Source of the DNA: Copromyces sp. CBS 386.78
Taxonomy: Eukaryota > Ascomycota > Sordariomycetes > Sordariales > Sordariaceae
Direction of reading: 5' to 3'
Assembly (NCBI GenBank): GCA_030685235.1
Contig: MU839151.1
Span: 169,417-233,416, forward strand
DNA: 64,000 nt
How positions within the stretch are numbered: the first letter of the stretch is position 1; the number at the start of each line of letters is the position of its first letter. Shown in pieces: positions 1-64,000 of this stretch. The notes below the pieces were generated by a model. It saw nothing but the letters and a program-made list of their open reading frames with translations. It ran no database searches and was not told where the DNA came from. Both the position numbers and the translations under genes were made by a program.

Positions 1-1063
1 TGAAAGCGCGGATGGAGGAGGCGGGCGAGACCATGGCGGCTGGTTGGTTCTCGTTTCCGGCTGCGACCACCGTAAGAATGCCTTGGTCGAAGGCGGCGTC
101 GACGATGGCGTTGAAGGCTTCGGAGCGGTCGCACCCGAGGGACATGTTGATTACCGAGTTCTTTTGACGCTTTTTGGCAATGATGTCCTTGACGGCCCAT
201 TCGAAACCGTCCATTACGATGGTGTTGGCGGACTGTGAGCGGGGTTTTGTTAGCGGGTTTGGGCGGAAAAGGGCTGAAGGATGGGGGAAAAAAAGACGTA
301 CGCCGCCACCATGGAACACCTTGACGCAAATGACCGTCGCATTCTTAGCCACTCCGTACTTCCTACCGGCAATCGTGCCCGCGACGTGCGTGCCGTGGCC
401 GTCCATGTCAATGAATGACGAGTTGGGATAAGCGTTGTAGCCGAGATGTACGCGACCCTCAAAGTCGGCGTGTTCCTTCCAGCATCCGGTGTCGACCACG
501 TAAGCGTAGGTGCCGGCGCCGGCGGTGGAGTTGTAAACATAATCGGAGGAGGACTCGCCCTTGTGGGAGAGGTAGCCTAGGCCCCAGGGGGCTTGCTTTT
601 GGGTGATGATGGAGGTTTCGGCGGAGTTAGAGACGACGTTGTCGTTGCGCTTGTAGAGGCGCCAGCTGTTGTCGGGCTCGATGGTTTGGACCTATGGGTT
701 GGGGTGTTAGAGCTTGGTGTCCGGACGATCCAGGGGTCGGGCGCATGGCGGCTCAGTGAGACATACGCTCTCATCCCGCTGAATGATCTTCAAAGTCTCC
801 TCATCGAATTCTCCCGCATACGCCTTGAACTTGCTTCCTACACTCCACGCCTTGTGCACGCCGGCAGTGTCTCGTCGTGACAAACTCCTGGAGTGCACGT
901 CCTTCGCCCAGGTGAGGTGGCCTTCGAAATCGGCATGTGGTTTGAGCAGCACAATGTACTTTCGGGGGATCGGCTGCGTCTGGACTTCGACAATGGGAGC
1001 GGCCCATGCTGCGGGAAGGATGATCGACGCCACGAAGAGCGCGACGTTCTTGAACCCGACCAT
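1..1063 (-). CDS. Subtilisin-like serine protease (S8 family), secreted, 3' part outside window
   Basis: Three exons are visible: 1063-767, 691-302 and 232 to the window edge, joined by GT-AG introns (donors GTATGT and GTACGT), both phase 0. The start is the ATG at 1063. A hydrophobic signal peptide (VALFVASIILPAAWAAP) is followed by an inhibitor-I9-like propeptide (RKYIVLLKPHADFEGHL, then FDEETLKIIQRDE). The mature domain shows the catalytic Asp in YVVDTGCWKEHADFEGR and the catalytic His in DGHGTHVAGTIAG. Exon 3 has INMSLGC and TVVAAGNEN, typical of the oxyanion-hole region. The catalytic Ser (GTSM-type motif) would lie beyond position 1. Family members are extracellular endopeptidases used in nutrition or host degradation. 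About 300 residues are visible. The upstream region is only 240 bp before a copia LTR begins at 1305, so the promoter may be affected by that insertion. Confidence 0.92.
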
Positions 1064-1304
1064 ATTCGTTGTTGATCAGGATCCGGTAACCCAAAAAAAA
1101 GACGGAAAACAAGAGGATGAGAGTCTGAGAGAAACCGTTCACCGTCACCCTCTCCCGACTTTCGCGAAAACAGGCGGGACAAAGCGAGCTTTTAACAGGA
1201 TCCAACAGGACCCACGCCGCCGCCAACCACGCTAGCGGCCAGCATCAGCCCTACCTCCTATGGAGCGTCCACGGTCCCCACTGTAGCGAAGCCAGGAATA
1301 GAAT

Positions 1305-1470
1305 TGTGATAATATGGGTCTGAAAGTAGGGGGTTCAACGTGGCTGTATTGTGTGTTCTCTGTTGTGCTGATCCGCACTTGGTTCGATATTTGGCATCTG
1401 GTATAAATCCCGTACTAATTTGCTCCTCAATCCCGTGACTATATACGTACATATCCCCTACCGTCTGATA
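1305..1470 (-). repeat. 3' LTR (in element orientation) of the copia element
   Basis: It matches 6675-6840 over 166 bp with only transition differences, e.g. GTATAAATCCCGTACTAATT here against GTATAAATCCCGCACTGATC there. In element orientation it starts TATCAG (probably TGTCAG before RIP) and ends in CA. Mutations are denser toward the element interior. Confidence 0.92.
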
Positions 1471-1480
1471 TACCCCCTTA
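1471..1480 (-). promoter_or_regulatory. Polypurine tract of the copia element
   Basis: The minus strand reads TAAGGGGGTA directly before the 3' LTR. The second copia element has GAAGGGGTA in the same place, which supports both the orientation and the shared clade. Confidence 0.75.
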
Positions 1481-2564
1481 GATCTAGCGTACAAACCGTA
1501 CTAGATCTACTTAGAAATGCCTTAAAATCCTTCTAGAATTGGCTAAAAATAATACTATTCCTAAATATAATCCCCAATTATTTCCTTTTATTACGGTAGC
1601 TTTCAAGCTATTATTCGTAAGAGCTATTAATAAATATACTCGCCGTTTTATTATTTATATCCTCCTTACTAGAGTCTTCTATACCCTTAGGGCGCCCTAT
1701 AATAATATTTCCGTTATTAAATTCCTACAATTGAATTAGTAGCCGCTATAACTCTATAAATCCTAATTATTCTAATAAAGTTAGATAAATTGCGGGAGGG
1801 AGGTTCTTTATAAGCCCGTTAACGATCTATTCTTTAATCGGTACGTATATTATATTAATTAATTTCTTCTTTTATATTTACTTTAGCTAATATTTATATA
1901 CGTTTACGTATTTAAACTTCGTAACGAGCTATATTCCCTTCTTTACGATAAAGCGGATTGTTTATTTATTATTGTACCCTATAGGAATCCCTTCCTAATT
2001 TGGGAAATTTAGCGTAAGTTCGTTAAATAGGCGGCGGGCGTAAATCGCCTCCTTAGTACTTTAATTTAAAGATAGTAGTTTAGCCTTTATTAATAAAGTT
2101 ATAATAGTATTTTATTTATTAGTACGCTAGTCGATAGTGCCGCTTAGTAATTATATTACGAACGCTTATAAATTCTTACGATTAAAAGAGTTATTTATAA
2201 ATAAAGAGTTAATTATAACGTAGAAGTCATAATAATCTTTATTATTTAATTAAAGGGCGAAATCTTGAATTATAAAAAAATAGAAGATTACTTAATTTAT
2301 TATTATATAATAAATAAAATTAAAGTTAAAATTAAACCGAGCGAGTTTAAAGATTAGGAAGGCGACGTTTAGTTGCGATATAATGGCGATATAGAGGATA
2401 GAGCCGATTTTTACTTAGTACGCGATAATTTCATATAGTATAGCGCTATTTTAATAGGGGAATAATTCCTCTTTAGTTATTAGGGTTGTATATAATTTTT
2501 TAATTCGTTTTACCTTATTAGTAATTTTCTAAATATATTTATATTAAGAGAGCTAGATTAACCT

Positions 2565-2735
2565 TTTTTCGTAGTCTCGAATAACTTCGATACCTAGGAA
2601 CTATTTTAATAGATCTCCGCTGGTTAATTAATATTTCTTCTCTATAGTAGTTATTACCCCTTTAATAATAGTAATCTCTTAATCCCTATACTTATAAATA
2701 ATAATAATATCGTTAATATAAAAGAATAAAAAAAT
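2565..2735 (-). pseudogene. Degenerate copia reverse transcriptase segment
   Basis: Positions 2720-2703 on the minus strand encode YINDII, the copia YVDD catalytic box with G-to-A changes. The same reading continues into ITTIEKKY, LTSGDLL, a TAG where Trp is expected, then FLGIEVIRD. This order (YVDDI, then LTxG, then WFLGIE) is diagnostic of Ty1/copia reverse transcriptase. The stop and the Val/Asp losses are RIP-type changes. Confidence 0.85.
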
Positions 2736-5700
2736 ATTATTTTTAACGAAGATATTAAATTCTATAGGGAGAAGATTTATATTTATAGTAATTAAGGTTC
2801 TAGTAAATTCTTGCTACTAGAAGAGAGGAAATTTCCGTAAACTATATAATATTTGTAATAACTGGAATACTTAGCCTTTCCTTATATAATTAGAGGGAGG
2901 TTTTATATATATTAATTTATTAAATAATATATTTATAAACGCATTTTTTATATTATATTAAATTAAATCGAAGTTAAAATAGGCCGCTATCGCTATTAGG
3001 ATATAAAATAATCTAATTATTAGAATCGTTATATACATTTTTCGTACGCTATTTTTAAGTTGCTAATTTCTACGTATAATTAAACGTACTTTATACTTAA
3101 GGAAACGGCCGTCTTAATCGAATTTATAGATATATATCTATATTAAACCGAATATTTCGTTATTTCTAAATTCTTCGGCGCTAACCTACTTCTAAGATTT
3201 AAAATCCTTATATTTATTTAAGTATTCCTTCTCTACTTCTTTAAAGAATTTTCTAAAAGAATAAAAGTTAAATTATCTATAATTATTAGGAAGGGGTAGA
3301 AAGTTAGATTAATAGAGGGTTTTTAATATACCTTTTACTTTATAGCGATATACAAATTCCCTCGTTATCTTCAATTTAAAGTTATAGCCGGGGTCGATTT
3401 CGATTCTACTCTTTCTTATTTCTTTTAAAAAGGTTTAATCTATAACCTTATTTCCCTAAATACTTATTAATCTATTCCTCCGTACAGATATAAAGGATAC
3501 GGCCTATATAAAGTACTAATTTATAATTAATTATAAATCTTTATTAAATTAAAAGAAGTCGGTTACTAGGAATACGGCTAGGCTTTTAGGAAGGGTTAGT
3601 AAATACCCTTCTTCCTTATTTTTTAAATTTAAAACTATATTTTAGAAATTTAACGACCTTTATACTAGTAATATTAATAAGGGTTCTTCTAAAGACCTTT
3701 ATAGATTTTCTAAACCCGTTTACGGATTTCATATCCTAAATTCCTCTTCTTCCTTTAATATATTCGATTCGTTTAAAAAGCCTTAGGTAATAGGGCTAAG
3801 AATTCCCTCTTTAATAGTACTAAATTAGAAGAAATCTACTTATATAATATTTATTTAATAGAAATTTTTTAATTATATAGTTAATTTTTTAAGGGAAATA
3901 TTAAGGGTATTATAGATTTCTTTAATATTACTAAAGAATACTTTATTTTCGTTAAATATAACGTTTTATATAATAATAATAGTATTCGTATATAAGTTCT
4001 AGATTCGGTAAATATTAATTGATTAATACCCTACTAAATACCTAATCTATATACGGTCTTTAAATTTTATAATTTTATTTTACTCCTTTATTACCTCTAT
4101 AAAGAGGGTAAAAACTTTATAACTATAAATTTTAAAGTATATAATAGTTGGGGACGGATTTATTAATAGAACGATACTATTTTTAAATTAATAAAATATT
4201 TTAAATCTCTCCTTAGAGGATTTCTAATAATATTTAATTTTAAGAGTTAGGTTATATAAATACGTAGTTGCTTTAGTAATTTTTAGCTATAATTTATAAG
4301 GTAAATTCGTACCTGAATGTATTATTACCGCCTTAATTTTAATTATACCCCTTAAGCGTTTTATACCGCCGTTTTAAATTTGTGTATAAAGCGCTAAGGG
4401 TTTAATACTAATTCTTTTATTAGAAAACTAAATAGTAATCTTCTTACTATTCGTTATTTCATTATTATATTCGACGATACGAAGTATTATCTAGTATTTC
4501 GTTTATAAATTTATAAATAAAAATTCTAAATAGGCAATAATAGAATCCGCTTTTCGGTTATTTAAATAATATACTTAAATAAACTTAAACTATCGATTTA
4601 TAATTATTATTAAATTCGAATATTCTATATTACCGAATTTTATTTTTTTATATAAAAAGAAGTCGATAGCGAAATATAACCCGGGTCCTTCGAAGTAATC
4701 CCGAGCCTCCCTACGTACTTAACGCTTCAATTTGGCCTTTATATATAAATTGTAATAAATTAGATCTAGTCCCTTCAACCGAACGCTATATACTTATTTA
4801 ATAAATTTAGTAAAGGTATTAGGGCTAGGGTAATTAAATCGAAGATGCTAGCGGAAAGGATCTCCTTTTCGGGGCTTCTATTTAGAATAGTTAGAATATT
4901 ATATAGTAAAAGAGGACTTATTAAGGCTATTATTCTATAAGGGAATATACTTTAATATAAATTAATTATAATAAAAGTAGATATTATAAATTAGGGAGTT
5001 TATAAGGCTAGAATATAAATAACTATTTTTATAATCTTAGAAGATCTACTCCTCCTCGAATTTTTTTAAAGAAACGAAATTGTAAACTATATTTAATATT
5101 AATATAATATTAATAAAATATAAATTACAACCTCCTTTATCGTTTTAGACTATTAATATAATACTACTATATCCTTCAATAAATATACGTTTATTCCTAG
5201 CCTATATATAGTTATTAGGGTTTATAGAATTTAAATTATCGAATTAACTAACTTTATTAAAAATATAGATTATTATACCTAAATCGAAGATCGTTAAATT
5301 TCTTAGTAGGTATATAGTACTATAGTAATCTATAGTAAGTACTAAGAAACTATTTTTACTAATTTAATAATTGAATTAATTTTTATTATTTTTATTCGTT
5401 TATTTAAAGCGGTTAACGGCCTTTTTAAAGTATTTATCCTTTTTTAAATTCATTTCTACTTATTTCCGGATAATAGGGGATTCGATTTAACTATTAAAAA
5501 TTATTTATAGCTTTATATAATAGTATTATTCTAATTTATAGTTATAAAACTTATAGAATTTGTATAGGAATCGAGGTTTCTTTAACGAGGGTAGGGACGA
5601 AGAGGAAATAAAAGCGCACTTATTTTTATTAATATTCTTTTTAGGAGCGGATTTCCTACTAATTATCTTTATAATCTTTCTCCGTCCTTCTACCCCCGGG

Positions 5701-6661
5701 CTAAATTATTTATCGTTATTAAGAACATCTTCCTTAGTAGGCTTATTACTTAATATAACCGCGAATATTATACTTTTAAACGGGGGGGCATAACCTTTTC
5801 TTTAAATAGCGTTCGCTATTACTATTTTACAAAAGTCCTTAATTATAATTTAGAAGGAGATTTAAAAATTAGGATCTTCCTCGATCTTCTTATTATATTA
5901 AAATTAATAAATTTCTGCCTAATTATTATAGAGAGAAAATCTAATTATATTATAAAATTTTAAAAATTAAAAGTCGTCTTCGTTAGCGTTAGGGATTTAC
6001 CGGGCAATATAGAGGGCTATAGCCAATTCCTACTAGAAAATTTAATTAAATTAATTATAGTTTCTTTTCGCAGAGGGTTTAAAAAAGTTAAAAAGGGTAG
6101 CCCTAATAAATTTTTTAGCTTTATAATTATTAAAGGAAATAGATTTAGAGAAGTTATTATACTATTTATATAACTTAATATATTAAATAAAGTTAGTCTT
6201 ACAATATTAATTTCTAATAATTTCGGTTATCTATCGATTTAATATAATCTTTTTAATACCTAAGTCCGAAAGGGCCTTAATTTTAATACGCCAATCCTAT
6301 TTTTCGGTTATATAGTTATAATAATTATATTTATAAAAGAAGCCGTAAATCCGCGCCACGTTAGAAAGTTTTCGTTCCCGGGTTCTACATTCGGCGGGAG
6401 TCTCCCCCTTAGGGGGTATACCCTAGTAATTAACAATATTAGGTTTTTCGGGGTTAATAAACTAGGGCACGCAGTTCGCTAGATCGATATACTTCTAAAA
6501 GCCGAAATTTTAAACCTAGGAAATAAAAGCATCTTCCTACGCGGGCTAATTTTTAAGTACATTGAGTATAATATTATTATTGGATTTAGTCGTAGAAAAT
6601 ATTATTATTTCAGTTTTCTAATTATTGAATTGCTAGCGATAATTTTAAACGATTGAATTAA

Positions 6662-6674
6662 TGAGACTCTTAAT
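6662..6674 (-). promoter_or_regulatory. Primer-binding site complementary to tRNA-Lys(CUU) anticodon arm
   Basis: The plus strand reads TGAGACTCTTAAT immediately before the LTR boundary at 6675. These 13 bases are identical to 16378-16390, i.e. positions 27-39 of the tRNA-Lys gene in this window. In element orientation the site begins directly after the 5' LTR. This fits priming by a 5' half-tRNA cut after position 39, as established for Drosophila copia with initiator tRNA-Met. Confidence 0.8.
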
Positions 6675-6840
6675 TGTAATAATATAGGTCTGAAAGTAGG
6701 GGGTTCAACGTGGCTATATTGTGTGTTCTCTGTTGTGCTGATCCGCACCTGGCTCGATATCTGGCATTTGGTATAAATCCCGCACTGATCTGCTCCTCAA
6801 TCCCGTGACTGTGTACGTGCATATCCCCTGCCGTCTGATA
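6675..6840 (-). repeat. 5' LTR (in element orientation) of the copia element
   Basis: The 166-bp partner of 1305-1470, nearly unmutated at its outer (right) edge. It is followed by the target duplication AGAAT at 6841-6845. Confidence 0.92.
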
Positions 6841-8170
6841 AGAATTCGCACTTTGCCTGTTGGGCCCGTAACGATGTGTGCTGGGATTGGGATGTGCCTG
6901 CCGGGCCCCTGGCCAGCAGCGTTGCAATAACCCAATCCTTCAATCACACAGCCCGAAAAGCCCAAAACAGGCTCAAACCGCCATTCGCAAAACCAGCAGC
7001 CAAATGGCAATAGACACTTCTCTCCCGCAGGCTGCAGCATAAAAACAAACGGGGGGGTTGCGACAGCATTTTTCTGGGCGTAATCGGCTTGGCAGTTGGA
7101 ACAACTGCGGCCAGGCGGCGTGGAGGGGATAGCGCGCTTGTTGTTGGGTATGTACCGGCATCATCTCCATGGGTCTTTGAACCGAAAGCGAATGCCATCT
7201 CGCGACTCCCTAGCTTGCCCGTATTGCAAAGAGCCTCATCAGTTATCGAGAGTGAGAGATGGCCATCACTCGTTCTGGATGTCTTGAAACTGGATACTGA
7301 ATGGAGTCACCATATTGTCGTCGGCGGATAAATCGGATGTAACGAAGTGGGCTTGAAGGGCTCCAAAGTGGGCGGTGTCGTGAATCCGGATCCAGATCCC
7401 GGTGGTGCCTCCACTGAACTCAGTGGGCTTGGACGCTGGGCGTTGCTGGCATTGTCGTGTCTTGGCGGTCTTCAGCCTCTGCCGTAACAGGCGATAGCTT
7501 TTGAGTTGACAAGGAACGGAGAAAAAGCCGGGCATGAAAGTGGAAATGCTGACTGCCTCTGTCTCTGTGTGTTTCCCAAACTTCCCGATCCTCGCTGACA
7601 GTTCTGAAAAGAAGTGATGGGACTGGTCAGGATACTGGGGCAGCGAAATTAAGGGGATGGAGCAGATCTCGTCAGCAAACAAAACAGTTTGGAAGAAATC
7701 AAGTGTTACGCGAGCTGTGGCTTGGGCGAACAGAGAAGATAATGGGTAAGTTGACAGGTAGAGAAGCTGTAGGCGCGGCTGTGCCACGTTTGGTGATCGA
7801 TGGGCGAATCTGGTTGAGCGCAAAGGCTCCTACAAGAATCTTAGCCTATACCAGCATAAATCAGCTCAGGTTGTCCAATATTATGTAGAGAGAAACCGAC
7901 CAGGCAAGTGTCCAGGGCAAGAACGAGTCCCATGAAGAATCGAGACAGCCTCGAGGTGTTGGTGCTTCCTGCCGTCTACCGCCAACGCAAGAAGGAACGG
8001 AAACACCGCCAAGCCCCTTCAACTCTCATCTTCCCTTACAGCAAGCTTCATATCCCATCGTTAAAGTTCACATAAGTTCACATGTGAAACGCGAGACGAT
8101 TAGTAAGCACATCACCCTGATCAATCTACCACCGCATGTCCTGGTGGTTTGCTCCTCCAGAAAGCTACCC
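6841..8170. other. Non-coding stretch between copia element and splicing-factor gene
   Basis: Normal-GC DNA. Reading frames up to 185 codons exist (7266-7823, minus) but start at a TTG codon, show no domain and have no supporting splice structure. I see no convincing gene. The left end is the copia target site, so this was contiguous with 1064-1304 before the insertion. Confidence 0.5.
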
Positions 8171-11077
8171 CTACAAAACCAATTCCAAAAGCGCCTCCCA
8201 CCCACTCTGCGGCTCCCTATAAATCTTGAGCGCATCCTGCCCCTTGACCTCCACAAACAGCACATCGTCCTTGAACCTAACCAACACGCCACCTTTACCG
8301 TCTCCTCTCGCCGTGATCCGGTAATAAGGTCCATCCGCATGCATCTTCTTGCGCTCGGGGATGAACTGCAAGTCATTCTCCTGGCACCACTCCTCCAGCG
8401 CGTGTCGGAACGTGACTTCCTCCGGTGGCTTATTCTTTTCCGCTTTTGATGCTGCCGCTGCCTGGGCTTGGGTCTCCCGTTCGCGGTGTTTCTCGCGATG
8501 ACGATGCTCACGGTCGTGCCTCGAAGACGAGGAAGAAGACTTGGACGAAGGCAAAGCGGGGCCTCGTTCAGGAGCTTTGAGTTCTGTCTTCGCGCGATCG
8601 CCCAGATCCAAAGCCCGCTCAATCATCTTCATGCCCTTTTCGAACTCGGCCGTGATGGACGGAAGCGATTTGATCTCCTCAGGGAACACCTGATCCTGCC
8701 ACCACTCGAACCACTGGCCGATCTGCTCGTAATTCGCCGTGTCGAGGAGCAACCACTGATACAGCGCGTCATGCCACATGGGGAACACCTCGGCGACGAT
8801 GACCTCGCCCACCATGGAGGGGCGGATGACCTCGAGCCATTTGAACATGCCCTCGAGCATGTCCATGTACGGCTCCTGGTCGCGGGGGTCGACGCGGAAG
8901 TTCTTGCGCATGTACCGCGCCATGCTGGGGAGGACGTGGTTCATCACCAACGGACCCCACTGGTCTGATCCCCCGTGGGGGCGGAGGACTTCCTTCCATT
9001 GTTTGAGGCCGGGGATCACGCCGCGGTTGAATTCCCAGACTTCGATGAGCTGGCGGAACTTGCGCTTGACGTCGGCCACGAGACCGGTCGAGCTCTTGGG
9101 GTCGAGGTGGGTAGCCGGTAGGTAGGGGAGCCAGGGGAAGATCCACCCGTGCGGAAGATTGGATGTGCTACTCTTCTTCTTGGGATGCCATTTCTGAACG
9201 GCTTCTTCGAGTTTGCGGACGATGTCTTGGAGGAGCTGGGAGCGGACGAAGGTGGGGATTAGACCGTCCCAGGCTTCGAAGACGGCAATGAGTTGGTCGG
9301 GCTCACGGGCATCCCATACCCTTACGGCACTTGCCACAGCGGGAAGCCAGAGCTGGTACATCATGGTCTCGTAGGGGGTTGCGGTGGCCCGACGATGGGT
9401 ATGCTTGGTCTTCTGGTCGAGGACGAGGAGCTTCTTGATGGATATGAGACCGTCGACAAAGCGTGGCTTGGGGTCCTCCAGTGGCTTCCAGATCTGTACG
9501 TACTCCCGGAGCGCAGGATAGATAGCGGCAACGGCAAGTAACGCGACCTCATCCTTGATCTGTGGCAGCATGGCATCAGAAAAAGCGTTGGAAGCACTCT
9601 GTAGACCGGACATTGTGCGTCGCAACTTGTAGTCTAGGTCCGCCTTTTTGTCGAACTCGCCGCTCTCGACAGGGGTAGAAAGCACTTCGCAAAGACCCGT
9701 GATGGCCCTGTTCGCTTGTAGACTTTCTGTGAGCTCGTCCAGCTCCTGCTGCTCTTGCTTAAGCTGCAGGTCGGCGTATGCCTTGCGTTCCTGAAGGCTC
9801 TGCCATTCCTCCAGGATGGCCATAAAATCATTCTGGGCCCTTCTAACGAGCTTTCGAGATTCGGCCGCCTCGGTCGATTCGGCAGGGGTAGCGGTCCCGG
9901 TGGGCGTCATCAGTCCGGAAGACGTCGTGAGCATCTTCTTGCCAGGACCCGTCATGTCCAGAATGGGAGTAAATGCATCGGGAATGTTCAGCCCCGGGGC
10001 AACCTTCTTGACCTCGTCCAAAGTCATGTACTTGGGCTTCTTGGGTCGCGGTGTGCTGCCAGCGCTGGCCGTACCACTTCCAAGTCCACCACCCAGTGAC
10101 TTGGTCTTTCTGCGAGCGGCCTTCCTCTTTTTCTCCTCCTCTTCCGAATCTACCAGCTCTTCTCCACGCAAACGTGCTTGTCGCTTCTCCTCTTCACGTT
10201 CTTGTAGCGTCTTCTCCCTGACAGCACCCAGACCGGCACCCTGAGGCCGAAGGTTGGCCTCGATAATGACGTTGCGTCCCTGACCTTCTTTACCGAGACC
10301 CTTGCCCTCTTGGTAGCCCATCTTGGCCATCATGCGGGCAGCGAAGGACATTTTGTTGGTTTTGGTCTTTCCACCTTTTGCCTGAGCAAAGGCGCTAGGT
10401 AGGGCGACGCGGCGTGTGGGAGGTTCATCATCATCGTTTACGAGGAGGGTCGGGGCTTTGGCCGAGGTCGGGGTGAATCCTGGACCGAGGGGGTTCGACA
10501 TGTTGATTGTTGACTTGACAAAGGATTGTTGTCGTGGCGGACTCTTCTCTTTCTGTTGTTGTGTCGGCGGTACCCAGGCCAGTCCTTGGCCACGTGTAGC
10601 TGCAGCGGCAGCACCTTTGAAGCCCAGGCCAACGCCTCGCGACTCTTCCTCCTCCTCTTCATCCGCCTCATCGTCCTCGGCAATGGCAGTCTTCATCGAT
10701 GGTCTCGCGTCATATTCGTCATCCTCACCCTCTTCATCATCGATCTCGTCTTCATCCTCGTCCGAGTTGGCTGGCTTGTTGTTGGCTGACGAGACAAAGC
10801 TGACGCCCTTTGTGCGGAGGTTCTTGCGCTTCCATCGGGGACCCTCGTCTTCGCTTTCGGAACCAAAGATACCGAGGGCAGCGTCCTCCTTTGCGTCGCG
10901 AACGGTCCTGCGTCTCTTTCGTGGGTTGAAATCGCCAAACTCGTCGTCGTGGGGATTGCGCGATGGCACTTGGAAGTCGTCGTTGTCGTCCGCGTCCGAA
11001 TCCGAGGATGAGTAGTCGGCGGCGGTGGCTTTATTGAGTTTCGAGGGGTCGAAGTTGAGCCCGCCGAGGCCAGCCAT
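8171..11077 (-). CDS. G-patch pre-mRNA splicing factor, TFIP11/Ntr1(Spp382) family
   Basis: A single uninterrupted 968-residue ORF from ATG at 11077 to TAG. Residues 1-180 are acidic and Ser-rich with basic patches (PRKRRR, RWKRKNLRTKG), matching the TIP N-terminal region. The G-patch lies at about 243-288 (FAARMMAKMGYQEGKGLGKE, then NLRPQGAGLG). Basic/Glu-rich and Ala/Thr-rich linkers follow, then a long GCFC-type helical region (about 400-780, with HGWIFPWLPYLP and HVLPSMARYM). The C-terminus ends in YREPQSGWEALLELVL. In yeast and human the homologue activates the Prp43 DEAH helicase through its G-patch to disassemble the intron lariat spliceosome. Length and domain order match fungal family members. 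It is nuclear by inference. No intron is needed, which is unusual for its length but not a defect. Confidence 0.93.
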   Translation of the reverse strand: MAGLGGLNFDPSKLNKATAADYSSSDSDADDNDDFQVPSRNPHDDEFGDFNPRKRRRTVRDAKEDAALGIFGSESEDEGPRWKRKNLRTKGVSFVSSANNKPANSDEDEDEIDDEEGEDDEYDARPSMKTAIAEDDEADEEEEEESRGVGLGFKGAAAAATRGQGLAWVPPTQQQKEKSPPRQQSFVKSTINMSNPLGPGFTPTSAKAPTLLVNDDDEPPTRRVALPSAFAQAKGGKTKTNKMSFAARMMAKMGYQEGKGLGKEGQGRNVIIEANLRPQGAGLGAVREKTLQEREEEKRQARLRGEELVDSEEEEKKRKAARRKTKSLGGGLGSGTASAGSTPRPKKPKYMTLDEVKKVAPGLNIPDAFTPILDMTGPGKKMLTTSSGLMTPTGTATPAESTEAAESRKLVRRAQNDFMAILEEWQSLQERKAYADLQLKQEQQELDELTESLQANRAITGLCEVLSTPVESGEFDKKADLDYKLRRTMSGLQSASNAFSDAMLPQIKDEVALLAVAAIYPALREYVQIWKPLEDPKPRFVDGLISIKKLLVLDQKTKHTHRRATATPYETMMYQLWLPAVASAVRVWDAREPDQLIAVFEAWDGLIPTFVRSQLLQDIVRKLEEAVQKWHPKKKSSTSNLPHGWIFPWLPYLPATHLDPKSSTGLVADVKRKFRQLIEVWEFNRGVIPGLKQWKEVLRPHGGSDQWGPLVMNHVLPSMARYMRKNFRVDPRDQEPYMDMLEGMFKWLEVIRPSMVGEVIVAEVFPMWHDALYQWLLLDTANYEQIGQWFEWWQDQVFPEEIKSLPSITAEFEKGMKMIERALDLGDRAKTELKAPERGPALPSSKSSSSSSRHDREHRHREKHRERETQAQAAAASKAEKNKPPEEVTFRHALEEWCQENDLQFIPERKKMHADGPYYRITARGDGKGGVLVRFKDDVLFVEVKGQDALKIYREPQSGWEALLELVL

Positions 11078-11716
11078 TATGGTGATTCAAATTCGGTGTA
11101 GTCGTGGCAAAAAGACAAAAGAAAGGCGAAAGAGAAATGTAGTGATGATAGCGGAATGTTCTTGTTTGGATGTTGTTTGGAGGTTGCTCGCTACAAGCTG
11201 TGGATGTTGACTGCTGTAGTACTGAGCAATAGGCGTGCTACAGGGGTGTTTCCCAATTGACGTGTGCATGGAAGTGGCGTCAGAACTTTTAGCCCGTACC
11301 CGACCTTCCTTATCTTATCGGCTCAGTCATCCCGTCCGCACGTGCACCTATCATGATGAGTCCCGTTTAACGCATATCTGCCTGGGATAAGCGGTGAGAA
11401 GTATGCAATTGTGTAAGTGTAATTAATGGATCAGAGCGCGTATGTACTTTAGGAGTTCCGTTTGCTGCAGTTCGTTTGCATGGCACCATAAGATGATAAA
11501 GACTGACTGCCATACAATCCCTAGTATTGAATATTCAGCATGTGATTCTTCTATACAGAACTATGGTGCCTAGTCACCCAAGTTTAGCCCGGGTTTCTAG
11601 CATGTCTGGCTGGGTATCTTAATATGTCCCAAACGGGAGTTGACCATTACTACCCCGCTTTTCATGTCTCAAACACTTGCCTGCCGTGTCTTCGACTCAT
11701 TCTCCAACATGACGGC
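11078..11716. other. Intergenic: promoter of the G-patch gene and 3' end of the SDR gene
   Basis: Both flanking genes are on the minus strand. This 639-bp gap holds the G-patch gene promoter (right of 11077) and the 3' region of the SDR gene. I see no clear motif or ORF. Confidence 0.5.
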
Positions 11717-13249
11717 TTAAGTTGTCATCTCTGCGCCCCTTTCCTGCACCACCAAAGGAGGCTCTTTGGCTTCTTGTGCAATTTGACCGATACCACCGTC
11801 TCCATGAGTCCTCGAATCATCTCCAGCATCTGAGTCGTAATATATTGCCGGCCCTTCCTCGTCGCCCGATGCGCTGGGAGTGACGCCTTCAGTGTGATCC
11901 GACGCCGTCGACCAGGTACTTCCGCCGCTCTCGCCCGAATAAGGAAAAGCCTCCGATGGAATGATGTGCCGCTGGATGATGCCCTCCCATGTCTCTTCTT
12001 CCGTGGGAGATGGTGGGATGACCTCTGCTGTGCCGTCATCGTGCTCCTCCAACCCCGCGTACTCGGTCGGCAGAGAAAGATGCACGTCTGGGATGGCCAA
12101 CTCGGATTCGCTGTGTGAGCTTGGGCTGTGCGCAATAGGCGTCTCGTCTTTGGCCATTTCCACGCTCTCCCAGTCCAGCGACTCGGTTGGCGAACTTGAA
12201 GCAGTTGGAGATGGTACCACTTGAGGCTGCCGTACTTTGGCCCAGTGCTGGACCACGCTCTTGACCTGGTCGGCAAAGCTGATGAACTGCGTTCCAAACG
12301 TGTCCCGCGTCAGGCTGGTGTCAATGGGTATGCTGACAGTCTGACAGTATCCGCTGGTCGTCAACAGCTTACTCGCGAAAAGCTCTGGGAACTCTTCCTC
12401 GGCAATGTCAATGGCATCGGTCCACCGCACCTGCTCGCCCAAGATGAAACTCTGACCTCCAAGGATGTAGGGACTTAGGGCCTCGACATGGACCCGTGCC
12501 ACGTCTTCGACATGCACCGACACTCCCGCGTATACCCCCAGGCCGTGGCCTAGGAGTAGGGCTGCCAACATGGAGTTTGTGCCCTTCATCGCCTGCCTTT
12601 CCGTGGTCGCTGCCGTGTTGGCCCCCAGCACGAAGCCCGGGTGTATGTACACGGCGTCAAAGAATGGCCGCTCGTGCGCCATGTACTCCTCCGCCACTTG
12701 AAGTGCTCGACATTTGGAGGCTGCGTAGGCGGCAAATTCGGATGCGTATGGTCCTTGATCAACGGGTATCCGGTCTTCGGGAACCACAGGCTGTTCTCTC
12801 TTCTCTTTGCCCTCCATTTGTGATATTGGGACAATGGCCGCAATGGAACTTGTGAAGACAACACGTCTTACCGTCCCGCTTTGCTCGGCGGCGTCAAGAA
12901 TGTTGAGCGTTCCGGCTTCGGCAGGCTTGATGAATGTCTCTCGGGCGTCGTCTGTACCGATCCAGCGACCAGCTTTGCTTGGTAGAGGAGATGCTGTGTG
13001 GATGATGTAGCCGACATCTTCCGCGGCCGTCACAAATGCCCCTGGTTTCGTAATGTCTGGCACGACGATAAAGGAGAGTTTCGAAGGATTGAGGCGGCGT
13101 AGTGCGGGTCGGGCTCGGATTGTGTGTTCGTCCTCTGCTTTTCGGACAGCGCACCGAACATGATATCCCTGACGGAGTAGGCACTGAAGAATGGCCCAGC
13201 CAAGGTGGCCTGTGGCACCAGTCAAGAGCACTATGTCTCCGGGTGCCAT
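11717..13249 (-). CDS. Extended SDR (NAD(P)-dependent ketone/dihydroflavonol reductase-like) with long acidic tail
   Basis: A single 510-residue ORF. Residues 10-17 TGATGHLG are the Rossmann dinucleotide motif. VVFTSS (about 130) precedes the catalytic YAASK (175-179). YIHPGFVLG and VHVEDVARVHVEAL fit the Gre2 / dihydroflavonol-reductase / 3-beta-HSD branch of extended SDRs, which reduce carbonyls with NADPH. The catalytic part ends near residue 340 (VVQHWAKV). The last roughly 170 residues are Ser/Glu/Pro-rich, without domain, and unusual for this family, whose members are normally 330-350 residues long. The tail stays open to TAA, so it is probably translated. The substrate cannot be predicted. 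Confidence 0.85.
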   Translation of the reverse strand: MAPGDIVLLTGATGHLGWAILQCLLRQGYHVRCAVRKAEDEHTIRARPALRRLNPSKLSFIVVPDITKPGAFVTAAEDVGYIIHTASPLPSKAGRWIGTDDARETFIKPAEAGTLNILDAAEQSGTVRRVVFTSSIAAIVPISQMEGKEKREQPVVPEDRIPVDQGPYASEFAAYAASKCRALQVAEEYMAHERPFFDAVYIHPGFVLGANTAATTERQAMKGTNSMLAALLLGHGLGVYAGVSVHVEDVARVHVEALSPYILGGQSFILGEQVRWTDAIDIAEEEFPELFASKLLTTSGYCQTVSIPIDTSLTRDTFGTQFISFADQVKSVVQHWAKVRQPQVVPSPTASSSPTESLDWESVEMAKDETPIAHSPSSHSESELAIPDVHLSLPTEYAGLEEHDDGTAEVIPPSPTEEETWEGIIQRHIIPSEAFPYSGESGGSTWSTASDHTEGVTPSASGDEEGPAIYYDSDAGDDSRTHGDGGIGQIAQEAKEPPLVVQERGAEMTT

Positions 13250-16200
13250 ACTGAATGGTATTGGTGTCTGTTCTGTTGTCTTTTCTTGATCCAGTCTGAT
13301 CTGGCCTATGACGGTCGGTGTTCGTTGAACTTTTATGACGATGGCGAGACGACTTCAAGGGTTCAACAAAACTTGACCATGAAAGAAGGTCGACGTAAGG
13401 TTGCAGCGGAGGGCAGACCTCGTGACCTTTTAAATGAATTGCCAATTGTGTCAGGAAAGGGGGGCAATAATGTGATAACACCTATGTGCCGCGTAATGCG
13501 CACTCCATGGCATTTTTTTTATCCGAGAGCGCTTCCTCCTTTCGGATTCTAATCGGCCGTGCATTGTCTACACCAGTACCAAGGTACGTACCTCGGCCAT
13601 CAATGGCCTCGACTCCGATTTGTTTCAGCTGTCTCTTGCTGACTGCATTTGGGAAGCCTCCAACAAGGGGCAATCACAGTTTACGGCCCAATGCCGAAGC
13701 ATCCCACAGACCGCTGTTCCCAGAGACCTGGGCCAGGGCTTCAGGTTCCGTCTGAGGGTATCTCTGGCCACGAATTCGACGTCACCATTTCAGCAATTTT
13801 TTGCTATGCCACGTACCCTCCGCGTCCGAGCGGTACTCGCCGGCACCCGAATACGTACCACAACAACCACCGAGTGCACTGATACCGGTCATTCGAACAT
13901 GGGCAATGCCTCCGACGTAGCCCGTCCCGCATACTCTCTTCGGGCACTCAGCGGCCGACCTACCGACGTCGGCAACACAAACAATGCCATCGACGTCGTC
14001 AGCACCTCCTGCAACTGCCCAGACGTCTCATGCTCGCCTCTTGGCGTTCCGTGTCACCTCGACTGTTTGTGACGGTTTGGGCGTCGGCCGAGAAGTGATG
14101 CACCCAAATACGCCCAACGGGGTCATTTTCTCCCCCCAATCTGACCACAACAGTTGACAACAGTCTCAATTACCCCAGATCAATCGCGGCAATTCTAATC
14201 TGCCCTTACAACTTCTTTCTGCATGTCTGCAGTACGCAGACGGTACCGTCATACGCGAGATTTCCAGCTCGCCAGTCGGAGTTCGCTGAATGTGAAGACC
14301 GACTACAAGCGACAGAAGCGATGGTGACACAGCAGGGAGCAAACATGCAACTGACTTGGTAAACAACCACGAAGCGTTGCTTGATTGACGCAGCTCGGTT
14401 ATAACAGCAATTCATGCGACTGGAATGTCGAAATTCTTGCATCTGTCGGCCGCCGACTCTGACGCGGCCAGTCAATGCAATCCGGCACCTTCGACTCTTT
14501 CGAGAAGGAGTTGGCACGAGAAGCACACATGGTCCCTTCCTCCATCACCCGGCAGCACGCGACGGCATCGGAATGCCACTAATCCTTTGTTCATCCCTTG
14601 CATGAGCCTCGCGTGGGATATACAAATGCAGCCGATGTCTCCGAGAAAGGAATGCGGGCATGCAACGGGTTGCCCACGCTCCTCACCCTGTTCAAGCGAA
14701 CGGCGAACGGCGATCTGCACGCATGTCTCTACCCGCCGCGTCTGGACAACAACCCCGCGTCACACAAGCACTCTGAACTCAGGACTCTCTCCCTTTCGGT
14801 CCCGTGAGCCGTGAGACATGATTCGCAGAAGTAGCCGACCGTGAGATTACAGACAACAAGACGGCCAAAACGCCTTGGCCCTGGGAGGCTCGATCTGGAC
14901 CGTTGTTTCGCCTACAACTGAAGCTGTCTCGGGTTCTTTTCATGCTGGAATCACCGCATTTTGTCGGATGTTTTGGCAGCAAGCCACAGTGCTGCAGACA
15001 TGCTTGGGTGAAGAGTAGCCGAGGCCTGGCCATACCCAGCAATGGCGTGTCAGGGCAACGCCACCGGTTGCACCGAAAGACGGGTTTGAAGATCTGGGCC
15101 ATGCGCCACGGGGAGATTTTGTAACAAACGGGAGCTAGATCTCCTGGGCTCTAGCTGATACTGTAACAAAGAACATCCTGGCAACGCATTTTTCGCATGG
15201 TGGGATCTCAGCGGCAAAGACAAAGACACGCGATTACGATCCCAGGAAATCTGGATCCGGAATGCGGAGAAGACACGGATCGGGGATTACTCCGGGTCTC
15301 GAACGGTCCAGCAAAGGAACGAATTAACGACGACAGCTTCAGGTATTCGGGTGCGTAATCTGATAACAAGTTCGAACTCACCTCTGGTCAGCTAATTTGC
15401 TTCGGAATCTGGCAACGAGAATACATTTTCAGCCTCAAATGGGCGGGGCCAGAACTCGGTCCGCATTCTTCCAATTGTGGGCATCTTGCCTGTAATAAAA
15501 GATCCTTGCCCGAAAAGATTCAGGGCGTGCTTACTGCCTCCGACTCGCCCTGTGCCTCCACCTCCGAAACCCCTACACGGACGACGGCCCGGAAGATCGC
15601 CCGTGACACAGAACGGGCGGTTATCGTTGTCAGCATATGCTTGAAACGATGGACCTGGACAACAATTATGCGAGTTTTCTTCCCCGTTTGGTTCCTGCTT
15701 CCGAGTGTGCCTGGCCAGTGTATCACCAGGGGCATGTCCCTCTCTCAATCTTCGGTTCTGGCTTGGATATTCAGCTCAGGTTTCCAGCTAATTTGAGCAT
15801 AAGCTCCACGATTCAATTGCATCCAAGTCCCGGTCATAGCAAGATATCTGCACTCGCTTGGCCAATACGGTACCCAACACTGCCAACCAGCCGCTGAGCT
15901 CGTGCCGTTCACGAGGCTGGGAGAAAAACACCAGCGCGTGGACCGAAGGTGGGATCAGTCCCTAGCTTGGGGCTCAAAGAAAAACTCGGAGTAACTGTCA
16001 CGGGCGAATTCCTCGATCCATGCCAATTTCAGTGCACTTCCTTGGCTCTTCTTTGCGCTTTGTAGTTCGGACGGGTCATCCGCCCCTTATGAGGTCCTTG
16101 CGCTTCTGGCTGTTTGCGATTTCCGCCGGGCCCGCTCCCGTATCTCTTTGACTTCAAATAATCTGAAGGTCACATTGGCATTGTTTGCGGGGCTGAAGTC

Positions 16201-16351
16201 TTACGACTTACGGACGATCAAGATGTTGCCACCTCACGACAGGCGTCAAATTGATATGCTTCGTTCAACATCCAAAATCCAAATCCAGGAATGTCTTCTT
16301 GAGGCGCACGCCTGGGCGCCGATTCCAACAACAAACTGGCGGTTAAACACC
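13250..16351. other. Long intergenic stretch, no convincing gene
   Basis: Normal-GC sequence with several reading frames of up to 150 codons on both strands. None shows a domain, a signal peptide or a coherent exon structure. The stretch separates the SDR promoter (just right of 13249) from the tRNA gene. A non-coding transcript cannot be excluded. Confidence 0.5.
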
Positions 16352-16424
16352 GCCCGGCTAGCTCAATCGGTAGAGCGTGAGACTCTTAATCTCAAGGTTG
16401 TGGGTTCGACCCCCACGTCGGGCT
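16352..16424 (+). tRNA. tRNA-Lys (anticodon CUU), intronless
   Basis: Full cloverleaf. Acceptor GCCCGGC pairs with GTCGGGC (16417-16423, one G-T pair). The D-arm is GAGC-bounded. The anticodon arm TGAGA-CTCTTAA-TCTCA carries CTT. The T-arm is GTGGG-TTCGACC-CCCAC. Internal A and B boxes are intact (GGTTCGAC). Positions 27-39 equal the primer site of the copia element at 1.3-6.8 kb. Confidence 0.96.
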
Positions 16425-16451
16425 CAATTCCCGATGTTCAACAACATCTTC

Positions 16452-16459
16452 TTTTTTTT
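16452..16459 (+). terminator. RNA polymerase III T-run terminator of the tRNA gene
   Basis: Eight T residues lie 27 bp after the mature tRNA end, with no earlier run of five or more T. This is the expected Pol III stop. Confidence 0.7.
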
Positions 16460-18415
16460 AAAAATTTCTGCCCCCGAGCCACCGTTTTCTTTTTGCTTTG
16501 CTTTTGACAATGTTCGTCTTTCTTCTTTAAAAAAAAAAAAAAAAAAAAATTACTAACAGCCCCAGAAGGGCGAGCGTGGAGGAACGTCGTTGACTCCATA
16601 GTCTCCATTACTGGCCGTGCTCTCGGACGGGAAGATATCACTACCCAGCTGACCCAAGTGTCCGACAAAATCAAGTTCGGGACACCCAGCGTGACGGGTG
16701 TTCAGCCGGTGATGATGTCTGTGCAAAGGTAGCGGTTCGGACGACCCAACTGAACTTATAACCCTTGCTCTCGAATCTCAATGCCGCTTGGGGCATATGC
16801 GAGGAGTTCAGGAAGACAGGATACCTTGGAATTCCTAGTCCTTCCTCAAGACCTCGAGCTGGTGTCGTTTTTTTTTTTTTTTTTTTTTTTTTTCTTGGCC
16901 ATTGCTTTCCGCCTCTTGCCTAGCTGACGGCCACTACTTCTCTCGTGCGGATTCATCGTCATCCGCGAGATATCGCCGACCATACCCTGGCGAGCCTGGT
17001 CTCTGCTACCACAGTTGACCCTAACCCTCTCAAGCTGGTCTTTTCAAGCCATTCCTGAACGAGATAAACAAGTGTCACGGCCTCAGAGTTTATTATCTCC
17101 TTCCTTCAGTGCCAAAAGTTCTGCCATGAAAAGCTTGCTCGGTTCAAGTGATATGACACTCGTGTTCCAAGGCTGATATTGACTCCATGTTAGGCAGGAG
17201 GAATCACGTAGTGCTTTTCTTTTCGGTCACGCAAAACATGGTGTGGCAATCAGGCAAACTCCAAAGTTTGTGTTTTGGTCATCCTAGAATGACGTTGACG
17301 AGCTGTATCCATTCAAACCCGAATTCCCTACTATAAAGAACGGCTGTCCCATTGGTTTTCTAAGGCCACTTATCGCGCCGACCAAGCTACACCGATGTTT
17401 CAACCATCCAACATCTGCAACTCTGCAACTCCTCATCTGAAGTAGTAATGGCATTTTCGTTCACAAAGCACTTCCATCCTGCAATTTATCCCAATCGCGA
17501 TGAGGAGCTATGGTAAATCAACTGGCTGTTCGGAAGTTTCCGGGCGACTTTGATGTTTTGAGAGCTGAAGCACCCGCAGGCATGGTTGTAACAACGATAC
17601 CTGGTGTTTCCCATCACCTGAGGCTTACGTGCGGTCATGATTCGTCTATCTGATATTGCCTTGTGAGCTTAGGTTCAACGAGCACAAGTCATGTCCTCTT
17701 TTCGACCATTCTTTCACTGCGTGGAGATGTCAGGTTATATCTCCCAAGAATCCCATTCAAAGTTCGTGTTCCATCGAAGTCTTTCTCCTCCAGACTCTCC
17801 AGTTTTCTCATGCTTGTCGAGAAAAATCTTCTTTTTCACCGCTCACAACAAACCGAATCAGTGAGAACCAGGGGATCTCGCGAGTTGCGACCTGACAATC
17901 TGAAAATGGGCATAACAACCAAAAGCCAAGCCATCAAAATGGGCAAGTCGTCTATACCTTCTTCAAGCCTCCATGTCTATCCTGCCACTAACACTTTACC
18001 CTACTCACTCCTCAGTCAACGATTTTGCCAACTCTCCCGCCTCAATCATCAACAAGCATAGACGCATGACCATGGCCGGGGCAGTCGTTGAGTTGGCCAT
18101 TTGAGTCACTGCGGAAAGAGCGCAGCCTCAAGTGGCTCAGAGATCTTGCCATAAATCAGTATGAACATTCGTTGGGAATGAATTTCAGTGGTCCTATGAG
18201 GGCAAAACACCAACAGAAGATTCTGCTCTGGCATACGATTATCGAGGTGCTAGATCGCAAACAATGGGCGCTTCCAAGAATTTAACCCCCGAAGTCGCCA
18301 GGCGATGTCGAGGTGGGATGGAGGGTTGAACTTTGGACTTTGGAGGTTGAACCAGGGAGGGGTGGAGATGTAGGATGGAGAAGATGGGAAAATGAAAAGA
18401 GACCAAAAGCCCTAA
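16460..18415. other. Intergenic stretch with long homopolymer runs
   Basis: It holds an A-run of 21 at 16529-16549 and a T-run of 26 at 16868-16893, about 320 bp apart. Frames at 17656-18061 are open for up to 132 codons but show no domain or splice logic. No gene is supported. Confidence 0.5.
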
Positions 18416-18840
18416 GGCCCTGATCGAAACCGCACCGGTGCTCTTTCTGGAGCGGTACAGAGGGTCAGCGGTACAGCTTGGTTGCAATGCAAGCGGAGTG
18501 AAAGTTTGAGACGCGTATTTACAACGAGCGCTTTCCCTTTCTAAGCGTTAGAGCCTTGGCTTGCATTTTCATACCGGCGAAGCAATGTCACTTTTTCTCA
18601 AAGGTTGCCAAGGTCGCCAAGATACTCAAATACGACGTCGCTATACCTTCTTGAGCCAGATTTTCTACCGCTGAAGCGCTGTACCGCTGCAACCTGTACC
18701 GGTGCAAAAAGATGAGTTTTTGAAAAAGAAGAGCAGCGGTACAACGACGAAGCCCCCCGGTCAACGCCAAGGTCACGAAGTCACTCTCAAGCCAAACTTT
18801 CCTCTCAGAAACCAGCACCGGTGCGGTTTCGATCAGGGCC
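18416..18840. mobile_element. 425-bp non-autonomous TIR element (MITE), PIF/Harbinger-like
   Basis: Perfect 27-bp terminal inverted repeats lie at 18416-18442 and 18814-18840. The left one begins GGCCCTGATCGAAACCGCAC. They are flanked by a direct TAA (18413-18415 and 18841-18843). The element carries repeated AGCGGTACAG-type motifs in both orientations (18451-18460, 18467-18476, 18679-18688, 18735-18743, and a variant at 18694-18703), which could be transposase-binding sites. A 3-bp TWA duplication with GG-starting TIRs fits the PIF/Harbinger superfamily. No transposase is encoded. It is not visibly RIP-mutated, as expected for a repeat this short. Confidence 0.82.
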
Positions 18841-19809
18841 TAAGCGAAATTGCCTCTGGGAATGGAGATGCCATGAAGTACGCCAAAGATGAAGGACAGA
18901 AGGAGCGTGCTGTTGTGGTTACCATTTGGAACCATGAACCAGCCTCTATCAGCATCAGGCACTTAGCGTCCAGTTTCATATTGACGATTTCCACTGAATT
19001 TGGGTGTCGTCCTGATTACTGATCACTCTTTCCAGTTTCTCGAACAAATCAATCCTCCCTACTTCCTTTCTTGCCTCCTCTCCTTCTTTGCGGGTACTTT
19101 CCTTATTTCGACACTTATCACATCATCGTTTCAACCAAACAGCAAGCAAGAGCGAACGACCCATTCCACTTGACCAAGGTACCTTAGTTTCCCTGCGGAT
19201 CCATCACTTCTTCCGCAAGTTAGTCTCATAATATCGTATCTTTGAACAAGAAACCTGTATGTGTCCTCATGCGGCGCCCTGCAACACCTGAAACATTTCT
19301 TCATCTGAACGATGGAAGTTTCGAAGAGATTTCATCTTGACTATAATGAGTGACCATTACACAGCTTCTGGGGTAAAGACAATAGGTACCTATATCGTTC
19401 CTCTCAAAGCCATTGAAAGCATTGCTCCCCTTCAATTGACTCAAAGTTGAGTGAATCTGACACAGGGTAGACTGTGGAAAGCTGAATCTCTTCTATTGAG
19501 AGACTTCGAGCCACTATGCGGCCAGCTGAACCGCCAGTCGTTTGCTATTGTAATAAAGACGAGTTGACAGCTTCATAACATGATCAATAAAACGGGTTGT
19601 CATTTCACTAGACTAGACCCAGATGGAAACCGTTCACTAACCCGCGATATATAAACCTACCCGTTGGTTTATCTTCCTTTCTTTTTTCACTTCTAATCCT
19701 TTGCAAGCACCTTTCAAACATCGCATAACCATAGCGCGATCAAGGCTTAGCCCACAACATCCAAACCTTCTCATACCACAAGAAACCCAGCACAAGACTC
19801 GGTGTCAAG
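18841..19809. other. Upstream region of cluster gene A
   Basis: Pyrimidine-rich non-coding DNA leading to gene A. A TATATAAA box lies at 19648-19655. I see no ORF of note. Confidence 0.5.
19648..19655 (+). promoter_or_regulatory. Probable TATA box of gene A
   Basis: TATATAAA lies 155 bp before the gene A ATG. Gene C has TATATAAAA 142 bp before its ATG, so the placement recurs within the family. Confidence 0.45.
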
Positions 19810-20449
19810 ATGTCCGACCATCCGATTGTCCAGAAGAGTAAGTTGACATTCTCACCCTCGATTTCACCCTTGTCTCACTACTTTCTTGGTCATTGCTAAC
19901 CGTTTCATCTACAGTCAAGGCCTTTGACCCCGCGGAGCTCGCTTTCAGGCATGACAGGATTAAAATCGCCAGAGCCATAATTCTAGCTACCTTACGCCAG
20001 CCCTATGACCTCAAGGGGCTTAGGAACTTGAGGAAAATCGTCTGGGACTACAGGAGGTCCCTGGCAAAAAAGTGCCCGCGCGACGCTGCCTCTGCGCACT
20101 CCGAGGATATCGGTTATCGATACTGCTTGTGTCTCGGAAGTTCTGGACATCCTCGAAGGTGAGGCTACCTGCCTATGGCCTCCTTGTCTGTCCTATCTCT
20201 CTCTAACATGTAATGAAGCTCTGATGTACAAGATGGTAGACGAGCCTCACCAGTTGGTCAACAGCATCGAACCTGTTTTCGGAGAGCTGGTGGAGGTCGA
20301 GGAGAAGGATTCCTCTGGTAAGTACAAACATCTGAAGAGTGTAATAGCGGGGCGACTTCCTGAGAGATACTAACCTGTTTGTTACAGCTGATGTTCAGAA
20401 GGAGGTTGACGGGGAGGGCGACGAGGAGGAGGACTGGGTTCTTGTCTGA
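19810..20449 (+). CDS. Cluster family gene A (unknown function), apparent frameshift in the core exon
   Basis: Exons 19810-19837, 19915-20158, 20219-20317 and 20388-20449; introns have GTAAGT or GTGAGG donors. Exon 1 encodes MSDHPIVQK, which carries the family P-I-V-x-x-I motif across a phase-1 intron. The core exon begins IKAFDPAELAFRHDRIKIA and is helical. It is 244 nt long, while phase 1 on both sides demands a multiple of three (genes G and H have 246 nt in the corresponding stretch). The first part reads in one frame to about SAHSED. The last part reads in another (VSEVLDILEA), and that frame continues correctly into the last two exons (LMYKMVDEP, ending EEEDWVLV). This is therefore a single-base gain or two-base loss, either a real inactivation or a sequence error. 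About 143 residues. Function unknown. Confidence 0.65.
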
Positions 20450-21182
20450 GTTTTCAGTGAGAACCGAGCGAGGGGGTTCATGAATCATTTGGGCCTGACA
20501 GATATGGTTGCGATACGGCTTTCAGCCAAATGAAGAGTGTTACTTGCCAGCCGAACTAAACCATCGCGTTATGTCCGTTTCACTCCTTGCACCTTTTTAG
20601 TTGAAGCGTCGAAAGGTTGCCTTGAATTCTTGCTGCCCTTATTACATACATGCACTATCCCCCATTTTCACCTGCCATTGAACTCTGGTCATCTTGATCT
20701 CGTTTTGTGGCCATTGAATATCTAGCTACGTACGTTCGCCTCTTGGAATGTGAGAGCGATGAACAGCGCTTGTGGGCTGACACGGGCGCGGGGCAGATAT
20801 TCGAACTTCCTCTCCAACCAGCGGCCCCTCAAGTCATTCCAGTCACTTCGAAACGAACAGTTGCTGACTGGAGCTTACGACTACCAACCTAGGTACCTTA
20901 TCAGACCAGTTCATCCATAGAACACCTTCCATCTCCCCTAGTCAACACCCAGGACATATACCCTTTCATCCACTAACAAGCATCTCCAGTCGACGGCACA
21001 CTCTCTAGCGAATGTTTTTGCTATGTTTCGCGCTAACGCCCACCGTGGCGCCCCTCTTGATAGAGAGTGACAGAGTCTTCATAATCCAAAATGACCGATC
21101 TAATACTGAAACCGTTCTATACTCGTTGGATGAGGCAAAGATATCATGGCGGTCCATGGAGTTTGGAAAGGACGGGCTACGA
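20450..21182. other. Intergenic between convergent genes A and B
   Basis: The 3' regions of two convergent genes. Short open frames only. Nothing else seen. Confidence 0.45.
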
Positions 21183-22003
21183 TCAGGTCGGTGTCTGGGT
21201 AGACGAGCGAATGGACGAGCGGAGCTTGTTCCAGGGGAAGATCGTGTCGAAGACCTCTTGAAAGTTGATAAGTTAGTTCGAAGGTACGCTCCAGAGAATT
21301 TGTGTAGAGTACCTGTACGTACTCTGGGAGATGATCATATCACACTGGACTTTGCGGAGAGCGCGCAAAAACCTGCGCTGGAGTTCCAAGCGCTCGTAAG
21401 CTTTTCCACGTGGAGCATTGTGTGAGTACCCTGGCTTTCCTTTGATGACGTCGTCCAGATGCTCGAACCAGCTGACCGCTTGGGGGAAGATCTGGTCCGA
21501 GGTAGGGGCTTTTCCGCGCCTGGCGTCAACTATCTCTTGAACTAGGTAGAGTGTTTGTTAGAGACCTTGTGAAGAAGAAAAAGCTCGCCCAGCTTGGTGC
21601 GCGGGAACCGTGTGACTGGACTTACTGATGATATCGACAGGGATAATCGACATCAGACTGCGTACGCGTGCTGATGGAAGATGTAGGATAATTTCTGGGG
21701 TCGGTCAGTATAGGCATAGGCTAGGCGAAGCGGTGGAACACGCAAGACAGGAAGTACCGAATACTCACTTTTTCCCTTCACGGCAGTCTTTCCTCCAGCG
21801 ACGAAGTTCGGGTTGTCTTTGTCGGCCGGTTTAGCGATCGTTGCTGAAACCGGCTCCGGAAGGAGGAGCCCCGACTCTACGTCGGCGGCGACATTGGTCC
21901 CCGCGACGGCGACCTTCGCGTCGTCGACCACTACTTCTTCGGGCTTCTGGCTCTGCGCCTTCACAGCCGCGACGCTCGGTGTCATGGAACCGTTGCGTGC
22001 CAT
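21183..22003 (-). CDS. Cluster family gene B (unknown function), 190 residues
   Basis: Exons 22003-21769, 21670-21626, 21541-21323 and 21256-21183, all joined in phase 1 (total 573 nt, TGA at 21183). The start is the ATG at 22003. Exon 1 encodes 78 disordered residues rich in Ala, Val, Lys and Glu (e.g. SQKPEEVVVDDAK, then LLLPEPVSATI; gene C has the related LLLPEPVAHE). The small exon 2 ends SIIPVDII, the family P-V-x-x-I motif. The core exon begins IQEIVDARRGKAPTSDQIF and continues with predicted helices (SWFEHLDDVI, YERLELQRRFLRALRKV). The tail is basic and Ser/Thr-rich. There is no signal peptide and no recognised domain. It is divergent from gene C across a 533-bp shared upstream region. 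Function unknown. Confidence 0.75.
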
Positions 22004-22536
22004 AGTGAGAATAGGAAGTTGTGTCGGTGATGTGTTGGTTTGTGTTTGAGTCGGGTGCTGGGGGATCGAGGTATCTTGGAGGTGTTGGAGAGAAGTGAGG
22101 GTACCGACCGTGGTGTTGCGACCGCGAGCGGCGGGATAAATAAGGTAAGCGAACCTGAAAGGCGGGAGGAAGGGTAAGGAGTGAGTCGTAAAGGTTCTAT
22201 ATGAGGTGTTCGGTGAATTACCCCAGAGTCAACGGGTATGGAAGGCGTTTCGCACCATCAAGGTTCAATATGCCGTGAACACCCTTCCTGTTTGGCGACC
22301 GTGAAGTGTGAACAACCTGCTTGTAACCATTCATCGTCTCAGGTTCTCTCCAGGTTGACACCCACAGTTACATGTCATTTGTTGAGTATATAAAACACCG
22401 TCTACTCACCACGTTCTTCCACTTTCTCACACCTCAACACCATCCACCAGGAATAGCCTACCTGCTCACCCAACTTTTCTCCTCACCCTGAACACCAAGA
22501 AACCATCACCGGCTCCAGTCCAACAAGAGCGCAACC
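22004..22536. promoter_or_regulatory. Shared upstream region of divergent genes B and C
   Basis: 533 bp between two opposite ATGs. A TATATAAAA box at 22387-22395 serves gene C, with a pyrimidine-rich leader downstream. I see no clear TATA box toward gene B. The head-to-head layout would allow co-regulation. Confidence 0.55.
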
Positions 22537-23497
22537 ATGGTCCGCATCAAGGTGTCAACCAAACCCCCTCCGCACTGGACGACGCACTCTTCGGCCGCGG
22601 GGAAGCGCCAGCAGACGAAGAAGGGTCGACAGTCTAAGGTCGCCGAAGACGAGAGCTGGCTCCTCCTTCCTGAGCCAGTGGCACACGAAGCAGATTCGGA
22701 GGCTTTCAAGCCAACAGAAGGTAAGCGAGCATCCAAGTGTCGTTGATGGTGCTCATAGACTGATGCCGATGTCTCTAGTTGCCATTCCCCCGCCTGTTCC
22801 TGGCACACCCGTGCATGCGGCCATGGAGAAGATTCCTGTTGGCGAAATAAGTAAGTCGCCCACGTTGACTTCCAACCATTTTCTTCTCTGCCCTGCGGCA
22901 CCTTGAATCTTCGATTGCTAACCCTCCACCTCATACAACAGTCCAGGACTTGTACCATCACGGCTGTCCCCCCACGAACCAAGAACTCGTTGCCCACGCG
23001 GAAATTTTCGTGATATCAGCACGCAAGGCCGATGCCATGGCAGAGTATCACGATGCGGCTGAGGTTGTCCTGGACCACTTGGCCTGCACGATTATGAGCG
23101 GTTCTGGTAACGGGGAGATCCCTGTTGGCCATCAGTATGAGTTCCTCAGGAAGCAGCTCACTTTCATCGAGGCCATGATTGATATCTTTCTGGACCCTAA
23201 GAAGCTCGGTATGTTACCTGTCCATCCCCTATTCTCCCAAGCACATGGTGCCAGGGCCGCTTCAAAGGCGTCGTATCTCACTTGTACAGTCTTGCTGAAT
23301 CTTCTTTTCCGCCTCTAGTTGCCGCAAAGCCCACCACAGCAAAGCCCGTCACCGAGAAACCCGAGACCACAAAGCCCGCTCCAAAGCGTGTGCGAGAACT
23401 TCGAGAGGGCACCCGCAAGAGTAAGCGAATCCGCCTTTCAAAGGGAGCCAACGAGGATGATGAAATTTCCGCCAGACTCTCTCCCCAGGATTCGTGA
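22537..23497 (+). CDS. Cluster family gene C (unknown function), 233 residues
   Basis: Exons 22537-22720, 22779-22850, 22942-23208 and 23319-23497, all joined in phase 1 (702 nt in total). The start is the ATG at 22537. Residues 1-61 are basic and disordered (GKRQQTKKGRQSK, then LLLPEPVAHE as in gene B). Exon 2 ends MEKIPVGEI, the family motif. The core exon begins IQDLYHHGCPPTNQELVAH and holds several amphipathic helices (FVISARKADAMAEYHDAAEV, QYEFLRKQLTFIEAMIDIFL). The last exon is Lys/Thr/Pro-rich with a bipartite-like basic patch (PAPKRVRELREGTRKSKRIR), so nuclear targeting is possible. There is no known domain and no membrane segment. Confidence 0.78.
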
Positions 23498-24495
23498 GCA
23501 ACCGGCATTGCGGGCCTTTTTATTATTCCTAGCGGTATTTCCGAAGGCATCTGCCATGTTTTTCAACTAGATATACATGGTGCTGGCCTAGAAATGCGAC
23601 AGGTCGTCCGGGACGCGAGGCACACCGTGACCCCCAAAAGGGTTGAGCAGCGGGCTGATCGGCGGAGGGGGGGCGAGCTTGAAGGAAGTAGGGGTGCCGG
23701 GGCTTCAATCAGGGGAACATGTATGGAAGGAAGATGTACGGACCAAGGAACTCCCGAACAAACTTCGTGCTATTTTGCGCCGACAACCTGGAGACATCAG
23801 ACTGAACCTGATAGCATGAGATGGGATGGATAGTTGATATGTTATGAAGGACGAGGTATAAATGGTTTGATCGTGCCCAGTATATGAGATACTAGGTGAC
23901 AGTTGTACGAGGGATGAGAGAGGAGGAGTGATGGAACGATACGCGTAGTAGGAGAAGAAGTCTAATGACACCTGGTTAGCAGGCTGTATCGTGTAGTGAT
24001 ATGGTGCTTACATACCTAGGTAACGTACTATGTTCCCAATGACGACCATGAATGTGACCGTTCAATAGGCAGAGGTATTCATGCCAAGTAGAGGTCGCCA
24101 ATCCGATTTCCAGATAGAAGTGACTCCTGACGGCGTCAAGGGAAAGGACGAGGACATACCTAGGCAATGAGCAAAACCCAAGCCACTAACGAGGGATAGT
24201 GTAGTGAGTTCAAAATTTCCGTCTCATGATGTTGTGCCTTCTGGTGCGGACCAAATGAATTCTTCGTAAGACGCGGGCGATCCGTTTCACAAGCCACATT
24301 ATGTACATATTAAGGGGTATGGTAAAGCAAAAGGTGACAGTAGTTCTACATGTTATTCACGTATATCGTACAAAGGTAACAAAATTAGCTAGGCTCGGCA
24401 TCAAGCGTTTCTGTAGAGGTTGAATAGTATCAGCACAGCTCTTCGGAATATGACGAGGATGGACAGCAGCCGGGAAAAGCTTACAATGGCGAGAC
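23498..24495. other. Intergenic between convergent genes C and D
   Basis: The 3' regions of two convergent genes, about 1 kb. Only short frames. Nothing else recognised. Confidence 0.45.
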
Positions 24496-26138
24496 TTAAT
24501 TGACCAGCTCCTTGAGAAAGACTTGCTGCAGCTTAAGCTTCAAGACCTCCGACGCCAGGCCAATGCGGTCAGCGGGATTCTGCCGGTGAAGCTCATTGAT
24601 CCGGTCTACGATATCATTGCTCAGCGTGAGCGCCGCCTTCTTCACGGCTTGTTCCGTCTCATTCTCGTGGGCTCTAGCTAGGAACTCGCGAGCCTCCGCC
24701 GATATCATCTCAGGGGTCGGTGACTGAAGCCGCTCCAAACCCACAGCGAACATGCGGTCGACTGTAACGAGAGAAGTTAGTTGGAGTCCGTCCGTGTGTC
24801 TGGGGTAACTCAACATGATTGGAGTAGGGAAAACATCCGAAGAAATAGGAACTCACCAATCTCTGCGACAGGGACCAATTGAAGTGCGGCCTGGACACGT
24901 GCTCCGGGTTGCTCAGCAGTCGGCTTCGTAATCTTCTGGCTTTCCTGGGCGGCGCTGCGCACAGAGGCTCGCTCTGGAACGTTTCCGCCGGTAACAGGCT
25001 CTGATACCTTCGGGACTGCGTCCTCCACGCCTTCAGTTTCCGTGGCTCTACCAGTAACCAGGGTGGTGACCGGACCAGACACCGGTGTGGCTACTGCAGT
25101 AGATGCTGAAGCCGTTACCGGAGCAGAGGACGCAATAGATCCTGGAGCAGATGATGGGGCGTATGCCGGAGTGTATGTCGAATCGTAGGCCGGAGCGGTA
25201 GCCGGAGGATATGCTGAAGCTGTCACTAGGGCAGAGGACGGAGTGGTGACCGGAGCATATGCCTGAACATAAGCCGGAACCTTGGCGGTAGTATAGACGG
25301 CGGCAAGGTTTGCTGGGAGATTGGCCGGGGCGTATGCCTGGCCAGTGACCCAATCGTGTGTTAGAGGGCTTGCCGGAACGTACGACGGAGCAGTTACTGG
25401 AAAATATACCGGAGCGGCTGATGAACCGTATACCGGAGCGACTGACGAGCCATATGCCGGAGCGTCGATAGCCGTGGCCATAGTTGGGGAATTGACCGGG
25501 ATAGTGGCGGCTTGAAAGTTGGCGGGCTGCGAGATACGCGCACTGGGTTGTCGACCAACAGGCTCCACGGCCTTCTGGTTTTTCTCTGCAGTCATGGGCG
25601 CCGGAACTTGCTGTGGAACAATCTCATTGATGAAAGGCTCAAAGAGTGCCGGGTCCAACAATCCCATATCGTCATGCTCCTCTTCTTCAACGGTCATGTT
25701 GATAACGGTAGGCAAAACAGCGGCTAAAACAGGAGCTGGAGCACTGGCCGGAGCCATGGCCGGAGCAGATGCTGGAGTGACGAACCTCGCAGTGTCCGTG
25801 ATCATGGTTGTGGTGGTGGTGTCGGGGGTCGAAGCGGTGGGAGCAGCTCGCGCGGCAGCCCTAGTGATCCTCCTGGTTATGGGCGCGGTGGTGGCTCTCG
25901 GGGCTGCTCTCGTAGCAGGTCTGGCGGGGGCGCCGGTCGGAATGTTGGCTGGAGTGTTGGTGGGAATGGGGTCGGCCTGTGGAATCTCGCCAGCCTCTCT
26001 GCGACGCTCCAGCTCCTGTTGACGCTCGAGCTCCTTGACCCTGTGGCGCTCTTCGCGACGCTGGCGCCGGTGGGTGAGCTGGCTCCAGTCGGTAATCTCC
26101 TGACCGATGCGCTCCTTGACGTACTTTACACGACCCAT
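24496..26138 (-). CDS. Cluster family gene D: long Ala/Pro/Thr-rich protein with family core at C-terminus, 515 residues
   Basis: Exons 26138-24857 and 24761-24496, joined in phase 1 (1,548 nt). The start is the ATG at 26138. Residues 1-45 are strongly charged and probably coiled coil (RRQRREERHRVKELERQQ). Residues 50-420 are low-complexity Ala/Pro/Thr/Val/Tyr with degenerate short repeats such as APVYGSS and APAYDSTYTPAYAP. Exon 1 ends QLVPVAEI, the family motif. Exon 2 is the core, beginning VDRMFAVGLERLQSPTPEM, with helices (EAREFLARAHENETEQAVKK, then EVLKLKLQQVFLKELVN at the C-terminus). It is by far the longest family member. The architecture suggests the core is a portable C-terminal module on a long flexible arm. 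Function unknown. Confidence 0.72.
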
Positions 26139-28165
26139 ATTGGTTAGGTTTGATCCTTATTTGCGCGTAGGTAATCTGCTGGCTGTTGCGTGATTGGGAT
26201 CAGTGTACGATGCTGGGAAATTTCTTGGGAAGAGCTTGAAGTCTTTGGCGGTGCGATTAAAGATGAGAAGAAAATGCAAAATAGGAAAGGGTGGGACTAA
26301 CCTGTCCGCGTAGCCTCTGAGTGAATGTCAATTTGTCGGCAACTGCCCGGGCCGGCAACACTCGTGGACACTATCAGTTAGGAGAACCTTAGGGAGTCCT
26401 ACGTCCACTTTGCGTGAAAACTCCCTCACTGGAGGTAACCTCAGTCCGCACATACACTCTTGGGAAAAGTACGACTGACTAATATCAACCGTGACTGTGA
26501 TCAAAATTACAGTCAGATTCGTGCTGTCAACATATTAGTTGACAAATCTCTGGACCTGAAAGCGGCCCAACTCTTACATGGACACACTGAGTTAGCTATC
26601 CATCGTCGTCCCAGGTGCTATGTTTTATAGTCGTTGAGCCAGCTCAATTCCCGTGCGTGATCTTTAGAAACATATGGAGACAAAAATATCCACGACAATG
26701 ACAACGACAATGCTTTGCGCTGAAAGGCGGAGGAAAACCACGGGCACTACCTGTGTTTCCAACGACGGAGACAACATAACAGAAGCAAACACAGAGAAAG
26801 TTTCGCATGAGTTCCTGGATTGAGTACTTTCGGCTTGAATCCATGCTGCGTCGACGCTTGCGACCGGACGAATCGACCCCCGAGCCAACCTCCCTACCGC
26901 TCTTGCCTCCTGCTTGTTTCTGACTGTATTTCTCAGTCCGCATCACAGCCGCTTGGCTTTGACTCAGTCGCTGGGACGTCTGTACATCCGCTTGGAGTAC
27001 TTGCTGGCCAGTTAATGGGAGCGATAATCTCCTGTCCGCTCATTCTGCCGACTGCAGTGGTTGTCAGTGAATGGTACGGAAATGGCCAGATGAGACATGG
27101 AGAAATGGAAAGTAGCCGGGGGCCTGAGAGTGATATGAGGCGTACCCAACCCAGAAACAGGGACCGTCTGCCAGCTGCGTGGCGTCATACACCTGCAAAG
27201 GGCGCTGAGCGGGGACTGGCCGTAGCATGAATCCATTCATAGCTGACTGGCGTGGCCCGTATTTTTGCCATCGTCACCCGTTGTTCGCGGAACACTAACC
27301 TTAACGATGGTGGACACGGCGTGGGTTATTGAATTGCCCTCCACCGTGGTAACTGGGCCGTTGGCTGGACTGATGCCCGGAGTGCTGGAGGATCGAGAAA
27401 CACTGCCGGTCTAACGCTATTTCTGAACCGCTGGCCCTTCTCTTCCGGCTGCAGAGACAAATTCTGACTCCGATGGGACGTGATGTACTTGACGTGAACC
27501 ATACCTTCTGGCGCCGGTGTTTGTGCGAAGTGTGTTTATTACTGCGTAATCAAGAAGGAGAAAGACACGCTGTGTGCTGCTGCAAACTTTCCTATGGGTC
27601 AGGTAGATGAAGGTGTTGGTGGTTCTCAAGGAAGCAGAAATAAGTGTGGGAGCTGCAGGAAAAACTTTGGATCATACGGAACACTTGTCCTTAAAGGCTC
27701 ACGAGGAAAACATCTAACAAAACGGTAGAAAGCCAATTGGTCATCCACCCAAACAGGTGAACTTTCAACACTGCTCTCAACTGAATCCCAGAGCCACTTG
27801 CGCTAGCGAGTGGCCAGTCCATCTGTCTCAACCCCATACATTATTCCATGCATTCTCTCCCTCCTCGCCCACTCAAGTATCCCATTCATACATTCAGCCC
27901 CTCACTCCGTACCATAGCCCATATCCCCTAATCACCAACATCGTTACACAAGCATCCCATTTCCAAGAATAGAAAGAAGAAAAACAAGACAGCGGTCGTT
28001 TCGTACAGCATGTGAGACCGGCTTCGGTCGACAGGTTGAGAGTTCGAATCGTACTTCGACGCGCTGCCGCGGTAGCAGTGGCTATAGTCCGTTGGGCAGC
28101 CAAAGGGTGGCCTTGTTAGTTCGGACAAATTCGTAGGAAATTTCTAAAGACGTGTATTGTCAGCT
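26139..28165. other. Intergenic, 2 kb: gene D promoter and gene E 3' side
   Basis: It contains a minus-strand frame at 26943-26644 whose start (KYSQKQAGGKSGREVGSG, then GRKRRRSMDSSRKY) looks like the disordered N-termini of the cluster genes, but no core follows. It could be a decayed member. Other frames look random. Confidence 0.4.
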
Positions 28166-28869
28166 TCACTCCTGGCTATCAATCTCTCTTGCATTTATCG
28201 GAATCGTAGACATGGGAATCATACCGGCGCGAAGAGACCTCATGGCGTTGACAAACTGGGTGTTGGCCCTCAGTCTCTCGTACACTTTATTGGTCGGTGT
28301 TGTGCGCTCGAGAAGTGGTTCGAAATGGCCGATGAGGACTTTGGCAGAGAACCGGATGAGCGAAGCCGGATATTCTTGGCACACGTCGACGAAGAAGTAT
28401 GTGGCCGTCTCGATATCCTCTTTGGTCGGAATCATGCCGTCGTTTTCGGTGATCATGGTTATGCTCGATACCAACGGCAGAACCAGCCAATGTGGTGGTG
28501 TTCTCGGGCATTGGCTTTGCGTTGGTGATATCTTGACGAACTTGAATCTGCTCGCCATGAGGAGCGATGCCTGCGGTGCCACGGACGCGGGCAAGGCGTT
28601 CTTCATCCTGTCTTCTTCGGAGCTGGAAAAGCCGATCACTGGCGTGCGCCACAATTTCAGGGAAACTGGCTTGGACGTGGTTAGCGGCGATGGGCTTCTC
28701 TTTCTGGTTTGCCGAGTTCGTCATTAGATGCAAATAGTGTTGCGGTACCCGCGTCTGTGTTACTGCTCGACGTGCGTGGTAGTAGGGTAGAGAGACTCTT
28801 CGGAGGGTGTGCGAAGTTCGGTAATCTCGAGAAGCGGTCTTGACAAGATGAAGAAGAATGGGCGAGCAT
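28166..28869 (-). CDS. Cluster family gene E (unknown function), 206 residues
   Basis: Exons 28869-28749 and 28665-28166, joined in phase 1 through an 83-bp intron (donor GTACCG, branch GCTAAC, acceptor CCAG). The start is the ATG at 28869 (MLAHSSSSCQDRFSRLPNFA). The motif and core are in one exon here: LVLPLVSSI is followed by TMITENDGMIPTKEDIETA, which lines up with gene I (REITQNSTVIPSHDKIAR). Helical segments follow (TYFFVDVCQEYPASLIRFSA, YERLRANTQFVNAMRSLR). An in-frame ATG at 28724 lies inside the inferred intron and would read another frame, so I prefer the spliced model. It is divergent from gene F. Function unknown. Confidence 0.65.
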
Positions 28870-29635
28870 TGAGGAAGCAGACTGCCAGGTGGCGAGCCTG
28901 AAGCGGGGTGGCAGAGTTCAATGAATTGGAAGACAGGAAGGAGCGGCCGGTTTCTGTCTGGCGACCCCGGCACCTTCCTTCACCCCAACCTCACTTCCGT
29001 CTCCACTCCCCGTACACAGGATTCTGACTGAATACGCGCTGGGAGCTGAACACGTCCGTAACATGCTTGTAATATTCCGTTTCGTCTGAAGGAGAGGAAA
29101 GCCGCGGACGACCGCCAGTGGAAGACCACCGAGAGGGGCTGGGGAAAAACAAAGATTTGCCGACATGTTGGCCACGACCAAGACAAACCAACAACTAGGC
29201 ACCTTAAATTTAGGAGATTAGATATATACGGTTCAAGATGCCCCAAGATTGCAATGAATTGAAGTTTCGAAAGAGGAACTTACAAGCCCACTGCGAAATG
29301 GGTCACGGCCCTCACCATGTGGCCCTCTTATATCGGTAGCAGTGGATGCTTGCTGCTCTAGTTTCGTTTGCCTGCCACATAGAAATCGGTTAGCATCTGG
29401 TCTGGGACCTGACAGCCCGCCACATCGAACGGAGCGGAGGTTTGGGAGACAACCAGTGAAGGACAGTTACCCCTCCAAGGTCCTTTCTTTTCTGTGGGCT
29501 TCCCTTCTTTCCTGGTACTTATAGGCACACCTCGATTCCGTCCTTTGCCTTCCCACAAAAACCAACCACCATCAGCAAGCTTCTTTGCAAATCATAACAC
29601 ACCTTCGTCACTCACCTCAACAATCAACCGTAGCC
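28870..29635. promoter_or_regulatory. Shared upstream region of divergent genes E and F
   Basis: 766 bp between opposite ATGs, the second head-to-head pair in the cluster. The region before gene F ends in a pyrimidine/A-rich leader (caaccaccatcagcaagc) like those of genes A and C. Confidence 0.5.
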
Positions 29636-30421
29636 ATGGAGAACGCAGACAACACAGAGTCCAATGCTCCTGAATACCGTCGCATGACGCGCGGCATGAG
29701 GGCCGCGGGCGGAGTGATCCCTCCGGCTGCTCCCCGCGTGAAGAAGCCCAAAGTAACAAGGATCAAACGAGAGGATCCTGAGGACGGTGATGGCAAGTCT
29801 CAGGGTTCCCAGCAACCGTCAGCCCAGCCAAAGAAGGAGAAGGGTGAGTATCAATGTCAGCTTGTGGTTCCCCGTGCAGTCCTCCGACTTCAGTGATTCT
29901 AGTGGCTAACACGCATCATGTTCTGTAGCACCTTCGTTTGACTCCAGCGACCCGTGGACTTGCGGTCCCAATGACGTTCCTGCCATCGACAACATTGGTG
30001 AGTGTGCCCCCACGACATCCTTTATGTACCTTGGTCCACGGTGTTGACACTTCTCGACAGTCCGTCTCCTTACTAGGGACTACACCAAGACCCCTCGGGA
30101 TGATGAGCTCATCGAGGCCGCCCACAAGTACAAGTGGCGCGGCATCAGGAAGCACACGCTTCGTGAGCTCAAAACCATTACCGTAACCGAGCAGCGCCAG
30201 GCTCGTAAGAAGCTGAAGGAGAACCCCAGGGACGTGCATCAGCAAATCAAGCTCAATTTGCTGAAGGCCATTACTTCACACATTAGAAGTAAGTGCCCTC
30301 CATCAAGGAAAACAGTCAGAGATTTATGGAACAAGTACGCTAACGGGCTGTCCTAGGCGAGTACTCCGACTCAATGTATGCAAAGTGGAGGGAGGGCCGT
30401 GACAAGGTCAGGATGAATTAG
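29636..30421 (+). CDS. Cluster family gene F (unknown function), 189 residues
   Basis: Exons 29636-29843, 29929-29997, 30061-30288 and 30357-30421, all joined in phase 1 (570 nt, stop TAG). Residues 1-69 are basic and disordered (MTRGMRAAGG, PRVKKPKVTRIKRED). Exon 2 is 69 nt and ends NDVPAIDNI, the family motif. The core exon begins VRLLTRDYTKTPRDDELIE, closely resembling gene H (IRELTSNYTAYPTDDPMRD), and continues as charged helices (YKWRGIRKHTLRELKTITV, QQIKLNLLKAITSHIR). The last exon encodes a short charged tail (MYAKWREGRDKVRMN). The high Arg/Lys content suggests a nuclear or nucleic-acid-binding role, but no motif proves it. Confidence 0.78.
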
Positions 30422-31666
30422 GGGAATAGAGCACATTGGCAGAGCATCTAGGCATTGATGTAACTTTGAACGTCTCTGAAGCAGTGATCCCACTTGTAAA
30501 CATATTCCTGCTTCTTTCACACTTGATTTCCATGCACGTAAGTCAGGTTGTTGACGGTGGAGGTGACACTTGAGCGTATGTGAAATGATATTTTTCTGTG
30601 TGTTTGTCATGGGTTTCCACCTTCTCTGCACCATCACTGGAGGAATGGTTCCCTAAGACGCTTCGTCTAACCCGTGGGCCATGGTTAAACGAGTGTGTTG
30701 AATGTTCTCGGAACAGAACTTGTTGCTTGTATGACGATGAACGAACAGAACAGAGGAACTGGCCGAAGACCTGTGGTGACGCGGTCCAGGATGGCCACTG
30801 CTACTAAGTCCGGTTGCGTTGTTGGCGGCGATGAGATGGCGACCTTGCAAGGAAAACCAGGCAAAGCAGAGGGATATGCCTCTACTGAGGTCGGTGATCC
30901 AAAGGGGTCAACTATAGAGGCAAATCATGCCACTCCCGTAAGCGGGAAAAGTGAGCTTTTGAGGTGTGATGCAGGAAAGTCGCAGATGAGAAGCGGGACG
31001 TTGGACGGCGATGGCTTTAACAGTGCAGGGTAGGTGATGGATTTGGGTTTGCAAAATGAACCAAGACGATTTCAGGCGAGACTAGGTGTGGAGTCTCGGC
31101 CGCACTCGGCGCCAGGTGAATTGATGGATATGTGAGGAGCGACGATGGGGACAAGGCAAACAGATGAAAAATCTAACAAAGCAAGGAAAGCCTCCTAGAC
31201 TCATTTTGGCATGCTTCAACATAATATGTTGGCGTAGTGCATTCGGGATTCCTCTGTTATGTTCCAGATTCCTCGCCAACTGCCAAGCCCGACAGGGAGA
31301 ATCCTCCACTTGAAGGGCCCACATCGGTTCGTAAAGAGTTCGGATGAAGTTGGAAAGAACGCCAAGACGGCCCCACCCGGAAGGTCCGGCGTCTCCACAA
31401 CACCGGCGAAGTTGGAGAATGTGCCGCCGGAGCTCAGGCGAACGGTGCCTCACAAAAGCTCACGGTAGACGACCGAGATGCTGATCGAACGACTTGAACA
31501 TGATGGACCGATTTGTTGTTTTCCGATCGCTCTGGTATTTAGTGCGGCAAATGAGGATTTGGTAGAGTGAAACACATCTTAAGAAGGTTTGGAAGTAGGA
31601 GCCTGTTGCGAGCTGGAATGAGGAGTGTTTGGAAGCAACCGAAAGCAAAAAACGTTTAGGCTAAGG
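30422..31666. other. Intergenic before the nested transposons
   Basis: 1.2 kb. A plus-strand frame at 31259-31468 (SSDEVGKNAKTAPPGRSGVS, then ENVPPELRRTVPHKSS) resembles a disordered N-terminal exon and could be a displaced 5' exon of gene G across the transposons. This is not proven. A frame at 30695-31033 shows no family motif. Confidence 0.4.
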
Positions 31667-31668
31667 TA

Positions 31669-34600
31669 CTCGTCTGGGCTAGAAACGCCCTCTGGGACCC
31701 CAAGCGAAGCTTGGGGTCTGGTGCACGGATTCGCGAAAGTGAATGGATTCGCGAAATTTTCGGTACATCCACCCCCATATAAATTAGTGCTGTAACCATG
31801 TCACCCTGTTTTTCGAAAAGTGCTGCTTTATGCAAAAAAACGGTGGTACATTGATTTGCTAACAAATTGCAGGGTGGGACATGTACCTAATTTTTTTCGC
31901 GAATCCATTCACTTTCGCGAATCCGTGCACTACTCGTCTGGGCTAGAAACGCCCTCTGGAGACCCATTGCTTGCAATGAGTCTGGCAGATTGATTCGCGA
32001 ATGCAGATTGATTCGCGAAAATTTCGGTACTTCCCCTACTATATAAATTAGCGCTATAACTATATTACACAGTTTTTTTAAAAGTCGTCGTATATATGCA
32101 TATAATATCGCTCAACCCAATAAATATTATTATATTAGACTAGTAATTTAGTAAAGTAGGGTCAATATTATTATTACTAATATTACTACTTTCTAGCATA
32201 GTATTTTGAATAGGGTCCTCCTCTCCCTCCTCTTCTATTATAATACTAGAATTATTTAGGTTTCCTATTACCTAATTTCCCTTATTATTACTAGGTAGTA
32301 GCTAATTATAGCCGGGCCTATAGTAATACGTACCCTTATTGTTCTTACGTAGTATTTCTATTTACTCCTCCTATATTAACCCAATTTGCTCCTTTACTTC
32401 CTCCTCTTTAAGGGGGGGAAGTTTATCCTTATTAAATTTAATTTCTAACTCTATATTAGAAACGAAGGCGGTAATAACCTCTTCTATAATAATTATAGTA
32501 CGAAGGTTATAAATCTATAGTATAATAGGCTTCAGTCTATTACTAAGCGGTACCTAGTATAAAAGTAGAATAATATCCTTCTTTAGTCTACCTAACCGAA
32601 TTATTTCTATTTGAATAGCTACCTTTTTCGCCTCTTAATAGAATCCCTAGCGCTCCCGCCACATAGATTTATACTATTCGAATAGACTATTCTAATTTTT
32701 AATCTTATTTAAAATTAAGTTGACCGCTATATTCTACTTAGTACGAAATTTACTAGTAAGGCGTAATTCTACCCTCTTATTTTAGGCTTTACTTTATTAT
32801 TTAGTTTTATACGTACTAAATTACTTTCATAGAGTAATCCGTTTAGTATTAAGATCTTTCTTACGTTGGCGCAGCTTCTTTTTAGTATATAATTTAATTT
32901 TGTAATACTCGTTTACTATTATACGAAGACGAATATTACTAACTTTAATAGGACTAGTACGAGTAATTAGACGGTTAATTATATAGTTTTCTCTTTATAC
33001 TACCTCCTCTAGTTACCTCCTCTTCTTAAACTATTATACTTCTATATTAGTAACCCCTATTAACGCGATTGCCTTAATAGATTTATTCCTTTTAAATATA
33101 ATATATTTAGTAATAGGGCTGAGGGGAGTCTTCGTAATAGTAGATTTAAATAACCCTTATTAAACGTATATATTATACTTTAAAATCGTAATTATATTGA
33201 GAGGGGGGGTTATTACTTTTGCCTAATCTTTCTTAGAGTATAACGCTAGTAGGGGTATTAAAATATTATAATTAGTATAAAGATCGAGGGCGCTAAATTA
33301 TTTAAGACGTTTACGTAATATTAGATTTATAGGGCCCTTCTCCTTTTTTTATACTTATAATTAGGTTCGATTATCTATAATCTCCTTTAATTTAAACTAA
33401 CTTTATTCGTTTTTAGTTATAATATATCCTTTCTTTTTCTTTAAAAAATTAAGGTTAATTATTAAAATAAGGGGATTTTATAATTTATCGAATACAATAG
33501 AAAGTTTATATAGATAGAGACTATACTTTACCTATACGGATTATATAATTAATTATTTAAAAAATTTACTTCGAATATAAAATAGCCTATTTAAGAAAAA
33601 GAATTTAATATACTCTATATTACTATATATTATCGTTTTAAAGATATTTTTTTAATAATAGTGCTTATAAATTTAAAATACCCTAACGTTGAGAAATTGA
33701 AGGATATAGGTCGAATGAGGGGGGAGGAGAAAGAGGATAACATTGTAACGGCAGTATCGTTTATAAAATTCGATAGTATAATAATTATTATAATTATTTA
33801 GTAGTAAAAAACGTTTCTCTTCTTTATTAAGGGGACGAGAATATTCCTCCTAGTAATTAAATTAATTGAGGGTAAATTGGTTATTTATATAACCGTTAGG
33901 AGAAGTGGTAATAATAGAATAATTATTAAAATGGTTATTAATATAATTTTCGCTAATATTAATATTAGGAAGGATAATGAAAGTAAGTACTATATAGCTA
34001 GAAGTAGAAATATATTTAATAATTATTATTAATTTACGTACGTTTGGGTTTAGGGTATATATAATTGGTATTTTAATATAAGACTATATAATATAGGATT
34101 TAAATTGTATACCGATTTTAAACCTAGATTTATCCTTATTCTATATATTATTTAGTATAATACCGTTTTTATTAACCGTCTTTTTCTATAGTTTATATAC
34201 TTTTTCTACGCTTATTCGAAATTGGATTGCTTTGTATACTTATACTATCGACTTTATATATACGGATTTAAATTTTGACCGAATTATAAATGTATGAATT
34301 TATTGCCGGTTAATATCGATATTACGGCTATTAGTACGGGTAAATTACTTCGTTGCGCGTATAATCTCTTAATTTGTAATTTTATATTTTAATTAAAATA
34401 TTTAGTTAATAAATAACGGTAATTATAAAGGATCGACGATAATTAACGACTACGGGTATTAACTGAGAAATATCTACGTATTAACCTAAATATATAACGC
34501 GAATTCTTCCTCTTTAATTAATTTTTTTACCCCCGTATTTTGCGACTGCAATTTAGCACCCTTCGAACGATTAACGGTAGTATAGTAATTAGCGCTATAA

Positions 34601-35224
34601 ATTTTTGCCGCGGTAGTAATTGTTTTAAACTTTCTATTTTTTAAGGTATTAATAATTAAATTAATACGTTATTTATTCGAAAAGCCGGCGAAAAAGTTAT
34701 TAATGGGCTTTATTATATACGATTTAACGGTAAAGTAATTAGATTATCGATAAATTAAGTATTAAACTTTGGGTATAAAATAGTAATATACGAATATATT
34801 AAACGGTTAATAATAATTAAATTGCCCGCTGCTTATACTCCGTACGCGATTTTAAAAAGCGGTGAGCTAGTTAGTCGAATTTATATTAGTTATATTATTT
34901 ATATTATTTTATAATAAATATTAGAGGATTTATAATACCCCCGGATTAGTAAGTTGAGTGTTTTAGCAGTTCGTGATGGATTTATACGGTCGTGTAAGTC
35001 GGGTTGCTTATGGTAGGTATGTAAAAAAACGGTGGTATATCGATTTGCTAACAAAATGTAGGGTTATACTATGTACCGAATTTTTTTCGCGAATTAATCT
35101 ACATTCGCGATTCAATCTACCTGACCCCGTGCTGGCACGGGGTCAGACTGAGGCGTTTCTAGCCCTGACGAGTAGACCCTAAGCTTCGCTTGGGGTCCCA
35201 GAGGGCGTTTCTAGCCTAGACGAG
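31669..35224. mobile_element. Short TA-flanked MITE (about 314 bp) split by a larger relative
   Basis: Outer ends at 31669-31718 and 35175-35224 are inverted copies (50 bp, 2 mismatches), starting CTCGTCTGGGCTAGAAACGC, with TA on both outer sides (31667-31668, 35225-35226). Each end carries a small palindrome (arm GACCCCAAGC). The inverted repeat continues inward as GTGCACGGATTCGCGAAAGT (31721) and its mirror ending at 31930, so almost the whole MITE is TIR. At a TA in its right arm the 3.2-kb element 31933-35172 has inserted. Without that insert it is about 314 bp. Confidence 0.8.
31933..35172 (-). mobile_element. 3.24-kb RIP-mutated TIR DNA transposon, TA target duplication, unidentified transposase
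   Basis: The ends start CTCGTCTGGGCTAGAAACGC (left) and CTCGTCAGGGCTAGAAACGC (right, reverse complement), flanked by TA at 31931-31932 and 35173-35174. Inside lie end-specific palindromes (left arm AGACCCATTGC, right arm CTGACCCCGTGC), then paired ATTCGCGAA motifs. The edges of its interior (e.g. ACGGTGGTA, GATTTGCTAACAAA near 35.05 kb) match the interior of the small MITE, which is thus a deletion derivative of this family. 32.1-35.0 kb is AT-rich and stop-filled. A minus-strand frame near 32.6-32.3 kb reads KLPPLKEEEVKEQIGLI before stops, suggesting the gene ran on the minus strand. A TA duplication suggests the Tc1/mariner/pogo group, but I could not find a DDE signature. Confidence 0.75.
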
Positions 35225-35332
35225 TAGCGAGAGAGTTTGGAAATTTTGAAAAAAAAACCAAAAAAAAAACCGACCTCTTGCAGTTTCTGTGGGTGCTGCT
35301 TGCTTAGTCAACCAGCTGCAGGTGCTGTGGGC

Positions 35333-35810
35333 ATGCAGCAAGCGCCGGTGATGCCTGCCGGTTGTGGTTCGATCGCTTTACTACCAGTTATTGCGGCGAC
35401 GGACGACGGCCGAAGAATGCCTGATGACAACGCCATTGACGCGGCCGCCCGCAGCGCTATTCGTCAAGGCGAACAATTGATGAACGACTTCTCAATCTCC
35501 ACGATGGAGGCTATCGCCCAGGGCGCTCGCGGTCAACTTTCTTACGCAAATTCAATGCGAAAATTGGGTATGCGAGGTCTAGATTGGGACGCCAAGAGGG
35601 ATTTTCTTGCAATGATTATTCACTTGGCGGATAGTATGTTCTTTGACCGGATTCGCCTCGTGTGGATCAAAATCCCCAAGCTTCCCATGCATTGGTGACA
35701 ACGCGCTAACTCCCTCTACAGGTGAGGTAGACGTCCTGACGTATGAGGACCTACGGAAGCGCACAAATCCTGATGGGCCGGAAGGCTATTTGTTCGTTCC
35801 GGTTCCATAA
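35333..35810 (+). CDS. Cluster family gene G (unknown function), 5' end next to a transposon
   Basis: Exons 35333-35633 and 35722-35810, joined in phase 1, giving 129 residues from the ATG at 35333. The core starts near LLPVIAATDDGRRMPDDNAI and continues helically (AARSAIRQGEQLMNDFSIST, DAKRDFLAMIIHLADS). The tail is EVDVLTYEDLRKRTNPDG and ends FVPVP. The alternative is that the core begins at an acceptor (ctaccag, 35387, again phase 1), with the real N-terminal exon lost or beyond the transposon whose end lies at 35226, only about 105 bp upstream. In that model the 35388-35633 segment is 246 nt, exactly the length of gene H's core exon. Expression may be altered by the insertion. Confidence 0.6.
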
Positions 35811-36477
35811 GCCGCGGTAGACCGTCCTTCAACTCTGGGTCATCGTCGCGATGGCCGCGGGGATGTCGACCACCGCCGGATGTGGAAGTGATTGATATCG
35901 AGGACAACTAGGCCGGCAAAGCTCTCAGAATGACGACTCAGTCGGTGTCACGTCTTACGTGCCTGTTCATTTTCAAGGAAAATATGCTGTTGTCCCTGTG
36001 AAAAGTGTCCCATATGGATCCAAGGGATTCAAACGGGCTTGCTTGTCAACTTTCGCGGCTTGTTGATGTTTCCACGAACTGAATGTTTTGTCCATCCTTC
36101 CGCCTTCCTTGCTTGCAGTTTCCATTTCCTCTTTGTCAGAGCCGTATGTCCAGCTTGCCTCGACTTATCTTCAAGCTCCATGGGGTTGCTTGGTAGACAA
36201 GTGTCTGCAAGGAATACACGGAGGCGTTGGCGTACGGACGGCATGCAAGTGTAATTGGCTCCCATAATTTACACGCTCTCAATCTTAACAGTGGTATAAG
36301 GACTCATCTTCCCCTTGCTCACAACATGTTCTGGGGCTAAGATCACCGTTCAATCCTGTATTGACAGCATGATAGTATCCGTCTCTTGACGAACTCTATT
36401 TCCTTTCCACCACAACACACCATCGTTCAACCATCATTGGCACATTGTGTCAGGCAAGACATGACGAGGAGGAAGCA
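35811..36477. other. Intergenic between genes G and H, gene H promoter
   Basis: 667 bp. A TATAAGG sequence at about 36296 lies some 180 bp before the gene H start. A 10-codon upstream ORF (ATG 36461) overlaps the chosen gene H ATG. No other gene is seen. Confidence 0.45.
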
Positions 36478-37208
36478 ATGGAGAGGTTGAAGACCAGCAG
36501 CCAAAGGAGCACCGCCCAACCCCAGCAGTCTCAACCGGCCTCCTCAACCCAGTATTCCAGTGAGTGCGATTGTCTCTTTGACGCTTCCAACTACCTTTAT
36601 ACTTTCTTCCTTCACGTACCGGCCCTTCAGTCTCTAACATTCCCCTAGTTCCAAGCACCGCGGAACAATCGCGCCCTCTCTCTGATCTTGAAATAGCGCC
36701 CAGATACATTGACATTGACATAATGAGTGAGTTTACATCTTCAGTATCTCGTTTCCTCACCCCCCAAACTATCCAGCCAAGTTGCCAGACTTCCAATTAC
36801 ATCCACCTATTGGGTACCCCTACTAACTGCATCTCCCGCTGCAACGTTTGAACAGTCCGCGAGTTAACGTCAAACTACACCGCTTACCCCACCGATGACC
36901 CAATGAGGGACAAAGCACACACCACTATCGAACGAGCTTTAATGCTCCATCACGCTTGCCCAGATGGTAGAGATGGCATTATGAAGGCTATACTCGTTCT
37001 TCATGGTCACTATCATTTTATGTGGACTGTGAGTGAGTGGAAGGGCAGGAATTTGGAATTGAGGGTGAGGTTGCTATCCGGGATGGCAAAAATGCTACAT
37101 CGTGAGTCTCGCGCCATTTTGGATTTGTGCGGACTGTTAGTAACTGACTTGAAAGGATGGGGTAAGGAGGACTTGGTCGACCATGAGTCACCTTCAGTGG
37201 AATCTTAA
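36478..37208 (+). CDS. Cluster family gene H (unknown function), 152 residues
   Basis: Exons 36478-36559, 36649-36726, 36856-37101 and 37156-37208, all joined in phase 1 (459 nt). I chose the ATG at 36478 because the earlier ATG (36461) meets a stop after nine codons. Exon 1 is Ser/Gln/Pro-rich and disordered. Exon 2 ends PRYIDIDIM, the family motif without its Pro. The core exon (246 nt) begins IRELTSNYTAYPTDDPMRD and is rich in His and hydrophobic residues (MLHHACPDGRDGIMKAILVL, HGHYHFMWTVSEWKGRNLEL). Intron 3 has donor GTGAGT and branch TAACTGAC, and joins to the tail WGKEDLVDHESPSVES. Unspliced, that intron would also stay open, so intron retention gives a longer variant. Function unknown. 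Confidence 0.75.
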
Positions 37209-37795
37209 GGTAAGACTCTTCTTGTCTCGCTTTGTGCTTTGGCATATACCCCCAACGTGCATTCGTTAGCTCTTCCCATTTTGGCCCGTTCCCCTCCCTT
37301 GGTTCTCTCTTTCTTACCCCTGAAGAACTCATTCTCTCATTCAACAAAACCAATCCCAAGTTCTTCCAAAAATGTTCATACAAGCCCGTTGACTTGCAGG
37401 TGGGGACTTCGGGACGCGAACTCCAGGTTTTGGTTGCCAAGACAGTCACGACTCCGGTTGAATCTTTCAGTCTTATCGATAGACACGGTGGTGTCAAGTC
37501 CTTCAGCGCGACGGCGACGTGCACAGTACACTTTAGATGGGACGGAATGTCATTTTACCCTTCACTCGCTGCCTAGGAGTCACGTTTGGATGCACCTCAC
37601 AGGACATGACTGGACACCGATGAACAGTGCCAGTCACCCCGCAAGCTTTTGCCAACCGCCGGCCCCTTAACAGCTGCAAAAGGCGATCTCTGGATTCCAG
37701 TACTCAGCTATCTCCTCTTTTCCTGGCGTCTTTGATATCAACTCAGGCCCAACCATCATCGTCCAAAACAAATCACCGGTCAAAGCCGTTTCACC
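37209..37795. other. Intergenic between genes H and I
   Basis: 587 bp. Several overlapping open frames on both strands (up to 168 codons, minus) but without domain or splice support. It includes the gene I promoter. Confidence 0.45.
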
Positions 37796-38484
37796 ATGTC
37801 TACCCCTCGTCATCCTCGTGAGGCCGGCCCCAGAACGTCTCGCCCCGGACCGAGTAAGTCTTGCTGGGCTCCAAGCACCTTCAAGCACACCAGGCAATGA
37901 GCGCTCGCTAACATATCTTTACTACTCATAGGAGCCCCTCCCGCGCCCCGCCATACCCTGCTGCCGATGGCATTCAGGATCATCCCAATCAACCGGATCA
38001 GTATGTTACACCGAGCCAAACCACCTCCTACCACTCGCCTGACCATCATTTGCGGCTCCCACTGACCTTTTCCTTCTCGCCTTCTTATGCAAATAGCCCG
38101 CGAAATCACCCAAAACAGCACCGTCATCCCCTCCCACGACAAGATCGCACGCGAGGCCCGCTACGTCGTCCAGGGTGCCTTGGAGAAAGGAAATTTCCCC
38201 GAGACAATCGAGATGGCGCTCACCAAGCTGCTCTCAAATTTCAATTACCTCTGGGGTTGGGGCCGCTATCAGGATAAGCAGGTGGGTGTTACTGTTGGAC
38301 TGCTGAATGAGATGATGGCTGTTTTGAAGGGTATGTAGGCCACTTCCTTCACCTTGACCCCTGCCGGTCGTTGACGCTCGTGTTGAACGTCGTGCTTCCA
38401 CTTACTTGTCACGGTTGTAAGCTAACTGACGTATTTGGCATAGAGCATCAGCGAAAGTTGGAGGAGGATGGTCCGAAGAATTGA
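37796..38484 (+). CDS. Cluster family gene I (unknown function), 133 residues
   Basis: Exons 37796-37853, 37932-38000, 38097-38330 and 38444-38484, all joined in phase 1 (402 nt). The start is the ATG at 37796. Exon 1 is short, Arg/Pro-rich and disordered. Exon 2 is 69 nt, as in gene F, and ends FRIIPINRI, a clear family motif. The core exon begins TREITQNSTVIPSHDKIARE and continues as helices (RYVVQGALEKGNFPETIEMA, NYLWGWGRYQDKQVGVTVGL, NEMMAVLK). The last exon encodes EHQRKLEEDGPKN. It is the smallest complete member and probably the best model of the minimal module. Function unknown. Confidence 0.8.
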
Positions 38485-40759
38485 GGTTGTGGGCGCAGTA
38501 GTAGGTCACTTCAGCTTTCTCCTTTCTGCTTGTTTCATTGCTTGAGTGTCTTGGTCCAGTTTAAATCCCTTCGTCAATTGTCTTTGATCTCTTCCGTGAT
38601 GATGTGATGTGATTCTGGAACAAGTGTTCTGGTATCCGAAGTTGTTTCCGCCATCCTGCCCGTCTTTGATGCCGATGCACTCTCAGTATTGGTTACAGGA
38701 TATCAATTATAGCGTCCATGTTTCCTTCTGTGGCTGTGCCATTTTCTGCCGGTGCTTGGACCCTCTCATCCCAGGGCATCCCCATGCCCTCATTCGTCAG
38801 TTTGTCAATCGGGCTGCTCCGCCCACTCGCACCCTCTACTGGCACTTATTGACAATCCTACAGCGGATATGCCCGCTATAACGCAAACCTTGACAGCGCT
38901 CAGCATTCGGGAACTATACCTGTAGGGCATGCACGACGCAGGTATTACCGGTTCAGGGGCCATGTCAACAAAGAGAAAACGAACGATTTCGAGATTGTGA
39001 ACCACGACAGATTACCTAGGTACGTGTGTTTACATTTCTTCGGCCTAGAAAACCTTTTAATTGCTCGTCCATTCTTTTTGCCCTTTCCTCTTCGTTTGGC
39101 AATCACAGAATGTTCAAGGTGCCAACCGTTGTGCCACCATCGAGGAGTGTCCGAGTGAATGCCCGCGGGACAGCACTAGGTAATGGTGGCAAGTTCGTGA
39201 CTGAAGCCGGTCCGTTTGTGCATTGGAACGGACGCATTTTCTTGGGGAAGAAGAATCCGCCATAATCTAGAGTGCCTCATTGGCTGCTTGAGAGTGTCCT
39301 CACCGTTATTTCACGTCGTTTGACGGAACAAAACCTTCGGGTGCCCCTGTTCAGACCGGCTTGATTGGCGGTCGTGAACTCATGATGCAGCGGCACAGGG
39401 GAAGAGAACAACAGGAGGAAAAAAGGTACAGAAAGGGCTGTATATCCCGTTATGATGCTTTTTTTGCTTAACCTGTTGACATTTGACGAGCACGACATCG
39501 CGGTATCCCTCTCCTTTGACTAAGGTATTTTCACCTTCACATGCTACCTGCTGGCCTCCTCCCTTCATTATTTCTCTCCGCCTACCTTCCAATCTCCCGG
39601 AATCCGCAATCTGGATGCTGTATCAAGATACCTGGAAAAAATGCAGTTCCGAAGTATTGCCAACCTATAGATAGCTCACAAAGTTTGAGTCAAAAACCCT
39701 AGTGTTTAGCCCATCATTTTGACCCGACTTTTCATGCATCATGGCATCGTGACACCGTCTTTCTTGGAATCACTTCACCGTGTTAGTAGAGGTAGGCGCC
39801 TTTAGGTTTGCACTCTTGAGAACCATAACCAACAAACGGAAGAACAAACCTTTCCCATGGCCATTGAATACCTGATCAGTCAGGTCGATGGTATGTCCTA
39901 CTCCAGCGGATTCGTTCAAATCACCGGTGTACCTTGGTAGTTCTGTCGGCTGACCGTCATCTCCTACAGCCAAACTTTGCGATTTAGATTTGTTCTGCTT
40001 GCTGAGTCGCTAGAGCTTCGGACTTGGAGTTTGGGGCTCTCGTCACTGATAGGAATTTGGAGGGCAGGACGAGGACTGGACTCGGTCATGTCGACCATTG
40101 TTGAACCCCATGCTTTCCACGTCATCCCCATTGTCCACCCACCCGCATACGGCCAGCGAATCCTCCTTCCGTCCATGCGAGCGTCACCTCAAGTCCTCTG
40201 ACCTCGCCAGCGGTCTTCCAGAAGCCATTCACGTCCAGTCGCAACAAAGCGGCTAAATGTTGCTGCTCCGTCCTTCAAGGCCCCCCTGCCGCACTAAAAC
40301 ACCGGCAATTCTCATCCCGGCTATATCGGTACAGTACTGCGACCCCTCCGAAATGCAACGAAAATCCGGGGGGGCCTGCCCTTGGCGATGTCACCCTCCG
40401 GGGTAGACTGGGCTTCGCCTGGGCGCTCGTCTATCTGATATTGACTCATGCCAATATGCATCTCGTCGGCAATATTTCCTGGCTGCTTTCGATGGTCTGA
40501 GATGGTTCCTCTGGCTCTGAGATCCAGGATTGGTTTTTCGGAAGATTAGAACGGAATTAGAAGGTGCCAAGAACTGGGGAACTGGGAAAAAAGCAATATG
40601 GGTGGTTGGAGGCTCAAAAGCCGGGTAAACACATTGGACGTCGATCTTGCTGTCGACCGAGTTCGAGTACAAGAAGCTCACTCCATCCTGCTTTTCAGTT
40701 GAATCCTCTGAGCTTCTTCTCATTCATCCTCTGCCTCTTCTTCGGACCAAACCCTCACC
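38485..40759. other. Intergenic, 2.3 kb, right edge of the cluster
   Basis: Short frames only. 39026-39265 reads MFKVPTVVPPSRSVRVNARG and ends GKKNPP, without a family core. The last roughly 200 bp are the deacetylase promoter with a pyrimidine-rich leader. Confidence 0.45.
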
Positions 40760-41655
40760 ATGCTCACCGAAACCCTCATCACCGCGGCCCTGCTCGCGAC
40801 CACGGCGCTCGCCGCCCCGGCGCCCAACCCCATCCAGCTCATGACCCGCGCTCCCAGCCCGGGCGTCGTCATCACCAAGTGCGCCCAGCCCGGTATGCTC
40901 GCTCTGGCCTACGATGACGGCCCGTACCAGTACACCTCCCAGCTGGTCGACATCCTGAATGCGGCCGGCGCCAAAGCCACCTTTTTCTGGACCGGCACCC
41001 TGTACGGATGCATCTACAACCAGGCCGCGGCTGTGAAGAAGGCGTTTGCTAGTGGGCATCAGTTGGCTTCTCATACTTGGTATGTTATGGACTTGTGACA
41101 CTAGACTGCCATGCTCAAACCAACCAAAACACTCCCTCGCACTTGTCTCATTGCCTCGCTCCTCGAACTGCTCGATCGTTCCCAGAGAACAGCCACTGAC
41201 ATCCATCCAGGACGCACCCCCACATGTCCTCCTACTCCGCCGCCCAAATCACCACCGAAATGACCAAAGTCGAAACCGCCTTCGCCAACCTCATCGGCAA
41301 GAAGCCGCTGTACATGCGTCCCCCCTACCTCGAGACGGGGGGCCAAGTCCTCCCTGTCCTCAAGTCCATGAACTACAAGGTGATCACAGACGACATCGAC
41401 ACCGGAGACTGGAACAACCAGACCCCCGCGCAGTCGGAAGCCAAGTTCACCCAGGCGGGCGCGGGAGGCAATGGACATATCCCCCTCATGCATGAGACGT
41501 ATTCGACTACCGTCAATACCCTGACGCCGTGGTTGATCAACTGGGCGAAGCAGAATAACTTGAAGCTGGTTACCGTGGCGGAGTGCTTGGGTGATAAGGG
41601 CGGGGAGTATCAGAGTGCGAGCTTTCCGGTGCAGCCGGGGCCTTTCTCGTGCTAA
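40760..41655 (+). CDS. Secreted polysaccharide (chitin) deacetylase, carbohydrate esterase family 4
   Basis: Exons 40760-41079 and 41211-41655, one phase-2 intron, 254 residues. The signal peptide is MLTETLITAALLATTALAA. The NodB fold is visible in order: ALAYDDGP (catalytic and metal Asp at about 52-53), ATFFWTG, SHTWTHP (metal-binding His 105 and 109, the codons split by the intron), MRPPYLE (Arg-Pro motif), DIDTGDWNNQTP and a late IPLMHET (second catalytic His). CE4 enzymes remove acetyl groups from N-acetylglucosamine polymers with a divalent metal. In fungi they remodel or mask wall chitin or chito-oligomers. There is no chitin-binding module, so this is a compact single-domain type. The start follows a short pyrimidine-rich leader. 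Confidence 0.93.
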
Positions 41656-42017
41656 GCGGTGGACCAAGTATGAAGGATGGAGGTATGAGGGGCAAAATGG
41701 CGAGACTCGATGTCTCTACCTGCAGAGTATAGTAAGTAGTATATGAGAAATCGAATTCGACGTCAGAGATGGAGTTTGGAGTGCGACTCACAGAGGTGAT
41801 TCTCTGAAGGTGCCTTTATGCGGGTTGTATCCGCGGTGTGGTAGCAATGCTGCTGTCGGCCAGTCATCGTGGATGTTCCCCGCTCTCAGCTGAAGCAATA
41901 GTGTACCTCTACACATATAAGAACAAATGTAACCTTGGTCAATCCCATTCCGCTACCTCTTCACATACCGACTTCCTCGTGGTCCTAATTATCATCAACA
42001 AGCCATAACCACTCGAT
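41656..42017. other. Intergenic between deacetylase and methyltransferase
   Basis: 362 bp with the deacetylase 3' region and the methyltransferase promoter. No additional feature seen. Confidence 0.45.
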
Positions 42018-42911
42018 ATGTCCTCCCAACAGAATCAAGGCCCTACGCCACCGGCCCGAGAGGAAGAGCCAGCCTCCAACCTCACGCCCCTCTCCAACAA
42101 CGACCTCTTCACAACCCTCTGCCCCTCCTACGAAGTCGCCTTCGCCAACATTCCCGCCCGTGACAACTCCCTCTCGTGGCTCCTAGCCAAGCTCGCCGAT
42201 CGCGACACCTTCCCACCGCACCCTCGGCCCTGGATACACGACGCTTTGCCTCCCCGTCTCCAGCGGAAACACATTCTTGACATAGGCAGCGGCACCGGCC
42301 GGCCTGTCTGCTCTGCTCTCGCCGAGGCGGGACATTCAGTGCTGGGTATCGACTTGTGTCCAGCCATGGTCGAGTTCGCGAAGCAAAACGTTGCAGCGTT
42401 GTATCCCGATGGAAGGGCGGAGTTCGCGGAGGCGGATGTTAGAAAGTTCGAGCCGGAGAGGGATGATCCGTTCTTCAAGGCGCAGACGGAGGTCTTGAGG
42501 GCGAAGCGTGAGAGCTGGGAGGAGGGTGATCCGGAGGGGTATCACGCCGTGACGGCATATTTCTCTTTGCTGGCTGGGTTTGAGACGCAGAAGGAGATCA
42601 AGGAGGTGATCAAGAAGGTGTGTTACTGGCTGAGAGAGGGCGGGCTGTTTGTGTTGGGCACGGTGCCAATGGACGTCGAGGGAGAAGTGATTGGGTGGAT
42701 GGGAAAGCCGGTTACGGTGTCGAGCTTGAGTCGAAGCAAGGTGTGGGAGGCGGTTAGAGAGGTCGGATTCGAAGTCGATTGGGAGGTGACGAGCAAGTTT
42801 GTGCCGAAGGCGGTGGAGGCGGGGATCTTGAAGCCTGAGGAGGCGAAGAAGGCCTGGGAGGAGGAACATTTGTTTGTTTATGCGGTTAAGACGTGGTATC
42901 CGGAGGAGTAG
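42018..42911 (+). CDS. Class I SAM-dependent methyltransferase
   Basis: A single 297-residue exon from the ATG at 42018. The SAM-binding motif I is HILDIGSGTGRPVCSALAEA (85-104), followed by GHSVLGIDLCPAMVEFAKQN (motif II acid in GID). ADVRKFEP is motif-III-like. EGGLFVLGTVPMDVEG is post-III. The fold matches the Methyltransf_25/31-type small-molecule methyltransferases; the substrate cannot be inferred. There is no signal peptide, so it is probably cytosolic. It is convergent with the SET-domain gene, the two stops being only 126 bp apart, so the transcripts may overlap. Confidence 0.86.
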   Translation: MSSQQNQGPTPPAREEEPASNLTPLSNNDLFTTLCPSYEVAFANIPARDNSLSWLLAKLADRDTFPPHPRPWIHDALPPRLQRKHILDIGSGTGRPVCSALAEAGHSVLGIDLCPAMVEFAKQNVAALYPDGRAEFAEADVRKFEPERDDPFFKAQTEVLRAKRESWEEGDPEGYHAVTAYFSLLAGFETQKEIKEVIKKVCYWLREGGLFVLGTVPMDVEGEVIGWMGKPVTVSSLSRSKVWEAVREVGFEVDWEVTSKFVPKAVEAGILKPEEAKKAWEEEHLFVYAVKTWYPEE

Positions 42912-43037
42912 GTGGAGGGTGTTGACGCTCGATTAGGTCGGTGGCTATTCGAGGTATCGTTTGGGCAGCACAGGGGGAACATGTCGTCGTGCTGCTCTGT
43001 GTGCGGGTTTCGGTTGTTGTACAAAGACTCGGTGACC

Positions 43038-44534
43038 TCAGTTCCCATCCTCCATCTCTTCATCCTCCTCTTCGTCTTCCTCATCTTCCTGCGCTGCCGC
43101 CCTGAGCTCCATTATCTCCTCGTTGGTATATCCAAATGCCATTAGTACGTTAACAAACACCCTCCCATAGCCATCTCTATATCTCTTGATCAAGTCCTGT
43201 CGCTCTGTTTCCGGCTCCCATTCCCGGCCCCCATTTGGCTCTCCACACGAGAACTCGACAAAGTCCCTCTCGATCTTCTGCGCCAGCGTAGCCTTTAGCA
43301 TGTCCACCAACGGGTCCAGCTCCTCACCAAGAGAGCGATTCATAAGGGCGCGGTCTTGAGGCAAAGCCTTGAACAGCTCCCACTGCTTTGGGGTAGCCAT
43401 CATCGACACCATGTCGTTGAGGAGCCTGCCATCCCAGTGTTCGAACTGGTAATGTAGCAGGTTAGGAGTGAAATTCCCCATGCGGCTCTTCAAAGTCTTG
43501 AAAGAATAACTGTCGGAGTCCCAGTAGGAGTCGCGAGCGATTAAGAAGTCCTGCGGCTCGCCGCCCTTGGCCTGGGTATCATCCTGTTGCTGTTGTCTCT
43601 TTCGCACATGAATGTAATCGTTGTGTAGCCCCTCGCCCGTAGAGTCAATGATGAAGCCATATCCCAACAACAACTCGCTGTTGGTCTTTTTCCCGTAGTT
43701 GTTGAAGACCTGCTCACCTGGTCCATAGTTATTCCGGCAGATCAAGTCGCACGCGCTCGGCTCCGCAGTGAGGTTCCATGTATACTCAGCCTCCATGGAG
43801 TGATTGCCAATATCATACAGCGGTTGCAGGATAGAAAAGTCATCAATCTTTGCTCCCCCCGGCAGCAGCCGTTCGACGTACTCCCTCGCCGACTCCGAGA
43901 GGACCAACGAAGGCCTGAAGCTGCGGCTGGTGAACATGCAGTACGCCCAGTTGTAGAGCATCTGAGTATAAGCGCGGTAATCCGGGAAACCTTCCTGTTT
44001 GAGGATCTTGCGGGCCTGTTTGTACTCTGACTTGACGTTATCCTGGATCTCCTGGATGGCGACGTAGGCATTGGTGCCCCTGAGCAGCTCGATATCGTCC
44101 TCGGTCCAGAAGGGAGGCAGTGTCCACTTGTCGAGCTGGCTGGTGTCGGTCAGGGTGGAGATGTAGGGCGCCCAAAAGGAGGATTTGCCCTTGAGGTATT
44201 GCTGGATCAGGTAGAAGCGGCCGATGACATGTGGCGGGAGGGAGGTCATGAAACGCTCTGGAAATGCGGCTTTTTGAGTGTTGGGAGCCGGTGGCGTCGG
44301 AGACGGCGTAATAGGACCGTCAATGAGAGCATTGAGGTAAGAGAGTGTGATGGAGGTCGGGCAGGTGACGGCCTTGAAGGGCGAGTGTAGCGATTCAGTC
44401 GCCGATGGCTTGATGCGTAGCGAAAACCCCGTCTTTTCGTCCTGGTAAACCTCTAACGAAGGGTGCAATCTTGCTCCGTGATTATGAGCCCAGTCCAAGA
44501 GCGCCTCAAAGCGTTCTTTGTATGGCGACTCCAT
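43038..44534 (-). CDS. SET-domain protein lysine methyltransferase (SETD3/RKM-like, Rubisco-LSMT type)
   Basis: A single 498-residue exon. The N-terminus (LLDWAHNHGARLHPSLEVYQ) is the typical start of the SETD3/RKM/Rubisco-LSMT branch. The helical iSET insert occupies about 100-230. The SET core shows LYDIGNHS (about 240-246, equivalent to the D-x-x-N-H motif) and EQVFNNYGKKTNSELLLGYG (276-295, N-Y-G with the SAM and lysine channel Tyr). A Rubisco-substrate-binding-like helical domain follows, and the C-terminus is an acidic run (EDEEDEEEDEEMEDGN). Family members methylate ribosomal or translation proteins, or actin His in SETD3. The target here is unknown. Confidence 0.9.
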   Translation of the reverse strand: MESPYKERFEALLDWAHNHGARLHPSLEVYQDEKTGFSLRIKPSATESLHSPFKAVTCPTSITLSYLNALIDGPITPSPTPPAPNTQKAAFPERFMTSLPPHVIGRFYLIQQYLKGKSSFWAPYISTLTDTSQLDKWTLPPFWTEDDIELLRGTNAYVAIQEIQDNVKSEYKQARKILKQEGFPDYRAYTQMLYNWAYCMFTSRSFRPSLVLSESAREYVERLLPGGAKIDDFSILQPLYDIGNHSMEAEYTWNLTAEPSACDLICRNNYGPGEQVFNNYGKKTNSELLLGYGFIIDSTGEGLHNDYIHVRKRQQQQDDTQAKGGEPQDFLIARDSYWDSDSYSFKTLKSRMGNFTPNLLHYQFEHWDGRLLNDMVSMMATPKQWELFKALPQDRALMNRSLGEELDPLVDMLKATLAQKIERDFVEFSCGEPNGGREWEPETERQDLIKRYRDGYGRVFVNVLMAFGYTNEEIMELRAAAQEDEEDEEEDEEMEDGN

Positions 44535-47134
44535 CTTTGCAAGTCCTTGCTGCCGGTGTTGATATGACGTGTGATGTGTTGGACAAGTGATTTGAGGTTT
44601 TCACTTTGACAGCATGTCTTGTCACTTCAGCCAGGCAGCATTACCTACAGCTGACAGCATTCATACAGGGCCTTGTCCAGATTAGTCAGCGCATCAACGC
44701 CCTCTATCTCCACTACGTATGGACCGTGCTCCACTGCCCCTCCAGCATTACAGGGCATCAATCACTGTGCACGGCATCAATAGCACTACCTCTAGGGTAC
44801 AGCATTGATCAAAGTTGGATCTGGGGCTTATCACGACAACCAACAGGAGAGAGTCCCTTTGGACCCTCTATCGTTGCATTCTTATATGTATCGCTACTTG
44901 AGAGCCAACATGCTATTCTTAAGGGTATGAGAACCCCAATGGGGGTCTCCAGGGGAGTCTCTATCGAGAAAAACTCGCCGTTGGGAAAGTCGACCGAGAA
45001 ATCCGCAGCATATGTTTTGGCGCCTCTTTGGGAAGATCTTGTCTTCGGTGTAGTGATTTTGGAGCACGAGTGGTGGTTATGAAAAACTGGGTGTTGTCTC
45101 ATCAGGGCCTCCAAGTACCCGCCGCAATATCTGGAATCGAATCCACTTCAGGGCCAGTGGACTGGACACGGGTGCAGAGAACGGCGGCAGGATTCGTACA
45201 CGTTGCCCAAGTGTCACGAATGGCACGGATATTGCTCAAGCCGATCAACAGAGTGTTACTGCCAATCTTCGCAAATGCGGATCCATCTTCCGCTTCCAAT
45301 ACTGTAAACCCGAGAGACGTGAGCCCTTGGGCTCCGACTTTACTGTAAGCAGGGTCAGAGAAAAGTACCACAACTGTACCTGCGCTTGTCCGGCCCCGGA
45401 CGGATCAAAGAGGACATAGGTAATGTCGGAGAAAGCCTCAATCTTGTTGGTATCTTTCGGAAGGCAGGCCTTCGCTGGAGGAATGGTCTGATTGGTGTGG
45501 GCATCTTGAGCGATGGTCGGCGGAATTCCCTTACATGATGCGGATGAGACCCATAGTGATGGATCGGATGGTAGAACCAAGAAAAAGTTAAAGTGAAACA
45601 CCGCTGGTCGGCCAGTTCAGAGTTCAGAGAACTCGAGCCATGGAGAGGTGAATGAGATACCAGGAGATGTCAAGACAGTGAAGAATGATGTGGGATAAAT
45701 TGATATTCACGAACATGTTGGATGTGTGATCGTCTGAGAGTTCTGGTGAGCACACGCAGTGGAGATTGAGGTCCTGTTGTGCCTATCTGCGGAGCTTGAT
45801 GTCGGCGGAGTCTTTCCTCCTGTTGACTCAAAATGGCGCGTCTCTCGGGTCACTACCTGGGGCTGAATGCGCCGTGTTGACATGAAGTAGCGTGGGCGAA
45901 CTTTCCGGGAAACTGTAGACAGGCAGGAGACATACCTTACCTACCTACCCACCTCACCGATTGTCAATCTCGCAAAGAAGAGAAGAAGGACATGGCGTGT
46001 CACGTCGCGAAGGGTACAACCCGGACCAACTCGATGAAACAAGTGGAACTTTGGGTCCCCATTAACCTCGAGGACCGATTGCCCGTTTTCAGTGAAGAAC
46101 ATAAGATTATGAGGGAAGGTCGTGGAAGGCGATCCTCAAAAGATGGGTGAGTGCCCGAGACTATCTCATCCATGATGAGCCGGTTGATACCTACTGCCGA
46201 CCCCGGAAATGTCATCCGGCAATGGCATGGCTCGCCTGGTCGGGCGTCAACTGGAAGTGGTGAGACGCGCAAAGGGAACCGACCAACGCGGTGATTCAAC
46301 ACTCCAGTCACGAAGTGAAAGCGAGATCATGTGATCAAGCACCTTCCTACACTGTACCTTACCATTTCATAACGAGGCCCACTTGCCGTTATCCGCGACC
46401 CACCTGGTCACTTGTTTCAGCGGAGTTGACGCCGCCGTTCTTTCCTCAGTTCCAGAACATTTCAACTGCAACAATGCAATTGTTCATGTTTCCGAGGTAG
46501 CTTCCTGAATCTCAGCTTCAGTCGGAATCCTTATTTCATAAAGTCTATGTCGTCTTTTCTGTCGCCGATTGCGCTCCGTACCTAACTCGAAGCAGCCGAT
46601 ACGGGACCGGGGAACCAGTGGCCACAAGCGGGGCTTATCCGATAAACGACCCGGCCCCACCACTGTTTTTGCAACTTTTAGAACAAACAAATCAACGGCA
46701 AGATATCAAGCCGTCCGCGATATTCCCGGACAAGCGTCGTTGCAAAACGAGCAGATACGACTGACTAGGCAGCGTCCCAGTGGACCGGAAGGACGCGAAG
46801 CCGTCAAATCCGTTGACGACTCACCGCACCTCCTTTCTCCTGAAAAGATTGAGTCAACCCAGTCAGTTGCCCTTGCCAATTGTTGCAAATCGCCGTCGAT
46901 CAACCAATCCGGCCTATGACGTCGGCTAACCTTTCCCCGAACTGCTCCACCGGCGGATGCCACCCTCGAAATGATCCATGTCAACATGGAAGGAGCAACA
47001 AAACATAACTCGAATTAAAAGGGAAGCTTCGTCCCATCCTTACTTTCTTTGATGGAAGGAGTCATCCTGACTGTTTGTGACGGACAACAAAATTTCTGAA
47101 CTCGGTCACGGTTTCCCTCCAACACGGAGTCGCC
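44535..47134. other. Intergenic, 2.6 kb, with a gene remnant
   Basis: It contains an SRR1-like remnant at 45102-45600 (listed separately). The rest shows only short frames. The right end is the MFS promoter. Confidence 0.45.
45102..45600 (-). pseudogene. SRR1-like domain remnant
   Basis: The reading frame 45373-45102 encodes VVLFSDPAYSKVGAQGLTSL, then GFTVLEAEDGSAFAKIGSNT and LLIGLSN. This is the pattern of fungal SRR1-like domains (x-DPAYT-K, LGF, then a D-T-L-hydrophobic strand). Upstream, a second frame (IEAFSDITYVLFDPSGAGQA) ends next to it without a usable intron, and no ATG-led N-terminal half is present. I read it as a broken or partial gene. SRR1 proteins are linked to clock and haem regulation in plants and yeast, but function here is not implied. 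Confidence 0.4.
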
Positions 47135-49079
47135 ATGTCGCCGTCGGACCCGAAACCGGTTGATGCTGCTGCAAATGAGAAGCAGGAACAGATGCATGAA
47201 CCACCACCACAACCACGGGCGGTTTCCGAAAAACAGGACGAACGCCTCGACTCCAACAGGCCTGAGCACTTGGCACATCTCGACGACCCTGAAGATCATT
47301 CGCCCATGTCGCGCAGTCACACCAACAGCGATGATGATTTTGATACCGAAAAGGACAGCGATGAAGAGAACGACGACTATGACGGCCATCGCATCACCAG
47401 CCGAGATATTCGCCTGACCCGCAGTCGCACCAACAGAAGCATCAGACCCGCGACCAAAGAAGGACCAGAGTGCGCCAACACCACTGGCAGACTGGACTTG
47501 GCCAAGACTGTTTCCCGCCGCGACACCGTACTCTCGCGCCTGCGGTCTCGCCCTACCGCCCGTCAGGAGTTCACCCACCCGCTAGCACACACTCCGACTG
47601 GGAAAGATGTCATCGTCGACTTCGATGGTCCCGACGACCCCTACCGGCCCATGAACTGGCCCATGAAGAAGAAGGTCATCACCACGCTGCTTTACGGCTT
47701 GATCACCATGAGTGCCAGCTGGGCTTCCTCCAGTTACTCGGCCGGCACTGCACTGGTGTCGAAAGAGTTCCACGTCGGCCATCAGGTAGCGGTGCTGGGT
47801 ACTTCCCTCTTCTTGGTCGGTTTCGGTATCGGTCCACTTCTGTGGGCGCCCTTGAGTGAAGTTTTTGGAAGGAGAGTGGCCGTCTTCGTGCCCATGTTCC
47901 TTGCCATTTGCTTCAGCTTCGGAAGTGCTACCGCCAAGGACTATCAGACGTTGATGATCACTCGCTTCTTTGGTGCCTTCTTTGCTTCGGCTCCTGTGAC
48001 CAACACCGGTGGTGTGCTGGGGGACTTGTTCTCGCCTGCCGAAAGAGGTATTGCCATGGCCGGATATGCCATGGCAGTTGTTGGTGGCCCAGCTATCGGT
48101 ACGTCCACCTCCCGTTTCTTCTCTTCCAGCCAGTTTGCAGCTAACTCATCATGACTTGAACGCAGGCCCCGTCGTCTCAGCTGCAGTTGCCGTCCAACCC
48201 AGTCTCGGTTGGCGCTGGACTCTGTACCTCACTGGCATCCTACAAGCGTTCGTTCTCGTCCTCGGCATGATATTCATCGACGAGTCCTATCCTCCGCGCC
48301 TGCTCGTCACCAAAGCCCAGCGCCTGCGCGTCGAAACCGGCAACTGGGCGCTCCACGCCAAGTTCGAGGAATGGGACGTCACCTTCTCCGAGCTTGCCCA
48401 AAAGTTCTTGCTCCGCCCGGTGCAGCTCCTCTGCACGCCCATTTGCTTCCTCGTCGCCCTTTATGCCAGTTTCTGCTACGGCATCCTGTACATGCAGCTT
48501 GGCGCAATTCCCATCATCTTTGGCGAGGTCCGCGGATGGAAGCAGCTGGTTGCTACTCTGCCGTTCTTGTGCATCTTCCTCGGCGCCATGATCGGCTGCG
48601 GCGCAAACGTCTACAACCAGTTTCTGTACAACAAGGCGTATCGCGCCGCTGGCAATCGCGCTGTTCCTGAGCGCCGTCTGCCGCCTATGATGGTTGGGTC
48701 CGTCATTTTCTCGGGTGGGCAGTTCATGCTCGGTTGGACTGCGCCGAAGGATATCCACTGGATCGTACCCTGCATCGGTCTGGTTTGCCTAGGATCGGGC
48801 TTCTTCATGGTCTTCCAGGCGGCGCTGAATTACTTGGTCGATACGTTTACGAGATACTCGGCGTCGGCGGTTGCTGCGAATACGTTCCTACGCTCGTGCT
48901 TTGCGTGCGCATTTCCCTTGGTTGTTGGACCCCTGTTCCATAACATTGGTGTTGGCCCGGGATCGTCGATTACCGGCGGGTTTGCGGCTTTGTTGATACC
49001 CGTTCCGTTTGTCTTTTTCGTTTATGGAAAGAGGATTAGGAAGAGATCCAAGTGGTCAAGACCGAGTGTTTACGACTGA
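47135..49079 (+). CDS. MFS multidrug/polyamine exporter, DHA1 (Tpo1/Flu1-like) family
   Basis: Exons 47135-48098 and 48166-49079, one phase-1 intron, 625 residues. Residues 1-160 are a hydrophilic acidic cytoplasmic tail. DPYRPMNWPMKKKVITTLLY is the D-P-x-x-P-x-N-W signature before TM1. GPLLWAPLSEVFGRR is DHA1 motif A between TM2 and TM3. GYAMAVVGGPAIGPVVSAAV holds the motif C region and spans the intron. VQPSLGWRWTLYLTGIL follows. About 12 transmembrane segments can be counted. Family members expel drugs, polyamines or secondary metabolites by proton antiport at the plasma membrane. There is no neighbouring biosynthetic cluster, so the substrate is open. Confidence 0.92.
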
Positions 49080-49800
49080 GAGGTTGATGAATGATGATGA
49101 CGTGATGCTGGGGTCCTGCATTGACAGGGTTATGGCATGTTTGACGATGCATTTTACGGCGTTCCGGGGTCGTCTAGCGGAGATACCAAATGGTATTGGC
49201 GTGGCTGTTGTTGAGTATCAAGATGCTTGCATGTTTAGAACGTAGACTTACCTGTCATAGATAATAGTAATTCTCGATCCTCGAGTTCGACGGTTCCAGA
49301 TAAGGGGTGCTTTCGATTTTCGAACCAACAATGAGTGGTTGTGTCGGGGTTAGGGTCGACATGGAAGCTGTATGCCACCTTGTTCCTGACGGCCCGCTCC
49401 GCTGATAGTGCTGACATCACCGTTGAGGTTGCGCTCAACGCCACGCAGTCTCAGATATATCATTGGAAAATATCTTGACGTTGTTCTGATTTTCTCCTAC
49501 CACGTTGATTGTTGCCCGAGACGTCGGAGAAGTAATATTCGCACCGATTCGGAGAAGTCATATCCGCTCCGATGCGGCCATTGTTAGGCCTCCTAACTCC
49601 GATCCGACGGCTATAAATTGGTCAGGTGCCCGGACCACCTCGCATATCGTTCGATAGCATCATGACAATGCCCGAACAACGTCACACCATCCAACATCAA
49701 CCTCCACCGGAAATCAACACTTCGCTCCCATAATACCACGAAATTAATCTCACCCCAGAACACACTCGGAATACACATTTTCTTGGCCTGAACCACGGCA
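49080..49800. other. Intergenic between MFS and short-chain dehydrogenase genes
   Basis: 721 bp. A near-repeat, TCGGAGAAGTAATATTCGCA and TCGGAGAAGTCATATCCGC (about 49525-49577), lies some 230-280 bp upstream of the dehydrogenase start and could be a regulatory site pair. No gene is seen. Confidence 0.45.
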
Positions 49801-50862
49801 ATGAACTACATACCCTTCCTCTCGGGCGGGAAATCGTTCAACCCCCGCACCGACATTCCGCCCTCCACGATCCATGGCAAAACCATTCTCGTAACCGGCG
49901 GCAATGCCGGCCTGGGTAAGCAATCCATCCTGGAATTCGTCCGCCAGCCCGCCTCCTCTCTCCCCTCGCGCATCTGGCTTTGCTCCCGCTCTCTAGAGCG
50001 CGCGCAATCCGCCATCGACGACATCTCCGCCGCCGTCCAGTCATCCGGCGTCAACCCCGACTTCGACGCCTCCTCCATCATCAAACCTCTCGAACTAGAC
50101 CTCACCTCCTTTGCCTCCATCAAATCCGCCGCCCGCACCGTCCTCGCAGAAAGCGGCCGCCTCGACATCCTCATGCTCAACGCCGGCATCATGGCCACCA
50201 CCACCGGCGTCACGCGCGAAGGCTACGAGATCCAATTCGGCACAAACCATCTCGGCCACGCCCTTCTCACCAAGCTCCTCCTCCCCTTGTTACTCAAAAC
50301 CGCCCGCAGCGCAAAAGGGAACGACCTCCCCCAACCCGCTGACGGCTCCCCTCCCATCACCCCTGAGGTCCGCGTCGTCATTTTGTCTTCTGAAGGCCAC
50401 CGCCTCACTCCCCTTTCTGGTATCAACTTTGATACTTTGAAATCGAACCAATCCTCCATTTTGACTTGGCAACGCTACGGCCAATCCAAGCTCGCCAACA
50501 TTTTATTCGGCAAACAACTCGCTGCCCATTACCCCGATGAACTTAGCGTCGTGTCGCTGCATCCCGGCGCGGTCAACACGCAGCTTTTCCATCCCTTCCG
50601 CGATAGTGGGTGGGTTGGGTGGGCGGCGGCGGGTGTGCTCAAGTTTTTTCTGTCGACGGTGGAGGATGGAGCGAGGAATCAGGTTTGGGCGGCGACGGCG
50701 CCGAGGGAGGAGGTGCAGGCTGACGGAAAGGGGAGGTGTGGGTATTTCTTGCCAGTTGGGAAGAGGGTGGGGGAGAGCGGGTGGGCGAAGGACGAGGAGC
50801 TGGGGAGGAAGTTGTGGGAGTGGACGGAGGGGGAGTTGAAGGGGGAGGAGATTGATGGTTGA
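49801..50862 (+). CDS. Classical short-chain dehydrogenase/reductase (retinol dehydrogenase / WWOX-like)
   Basis: A single 353-residue exon from the ATG at 49801. TILVTGGNAGLGKQSI (about 29-44) is the TGxxxGxG cofactor motif. Then come LELDLTSFASI (Asp for adenine), LMLNAGIM (NAG), a catalytic Ser in VVILSSEGHRL, and YGQSKLANILF (Tyr-x-x-x-Lys). SLHPGAVNTQLF (PG motif) follows. The fold is an NADP(H)-linked oxidoreductase of the RDH/WWOX-like group common in fungi. The C-terminus is charged. The substrate is unknown. There is no membrane anchor and no signal peptide. Confidence 0.9.
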   Translation: MNYIPFLSGGKSFNPRTDIPPSTIHGKTILVTGGNAGLGKQSILEFVRQPASSLPSRIWLCSRSLERAQSAIDDISAAVQSSGVNPDFDASSIIKPLELDLTSFASIKSAARTVLAESGRLDILMLNAGIMATTTGVTREGYEIQFGTNHLGHALLTKLLLPLLLKTARSAKGNDLPQPADGSPPITPEVRVVILSSEGHRLTPLSGINFDTLKSNQSSILTWQRYGQSKLANILFGKQLAAHYPDELSVVSLHPGAVNTQLFHPFRDSGWVGWAAAGVLKFFLSTVEDGARNQVWAATAPREEVQADGKGRCGYFLPVGKRVGESGWAKDEELGRKLWEWTEGELKGEEIDG

Positions 50863-51467
50863 GACTGCCTCTACAATGGACTGAGATGAGAGTCGAGGGT
50901 TGATGGGGTGGAGGTTAGGGAAATTGGGAGATCATGGAAGTGGGAGACCGGAAGGAGCGACTAATGAAGGAGTCAATCACGAATGGGAAGAAATGAATGT
51001 TAGATGGGCCCTTCATGGGTTGGGACTCTCCCGGTTTACGCGACGCGGTTGTGGAGAGCATGCCTTGACTCCGTTCCGGCCTGAAGAGAGCTGAAAGATC
51101 TCTCTTGCGCCTTTGATCTGATGTCTCCAAGGGAGTTCGGTCGACGAGTCAACTTTCTCTTGGTGTTCATCGGCAGCGGAGAGGCAAGGTACTTGGCACA
51201 CTTTTGCTTGTTAGGAAGAACGTTCAAGTAGGAGCGACTTCGTATCGACCCGGTGACTTGTGGAAGTCGTCCCCTGGGGTCTGCACAGCGCGGTCATCGA
51301 CTCTTCCAAATGCGCATTCCTGAACGTCCCATATCCGGTCACGTCATTGGTTCTGCCCTCCGGATCATGATCGGCACCAGCCATGCGACCTCGACGTTAC
51401 ATGGCGCTCGAATCCTCTACGAGCGGGGGCGGGGTGATCGGGGCATCGGGCTCGTTTATGAAGAGCT
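50863..51467. other. Intergenic up to the second copia insertion
   Basis: 605 bp without a supported gene. It ends with GAGCT (51463-51467), the left copy of the copia target duplication. Confidence 0.5.
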
Positions 51468-51647
51468 TGTCAGATTAGAGGGTGGATATCTGGGTTTCTG
51501 GCTATACTCAATCTGGATTAGCCGCCCAGCCCCCTAGATTACTGGTTTTTGGGTCCCTCTGGGATACTCCAGTACCCCCCAGACCTTTTAGGCGAGTTAG
51601 TTATATATATTGATCAATTAATTAATTCTGTATAGTCACATTTGACA
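51468..51647 (+). repeat. 5' LTR of the second copia element
   Basis: 180 bp. The outer (left) half keeps unmutated sequence (TATCTGGGTTTCTGGC), while the inner half has CA-to-TA changes (ATATATATTGATCAATTAAT). Confidence 0.93.
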
Positions 51648-51657
51648 ATTAACAGTC
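51648..51657 (+). promoter_or_regulatory. Primer-binding site, probably half-tRNA-Asn(GUU)
   Basis: ATTAACAGTC directly follows the LTR. Its complement GACTGTTAAT is the anticodon arm of a GTT-anticodon tRNA (loop CTGTTAA plus position 39). It is the same site type and end point as the tRNA-Lys primer site of the first element. The tRNA-Asn gene itself is not in the window. Confidence 0.6.
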
Positions 51658-54600
51658 TAATTTACGTATTTACGATAGAAGCGCTACGATAATCGATATA
51701 AGTAATATTCTTACGAAATTAATAACGTTAGCTATGTCTTTGTTAAAAGAATCCACCAATAAAGCTATTACGGTCGTCTTTAAGACTTAAAGCGATTAGC
51801 CTAGTTAATACGAAGCCTTCAAGCGATTAGTTAAAAGTAATTAAAATTTTGGTAATTAGTTACTCAAGGACGGGCCTATAATTTAGAGGGTCCTACCTCC
51901 TAAGCCGGAAGATTTTTTCTTTATAAAGCCGGCGAAAGATTATATATTAGCAGTAAAGAAAGAATTTATTAAATTCAATAGAGGGATCCAGGTTAAAAAG
52001 GTTGTAATAATTACTACGATAATTATAATAAATACTACTATAGTTTAAACTTAGACCTAGATTTAAATTTAAATTAATGAAGATAGTATTAAGACCGCCG
52101 TTACTATTATTATTACCGCTTAATTCTGGTAAAAATCTAGGGAAGATTCTAACGACGAAGAAGATTTTAAAGAGGAGGATAAATATTATACTGAATAAAA
52201 TATTAAGGAGGATATAGTAATTAATTCCGCTACGGACTTTATTGTAGGAAGAAAGGCTATTTACAATTAGGCTAATAATATATATAATGCCCGCTATAAG
52301 TATTAGAAGGATTTCGACGATATTAATACGAGAGTCCGTAGTTAAATAAATATTTATATTATTAATTACTTCGCCAATATTATTTTCGAATAGGATAAAT
52401 CTACCTATAAATAGCTAAAATAAATTAAGTACTAAATTAATTACTACCTTATTAATTAAATTACTACCGCCCGGCGAAAATATTAGGCTTTTATTAAAGA
52501 GATTGCTAAAAAATAATTTAAGGACTTCGAAAAGTAGGTTTTAGATTAGGAAGTCTTTATCGCTAACGGTAAGAGATTAAATATTAACGAAATTACTTCT
52601 CCTACTTTATAATTTACTAATTTTATTAATATAATCCGCGAATATAAACCTATTTAAATAAATAATATTTAAAAGTTTAATCGTAATTTAGAAAATTCGT
52701 ATTTAAATTATAAAAATATATTTACTACTTTTAGAAGGGTCGGTATATTAGAATATATTATACTATTAGTTAGTAAAAAAGTTGTGGTTCGTAGTATTTA
52801 GGGTATTAATTAATTTAGTTCGAACGAATTTATATTTAAGAAGGAGGACGCTTTTAATTTTAATTATAAAAAGAAGCGGAAGGTATACGTAAAGAAGAAA
52901 TGTAGTGCGGATAAAAATGTGAATAATTCTTTATAGCCGAAAAAGAGAGGGGGATCCGCGCTATTATATAAAATATATAAACAAGGCCTTTATTTAATAA
53001 TATACTACTAATATTTAATATTTAAAATAAGAAATAACTTTATTTAGAAATTTATTAATAAGAATTTTAAAAAGTTTCCTAAAATCCGTAAGGAAATAAA
53101 GAAGGTTAGGAATTAAATACGGGACTACTTTATTATTTTTATATAAATTATTACTTTAAAGATTTAAAGGCGACGAGAAATCGGTATTTATAATTTAGTA
53201 TTTCTTATTAAATAAGGTACTTTTAATGTAAGTAACGGAAGGGATATTTACCTTCTTAAGAATTTAGTAATATTCGATTCTAGGGCTTCCCTTTATATTT
53301 TTAATGAAATTAATCGTTTTTCTTCGTTTCGAGTAATATTCTTAGAAGATTGCGTTTAGGCTAGAGATTTTTAAATATTTATTAAAGGTTTTAGGATTAT
53401 TAATATAGAAATATAGGGAGAGAAGGGAATTCTACGGCTACGGCTAAGGGAAGTCGCCTTCTACTTTAATTTTACTATAAATTTTATATTTTTATACCTA
53501 CTTCGAAAGTAAAGCTTTTATTAGGATTATAAATTACTTAACAATTACCTTTATCGGTTAGACGGGTCGATTTTTTATTTCCTTTAAGAAATCTATTATT
53601 AAACAATTTTCGAATATTTTCCCCTCTCCTTTAACCGTACTACTTTCTTTGTTCGATAAAATTATTTTAACTTTTATATTAATTGTTACGTATATAAAAT
53701 ACCCGCTTAATTCTAATACGAACGGTTCGATTATTATAGTTTACAAGTCTTCAAATACTTTTATAACGTTAAGGGTACTAGATTTAAAGGATTAACGATT
53801 TATTAGTATAATATATATAGTATATTTAAAATTAAATAATAAATTATACGAAAATTACGCGACCGAAGCTTTAAATTAGGAGAACGTTTCGCCGTCGACT
53901 TTTTCGAATATAAATAAGGGAAAGGAGGTTTTAAATATATAATATTCGTTATTTATCGATAGACTAAATTCGTTTAAAATATTTATATAACGATACGTAT
54001 AGTAGAGGCTATTATTAAAAGACTATTTTTAATTATTAATATAATTAATTACCAGTATAACGTTAAAATTAAATACAATAAATATAATAACGAATTTAAT
54101 AACTAGTACGTTAAAGATAAATTAACTATTCGCCTTATTATTTTCGAACCCTTAATATTTAATATTTAAATTTAAAACGGCGGTATTAAATATTTAGGGG
54201 GTATAATTAAAGAAAGGGCGCGCGCTATAATAAATAATTCCCATCTCCCTTATAACCTCTAATTTTAAATCGTTTTAATAATAATCTACTTTACTAATCA
54301 ATTACTTAAGTATTTTTATAATTGGAAGTCTTCCTACGAACGGTTTTATACCTTCGTAACCTACTATAAAGGGGTATAAATTAATCCTTAGAAGCCTAAT
54401 TTCAATTATCTATATATTTATAATTATAAAATCTACGTAATAATAAAAATCGCTTAGAAAAAGGAATAGTAACGAAAAAAACTCTAATTAAAAATATAAA
54501 TCGGCTACTTCGTCGGCTATACTACTTTATCTATTTACTAAATTTAGAACCTATAGGCAAACCGTATTATCTATACCCGTAATATATTATTTAACGAGAG

Positions 54601-55691
54601 TTCAATTTATTTAGGGAACTTTAATGAAATTAAGGAAGGGTTAAGATTAATTAGTAATAAAATTTCTAATTTATTTAATAAAATTGATTATTTACTTTAA
54701 TTATCTACGTAATACTTCGAACCCTTTAATATAATTTAAAATATAAAAAATAACGGTCTTACCTAATTACTACCGTCGCTTTTCGATAACGAATTATAAG
54801 TAAATAGTAATAATATCGTTAACCTTAAACTAATTGAACTTAACGTTTAAAGTAAAATATCCTTCGACTTTATATTTAAATATTCTACCTTTCTAAGTAT
54901 ATTACTAACTGCTCTCTCTATTAGTCTTATTATTAACCTACTAAAGCCTATTTTCTTCCTAATTTTCGAACTATAGAAAGTTACCTTTAACGTTAGGAAA
55001 TTCGTTTAATTAGTAGGCTAAAAATAGGGTAATGTTATTATAAAAGTAGAAATTAATCGTTTAATTATTAAAAGTAGCCGGTTAGACTTTATTAAACGTT
55101 AAGATTTACCCCCGGTCTTAAAAATTTATTATAATTTCGAATATTACAAATTGGGAAATTTCTTTAAATAAGTAGAAGAAATATACTTTAATAGCTATAA
55201 AGAGATAAGGTCGTAAGTAAAGGTCGATAAGGATATCCTTTATACTAAGGGTACCTAAATCCTTAATTATATATGGGTATATATATATAAGTTTGATAAA
55301 TACGGCCGCCTTTAGAAGGTGAAGGCTCGCTTTATAATTAGAAGGGATTAATAGTATTATTATAGGAAAGAAACGTATGCCTCTATATTGGCCGGTCGTT
55401 CTTTTTAATTTATTATTATTTACGCCGCTAAATTTAATTTCGAGTTTATTTAATACGACGCTATAAATGCCTTCGTTAACGTTTATTTTAATAAGGAGAT
55501 TTATATACGTATACTCCTTAATTATTAAAAGTATTATATAGTATTTAAATTATTTAAAGCCCTCTATAATTTGTAATATATTTTTTTATTTTAATAATGA
55601 GAATTCAATAATATTTTTAAGAATATAGGTTTCTAATTATTATTTAAAAACTTATATATCCTTAAACGCGGTAGGGTTTTTAATTTTTTAT

Positions 55692-55715
55692 TATATTAAC
55701 GATATTGTATTTACC
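55692..55715 (+). pseudogene. Degenerate copia reverse transcriptase catalytic box
   Basis: It reads YINDIVFT (from YVDDIV by G-to-A changes), then a stop. About 240 bp upstream, YDAINAFVNVYF corresponds to the copia D-x-x-x-A-F-L-N box. The order and spacing fit Ty1/copia reverse transcriptase on the plus strand. Confidence 0.82.
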
Positions 55716-56794
55716 TTCGACTAGAAATTACGCAATAAAGTTAATTAAGTAATAAAGAATTTAGAGGAGAAGTATAAATTTATAGGAGGTAATAACCTCT
55801 AGTAATTTCTAAATATTAAGATTATTCGAAATCGAAAGGCAGGATTAATTTAATTATTTCAACGGAAGTATATTTATAAGATTATTAAACTTATTAAAAA
55901 TCCTTATACTTTCGCTTTTATTCCAATAAATAACGAAGAACTTCTGCCCTATAATAACGTAGTTACCTTTAATAAAATATAGGATTATTAAATTGTCGTC
56001 GGATTGATAATATATATTATAATAATTACCCGAATAAATATCGCCTTTATAACTAATTATTTAATTTACTATAATTATAACCCTAATCTTTAATATTGTA
56101 AAGTTATTAATAAAGTATTATACTACTTTTAATTCTACTTAGATTTTTCTTTCTACTTTAAATCGTTATTAAAATTTGAAATAGCCTTAGATATTTTATA
56201 CGCTGATAATACCTTAGATTGGAAAAGTTTATATAGTTTTATAATAAAATTATTTAGTAGTTTCGTTTATTAGGGTATTATTAAATAGAGAACGTTATTA
56301 ATTTTAATTACCGAAGTAGAGCTATTATCGATTTCTAACGTTATAAAGGAAACTATCGCTATTATACGTCTATATAAGGAGATTAAAATTCCCTTCGATT
56401 AGGAAATCCCCGTAATCGGCTATAATAATACTTAAACGATCTATAATCTAATTGTTAAAGTATTATAATTAATAACTAAACTAAAGTATATTAATATTTA
56501 TTATTACTAATTACAGTAGGAGATTATAGAAGGAAGGATTGCGGTCGAATATTTGGAAATAAAGAAAATACTAGTAGACGGGTTAATAAAAATATTAGGA
56601 TAATTAGATTACGAAAAGTTCCGGGATTTAATAGAGATAGCGAATATATTAGTTCGAAAAGAAATAAGGATTAGGAGGAAAGTTCCCGACGATATTTTAG
56701 AAGATATTTATAGTTTAGCTAAGGAGATTAACGTATTAGAAGAGAGAAAATTATAAATAGTTTCACTTTTACCCTATTTTGAGAAGGTCTATAA

Positions 56795-56805
56795 GTGAAG
56801 GGGTA
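56795..56805 (+). promoter_or_regulatory. Polypurine tract of the second copia element
   Basis: GTGAAGGGGTA immediately precedes the right LTR and parallels TAAGGGGGTA in the first element. Confidence 0.7.
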
Positions 56806-56985
56806 TATTAGATTAGAGGGTGGATATTTGGGTTTCTAGCTATATTTAATTTAGATTAGCCGCCCAGCCCCCTAGATTACTAGTTTCTGGGTCCCTTTGG
56901 GATATTCCAGCACCCCCCAGACCTTCTGGGCGAGTTAGTTACATATACTGATCAATCAATCAATTCTGTACAGTCACATCTGACA
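56806..56985 (+). repeat. 3' LTR of the second copia element
   Basis: The 180-bp partner of 51468-51647. Its inner (left) half is mutated (TATTAG for TGTCAG, TTCTAGC for TTCTGGC), and its outer half is clean up to CATCTGACA. Confidence 0.93.
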
Positions 56986-57139
56986 GAGCTTTAATCGCTG
57001 TCTGTTCGCAATCCAACATCCAAATACATCACCACCTCACATTGATATCATACCTGCTCACCTATTCCATATTGTCTGCTGCTACTTAATCGCCCGCCAT
57101 CAGCCAAGAGAATCCCTTGCCTGCCCTGTCTCACTGGCC

Positions 57140-58613
57140 ATGGACACCACTACCTCTGAAGACGAACCCCCGGGTTCGCGTGAGGATCAAAGCCAGGCCT
57201 TCGAACCGGAAGGATCCAAACCACATCCTATTCCCAACCAAGTGGAGGCTCACATCCTTTGCGATGCCTGTACTCAACTCATTGCCAAGTCAAAGATTAT
57301 CCAAGAGTTCATGGGCAAGGCGGAGCCTGAAGATGCATATACCATCTGGAAAAGACTGAAGGGCGGACCAAGAACCGAGGTCGTTCCCCGCAGCCACGCC
57401 ATATCGTCTGTAGTAGGTCACGAAGCAAACGGTACTTGCCACCTCTGCTCGATACTATGGCACAGACTCCTGCATGACACCCTGGAGCATGGTGGTTGTC
57501 TTAATGCTACTGTGGTGGAGGACCGCTCGGGCTGAAATTGTTGGCTTCTGTGGTGTTCCATTCTCATCGCAACTCTCAAGGAGTTCCACAGGAGTAACCC
57601 TACCCGCACCCTATCGAAACCTATCGGCACCCTATCTGGTAAAATTTCAGCTGTCATGTAAGTTATCGTGTTTTAGCGGTAAAACTCATTGTTTTGAATG
57701 ATCATTACCACTTGAATCACTCACATATGCGACCCAGAGTATGCTGTGACCCAGATCAGTCAAATCTTGTGATAAATCTATGGTATTTAGTGTAATCCGC
57801 TATAAATTAACCTCTCTATCCATTCGCTACACCGTATCCCAGTCAAAATCACTGTTGTGTAAGGATGCGAGGAAAGGGTGCAAATGTGCAAGTTTGAAAG
57901 TCCGAAGAAGCATGTCATTTCAAAGACGAAATTTAGCGGGTAAAAACGGGGTTTACGATGTCAGGTGTCATCCAGCTGCAAGGTCCATTTTTCTAGTGGG
58001 GATGGGGTGCCGGTAGGTTTACATAGGGTGCGGGTAGGGTTACTCTTCCACAGATTCACCTACTACGCTCACCGTTAAAGGTATGGTGTGGAGAAGTTAC
58101 GTCCAAATAGACCCTTCAAAGCCATCGGCTGATTCACTTACTATATTCAACGATCTTGATATTTGGTACTGGCCAGAATCTGGAAAAAGGAGTACCGAAT
58201 ACTTTTGGGATGAGAGGCCATCCACGAACCAGGTGGTCTACTTCCTACTGTTGATTAATTTGTTGGAGGTCGTAGTGGATCGGCAATGTGGGTTGATGTT
58301 GGTACCGGTCCCTGTAGAGGACACGGGGATCAAGCAGTATTGGCCCCCTGTACCCTGGCAGAACAGCCTTGAGGGACGGTGGGAAAAAGATGGCTCTAGA
58401 GAAGACGAAATCTTTAGGATGTTCACTGGCGAGGGATCTTACAGCTTACAGGACATTTTGCAGCCGAGGGGAGGCTCTCCGCGCGAGGCGGAGCCCACAC
58501 ACTATCGTCGCATAGGTGTTTACAGCTTATCCGGTGCTAGAACGTGGATTGCCAAGTATCTTTTCAGGGGGGAGGACAGGAAGGCATACGAAATAATAGT
58601 CCACATTGTTTAA
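57140..58613 (+). pseudogene. HET-like (heterokaryon incompatibility type) gene relic, split by a MITE
   Basis: An ATG-led frame 57140-57535 encodes a disordered start, then HILCDACTQLIAKSK, later SHAISSVVGHEANGTCHLCS and ILWHRLL. This C-x2-C ... C-x2-C pattern is typical of the N-terminus of fungal HET-domain proteins. The frame stops at 57535. An overlapping frame (AEIVGFCGVPFSSQLSRSST) runs into the MITE at 57592. After the MITE and one copy of its target duplication are subtracted, this frame joins the frame 58054-58613 (SYVQIDPSKPS, ending HYRRIGVYSLSG, KAYEIIVHIV), which looks like the C-terminal part of HET proteins. The HET domain proper (A-L-S-Y-x-W-G) is not found. Frameshifted, interrupted and incomplete, so not functional as read. 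Confidence 0.6.
57592..58045. mobile_element. 454-bp MITE with 8-bp target duplication, hAT-like
   Basis: Terminal inverted repeats of about 45 bp (4 mismatches; the first 23 bp identical) start GAGTAACCCTACCCGCACCC. They are flanked by a perfect 8-bp duplication TTCCACAG (57584-57591 and 58046-58053). Eight-base duplications are characteristic of hAT elements. There is no transposase. It sits inside the HET-like relic, and removing 462 bp (element plus one duplication, divisible by three) restores one continuous frame across the site. Confidence 0.85.
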
Positions 58614-59469
58614 TAACTCCTGTATCAATCATAGAAGTCTTTCTAGTTCTCTACCTCTAGTATAGTTCTGCCATGGCTCAAGGAGGTGTAGAACGCATTT
58701 TAAGGGGTGTCGGAGGCATCCAGTCGTCAGTGCTCAGCTTAGTGCTCTGAGGAATTTACTGTAGCTTATACTCGGTGTCGGGGAAGAGGGGCCTTGGGCC
58801 TGGGAGTATCTTGGGTGGAAGTATGTGGAATATCTAAGAAGGACAGCAGCCACGGACACCATCGCCGAGCCTGATGTCCCTATCGTCCGTCCAGCGATGC
58901 CAGCAACATCACCACCGCTACACACCAGACTCTCGACCAGTTCTCAATTCCGTTATTTCCCTTATCGAAAAGACGAAAGTGTCGATGCAGTTGTTCGACA
59001 ACCCGTTACCACCCCATCTGGAGAAACTCTCGTTCAACACCAGCTGATCTTTTACGACGAGCCCGAGACCAGGCCTGGTATCATAGAGCAGTGAGCTGCT
59101 ACGGTCGCCCAAGTGCCCACGCTTCCTAGCACGGCCGTACCCCCTAATAACGAATCGAGGAATTGCGACGATTCCGACGCCACGGATACTACTATCGAGG
59201 TAGTCATTCCCAATTGAACAAGTCGAACAACAGATCAAGCAGCTAAGACCAGCGATCCGAATAAAATAAAAGAAGTAAAACAAAATAAAATCTGGCAAAA
59301 CAAAATAAACTAAAAGAGCAGTAAAGGCGGGTAAAACGGGTCGGCTCGGTTTTGCTAAAACACCCAAAAATTTCGACCTAAGGTTCTGAACATTGAAAGG
59401 GGTAGATTTTACCCGTTCAAACCGGTCCATCGCATGACAGGGACCTGGGTTTGAGGGTACTCAAACGAA
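58614..59469. other. Stretch between HET relic and the right repeat block
   Basis: A frame at 58825-59094 (ATSPPLHTRLSTSSQFRYFP, ending RPGIIEQ) is open but unrecognised. An A-rich patch with repeated AAAATAAA-type motifs lies at about 59260-59320. No supported gene. Confidence 0.4.
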
Positions 59470-61192
59470 TTATAAAAACGAAGTTCCCGGTAGCTTACTA
59501 GGATACTTACTAGGATAATTTCGTAGTATTACAAGGGGGTTTCGCACTAGCCTCCCTACTAGTCGACTTATATAAGACTCGCTGGTAATTACCCCCTATT
59601 ATAATATTATAAATTTATAAGCTATCCTACAAATTATTCCCCCTTTCTTTACTCTATTAAAATACTTTACTATCTTTCTTTTTATTCTTTCCCCCTCTTT
59701 CCCCCTCTTTCCCCCTACTTTTACAATTAATTAGCTAGCAGCTCGCCCGTAATAATATAGCCGATTTTACCCCTCCCCTTCCTATTATTAATAATACTAG
59801 TATTGAAACTCTTATTATCCCCCCTCCTCTTAATACTTTCAATATTCTTAGGAATTATTCTATTAGGGTCTTTAATTATATTAAGGAAATAATTTATATA
59901 TCCGTTAACGAAGTACATAATTTTTACTAGCGATTACTATTATTATAATATATTTTTATTAATTCGTAACCTATTAATTACCCTTCCAAATTAATAAGCT
60001 TCTTCGAATTAAATATAAAGGGAAAGAATATATTACCGAATACTAATTAGAACGTTATAAACTTCGTACTTTATTAATTAGTAAATACGGTATTTAATTT
60101 ATTAAATAGAAGGTTAATAATGCTAGTAATTGTAAAACTATTAGTTAAGCGTAGTATTATAATAGCTATAATATTATTTATACTAGTAATTCGACTAGCG
60201 GCGCTATTAATTACTTTAAAAATACCTATTAAATTAATAATAAAGTAAAAGCCCTACCCGCTAAGCGCTAAAAGACTATACCCTCCTAAATTGTATTCGA
60301 ACAAATTATAATAATTTACGAATTTAGCCGTACCTCTATTACGAAACTACTTGCAAATACCTTTAGAAATTTATTATTCGCGTAGGTTATAAATTATAAC
60401 GTCCCCTTTACTACTACTTCTAACCCAACCTTCTACCAACTTCTCCCCTTTTTTAACCCTAAATTAGTAATAAAATTATTACTTAAAGACGGCGGAATAG
60501 TAAAGGCTTAAGTCGATTATAAATATTTATTACAATTTATATTTATTAAGAATAAACTATTTACAACCCTATTCAAAAAGTATATTTCTTTTAATCTCTA
60601 AATTTCTAGCAATAGCCTTACCCTCTTAAATATTTATATTTATTATATTAACGAAATTCAAGTCTTACGCAACTACTTACTTAATTTATATTGAATAAGG
60701 GAGGGGTATAGCGGTATTAATATTTTGGTAGAACTATACAATATATTAGATCGATAAGGGCTAACCGAAACTAATTATAGCCAAATTTAAATTTAATTTT
60801 AAATTGGCTATATTTAGTATAATAATGTCGATTCTAATATGATATATATAAATTATTTAGTAGAAAAACTCTATTCTAATAATAATTTCCTAATTAATAA
60901 TTATAAATTCGACGAGCTTAAAAGTCGAGTATATTTATATTACTTTAACTATATTATTAACTTCGCTACCAAAGTATTTTTAGAAGGCGAAACTTATATT
61001 ATAGGTCGAATAATAGAGCCGGGAGCTCGCTAAATTTAATAAGAGGAAGAAGTACTATTAAAGGAATAGAAGAAGCGGGGTCCTATTAAAAAGTTTCGAA
61101 ATATAGTAATATTTATTCGCTATTCTCCTTAGCGTAAAGAGAAATTCGCTAACTTAGCGAAGAATAAATTAATTAAAGTAGAAAGGAAGATA

Positions 61193-61262
61193 TCACGGGG
61201 CAAGGCGAACGTTAGGTATCTGTAAAGATATTCGTAATTGTACGAGGAAGAGGAAGCTATCT
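61193..61262. repeat. LTR-like sequence, copy 1
   Basis: It starts TATCACGGGGCAAGG and contains AGATATTCGTAATTGTACGA, similar in order and spacing to copy 2 at 63133. Probably the beginning of a gypsy-type LTR (TGTCAC before RIP). Its far end is not defined. Confidence 0.45.
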
Positions 61263-62049
61263 GGGGGAGCCCTAATAGCCATTTATATATAGTGAGTATA
61301 TAGCCCGTATAGCCTAGTCATCCTATAGATTATCCTATAAACTAGTATAATCTATACAACTTTAACGACAGGGGTAGGCTAATAACCGCAACTAATTAAA
61401 TATTAAATACGTTTAACTATATCTACTATACTAGGTCTCTATAACTAATTAGAGTATATTATTAACCCGGTAATTATTACCGTAGTAAAGGTAGTAATAT
61501 AGGACGGTTAATCAATTATAAATAACTTTATAATATTTCCTTCGCCCAAAATACCCTTAGGATAAAAATTTTTCCCTTTTTAATCTCTTTTACAATATTT
61601 ATTACTTACCCTTTTATATTATTTTTACTTTCCTTTTTAGGCCGCTACTTTACCTTCTTAGTAACGTAGTAATCGCTGTACTATTAGTATTATATTTATT
61701 TTTCCTGGCGGCTAATCCGTCCTAACGGCTTTTTCTAAAGCCTTTTTAACTCTATAACGACGTTTCTCGTCTGCGATCTATCGTAGTAATATTAATATAT
61801 TTAAATTATTATTATAAAACTTTCTAAAGTTATCCATACAATATTCTACGTCCTTCTATAATTATTAAATAGGATTGTAAGGGTTTCTTTAAATTATTTA
61901 ATACTTTTATTTATTATTTTCTATATTAAAACGGTAATTGTCGATAATTTCGTAGAATTATTCGACTACGTTTTTAACGTTATTTATTTATTTTATAATC
62001 CGCTTATTATTTATTCGGATATTTTAAATTTTATCCTACTTAAGGATCC

Positions 62050-63130
62050 TTTAATAATTTTAAAATTTTATTATATTAATATAGAAAGTGCGGCTATATT
62101 TTATATTAACGGGGAGTTTTAACGTAACGCGGTAGTTATTTATTTTTACGATTTCGAAAGGCCCTTCCTATAATAGCGTATATTTAGTTTGCGGGCGGCC
62201 TAATACGAAGTTAGTTATATTAAATAAAATTTTGTCGCCGATATAATATTTCGGCGTATTAGACCGTTTTTCGTTAGCAATTTCCTTATATTATATTTAA
62301 TTACTCTTAATTATAATACTAATTTTATTTAATATTATATTAAACCGGTCGGCGATTTCGTTAGTTTTAAAGTATTCCGCCTACTATATTTTAGAAAGCT
62401 TTAGCAAGTATAGTTAGGCGGGTTCGACTCCTATTCGAGGGTAAAAATTATAATTTGCGAAGAATAAAGATACGCCGGTACTATTTAAATGTACGTTATT
62501 ACTTATAAATTCTATTAGGGGTAGTTAATCGACCTAATCATCTTAAGCCTAATTAATATAGGTATAAAGGAAACGTTTTAATTTAGCGTTAATACATTTA
62601 GTTTAACTATTAATTTCTTTATAGAAAATTAATAATAATTTTAGGGTAATTCCTAGCCTTTTAAATAAAACCTTCTAAAATTATAAAACGAATTAGGTAC
62701 TACGATTGGAAACGATAATATCCGGTAAGCTATAAAGGGTATAAATTTTCTTAATAAATCGATTAACGAATTCTTTTATAATTAATATTTCAATTAGGAT
62801 ATAGTACTTTATTTTTATTAAGTAGTCTATTACTATAATAATATATTTATATTCTCGGCCTCCTTAAATATAGAGCGTTATAGGGGTAATATAATTGATA
62901 GTAATATCCTTCTATAGGGCGAAGGGTATTAATAGAGGCTTTAAAAGCCTTGCTAGTATACGTTATAACGGTTTTATCTTTATATATTAGAAGTAAATTT
63001 TATAATAAGTTTTAACGGCTTTATTTATACCGGGCTAATAATATAAGCGATTAAAGGTAATAAACGTTTTATTCCGGCCCTAATAATTTACTAGTACGGA
63101 TTTATAATATTTTCGTATAAAATATAATTA
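62050..63130 (-). pseudogene. Degenerate Ty3/gypsy integrase
   Basis: Minus-strand reading with RIP-type stops. LPDIIVSNRST (near 62.7 kb) is the integrase P-D-x-I-V-S-D-R-G-x-x-F box. ERLGITL-like and INAKL-like segments follow, then YYIGDKILFNITNFV (near 62.25 kb) and EGPFEIVKINNYRVTLKLP, the gypsy integrase C-terminal (GPY/F-type) module. The frame then decays toward 61.9 kb. At its start it abuts the LTR-like sequence at 63133, so the upstream reverse transcriptase part is displaced or missing. Confidence 0.82.
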
Positions 63131-63132
63131 TT

Positions 63133-63250
63133 ATCACGGGTAGAGGGCGAGAGGTTGAGTGTAAATGTAGATATGCGTAATTGCACGAGGAGAGGAAAGG
63201 AAGAGAAGTGTAGAAGTGCACTCGGGAGATAGGCTTTTATAGGATTCGAG
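63133..63250. repeat. LTR-like sequence, copy 2
   Basis: It starts TATCACGGGTAGAGG and contains AGATATGCGTAATTGCACGA. It is less mutated than its surroundings, as are the LTRs of the two copia elements. Confidence 0.45.
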
Positions 63251-63909
63251 CTATAAACCCCAGTGGGTCTATAGCGGGAGGCTATAGCTAATTAACCGAA
63301 ATAGTAATAATAGTCTTAGAGAACTACTATTACTAATATATATAATATAAGTTAACCTTATAATACTTCTTCGGATTAAAAGAAGTTATATAGTTAATTA
63401 AAGTTATATAAAATAATAAATAACCTTATTAAACGTTTAATCCAATTGTAAAAAACTTCTATAACCGCTAGTCGCGGCGACTTCCTTTCGTACTTTATTT
63501 GCGGAACCTCCGCTTTTATAGCCGGCTCCTCTATTTCCTCTAACGCCTTCCTTCGCTTCCGCTCCGTTACTAATTAGTTTAAGGGTATTAGAGCCTCCGA
63601 ATATATTTCGTAAAATTATTATGTTATATTAAGGAATATAATTATATTAGCGCGCGGCTATTATAAAAGTTAATAAAGTAGTATTTAAACGATAAAATAT
63701 TTTTAATAATTGTTGGCCGCTTTACGGTAATTATTAATTTTAATAAAGTCTTATTCTACTAAATCTTTTTTATTATTAATCTTCTTTATATTACGATTTT
63801 AATTTATACGAACGTCCCTTTCCTATATTTCTAATTATTTTAGAATACTTACTTTAATTTATAATTTAATTTTGCTAATATAAAAGGTAAGGTTATACTT
63901 TATATTAGA

Positions 63910-63953
63910 GAATGTCTTTTCGCACCGTAATGAATGTCTTCCGGCACCGTAGC
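63910..63953. repeat. 22-bp tandem duplication at the block edge
   Basis: GAATGTCTT-x4-GCACCGTA occurs twice in tandem (63910-63931 and 63932-63953) exactly where AT-rich DNA returns to normal GC. It could be the end of an element or a target-site remnant. The window ends 47 bp later. Confidence 0.5.
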
Positions 63954-64000
63954 CCCACCCACTTACACCCTTCCCGCGCGCTAATGCACCCCAAAATTTT

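What the first reader, a model, noticed from the sequence alone, without database searches (positions are those of the whole stretch)
19810..38484. Nine-gene cluster of an apparently undescribed small-protein family
Genes A (19.8), B (21.2), C (22.5), D (24.5), E (28.2), F (29.6), G (35.3), H (36.5) and I (37.8 kb) share one plan. A variable disordered N-terminus comes first, then a short motif close to P-[IVL]-x-x-[IM] (HPIVQKI, IIPVDII, KIPVGEI, LVPVAEI, VPAIDNI, IIPINRI; YIDIDIM and LLPVIAA are looser). A helical core follows, starting [VIT]-x-x-hydrophobic with a P-[TSR]-x-[DE] or H-D step 6-12 residues later (e.g. REITQNSTVIPSHDKI in I, MITENDGMIPTKEDI in E, RELTSNYTAYPTDDP in H, RLLTRDYTKTPRDDE in F). 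The tail is short and charged. Sequence identity is very low, which suggests old or fast divergence. I know of no named domain with this pattern. The homology claim is inference from motif, order and gene structure.
Basis: partly seen in the sequence, partly recalled or inferred. Interest (0 to 1): 0.92.

Follow-up and report, generated by a model that had tools for sequence, protein, structure and literature searches.

The report
Fungal cluster of diverged helical proteins
Seven small neighbouring genes in a relative of the mould Neurospora look unrelated by ordinary comparison but appear to be very diverged copies of one gene for a five-helix protein domain without a name, so some so-called orphan genes may be hidden relatives of each other.

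Summary
The window is the last 64 kb of a contig of Copromyces sp. CBS 386.78 (Sordariaceae). Seven of the nine genes (B, C, D, E, F, H, I) are one family; G is inconclusive; A has no profile support.

Evidence: in B, C, D, F, H and I all 15 introns are phase 1, and one interrupts the codon right after the P-[VI]-x-x-I stretch. Profile comparisons beat all 120 column shuffles for 8 of 21 pairs and link clades BCDE and FHI. AlphaFold models of one member per clade, from alignments sharing no sequence, give the same five-helix layout. E here lacks the stretch and is out of frame; its Pseudoneurospora relative carries it.

Of 25 proteins found, 22 are named, all Sordariaceae (six from this genome). 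Linked genes in Sordaria, Neurospora and Pseudoneurospora indicate an old array. No Pfam, NCBIfam, PDB-sequence or significant fold match was found.

Most likely they are soluble intracellular adaptors: a constant helical bundle with gene-specific disordered tails, diverging fast in a genome with repeat-mutated DNA. That function is inference. The domain family appears undescribed, but clusters of lineage-specific genes are a known phenomenon in Neurospora.

The parts
21183..22003 (-). Gene B, four exons (22003-21769, 21694-21626, 21541-21323, tail from 21256); head to head with C; shares E-S-x-LLLPEP in exon 1 with C
   Evidence: (P0022); linked to E and C by hhalign
22537..23497 (+). Gene C, four exons, introns all phase 1; orthologues in Neurospora, Sordaria and Pseudoneurospora
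24496..26138 (-). Gene D, two exons, long proline/alanine-rich first exon, LVPVAEI at the phase-1 intron
   Evidence: linked to C, E and I by hhalign
28169..28724 (-). Gene E, probably broken here: N-terminal part (28724-28461) and core (28459-28169) lie in different frames; 45 residues with the P-V-x-x-I stretch that the Pseudoneurospora relative has are missing
   Evidence: linked to C, B and D by hhalign
29636..30421 (+). Gene F, four exons, introns all phase 1, VPAIDNI
   Evidence: (P0012 identical); linked to H
31667..35226 (.). AT-rich element with 53-nt inverted end repeats (96% complementary) and a repeat-mutation signature inside, splitting the array between F and G/H
35333..35810 (+). 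G: possible 5'-truncated member beside the inserted element; inconclusive
36478..37208 (+). Gene H, YIDIDIM, introns phase 1; linked to I and F
   Evidence: (P0010 identical)
37796..38484 (+). Gene I, four exons, introns all phase 1, IIPINRI; orthologues in S. macrospora, N. crassa and N. hispaniola
   Evidence: (P0011 identical)
19810..20449 (+).

Best explanation
Supported by the tests here: seven genes (B, C, D, E, F, H, I) descend from one ancestor by local duplication and encode a domain predicted as five helices (8, 8, 17, 20-21 and 22-26 residues) in which P-[VI]-x-x-I opens the second short helix; six measured members lack a strongly hydrophobic stretch; the array is older than the split of Copromyces, Pseudoneurospora, Neurospora and Sordaria. 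Inferred: they are soluble intracellular, partly nuclear, adaptor proteins. The helical bundle is the constant part; the disordered first exon carries gene-specific short binding motifs (RRMTRGM-x-AAGG in F, DESWLLLPEP in C), so each copy binds a different partner. They diverged fast because near-identical repeats are mutated in these fungi and because their partners probably change quickly, as in non-self recognition or conflict with selfish DNA.
For: Phase 1 in 15 of 15 introns and matching exon sizes. hhalign: 8 of 21 pairs among the seven beat 120 of 120 shuffles, and they connect all seven; merged BCDE against FHI scores 26.5, shuffles at most 15.2, and with the motif cut off 18.2 against at most 15.6. 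Helix starts offset by 45-48 residues throughout, lengths 8/8, 8/8, 17/17, 21/20, 26/22 (I/C), in models from disjoint alignments. Pseudoneurospora E carries FIPVEDIV at the expected place. Linked orthologues: SMACR_07488/07490, N0V85_007438/007439, equal contig lengths 12668 and 1711460. The part before the core has 69-86% disorder-promoting residues against 53-68% in the core; NLS-like basic runs in 5 of 7, of these B only in its core. The cores bear no repeat-mutation signature while the element beside them does.
Against: Function rests on no experiment or expression data. 13 of 21 pairs among the seven had 1 to 107 of 120 shuffles as high. Against single members the motif-trimmed BCDE profile had 3, 1 and 15 of 120 shuffles as high for H, I and F. 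C fails as left-out member (rank 30); F passes weakly, E-value 1.5. Only 5 of 19 inner tree branches are starred and long branches meet. H and I lack NLS-like runs. B lacks about one helix of the core in the alignment. The C orthologue of Neurospora sp. IMI 360204 is on another contig (9186 bases) than its E and F. The kilobase 21001-22000 is borderline for repeat mutation (composite +0.07). Selection could not be measured.
Confidence: 0.5

Rival explanations
1. Two or more unrelated small-gene families (BCDE and FHI) sit side by side and resemble each other only because both are helical and use common splice patterns.
For: The link between the clades is much weaker than within them: motif-trimmed score 18.2 against shuffle maximum 15.6, hhalign probability 4%; most cross pairs do not beat all shuffles; no significant fold match.
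Against: Phase-1 introns at the same place in both clades; merged profiles beat 120 of 120 shuffles with and without the motif; I with D likewise; helix-for-helix agreement of the two models.
Confidence: 0.1
2. Non-self recognition or meiotic-conflict genes: paralogues that kill or block partners differing at the locus, kept variable by selection.
For: Lineage-restricted diverged array with uneven species hits; a fragment resembling by eye the start of HET-type proteins at 57.1 kb; Neurospora lineage-specific genes cluster with HET-domain genes (PMC10684091, abstract and sections 8, 13, 16 read).
Against: No HET or other known domain in the members scanned; the 57 kb fragment has no Pfam hit; no allele data; conserved genes lie between.
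Confidence: 0.15
3. Ordinary lineage-specific genes tied to sexual development, without conflict, drifting because loosely constrained.
For: Of 367 knockout strains of Neurospora LSGs crossed, two Neurospora LSGs and one Neurospora-Sordaria LSG showed arrested perithecium development (PMC10684091, passage from section 14); orthologues kept across genera.
Against: No record found for these genes under the tags searched; tail motifs within C and F are well kept, against pure drift.
Confidence: 0.2
4. Decaying pseudogene array mis-annotated as genes.
For: E is out of frame and an inserted element lies beside G; A and G brought back no annotated protein.
Against: F, H and I are intact and equal deposited proteins; C, F and I have relatives in other genera along the core; no repeat-mutation signature in the cores.
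Confidence: 0.05

Closest known systems
Clustered lineage-specific genes (LSGs) of Neurospora (PMC10684091: abstract, sections 8, 13, 16 and find passages read)
   Same: Short proteins mostly without Pfam domain, mostly with introns, in clusters, paralogues often adjacent
   Different: The paper removes genes with hits outside Neurospora from its 670; these genes reach Sordaria, Copromyces and Pseudoneurospora, and here adjacent orphans are shown to share one domain. Whether this locus is in its tables was not seen (supplements not readable).
Histone-fold proteins (H2A, NF-YC; signature recalled)
   Same: P-[VIL]-x-x-[IL]-x-x-[LM] opens a helix in both (recalled signature)
   Different: Models show five helices of 8, 8, 17, 20-21 and 22-26 residues, not one long central helix between two short ones
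Designed four-helix protein H4C2R (PDB 7dgy)

Membership tests
Proposed new family (this cluster) | Phase-1 intron in the codon right after the P-[VI]-x-x-I stretch | tested here: met
   B, C, D, F, H (looser stretch) and I; E lacks the stretch here
Proposed new family (this cluster) | Profile link to at least one other member above all 120 shuffles | tested here: met
   Each of B, C, D, E, F, H, I
Proposed new family (this cluster) | A and G also linked by profile | tested here: inconclusive
   A: 78 of 120 shuffles as high against the merged profile; G: 6 of 120 against all seven, 0 of 120 against motif-trimmed FHI, 31 of 120 against BCDE
Proposed new family (this cluster) | Same predicted helix layout in both clades | tested here: met
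   (one member modelled per clade; predictions only)
Neurospora LSG sets | Homologues only within a narrow lineage | tested here: met
   22 of 25 hit proteins named, all Copromyces, Pseudoneurospora, Neurospora or Sordaria; 3 unnamed; the search needs shared 5-residue words, so remote relatives would be missed
Neurospora LSG sets | Position near telomere and HET-domain genes | tested here: inconclusive
   Window is a contig end; HET-like fragment at 57.1 kb without Pfam hit
HET-domain proteins | Pfam HET domain | tested here: not met
   8 cores and 20 full-length members or relatives scanned
Histone fold | Short helix, about 27-residue helix, short helix (recalled) | tested here: not met
   Predicted layout differs; prediction only
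Membrane proteins | Strongly hydrophobic stretch | tested here: not met
   Highest 19-residue hydropathy 0.26-1.55 in B, C, D, F, H and I; E not measured; no signal-peptide program available

The most novel reading that the evidence does not exclude
The array is an old set of tandem copies in fungi that mutate repeats, where repeat mutation itself may have driven copies apart until they read as unrelated orphans; the copies now form a set of paralogue-specific recognition adaptors in genome or self/non-self conflict, and many Neurospora 'orphan' clusters may be hidden families of this kind.
Probability: 0.15. Interest if true: 0.8.

Novelty: new member of a known kind. Interest (0 to 1): 0.5.

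Why it matters
Lineage-specific genes are defined by failure of similarity searches and often discussed as new genes. Here adjacent orphans, 14-25% identical to the core of gene I, join as one family by intron phase, profiles and predicted fold, which favours divergence over de novo birth at this locus and gives a way to test other orphan clusters. It also poses the question how a tandem family persists in fungi whose genomes mutate repeats.

Tried and rejected

Further copies elsewhere: the splice-motif pattern gave 14 hits in the genome, 4 of them B, C, D and I, against 9 hits of the reversed pattern. Of the other 10 loci, 8 had no open frame behind an acceptor and 2 (L003, L011) had one unlike the core; the family profiles gave nothing better than E 0.73 in those 10. 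Single-protein searches with I, an E relative, a C relative, H, D, F and B gave only the cluster plus one row at E 0.65 in a 1647-aa frame. Such searches are blind to paralogues this distant (I does not find H), and the pattern missed F and H, so other clusters are not excluded.

Shared promoter words: none beyond random sets (B and C share upstream DNA). A frame break in A, which I had noted by eye (first notebook entry), did not bear out: the frame of its first exon stays open through the core. Paper searches for locus tags found nothing; general searches listed 4, 0, 6, 3 and 8 (of 23) papers, none with a title naming this family; the library holds only openly licensed PMC papers.
Full report
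Identity of the window. The genome has 49.8 Mb in 273 contigs. AT-rich blocks with the signature of repeat-induced mutation lie at about 1-6, 32-35, 52-57 and 59-64 kb; the cores of B-I have none, though kilobase 21001-22000 is borderline.

Gene models. C, F and I have four exons with three phase-1 introns, B likewise (third intron taken from the deposited protein), H two phase-1 introns and D one: 15 of 15 in phase 1. The models of F, H and I equal the deposited proteins; C agrees over 174 of 226 residues and B over the 174 residues of my three-exon model. The small exon before the core measures 69, 72, 69, 78 and 69 nt in B, C, F, H and I; in D it is fused to exon 1. The intron splits the codon following the P-[VI]-x-x-I stretch. 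The deposited models are probably predictions too, so this is agreement of two callers, not RNA evidence. A also has a phase-1 intron after HPIVQK, with an open frame behind it.

Homology. Eight cores aligned gave 14-25% identity to the first, gene I. Homologue searches with C, with joined F+H+I cores and with joined A+B+E+G cores returned 9, 12 and 4 proteins, 6 of the 25 from this genome; 22 are named and all are from Copromyces, Pseudoneurospora, Neurospora or Sordaria. The A and G pieces brought back nothing, not even an annotated protein of this genome; D was in no such search. hhalign over all 36 pairs of the nine genes, each with 120 column shuffles: C-D, C-E, I-H, E-B, F-H, C-B, E-D and I-D exceeded every shuffle; the other 13 pairs among the seven and all 15 pairs with A or G did not. 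Because the motif was chosen by eye, I cut it off in most of 15 further comparisons: the six strongest pairs again beat all shuffles; BCDE against FHI scored 18.2 against a maximum of 15.6; BCDE against single H, I and F had 3, 1 and 15 of 120 shuffles as high. Leave-one-out profiles against 3020 forward and reversed frames of the window ranked B, D, E, F, H and I first among non-training frames (E-values 0.00036, 0.0029, 0.12, 1.5, 0.00046, 0.00079) but C only 30th. The unrooted tree separates BCDE from FHI (96/93) and keeps F (99/95), I (93/93) and E (fork 93/86) as groups spanning genera; C is not resolved as one clade, 5 of 19 inner branches are starred and long branches meet.

A natural test. 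Gene E in the window lacks the stretch. Its relative in Pseudoneurospora, 91% identical over the matched part of the query, has FIPVEDIV before the core, in 45 residues that are missing here; in the window the two flanking parts lie one base apart in different frames. So E belongs to the family, and the copy here is probably broken.

Fold. AlphaFold2 of a C orthologue (P0003) and of I (P0011), from alignments that share no sequence, gave mean pLDDT 68.8 and 77.7. By ten-residue blocks it is 80-95 over residues 71-170 of C (71 for the last helix end) and 73-93 over 31-130 of I (56 for 21-30, where the first helix begins). Helices: 76-83, 86-93, 102-118, 122-141, 151-172 and 29-36, 39-46, 56-72, 77-97, 103-128. 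Starts are offset by 47, 47, 46, 45 and 48, the motif proline by 47. The kept model of I is the best of five; the other four average 60.9-67.1. Both models have the same first row in the second structural look, 7dgy, but no match stands out: Foldseek E 0.61 and 0.45 at best.

Age and synteny. F and I orthologues in S. macrospora bear tags SMACR_07488 and 07490; E and F orthologues in Neurospora sp. IMI 360204 are N0V85_007438 and 007439, while its C is N0V85_008333 on another, short contig; C, E and F orthologues in Pseudoneurospora are on contigs of the same length, 12668; C and I orthologues in N. hispaniola on contigs of the same length, 1711460. That these are the same contigs is inferred from the lengths. 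The S. macrospora genome paper gives about 90% nucleotide identity for coding regions with N. crassa (PMC2851567, passages); here I orthologues are 74-79%, F 58-95% and C 43-62% (P0002: 95% over 58 residues) identical in protein to the Copromyces cores.

How it may work. No hydrophobic stretch suggests membrane insertion in six members. The first exons are rich in disorder-promoting residues and bear gene-specific conserved runs, for example DESWLLLPEP in C with ESGLLLPEP in B, and RRMTRGM-x-AAGG in F. The residues shared by all are mainly helix starts and hydrophobic positions (inference from the alignments). This fits a constant bundle with variable binding tails, an adaptor. Nuclear location is suggested by basic runs outside the core of C, D, E and F only (pattern recalled). 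That repeat mutation acts on duplicated DNA is stated in PMC10684091 section 16; that it drove this divergence is untested.

Known or not. No Pfam or NCBIfam family in the proteins scanned, no convincing PDB relative by sequence, and no paper found under the tags. Clusters of lineage-specific genes with adjacent paralogues are described for N. crassa (PMC10684091), so the phenomenon is known; the domain family is, as far as I searched, not named.

Noticed in passing
31667-35226: AT-rich element with 53-nt inverted ends (96% complementary) beginning and ending in TA, a Tc1/mariner-like arrangement (recalled); its interior bears the repeat-mutation signature.
   Followed up: partly
57140-57532 and 58041-58610: Two open frames between AT-rich blocks; the first resembles by eye the start of HET-type proteins (CDAC...HLCSIL) but no Pfam family matched either.
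   Followed up: partly
21183-23497: B and C are head to head 533 bp apart and share an exon-1 run E-S-x-LLLPEP, as if from an inverted duplication.
   Followed up: partly
8174-11086: Tuftelin-interacting protein homologue (GCFC, TIP_N, G-patch) on one side of the cluster; polysaccharide deacetylase, methyltransferase, MFS and short-chain dehydrogenase genes on the other.
   Followed up: partly
16352-16425: tRNA-Lys (CTT).
   Followed up: no
24857-26138: Exon 1 of D is a long run of loose alanine-proline-valine-tyrosine units, by eye unlike the first exons of the other members.
   Followed up: no
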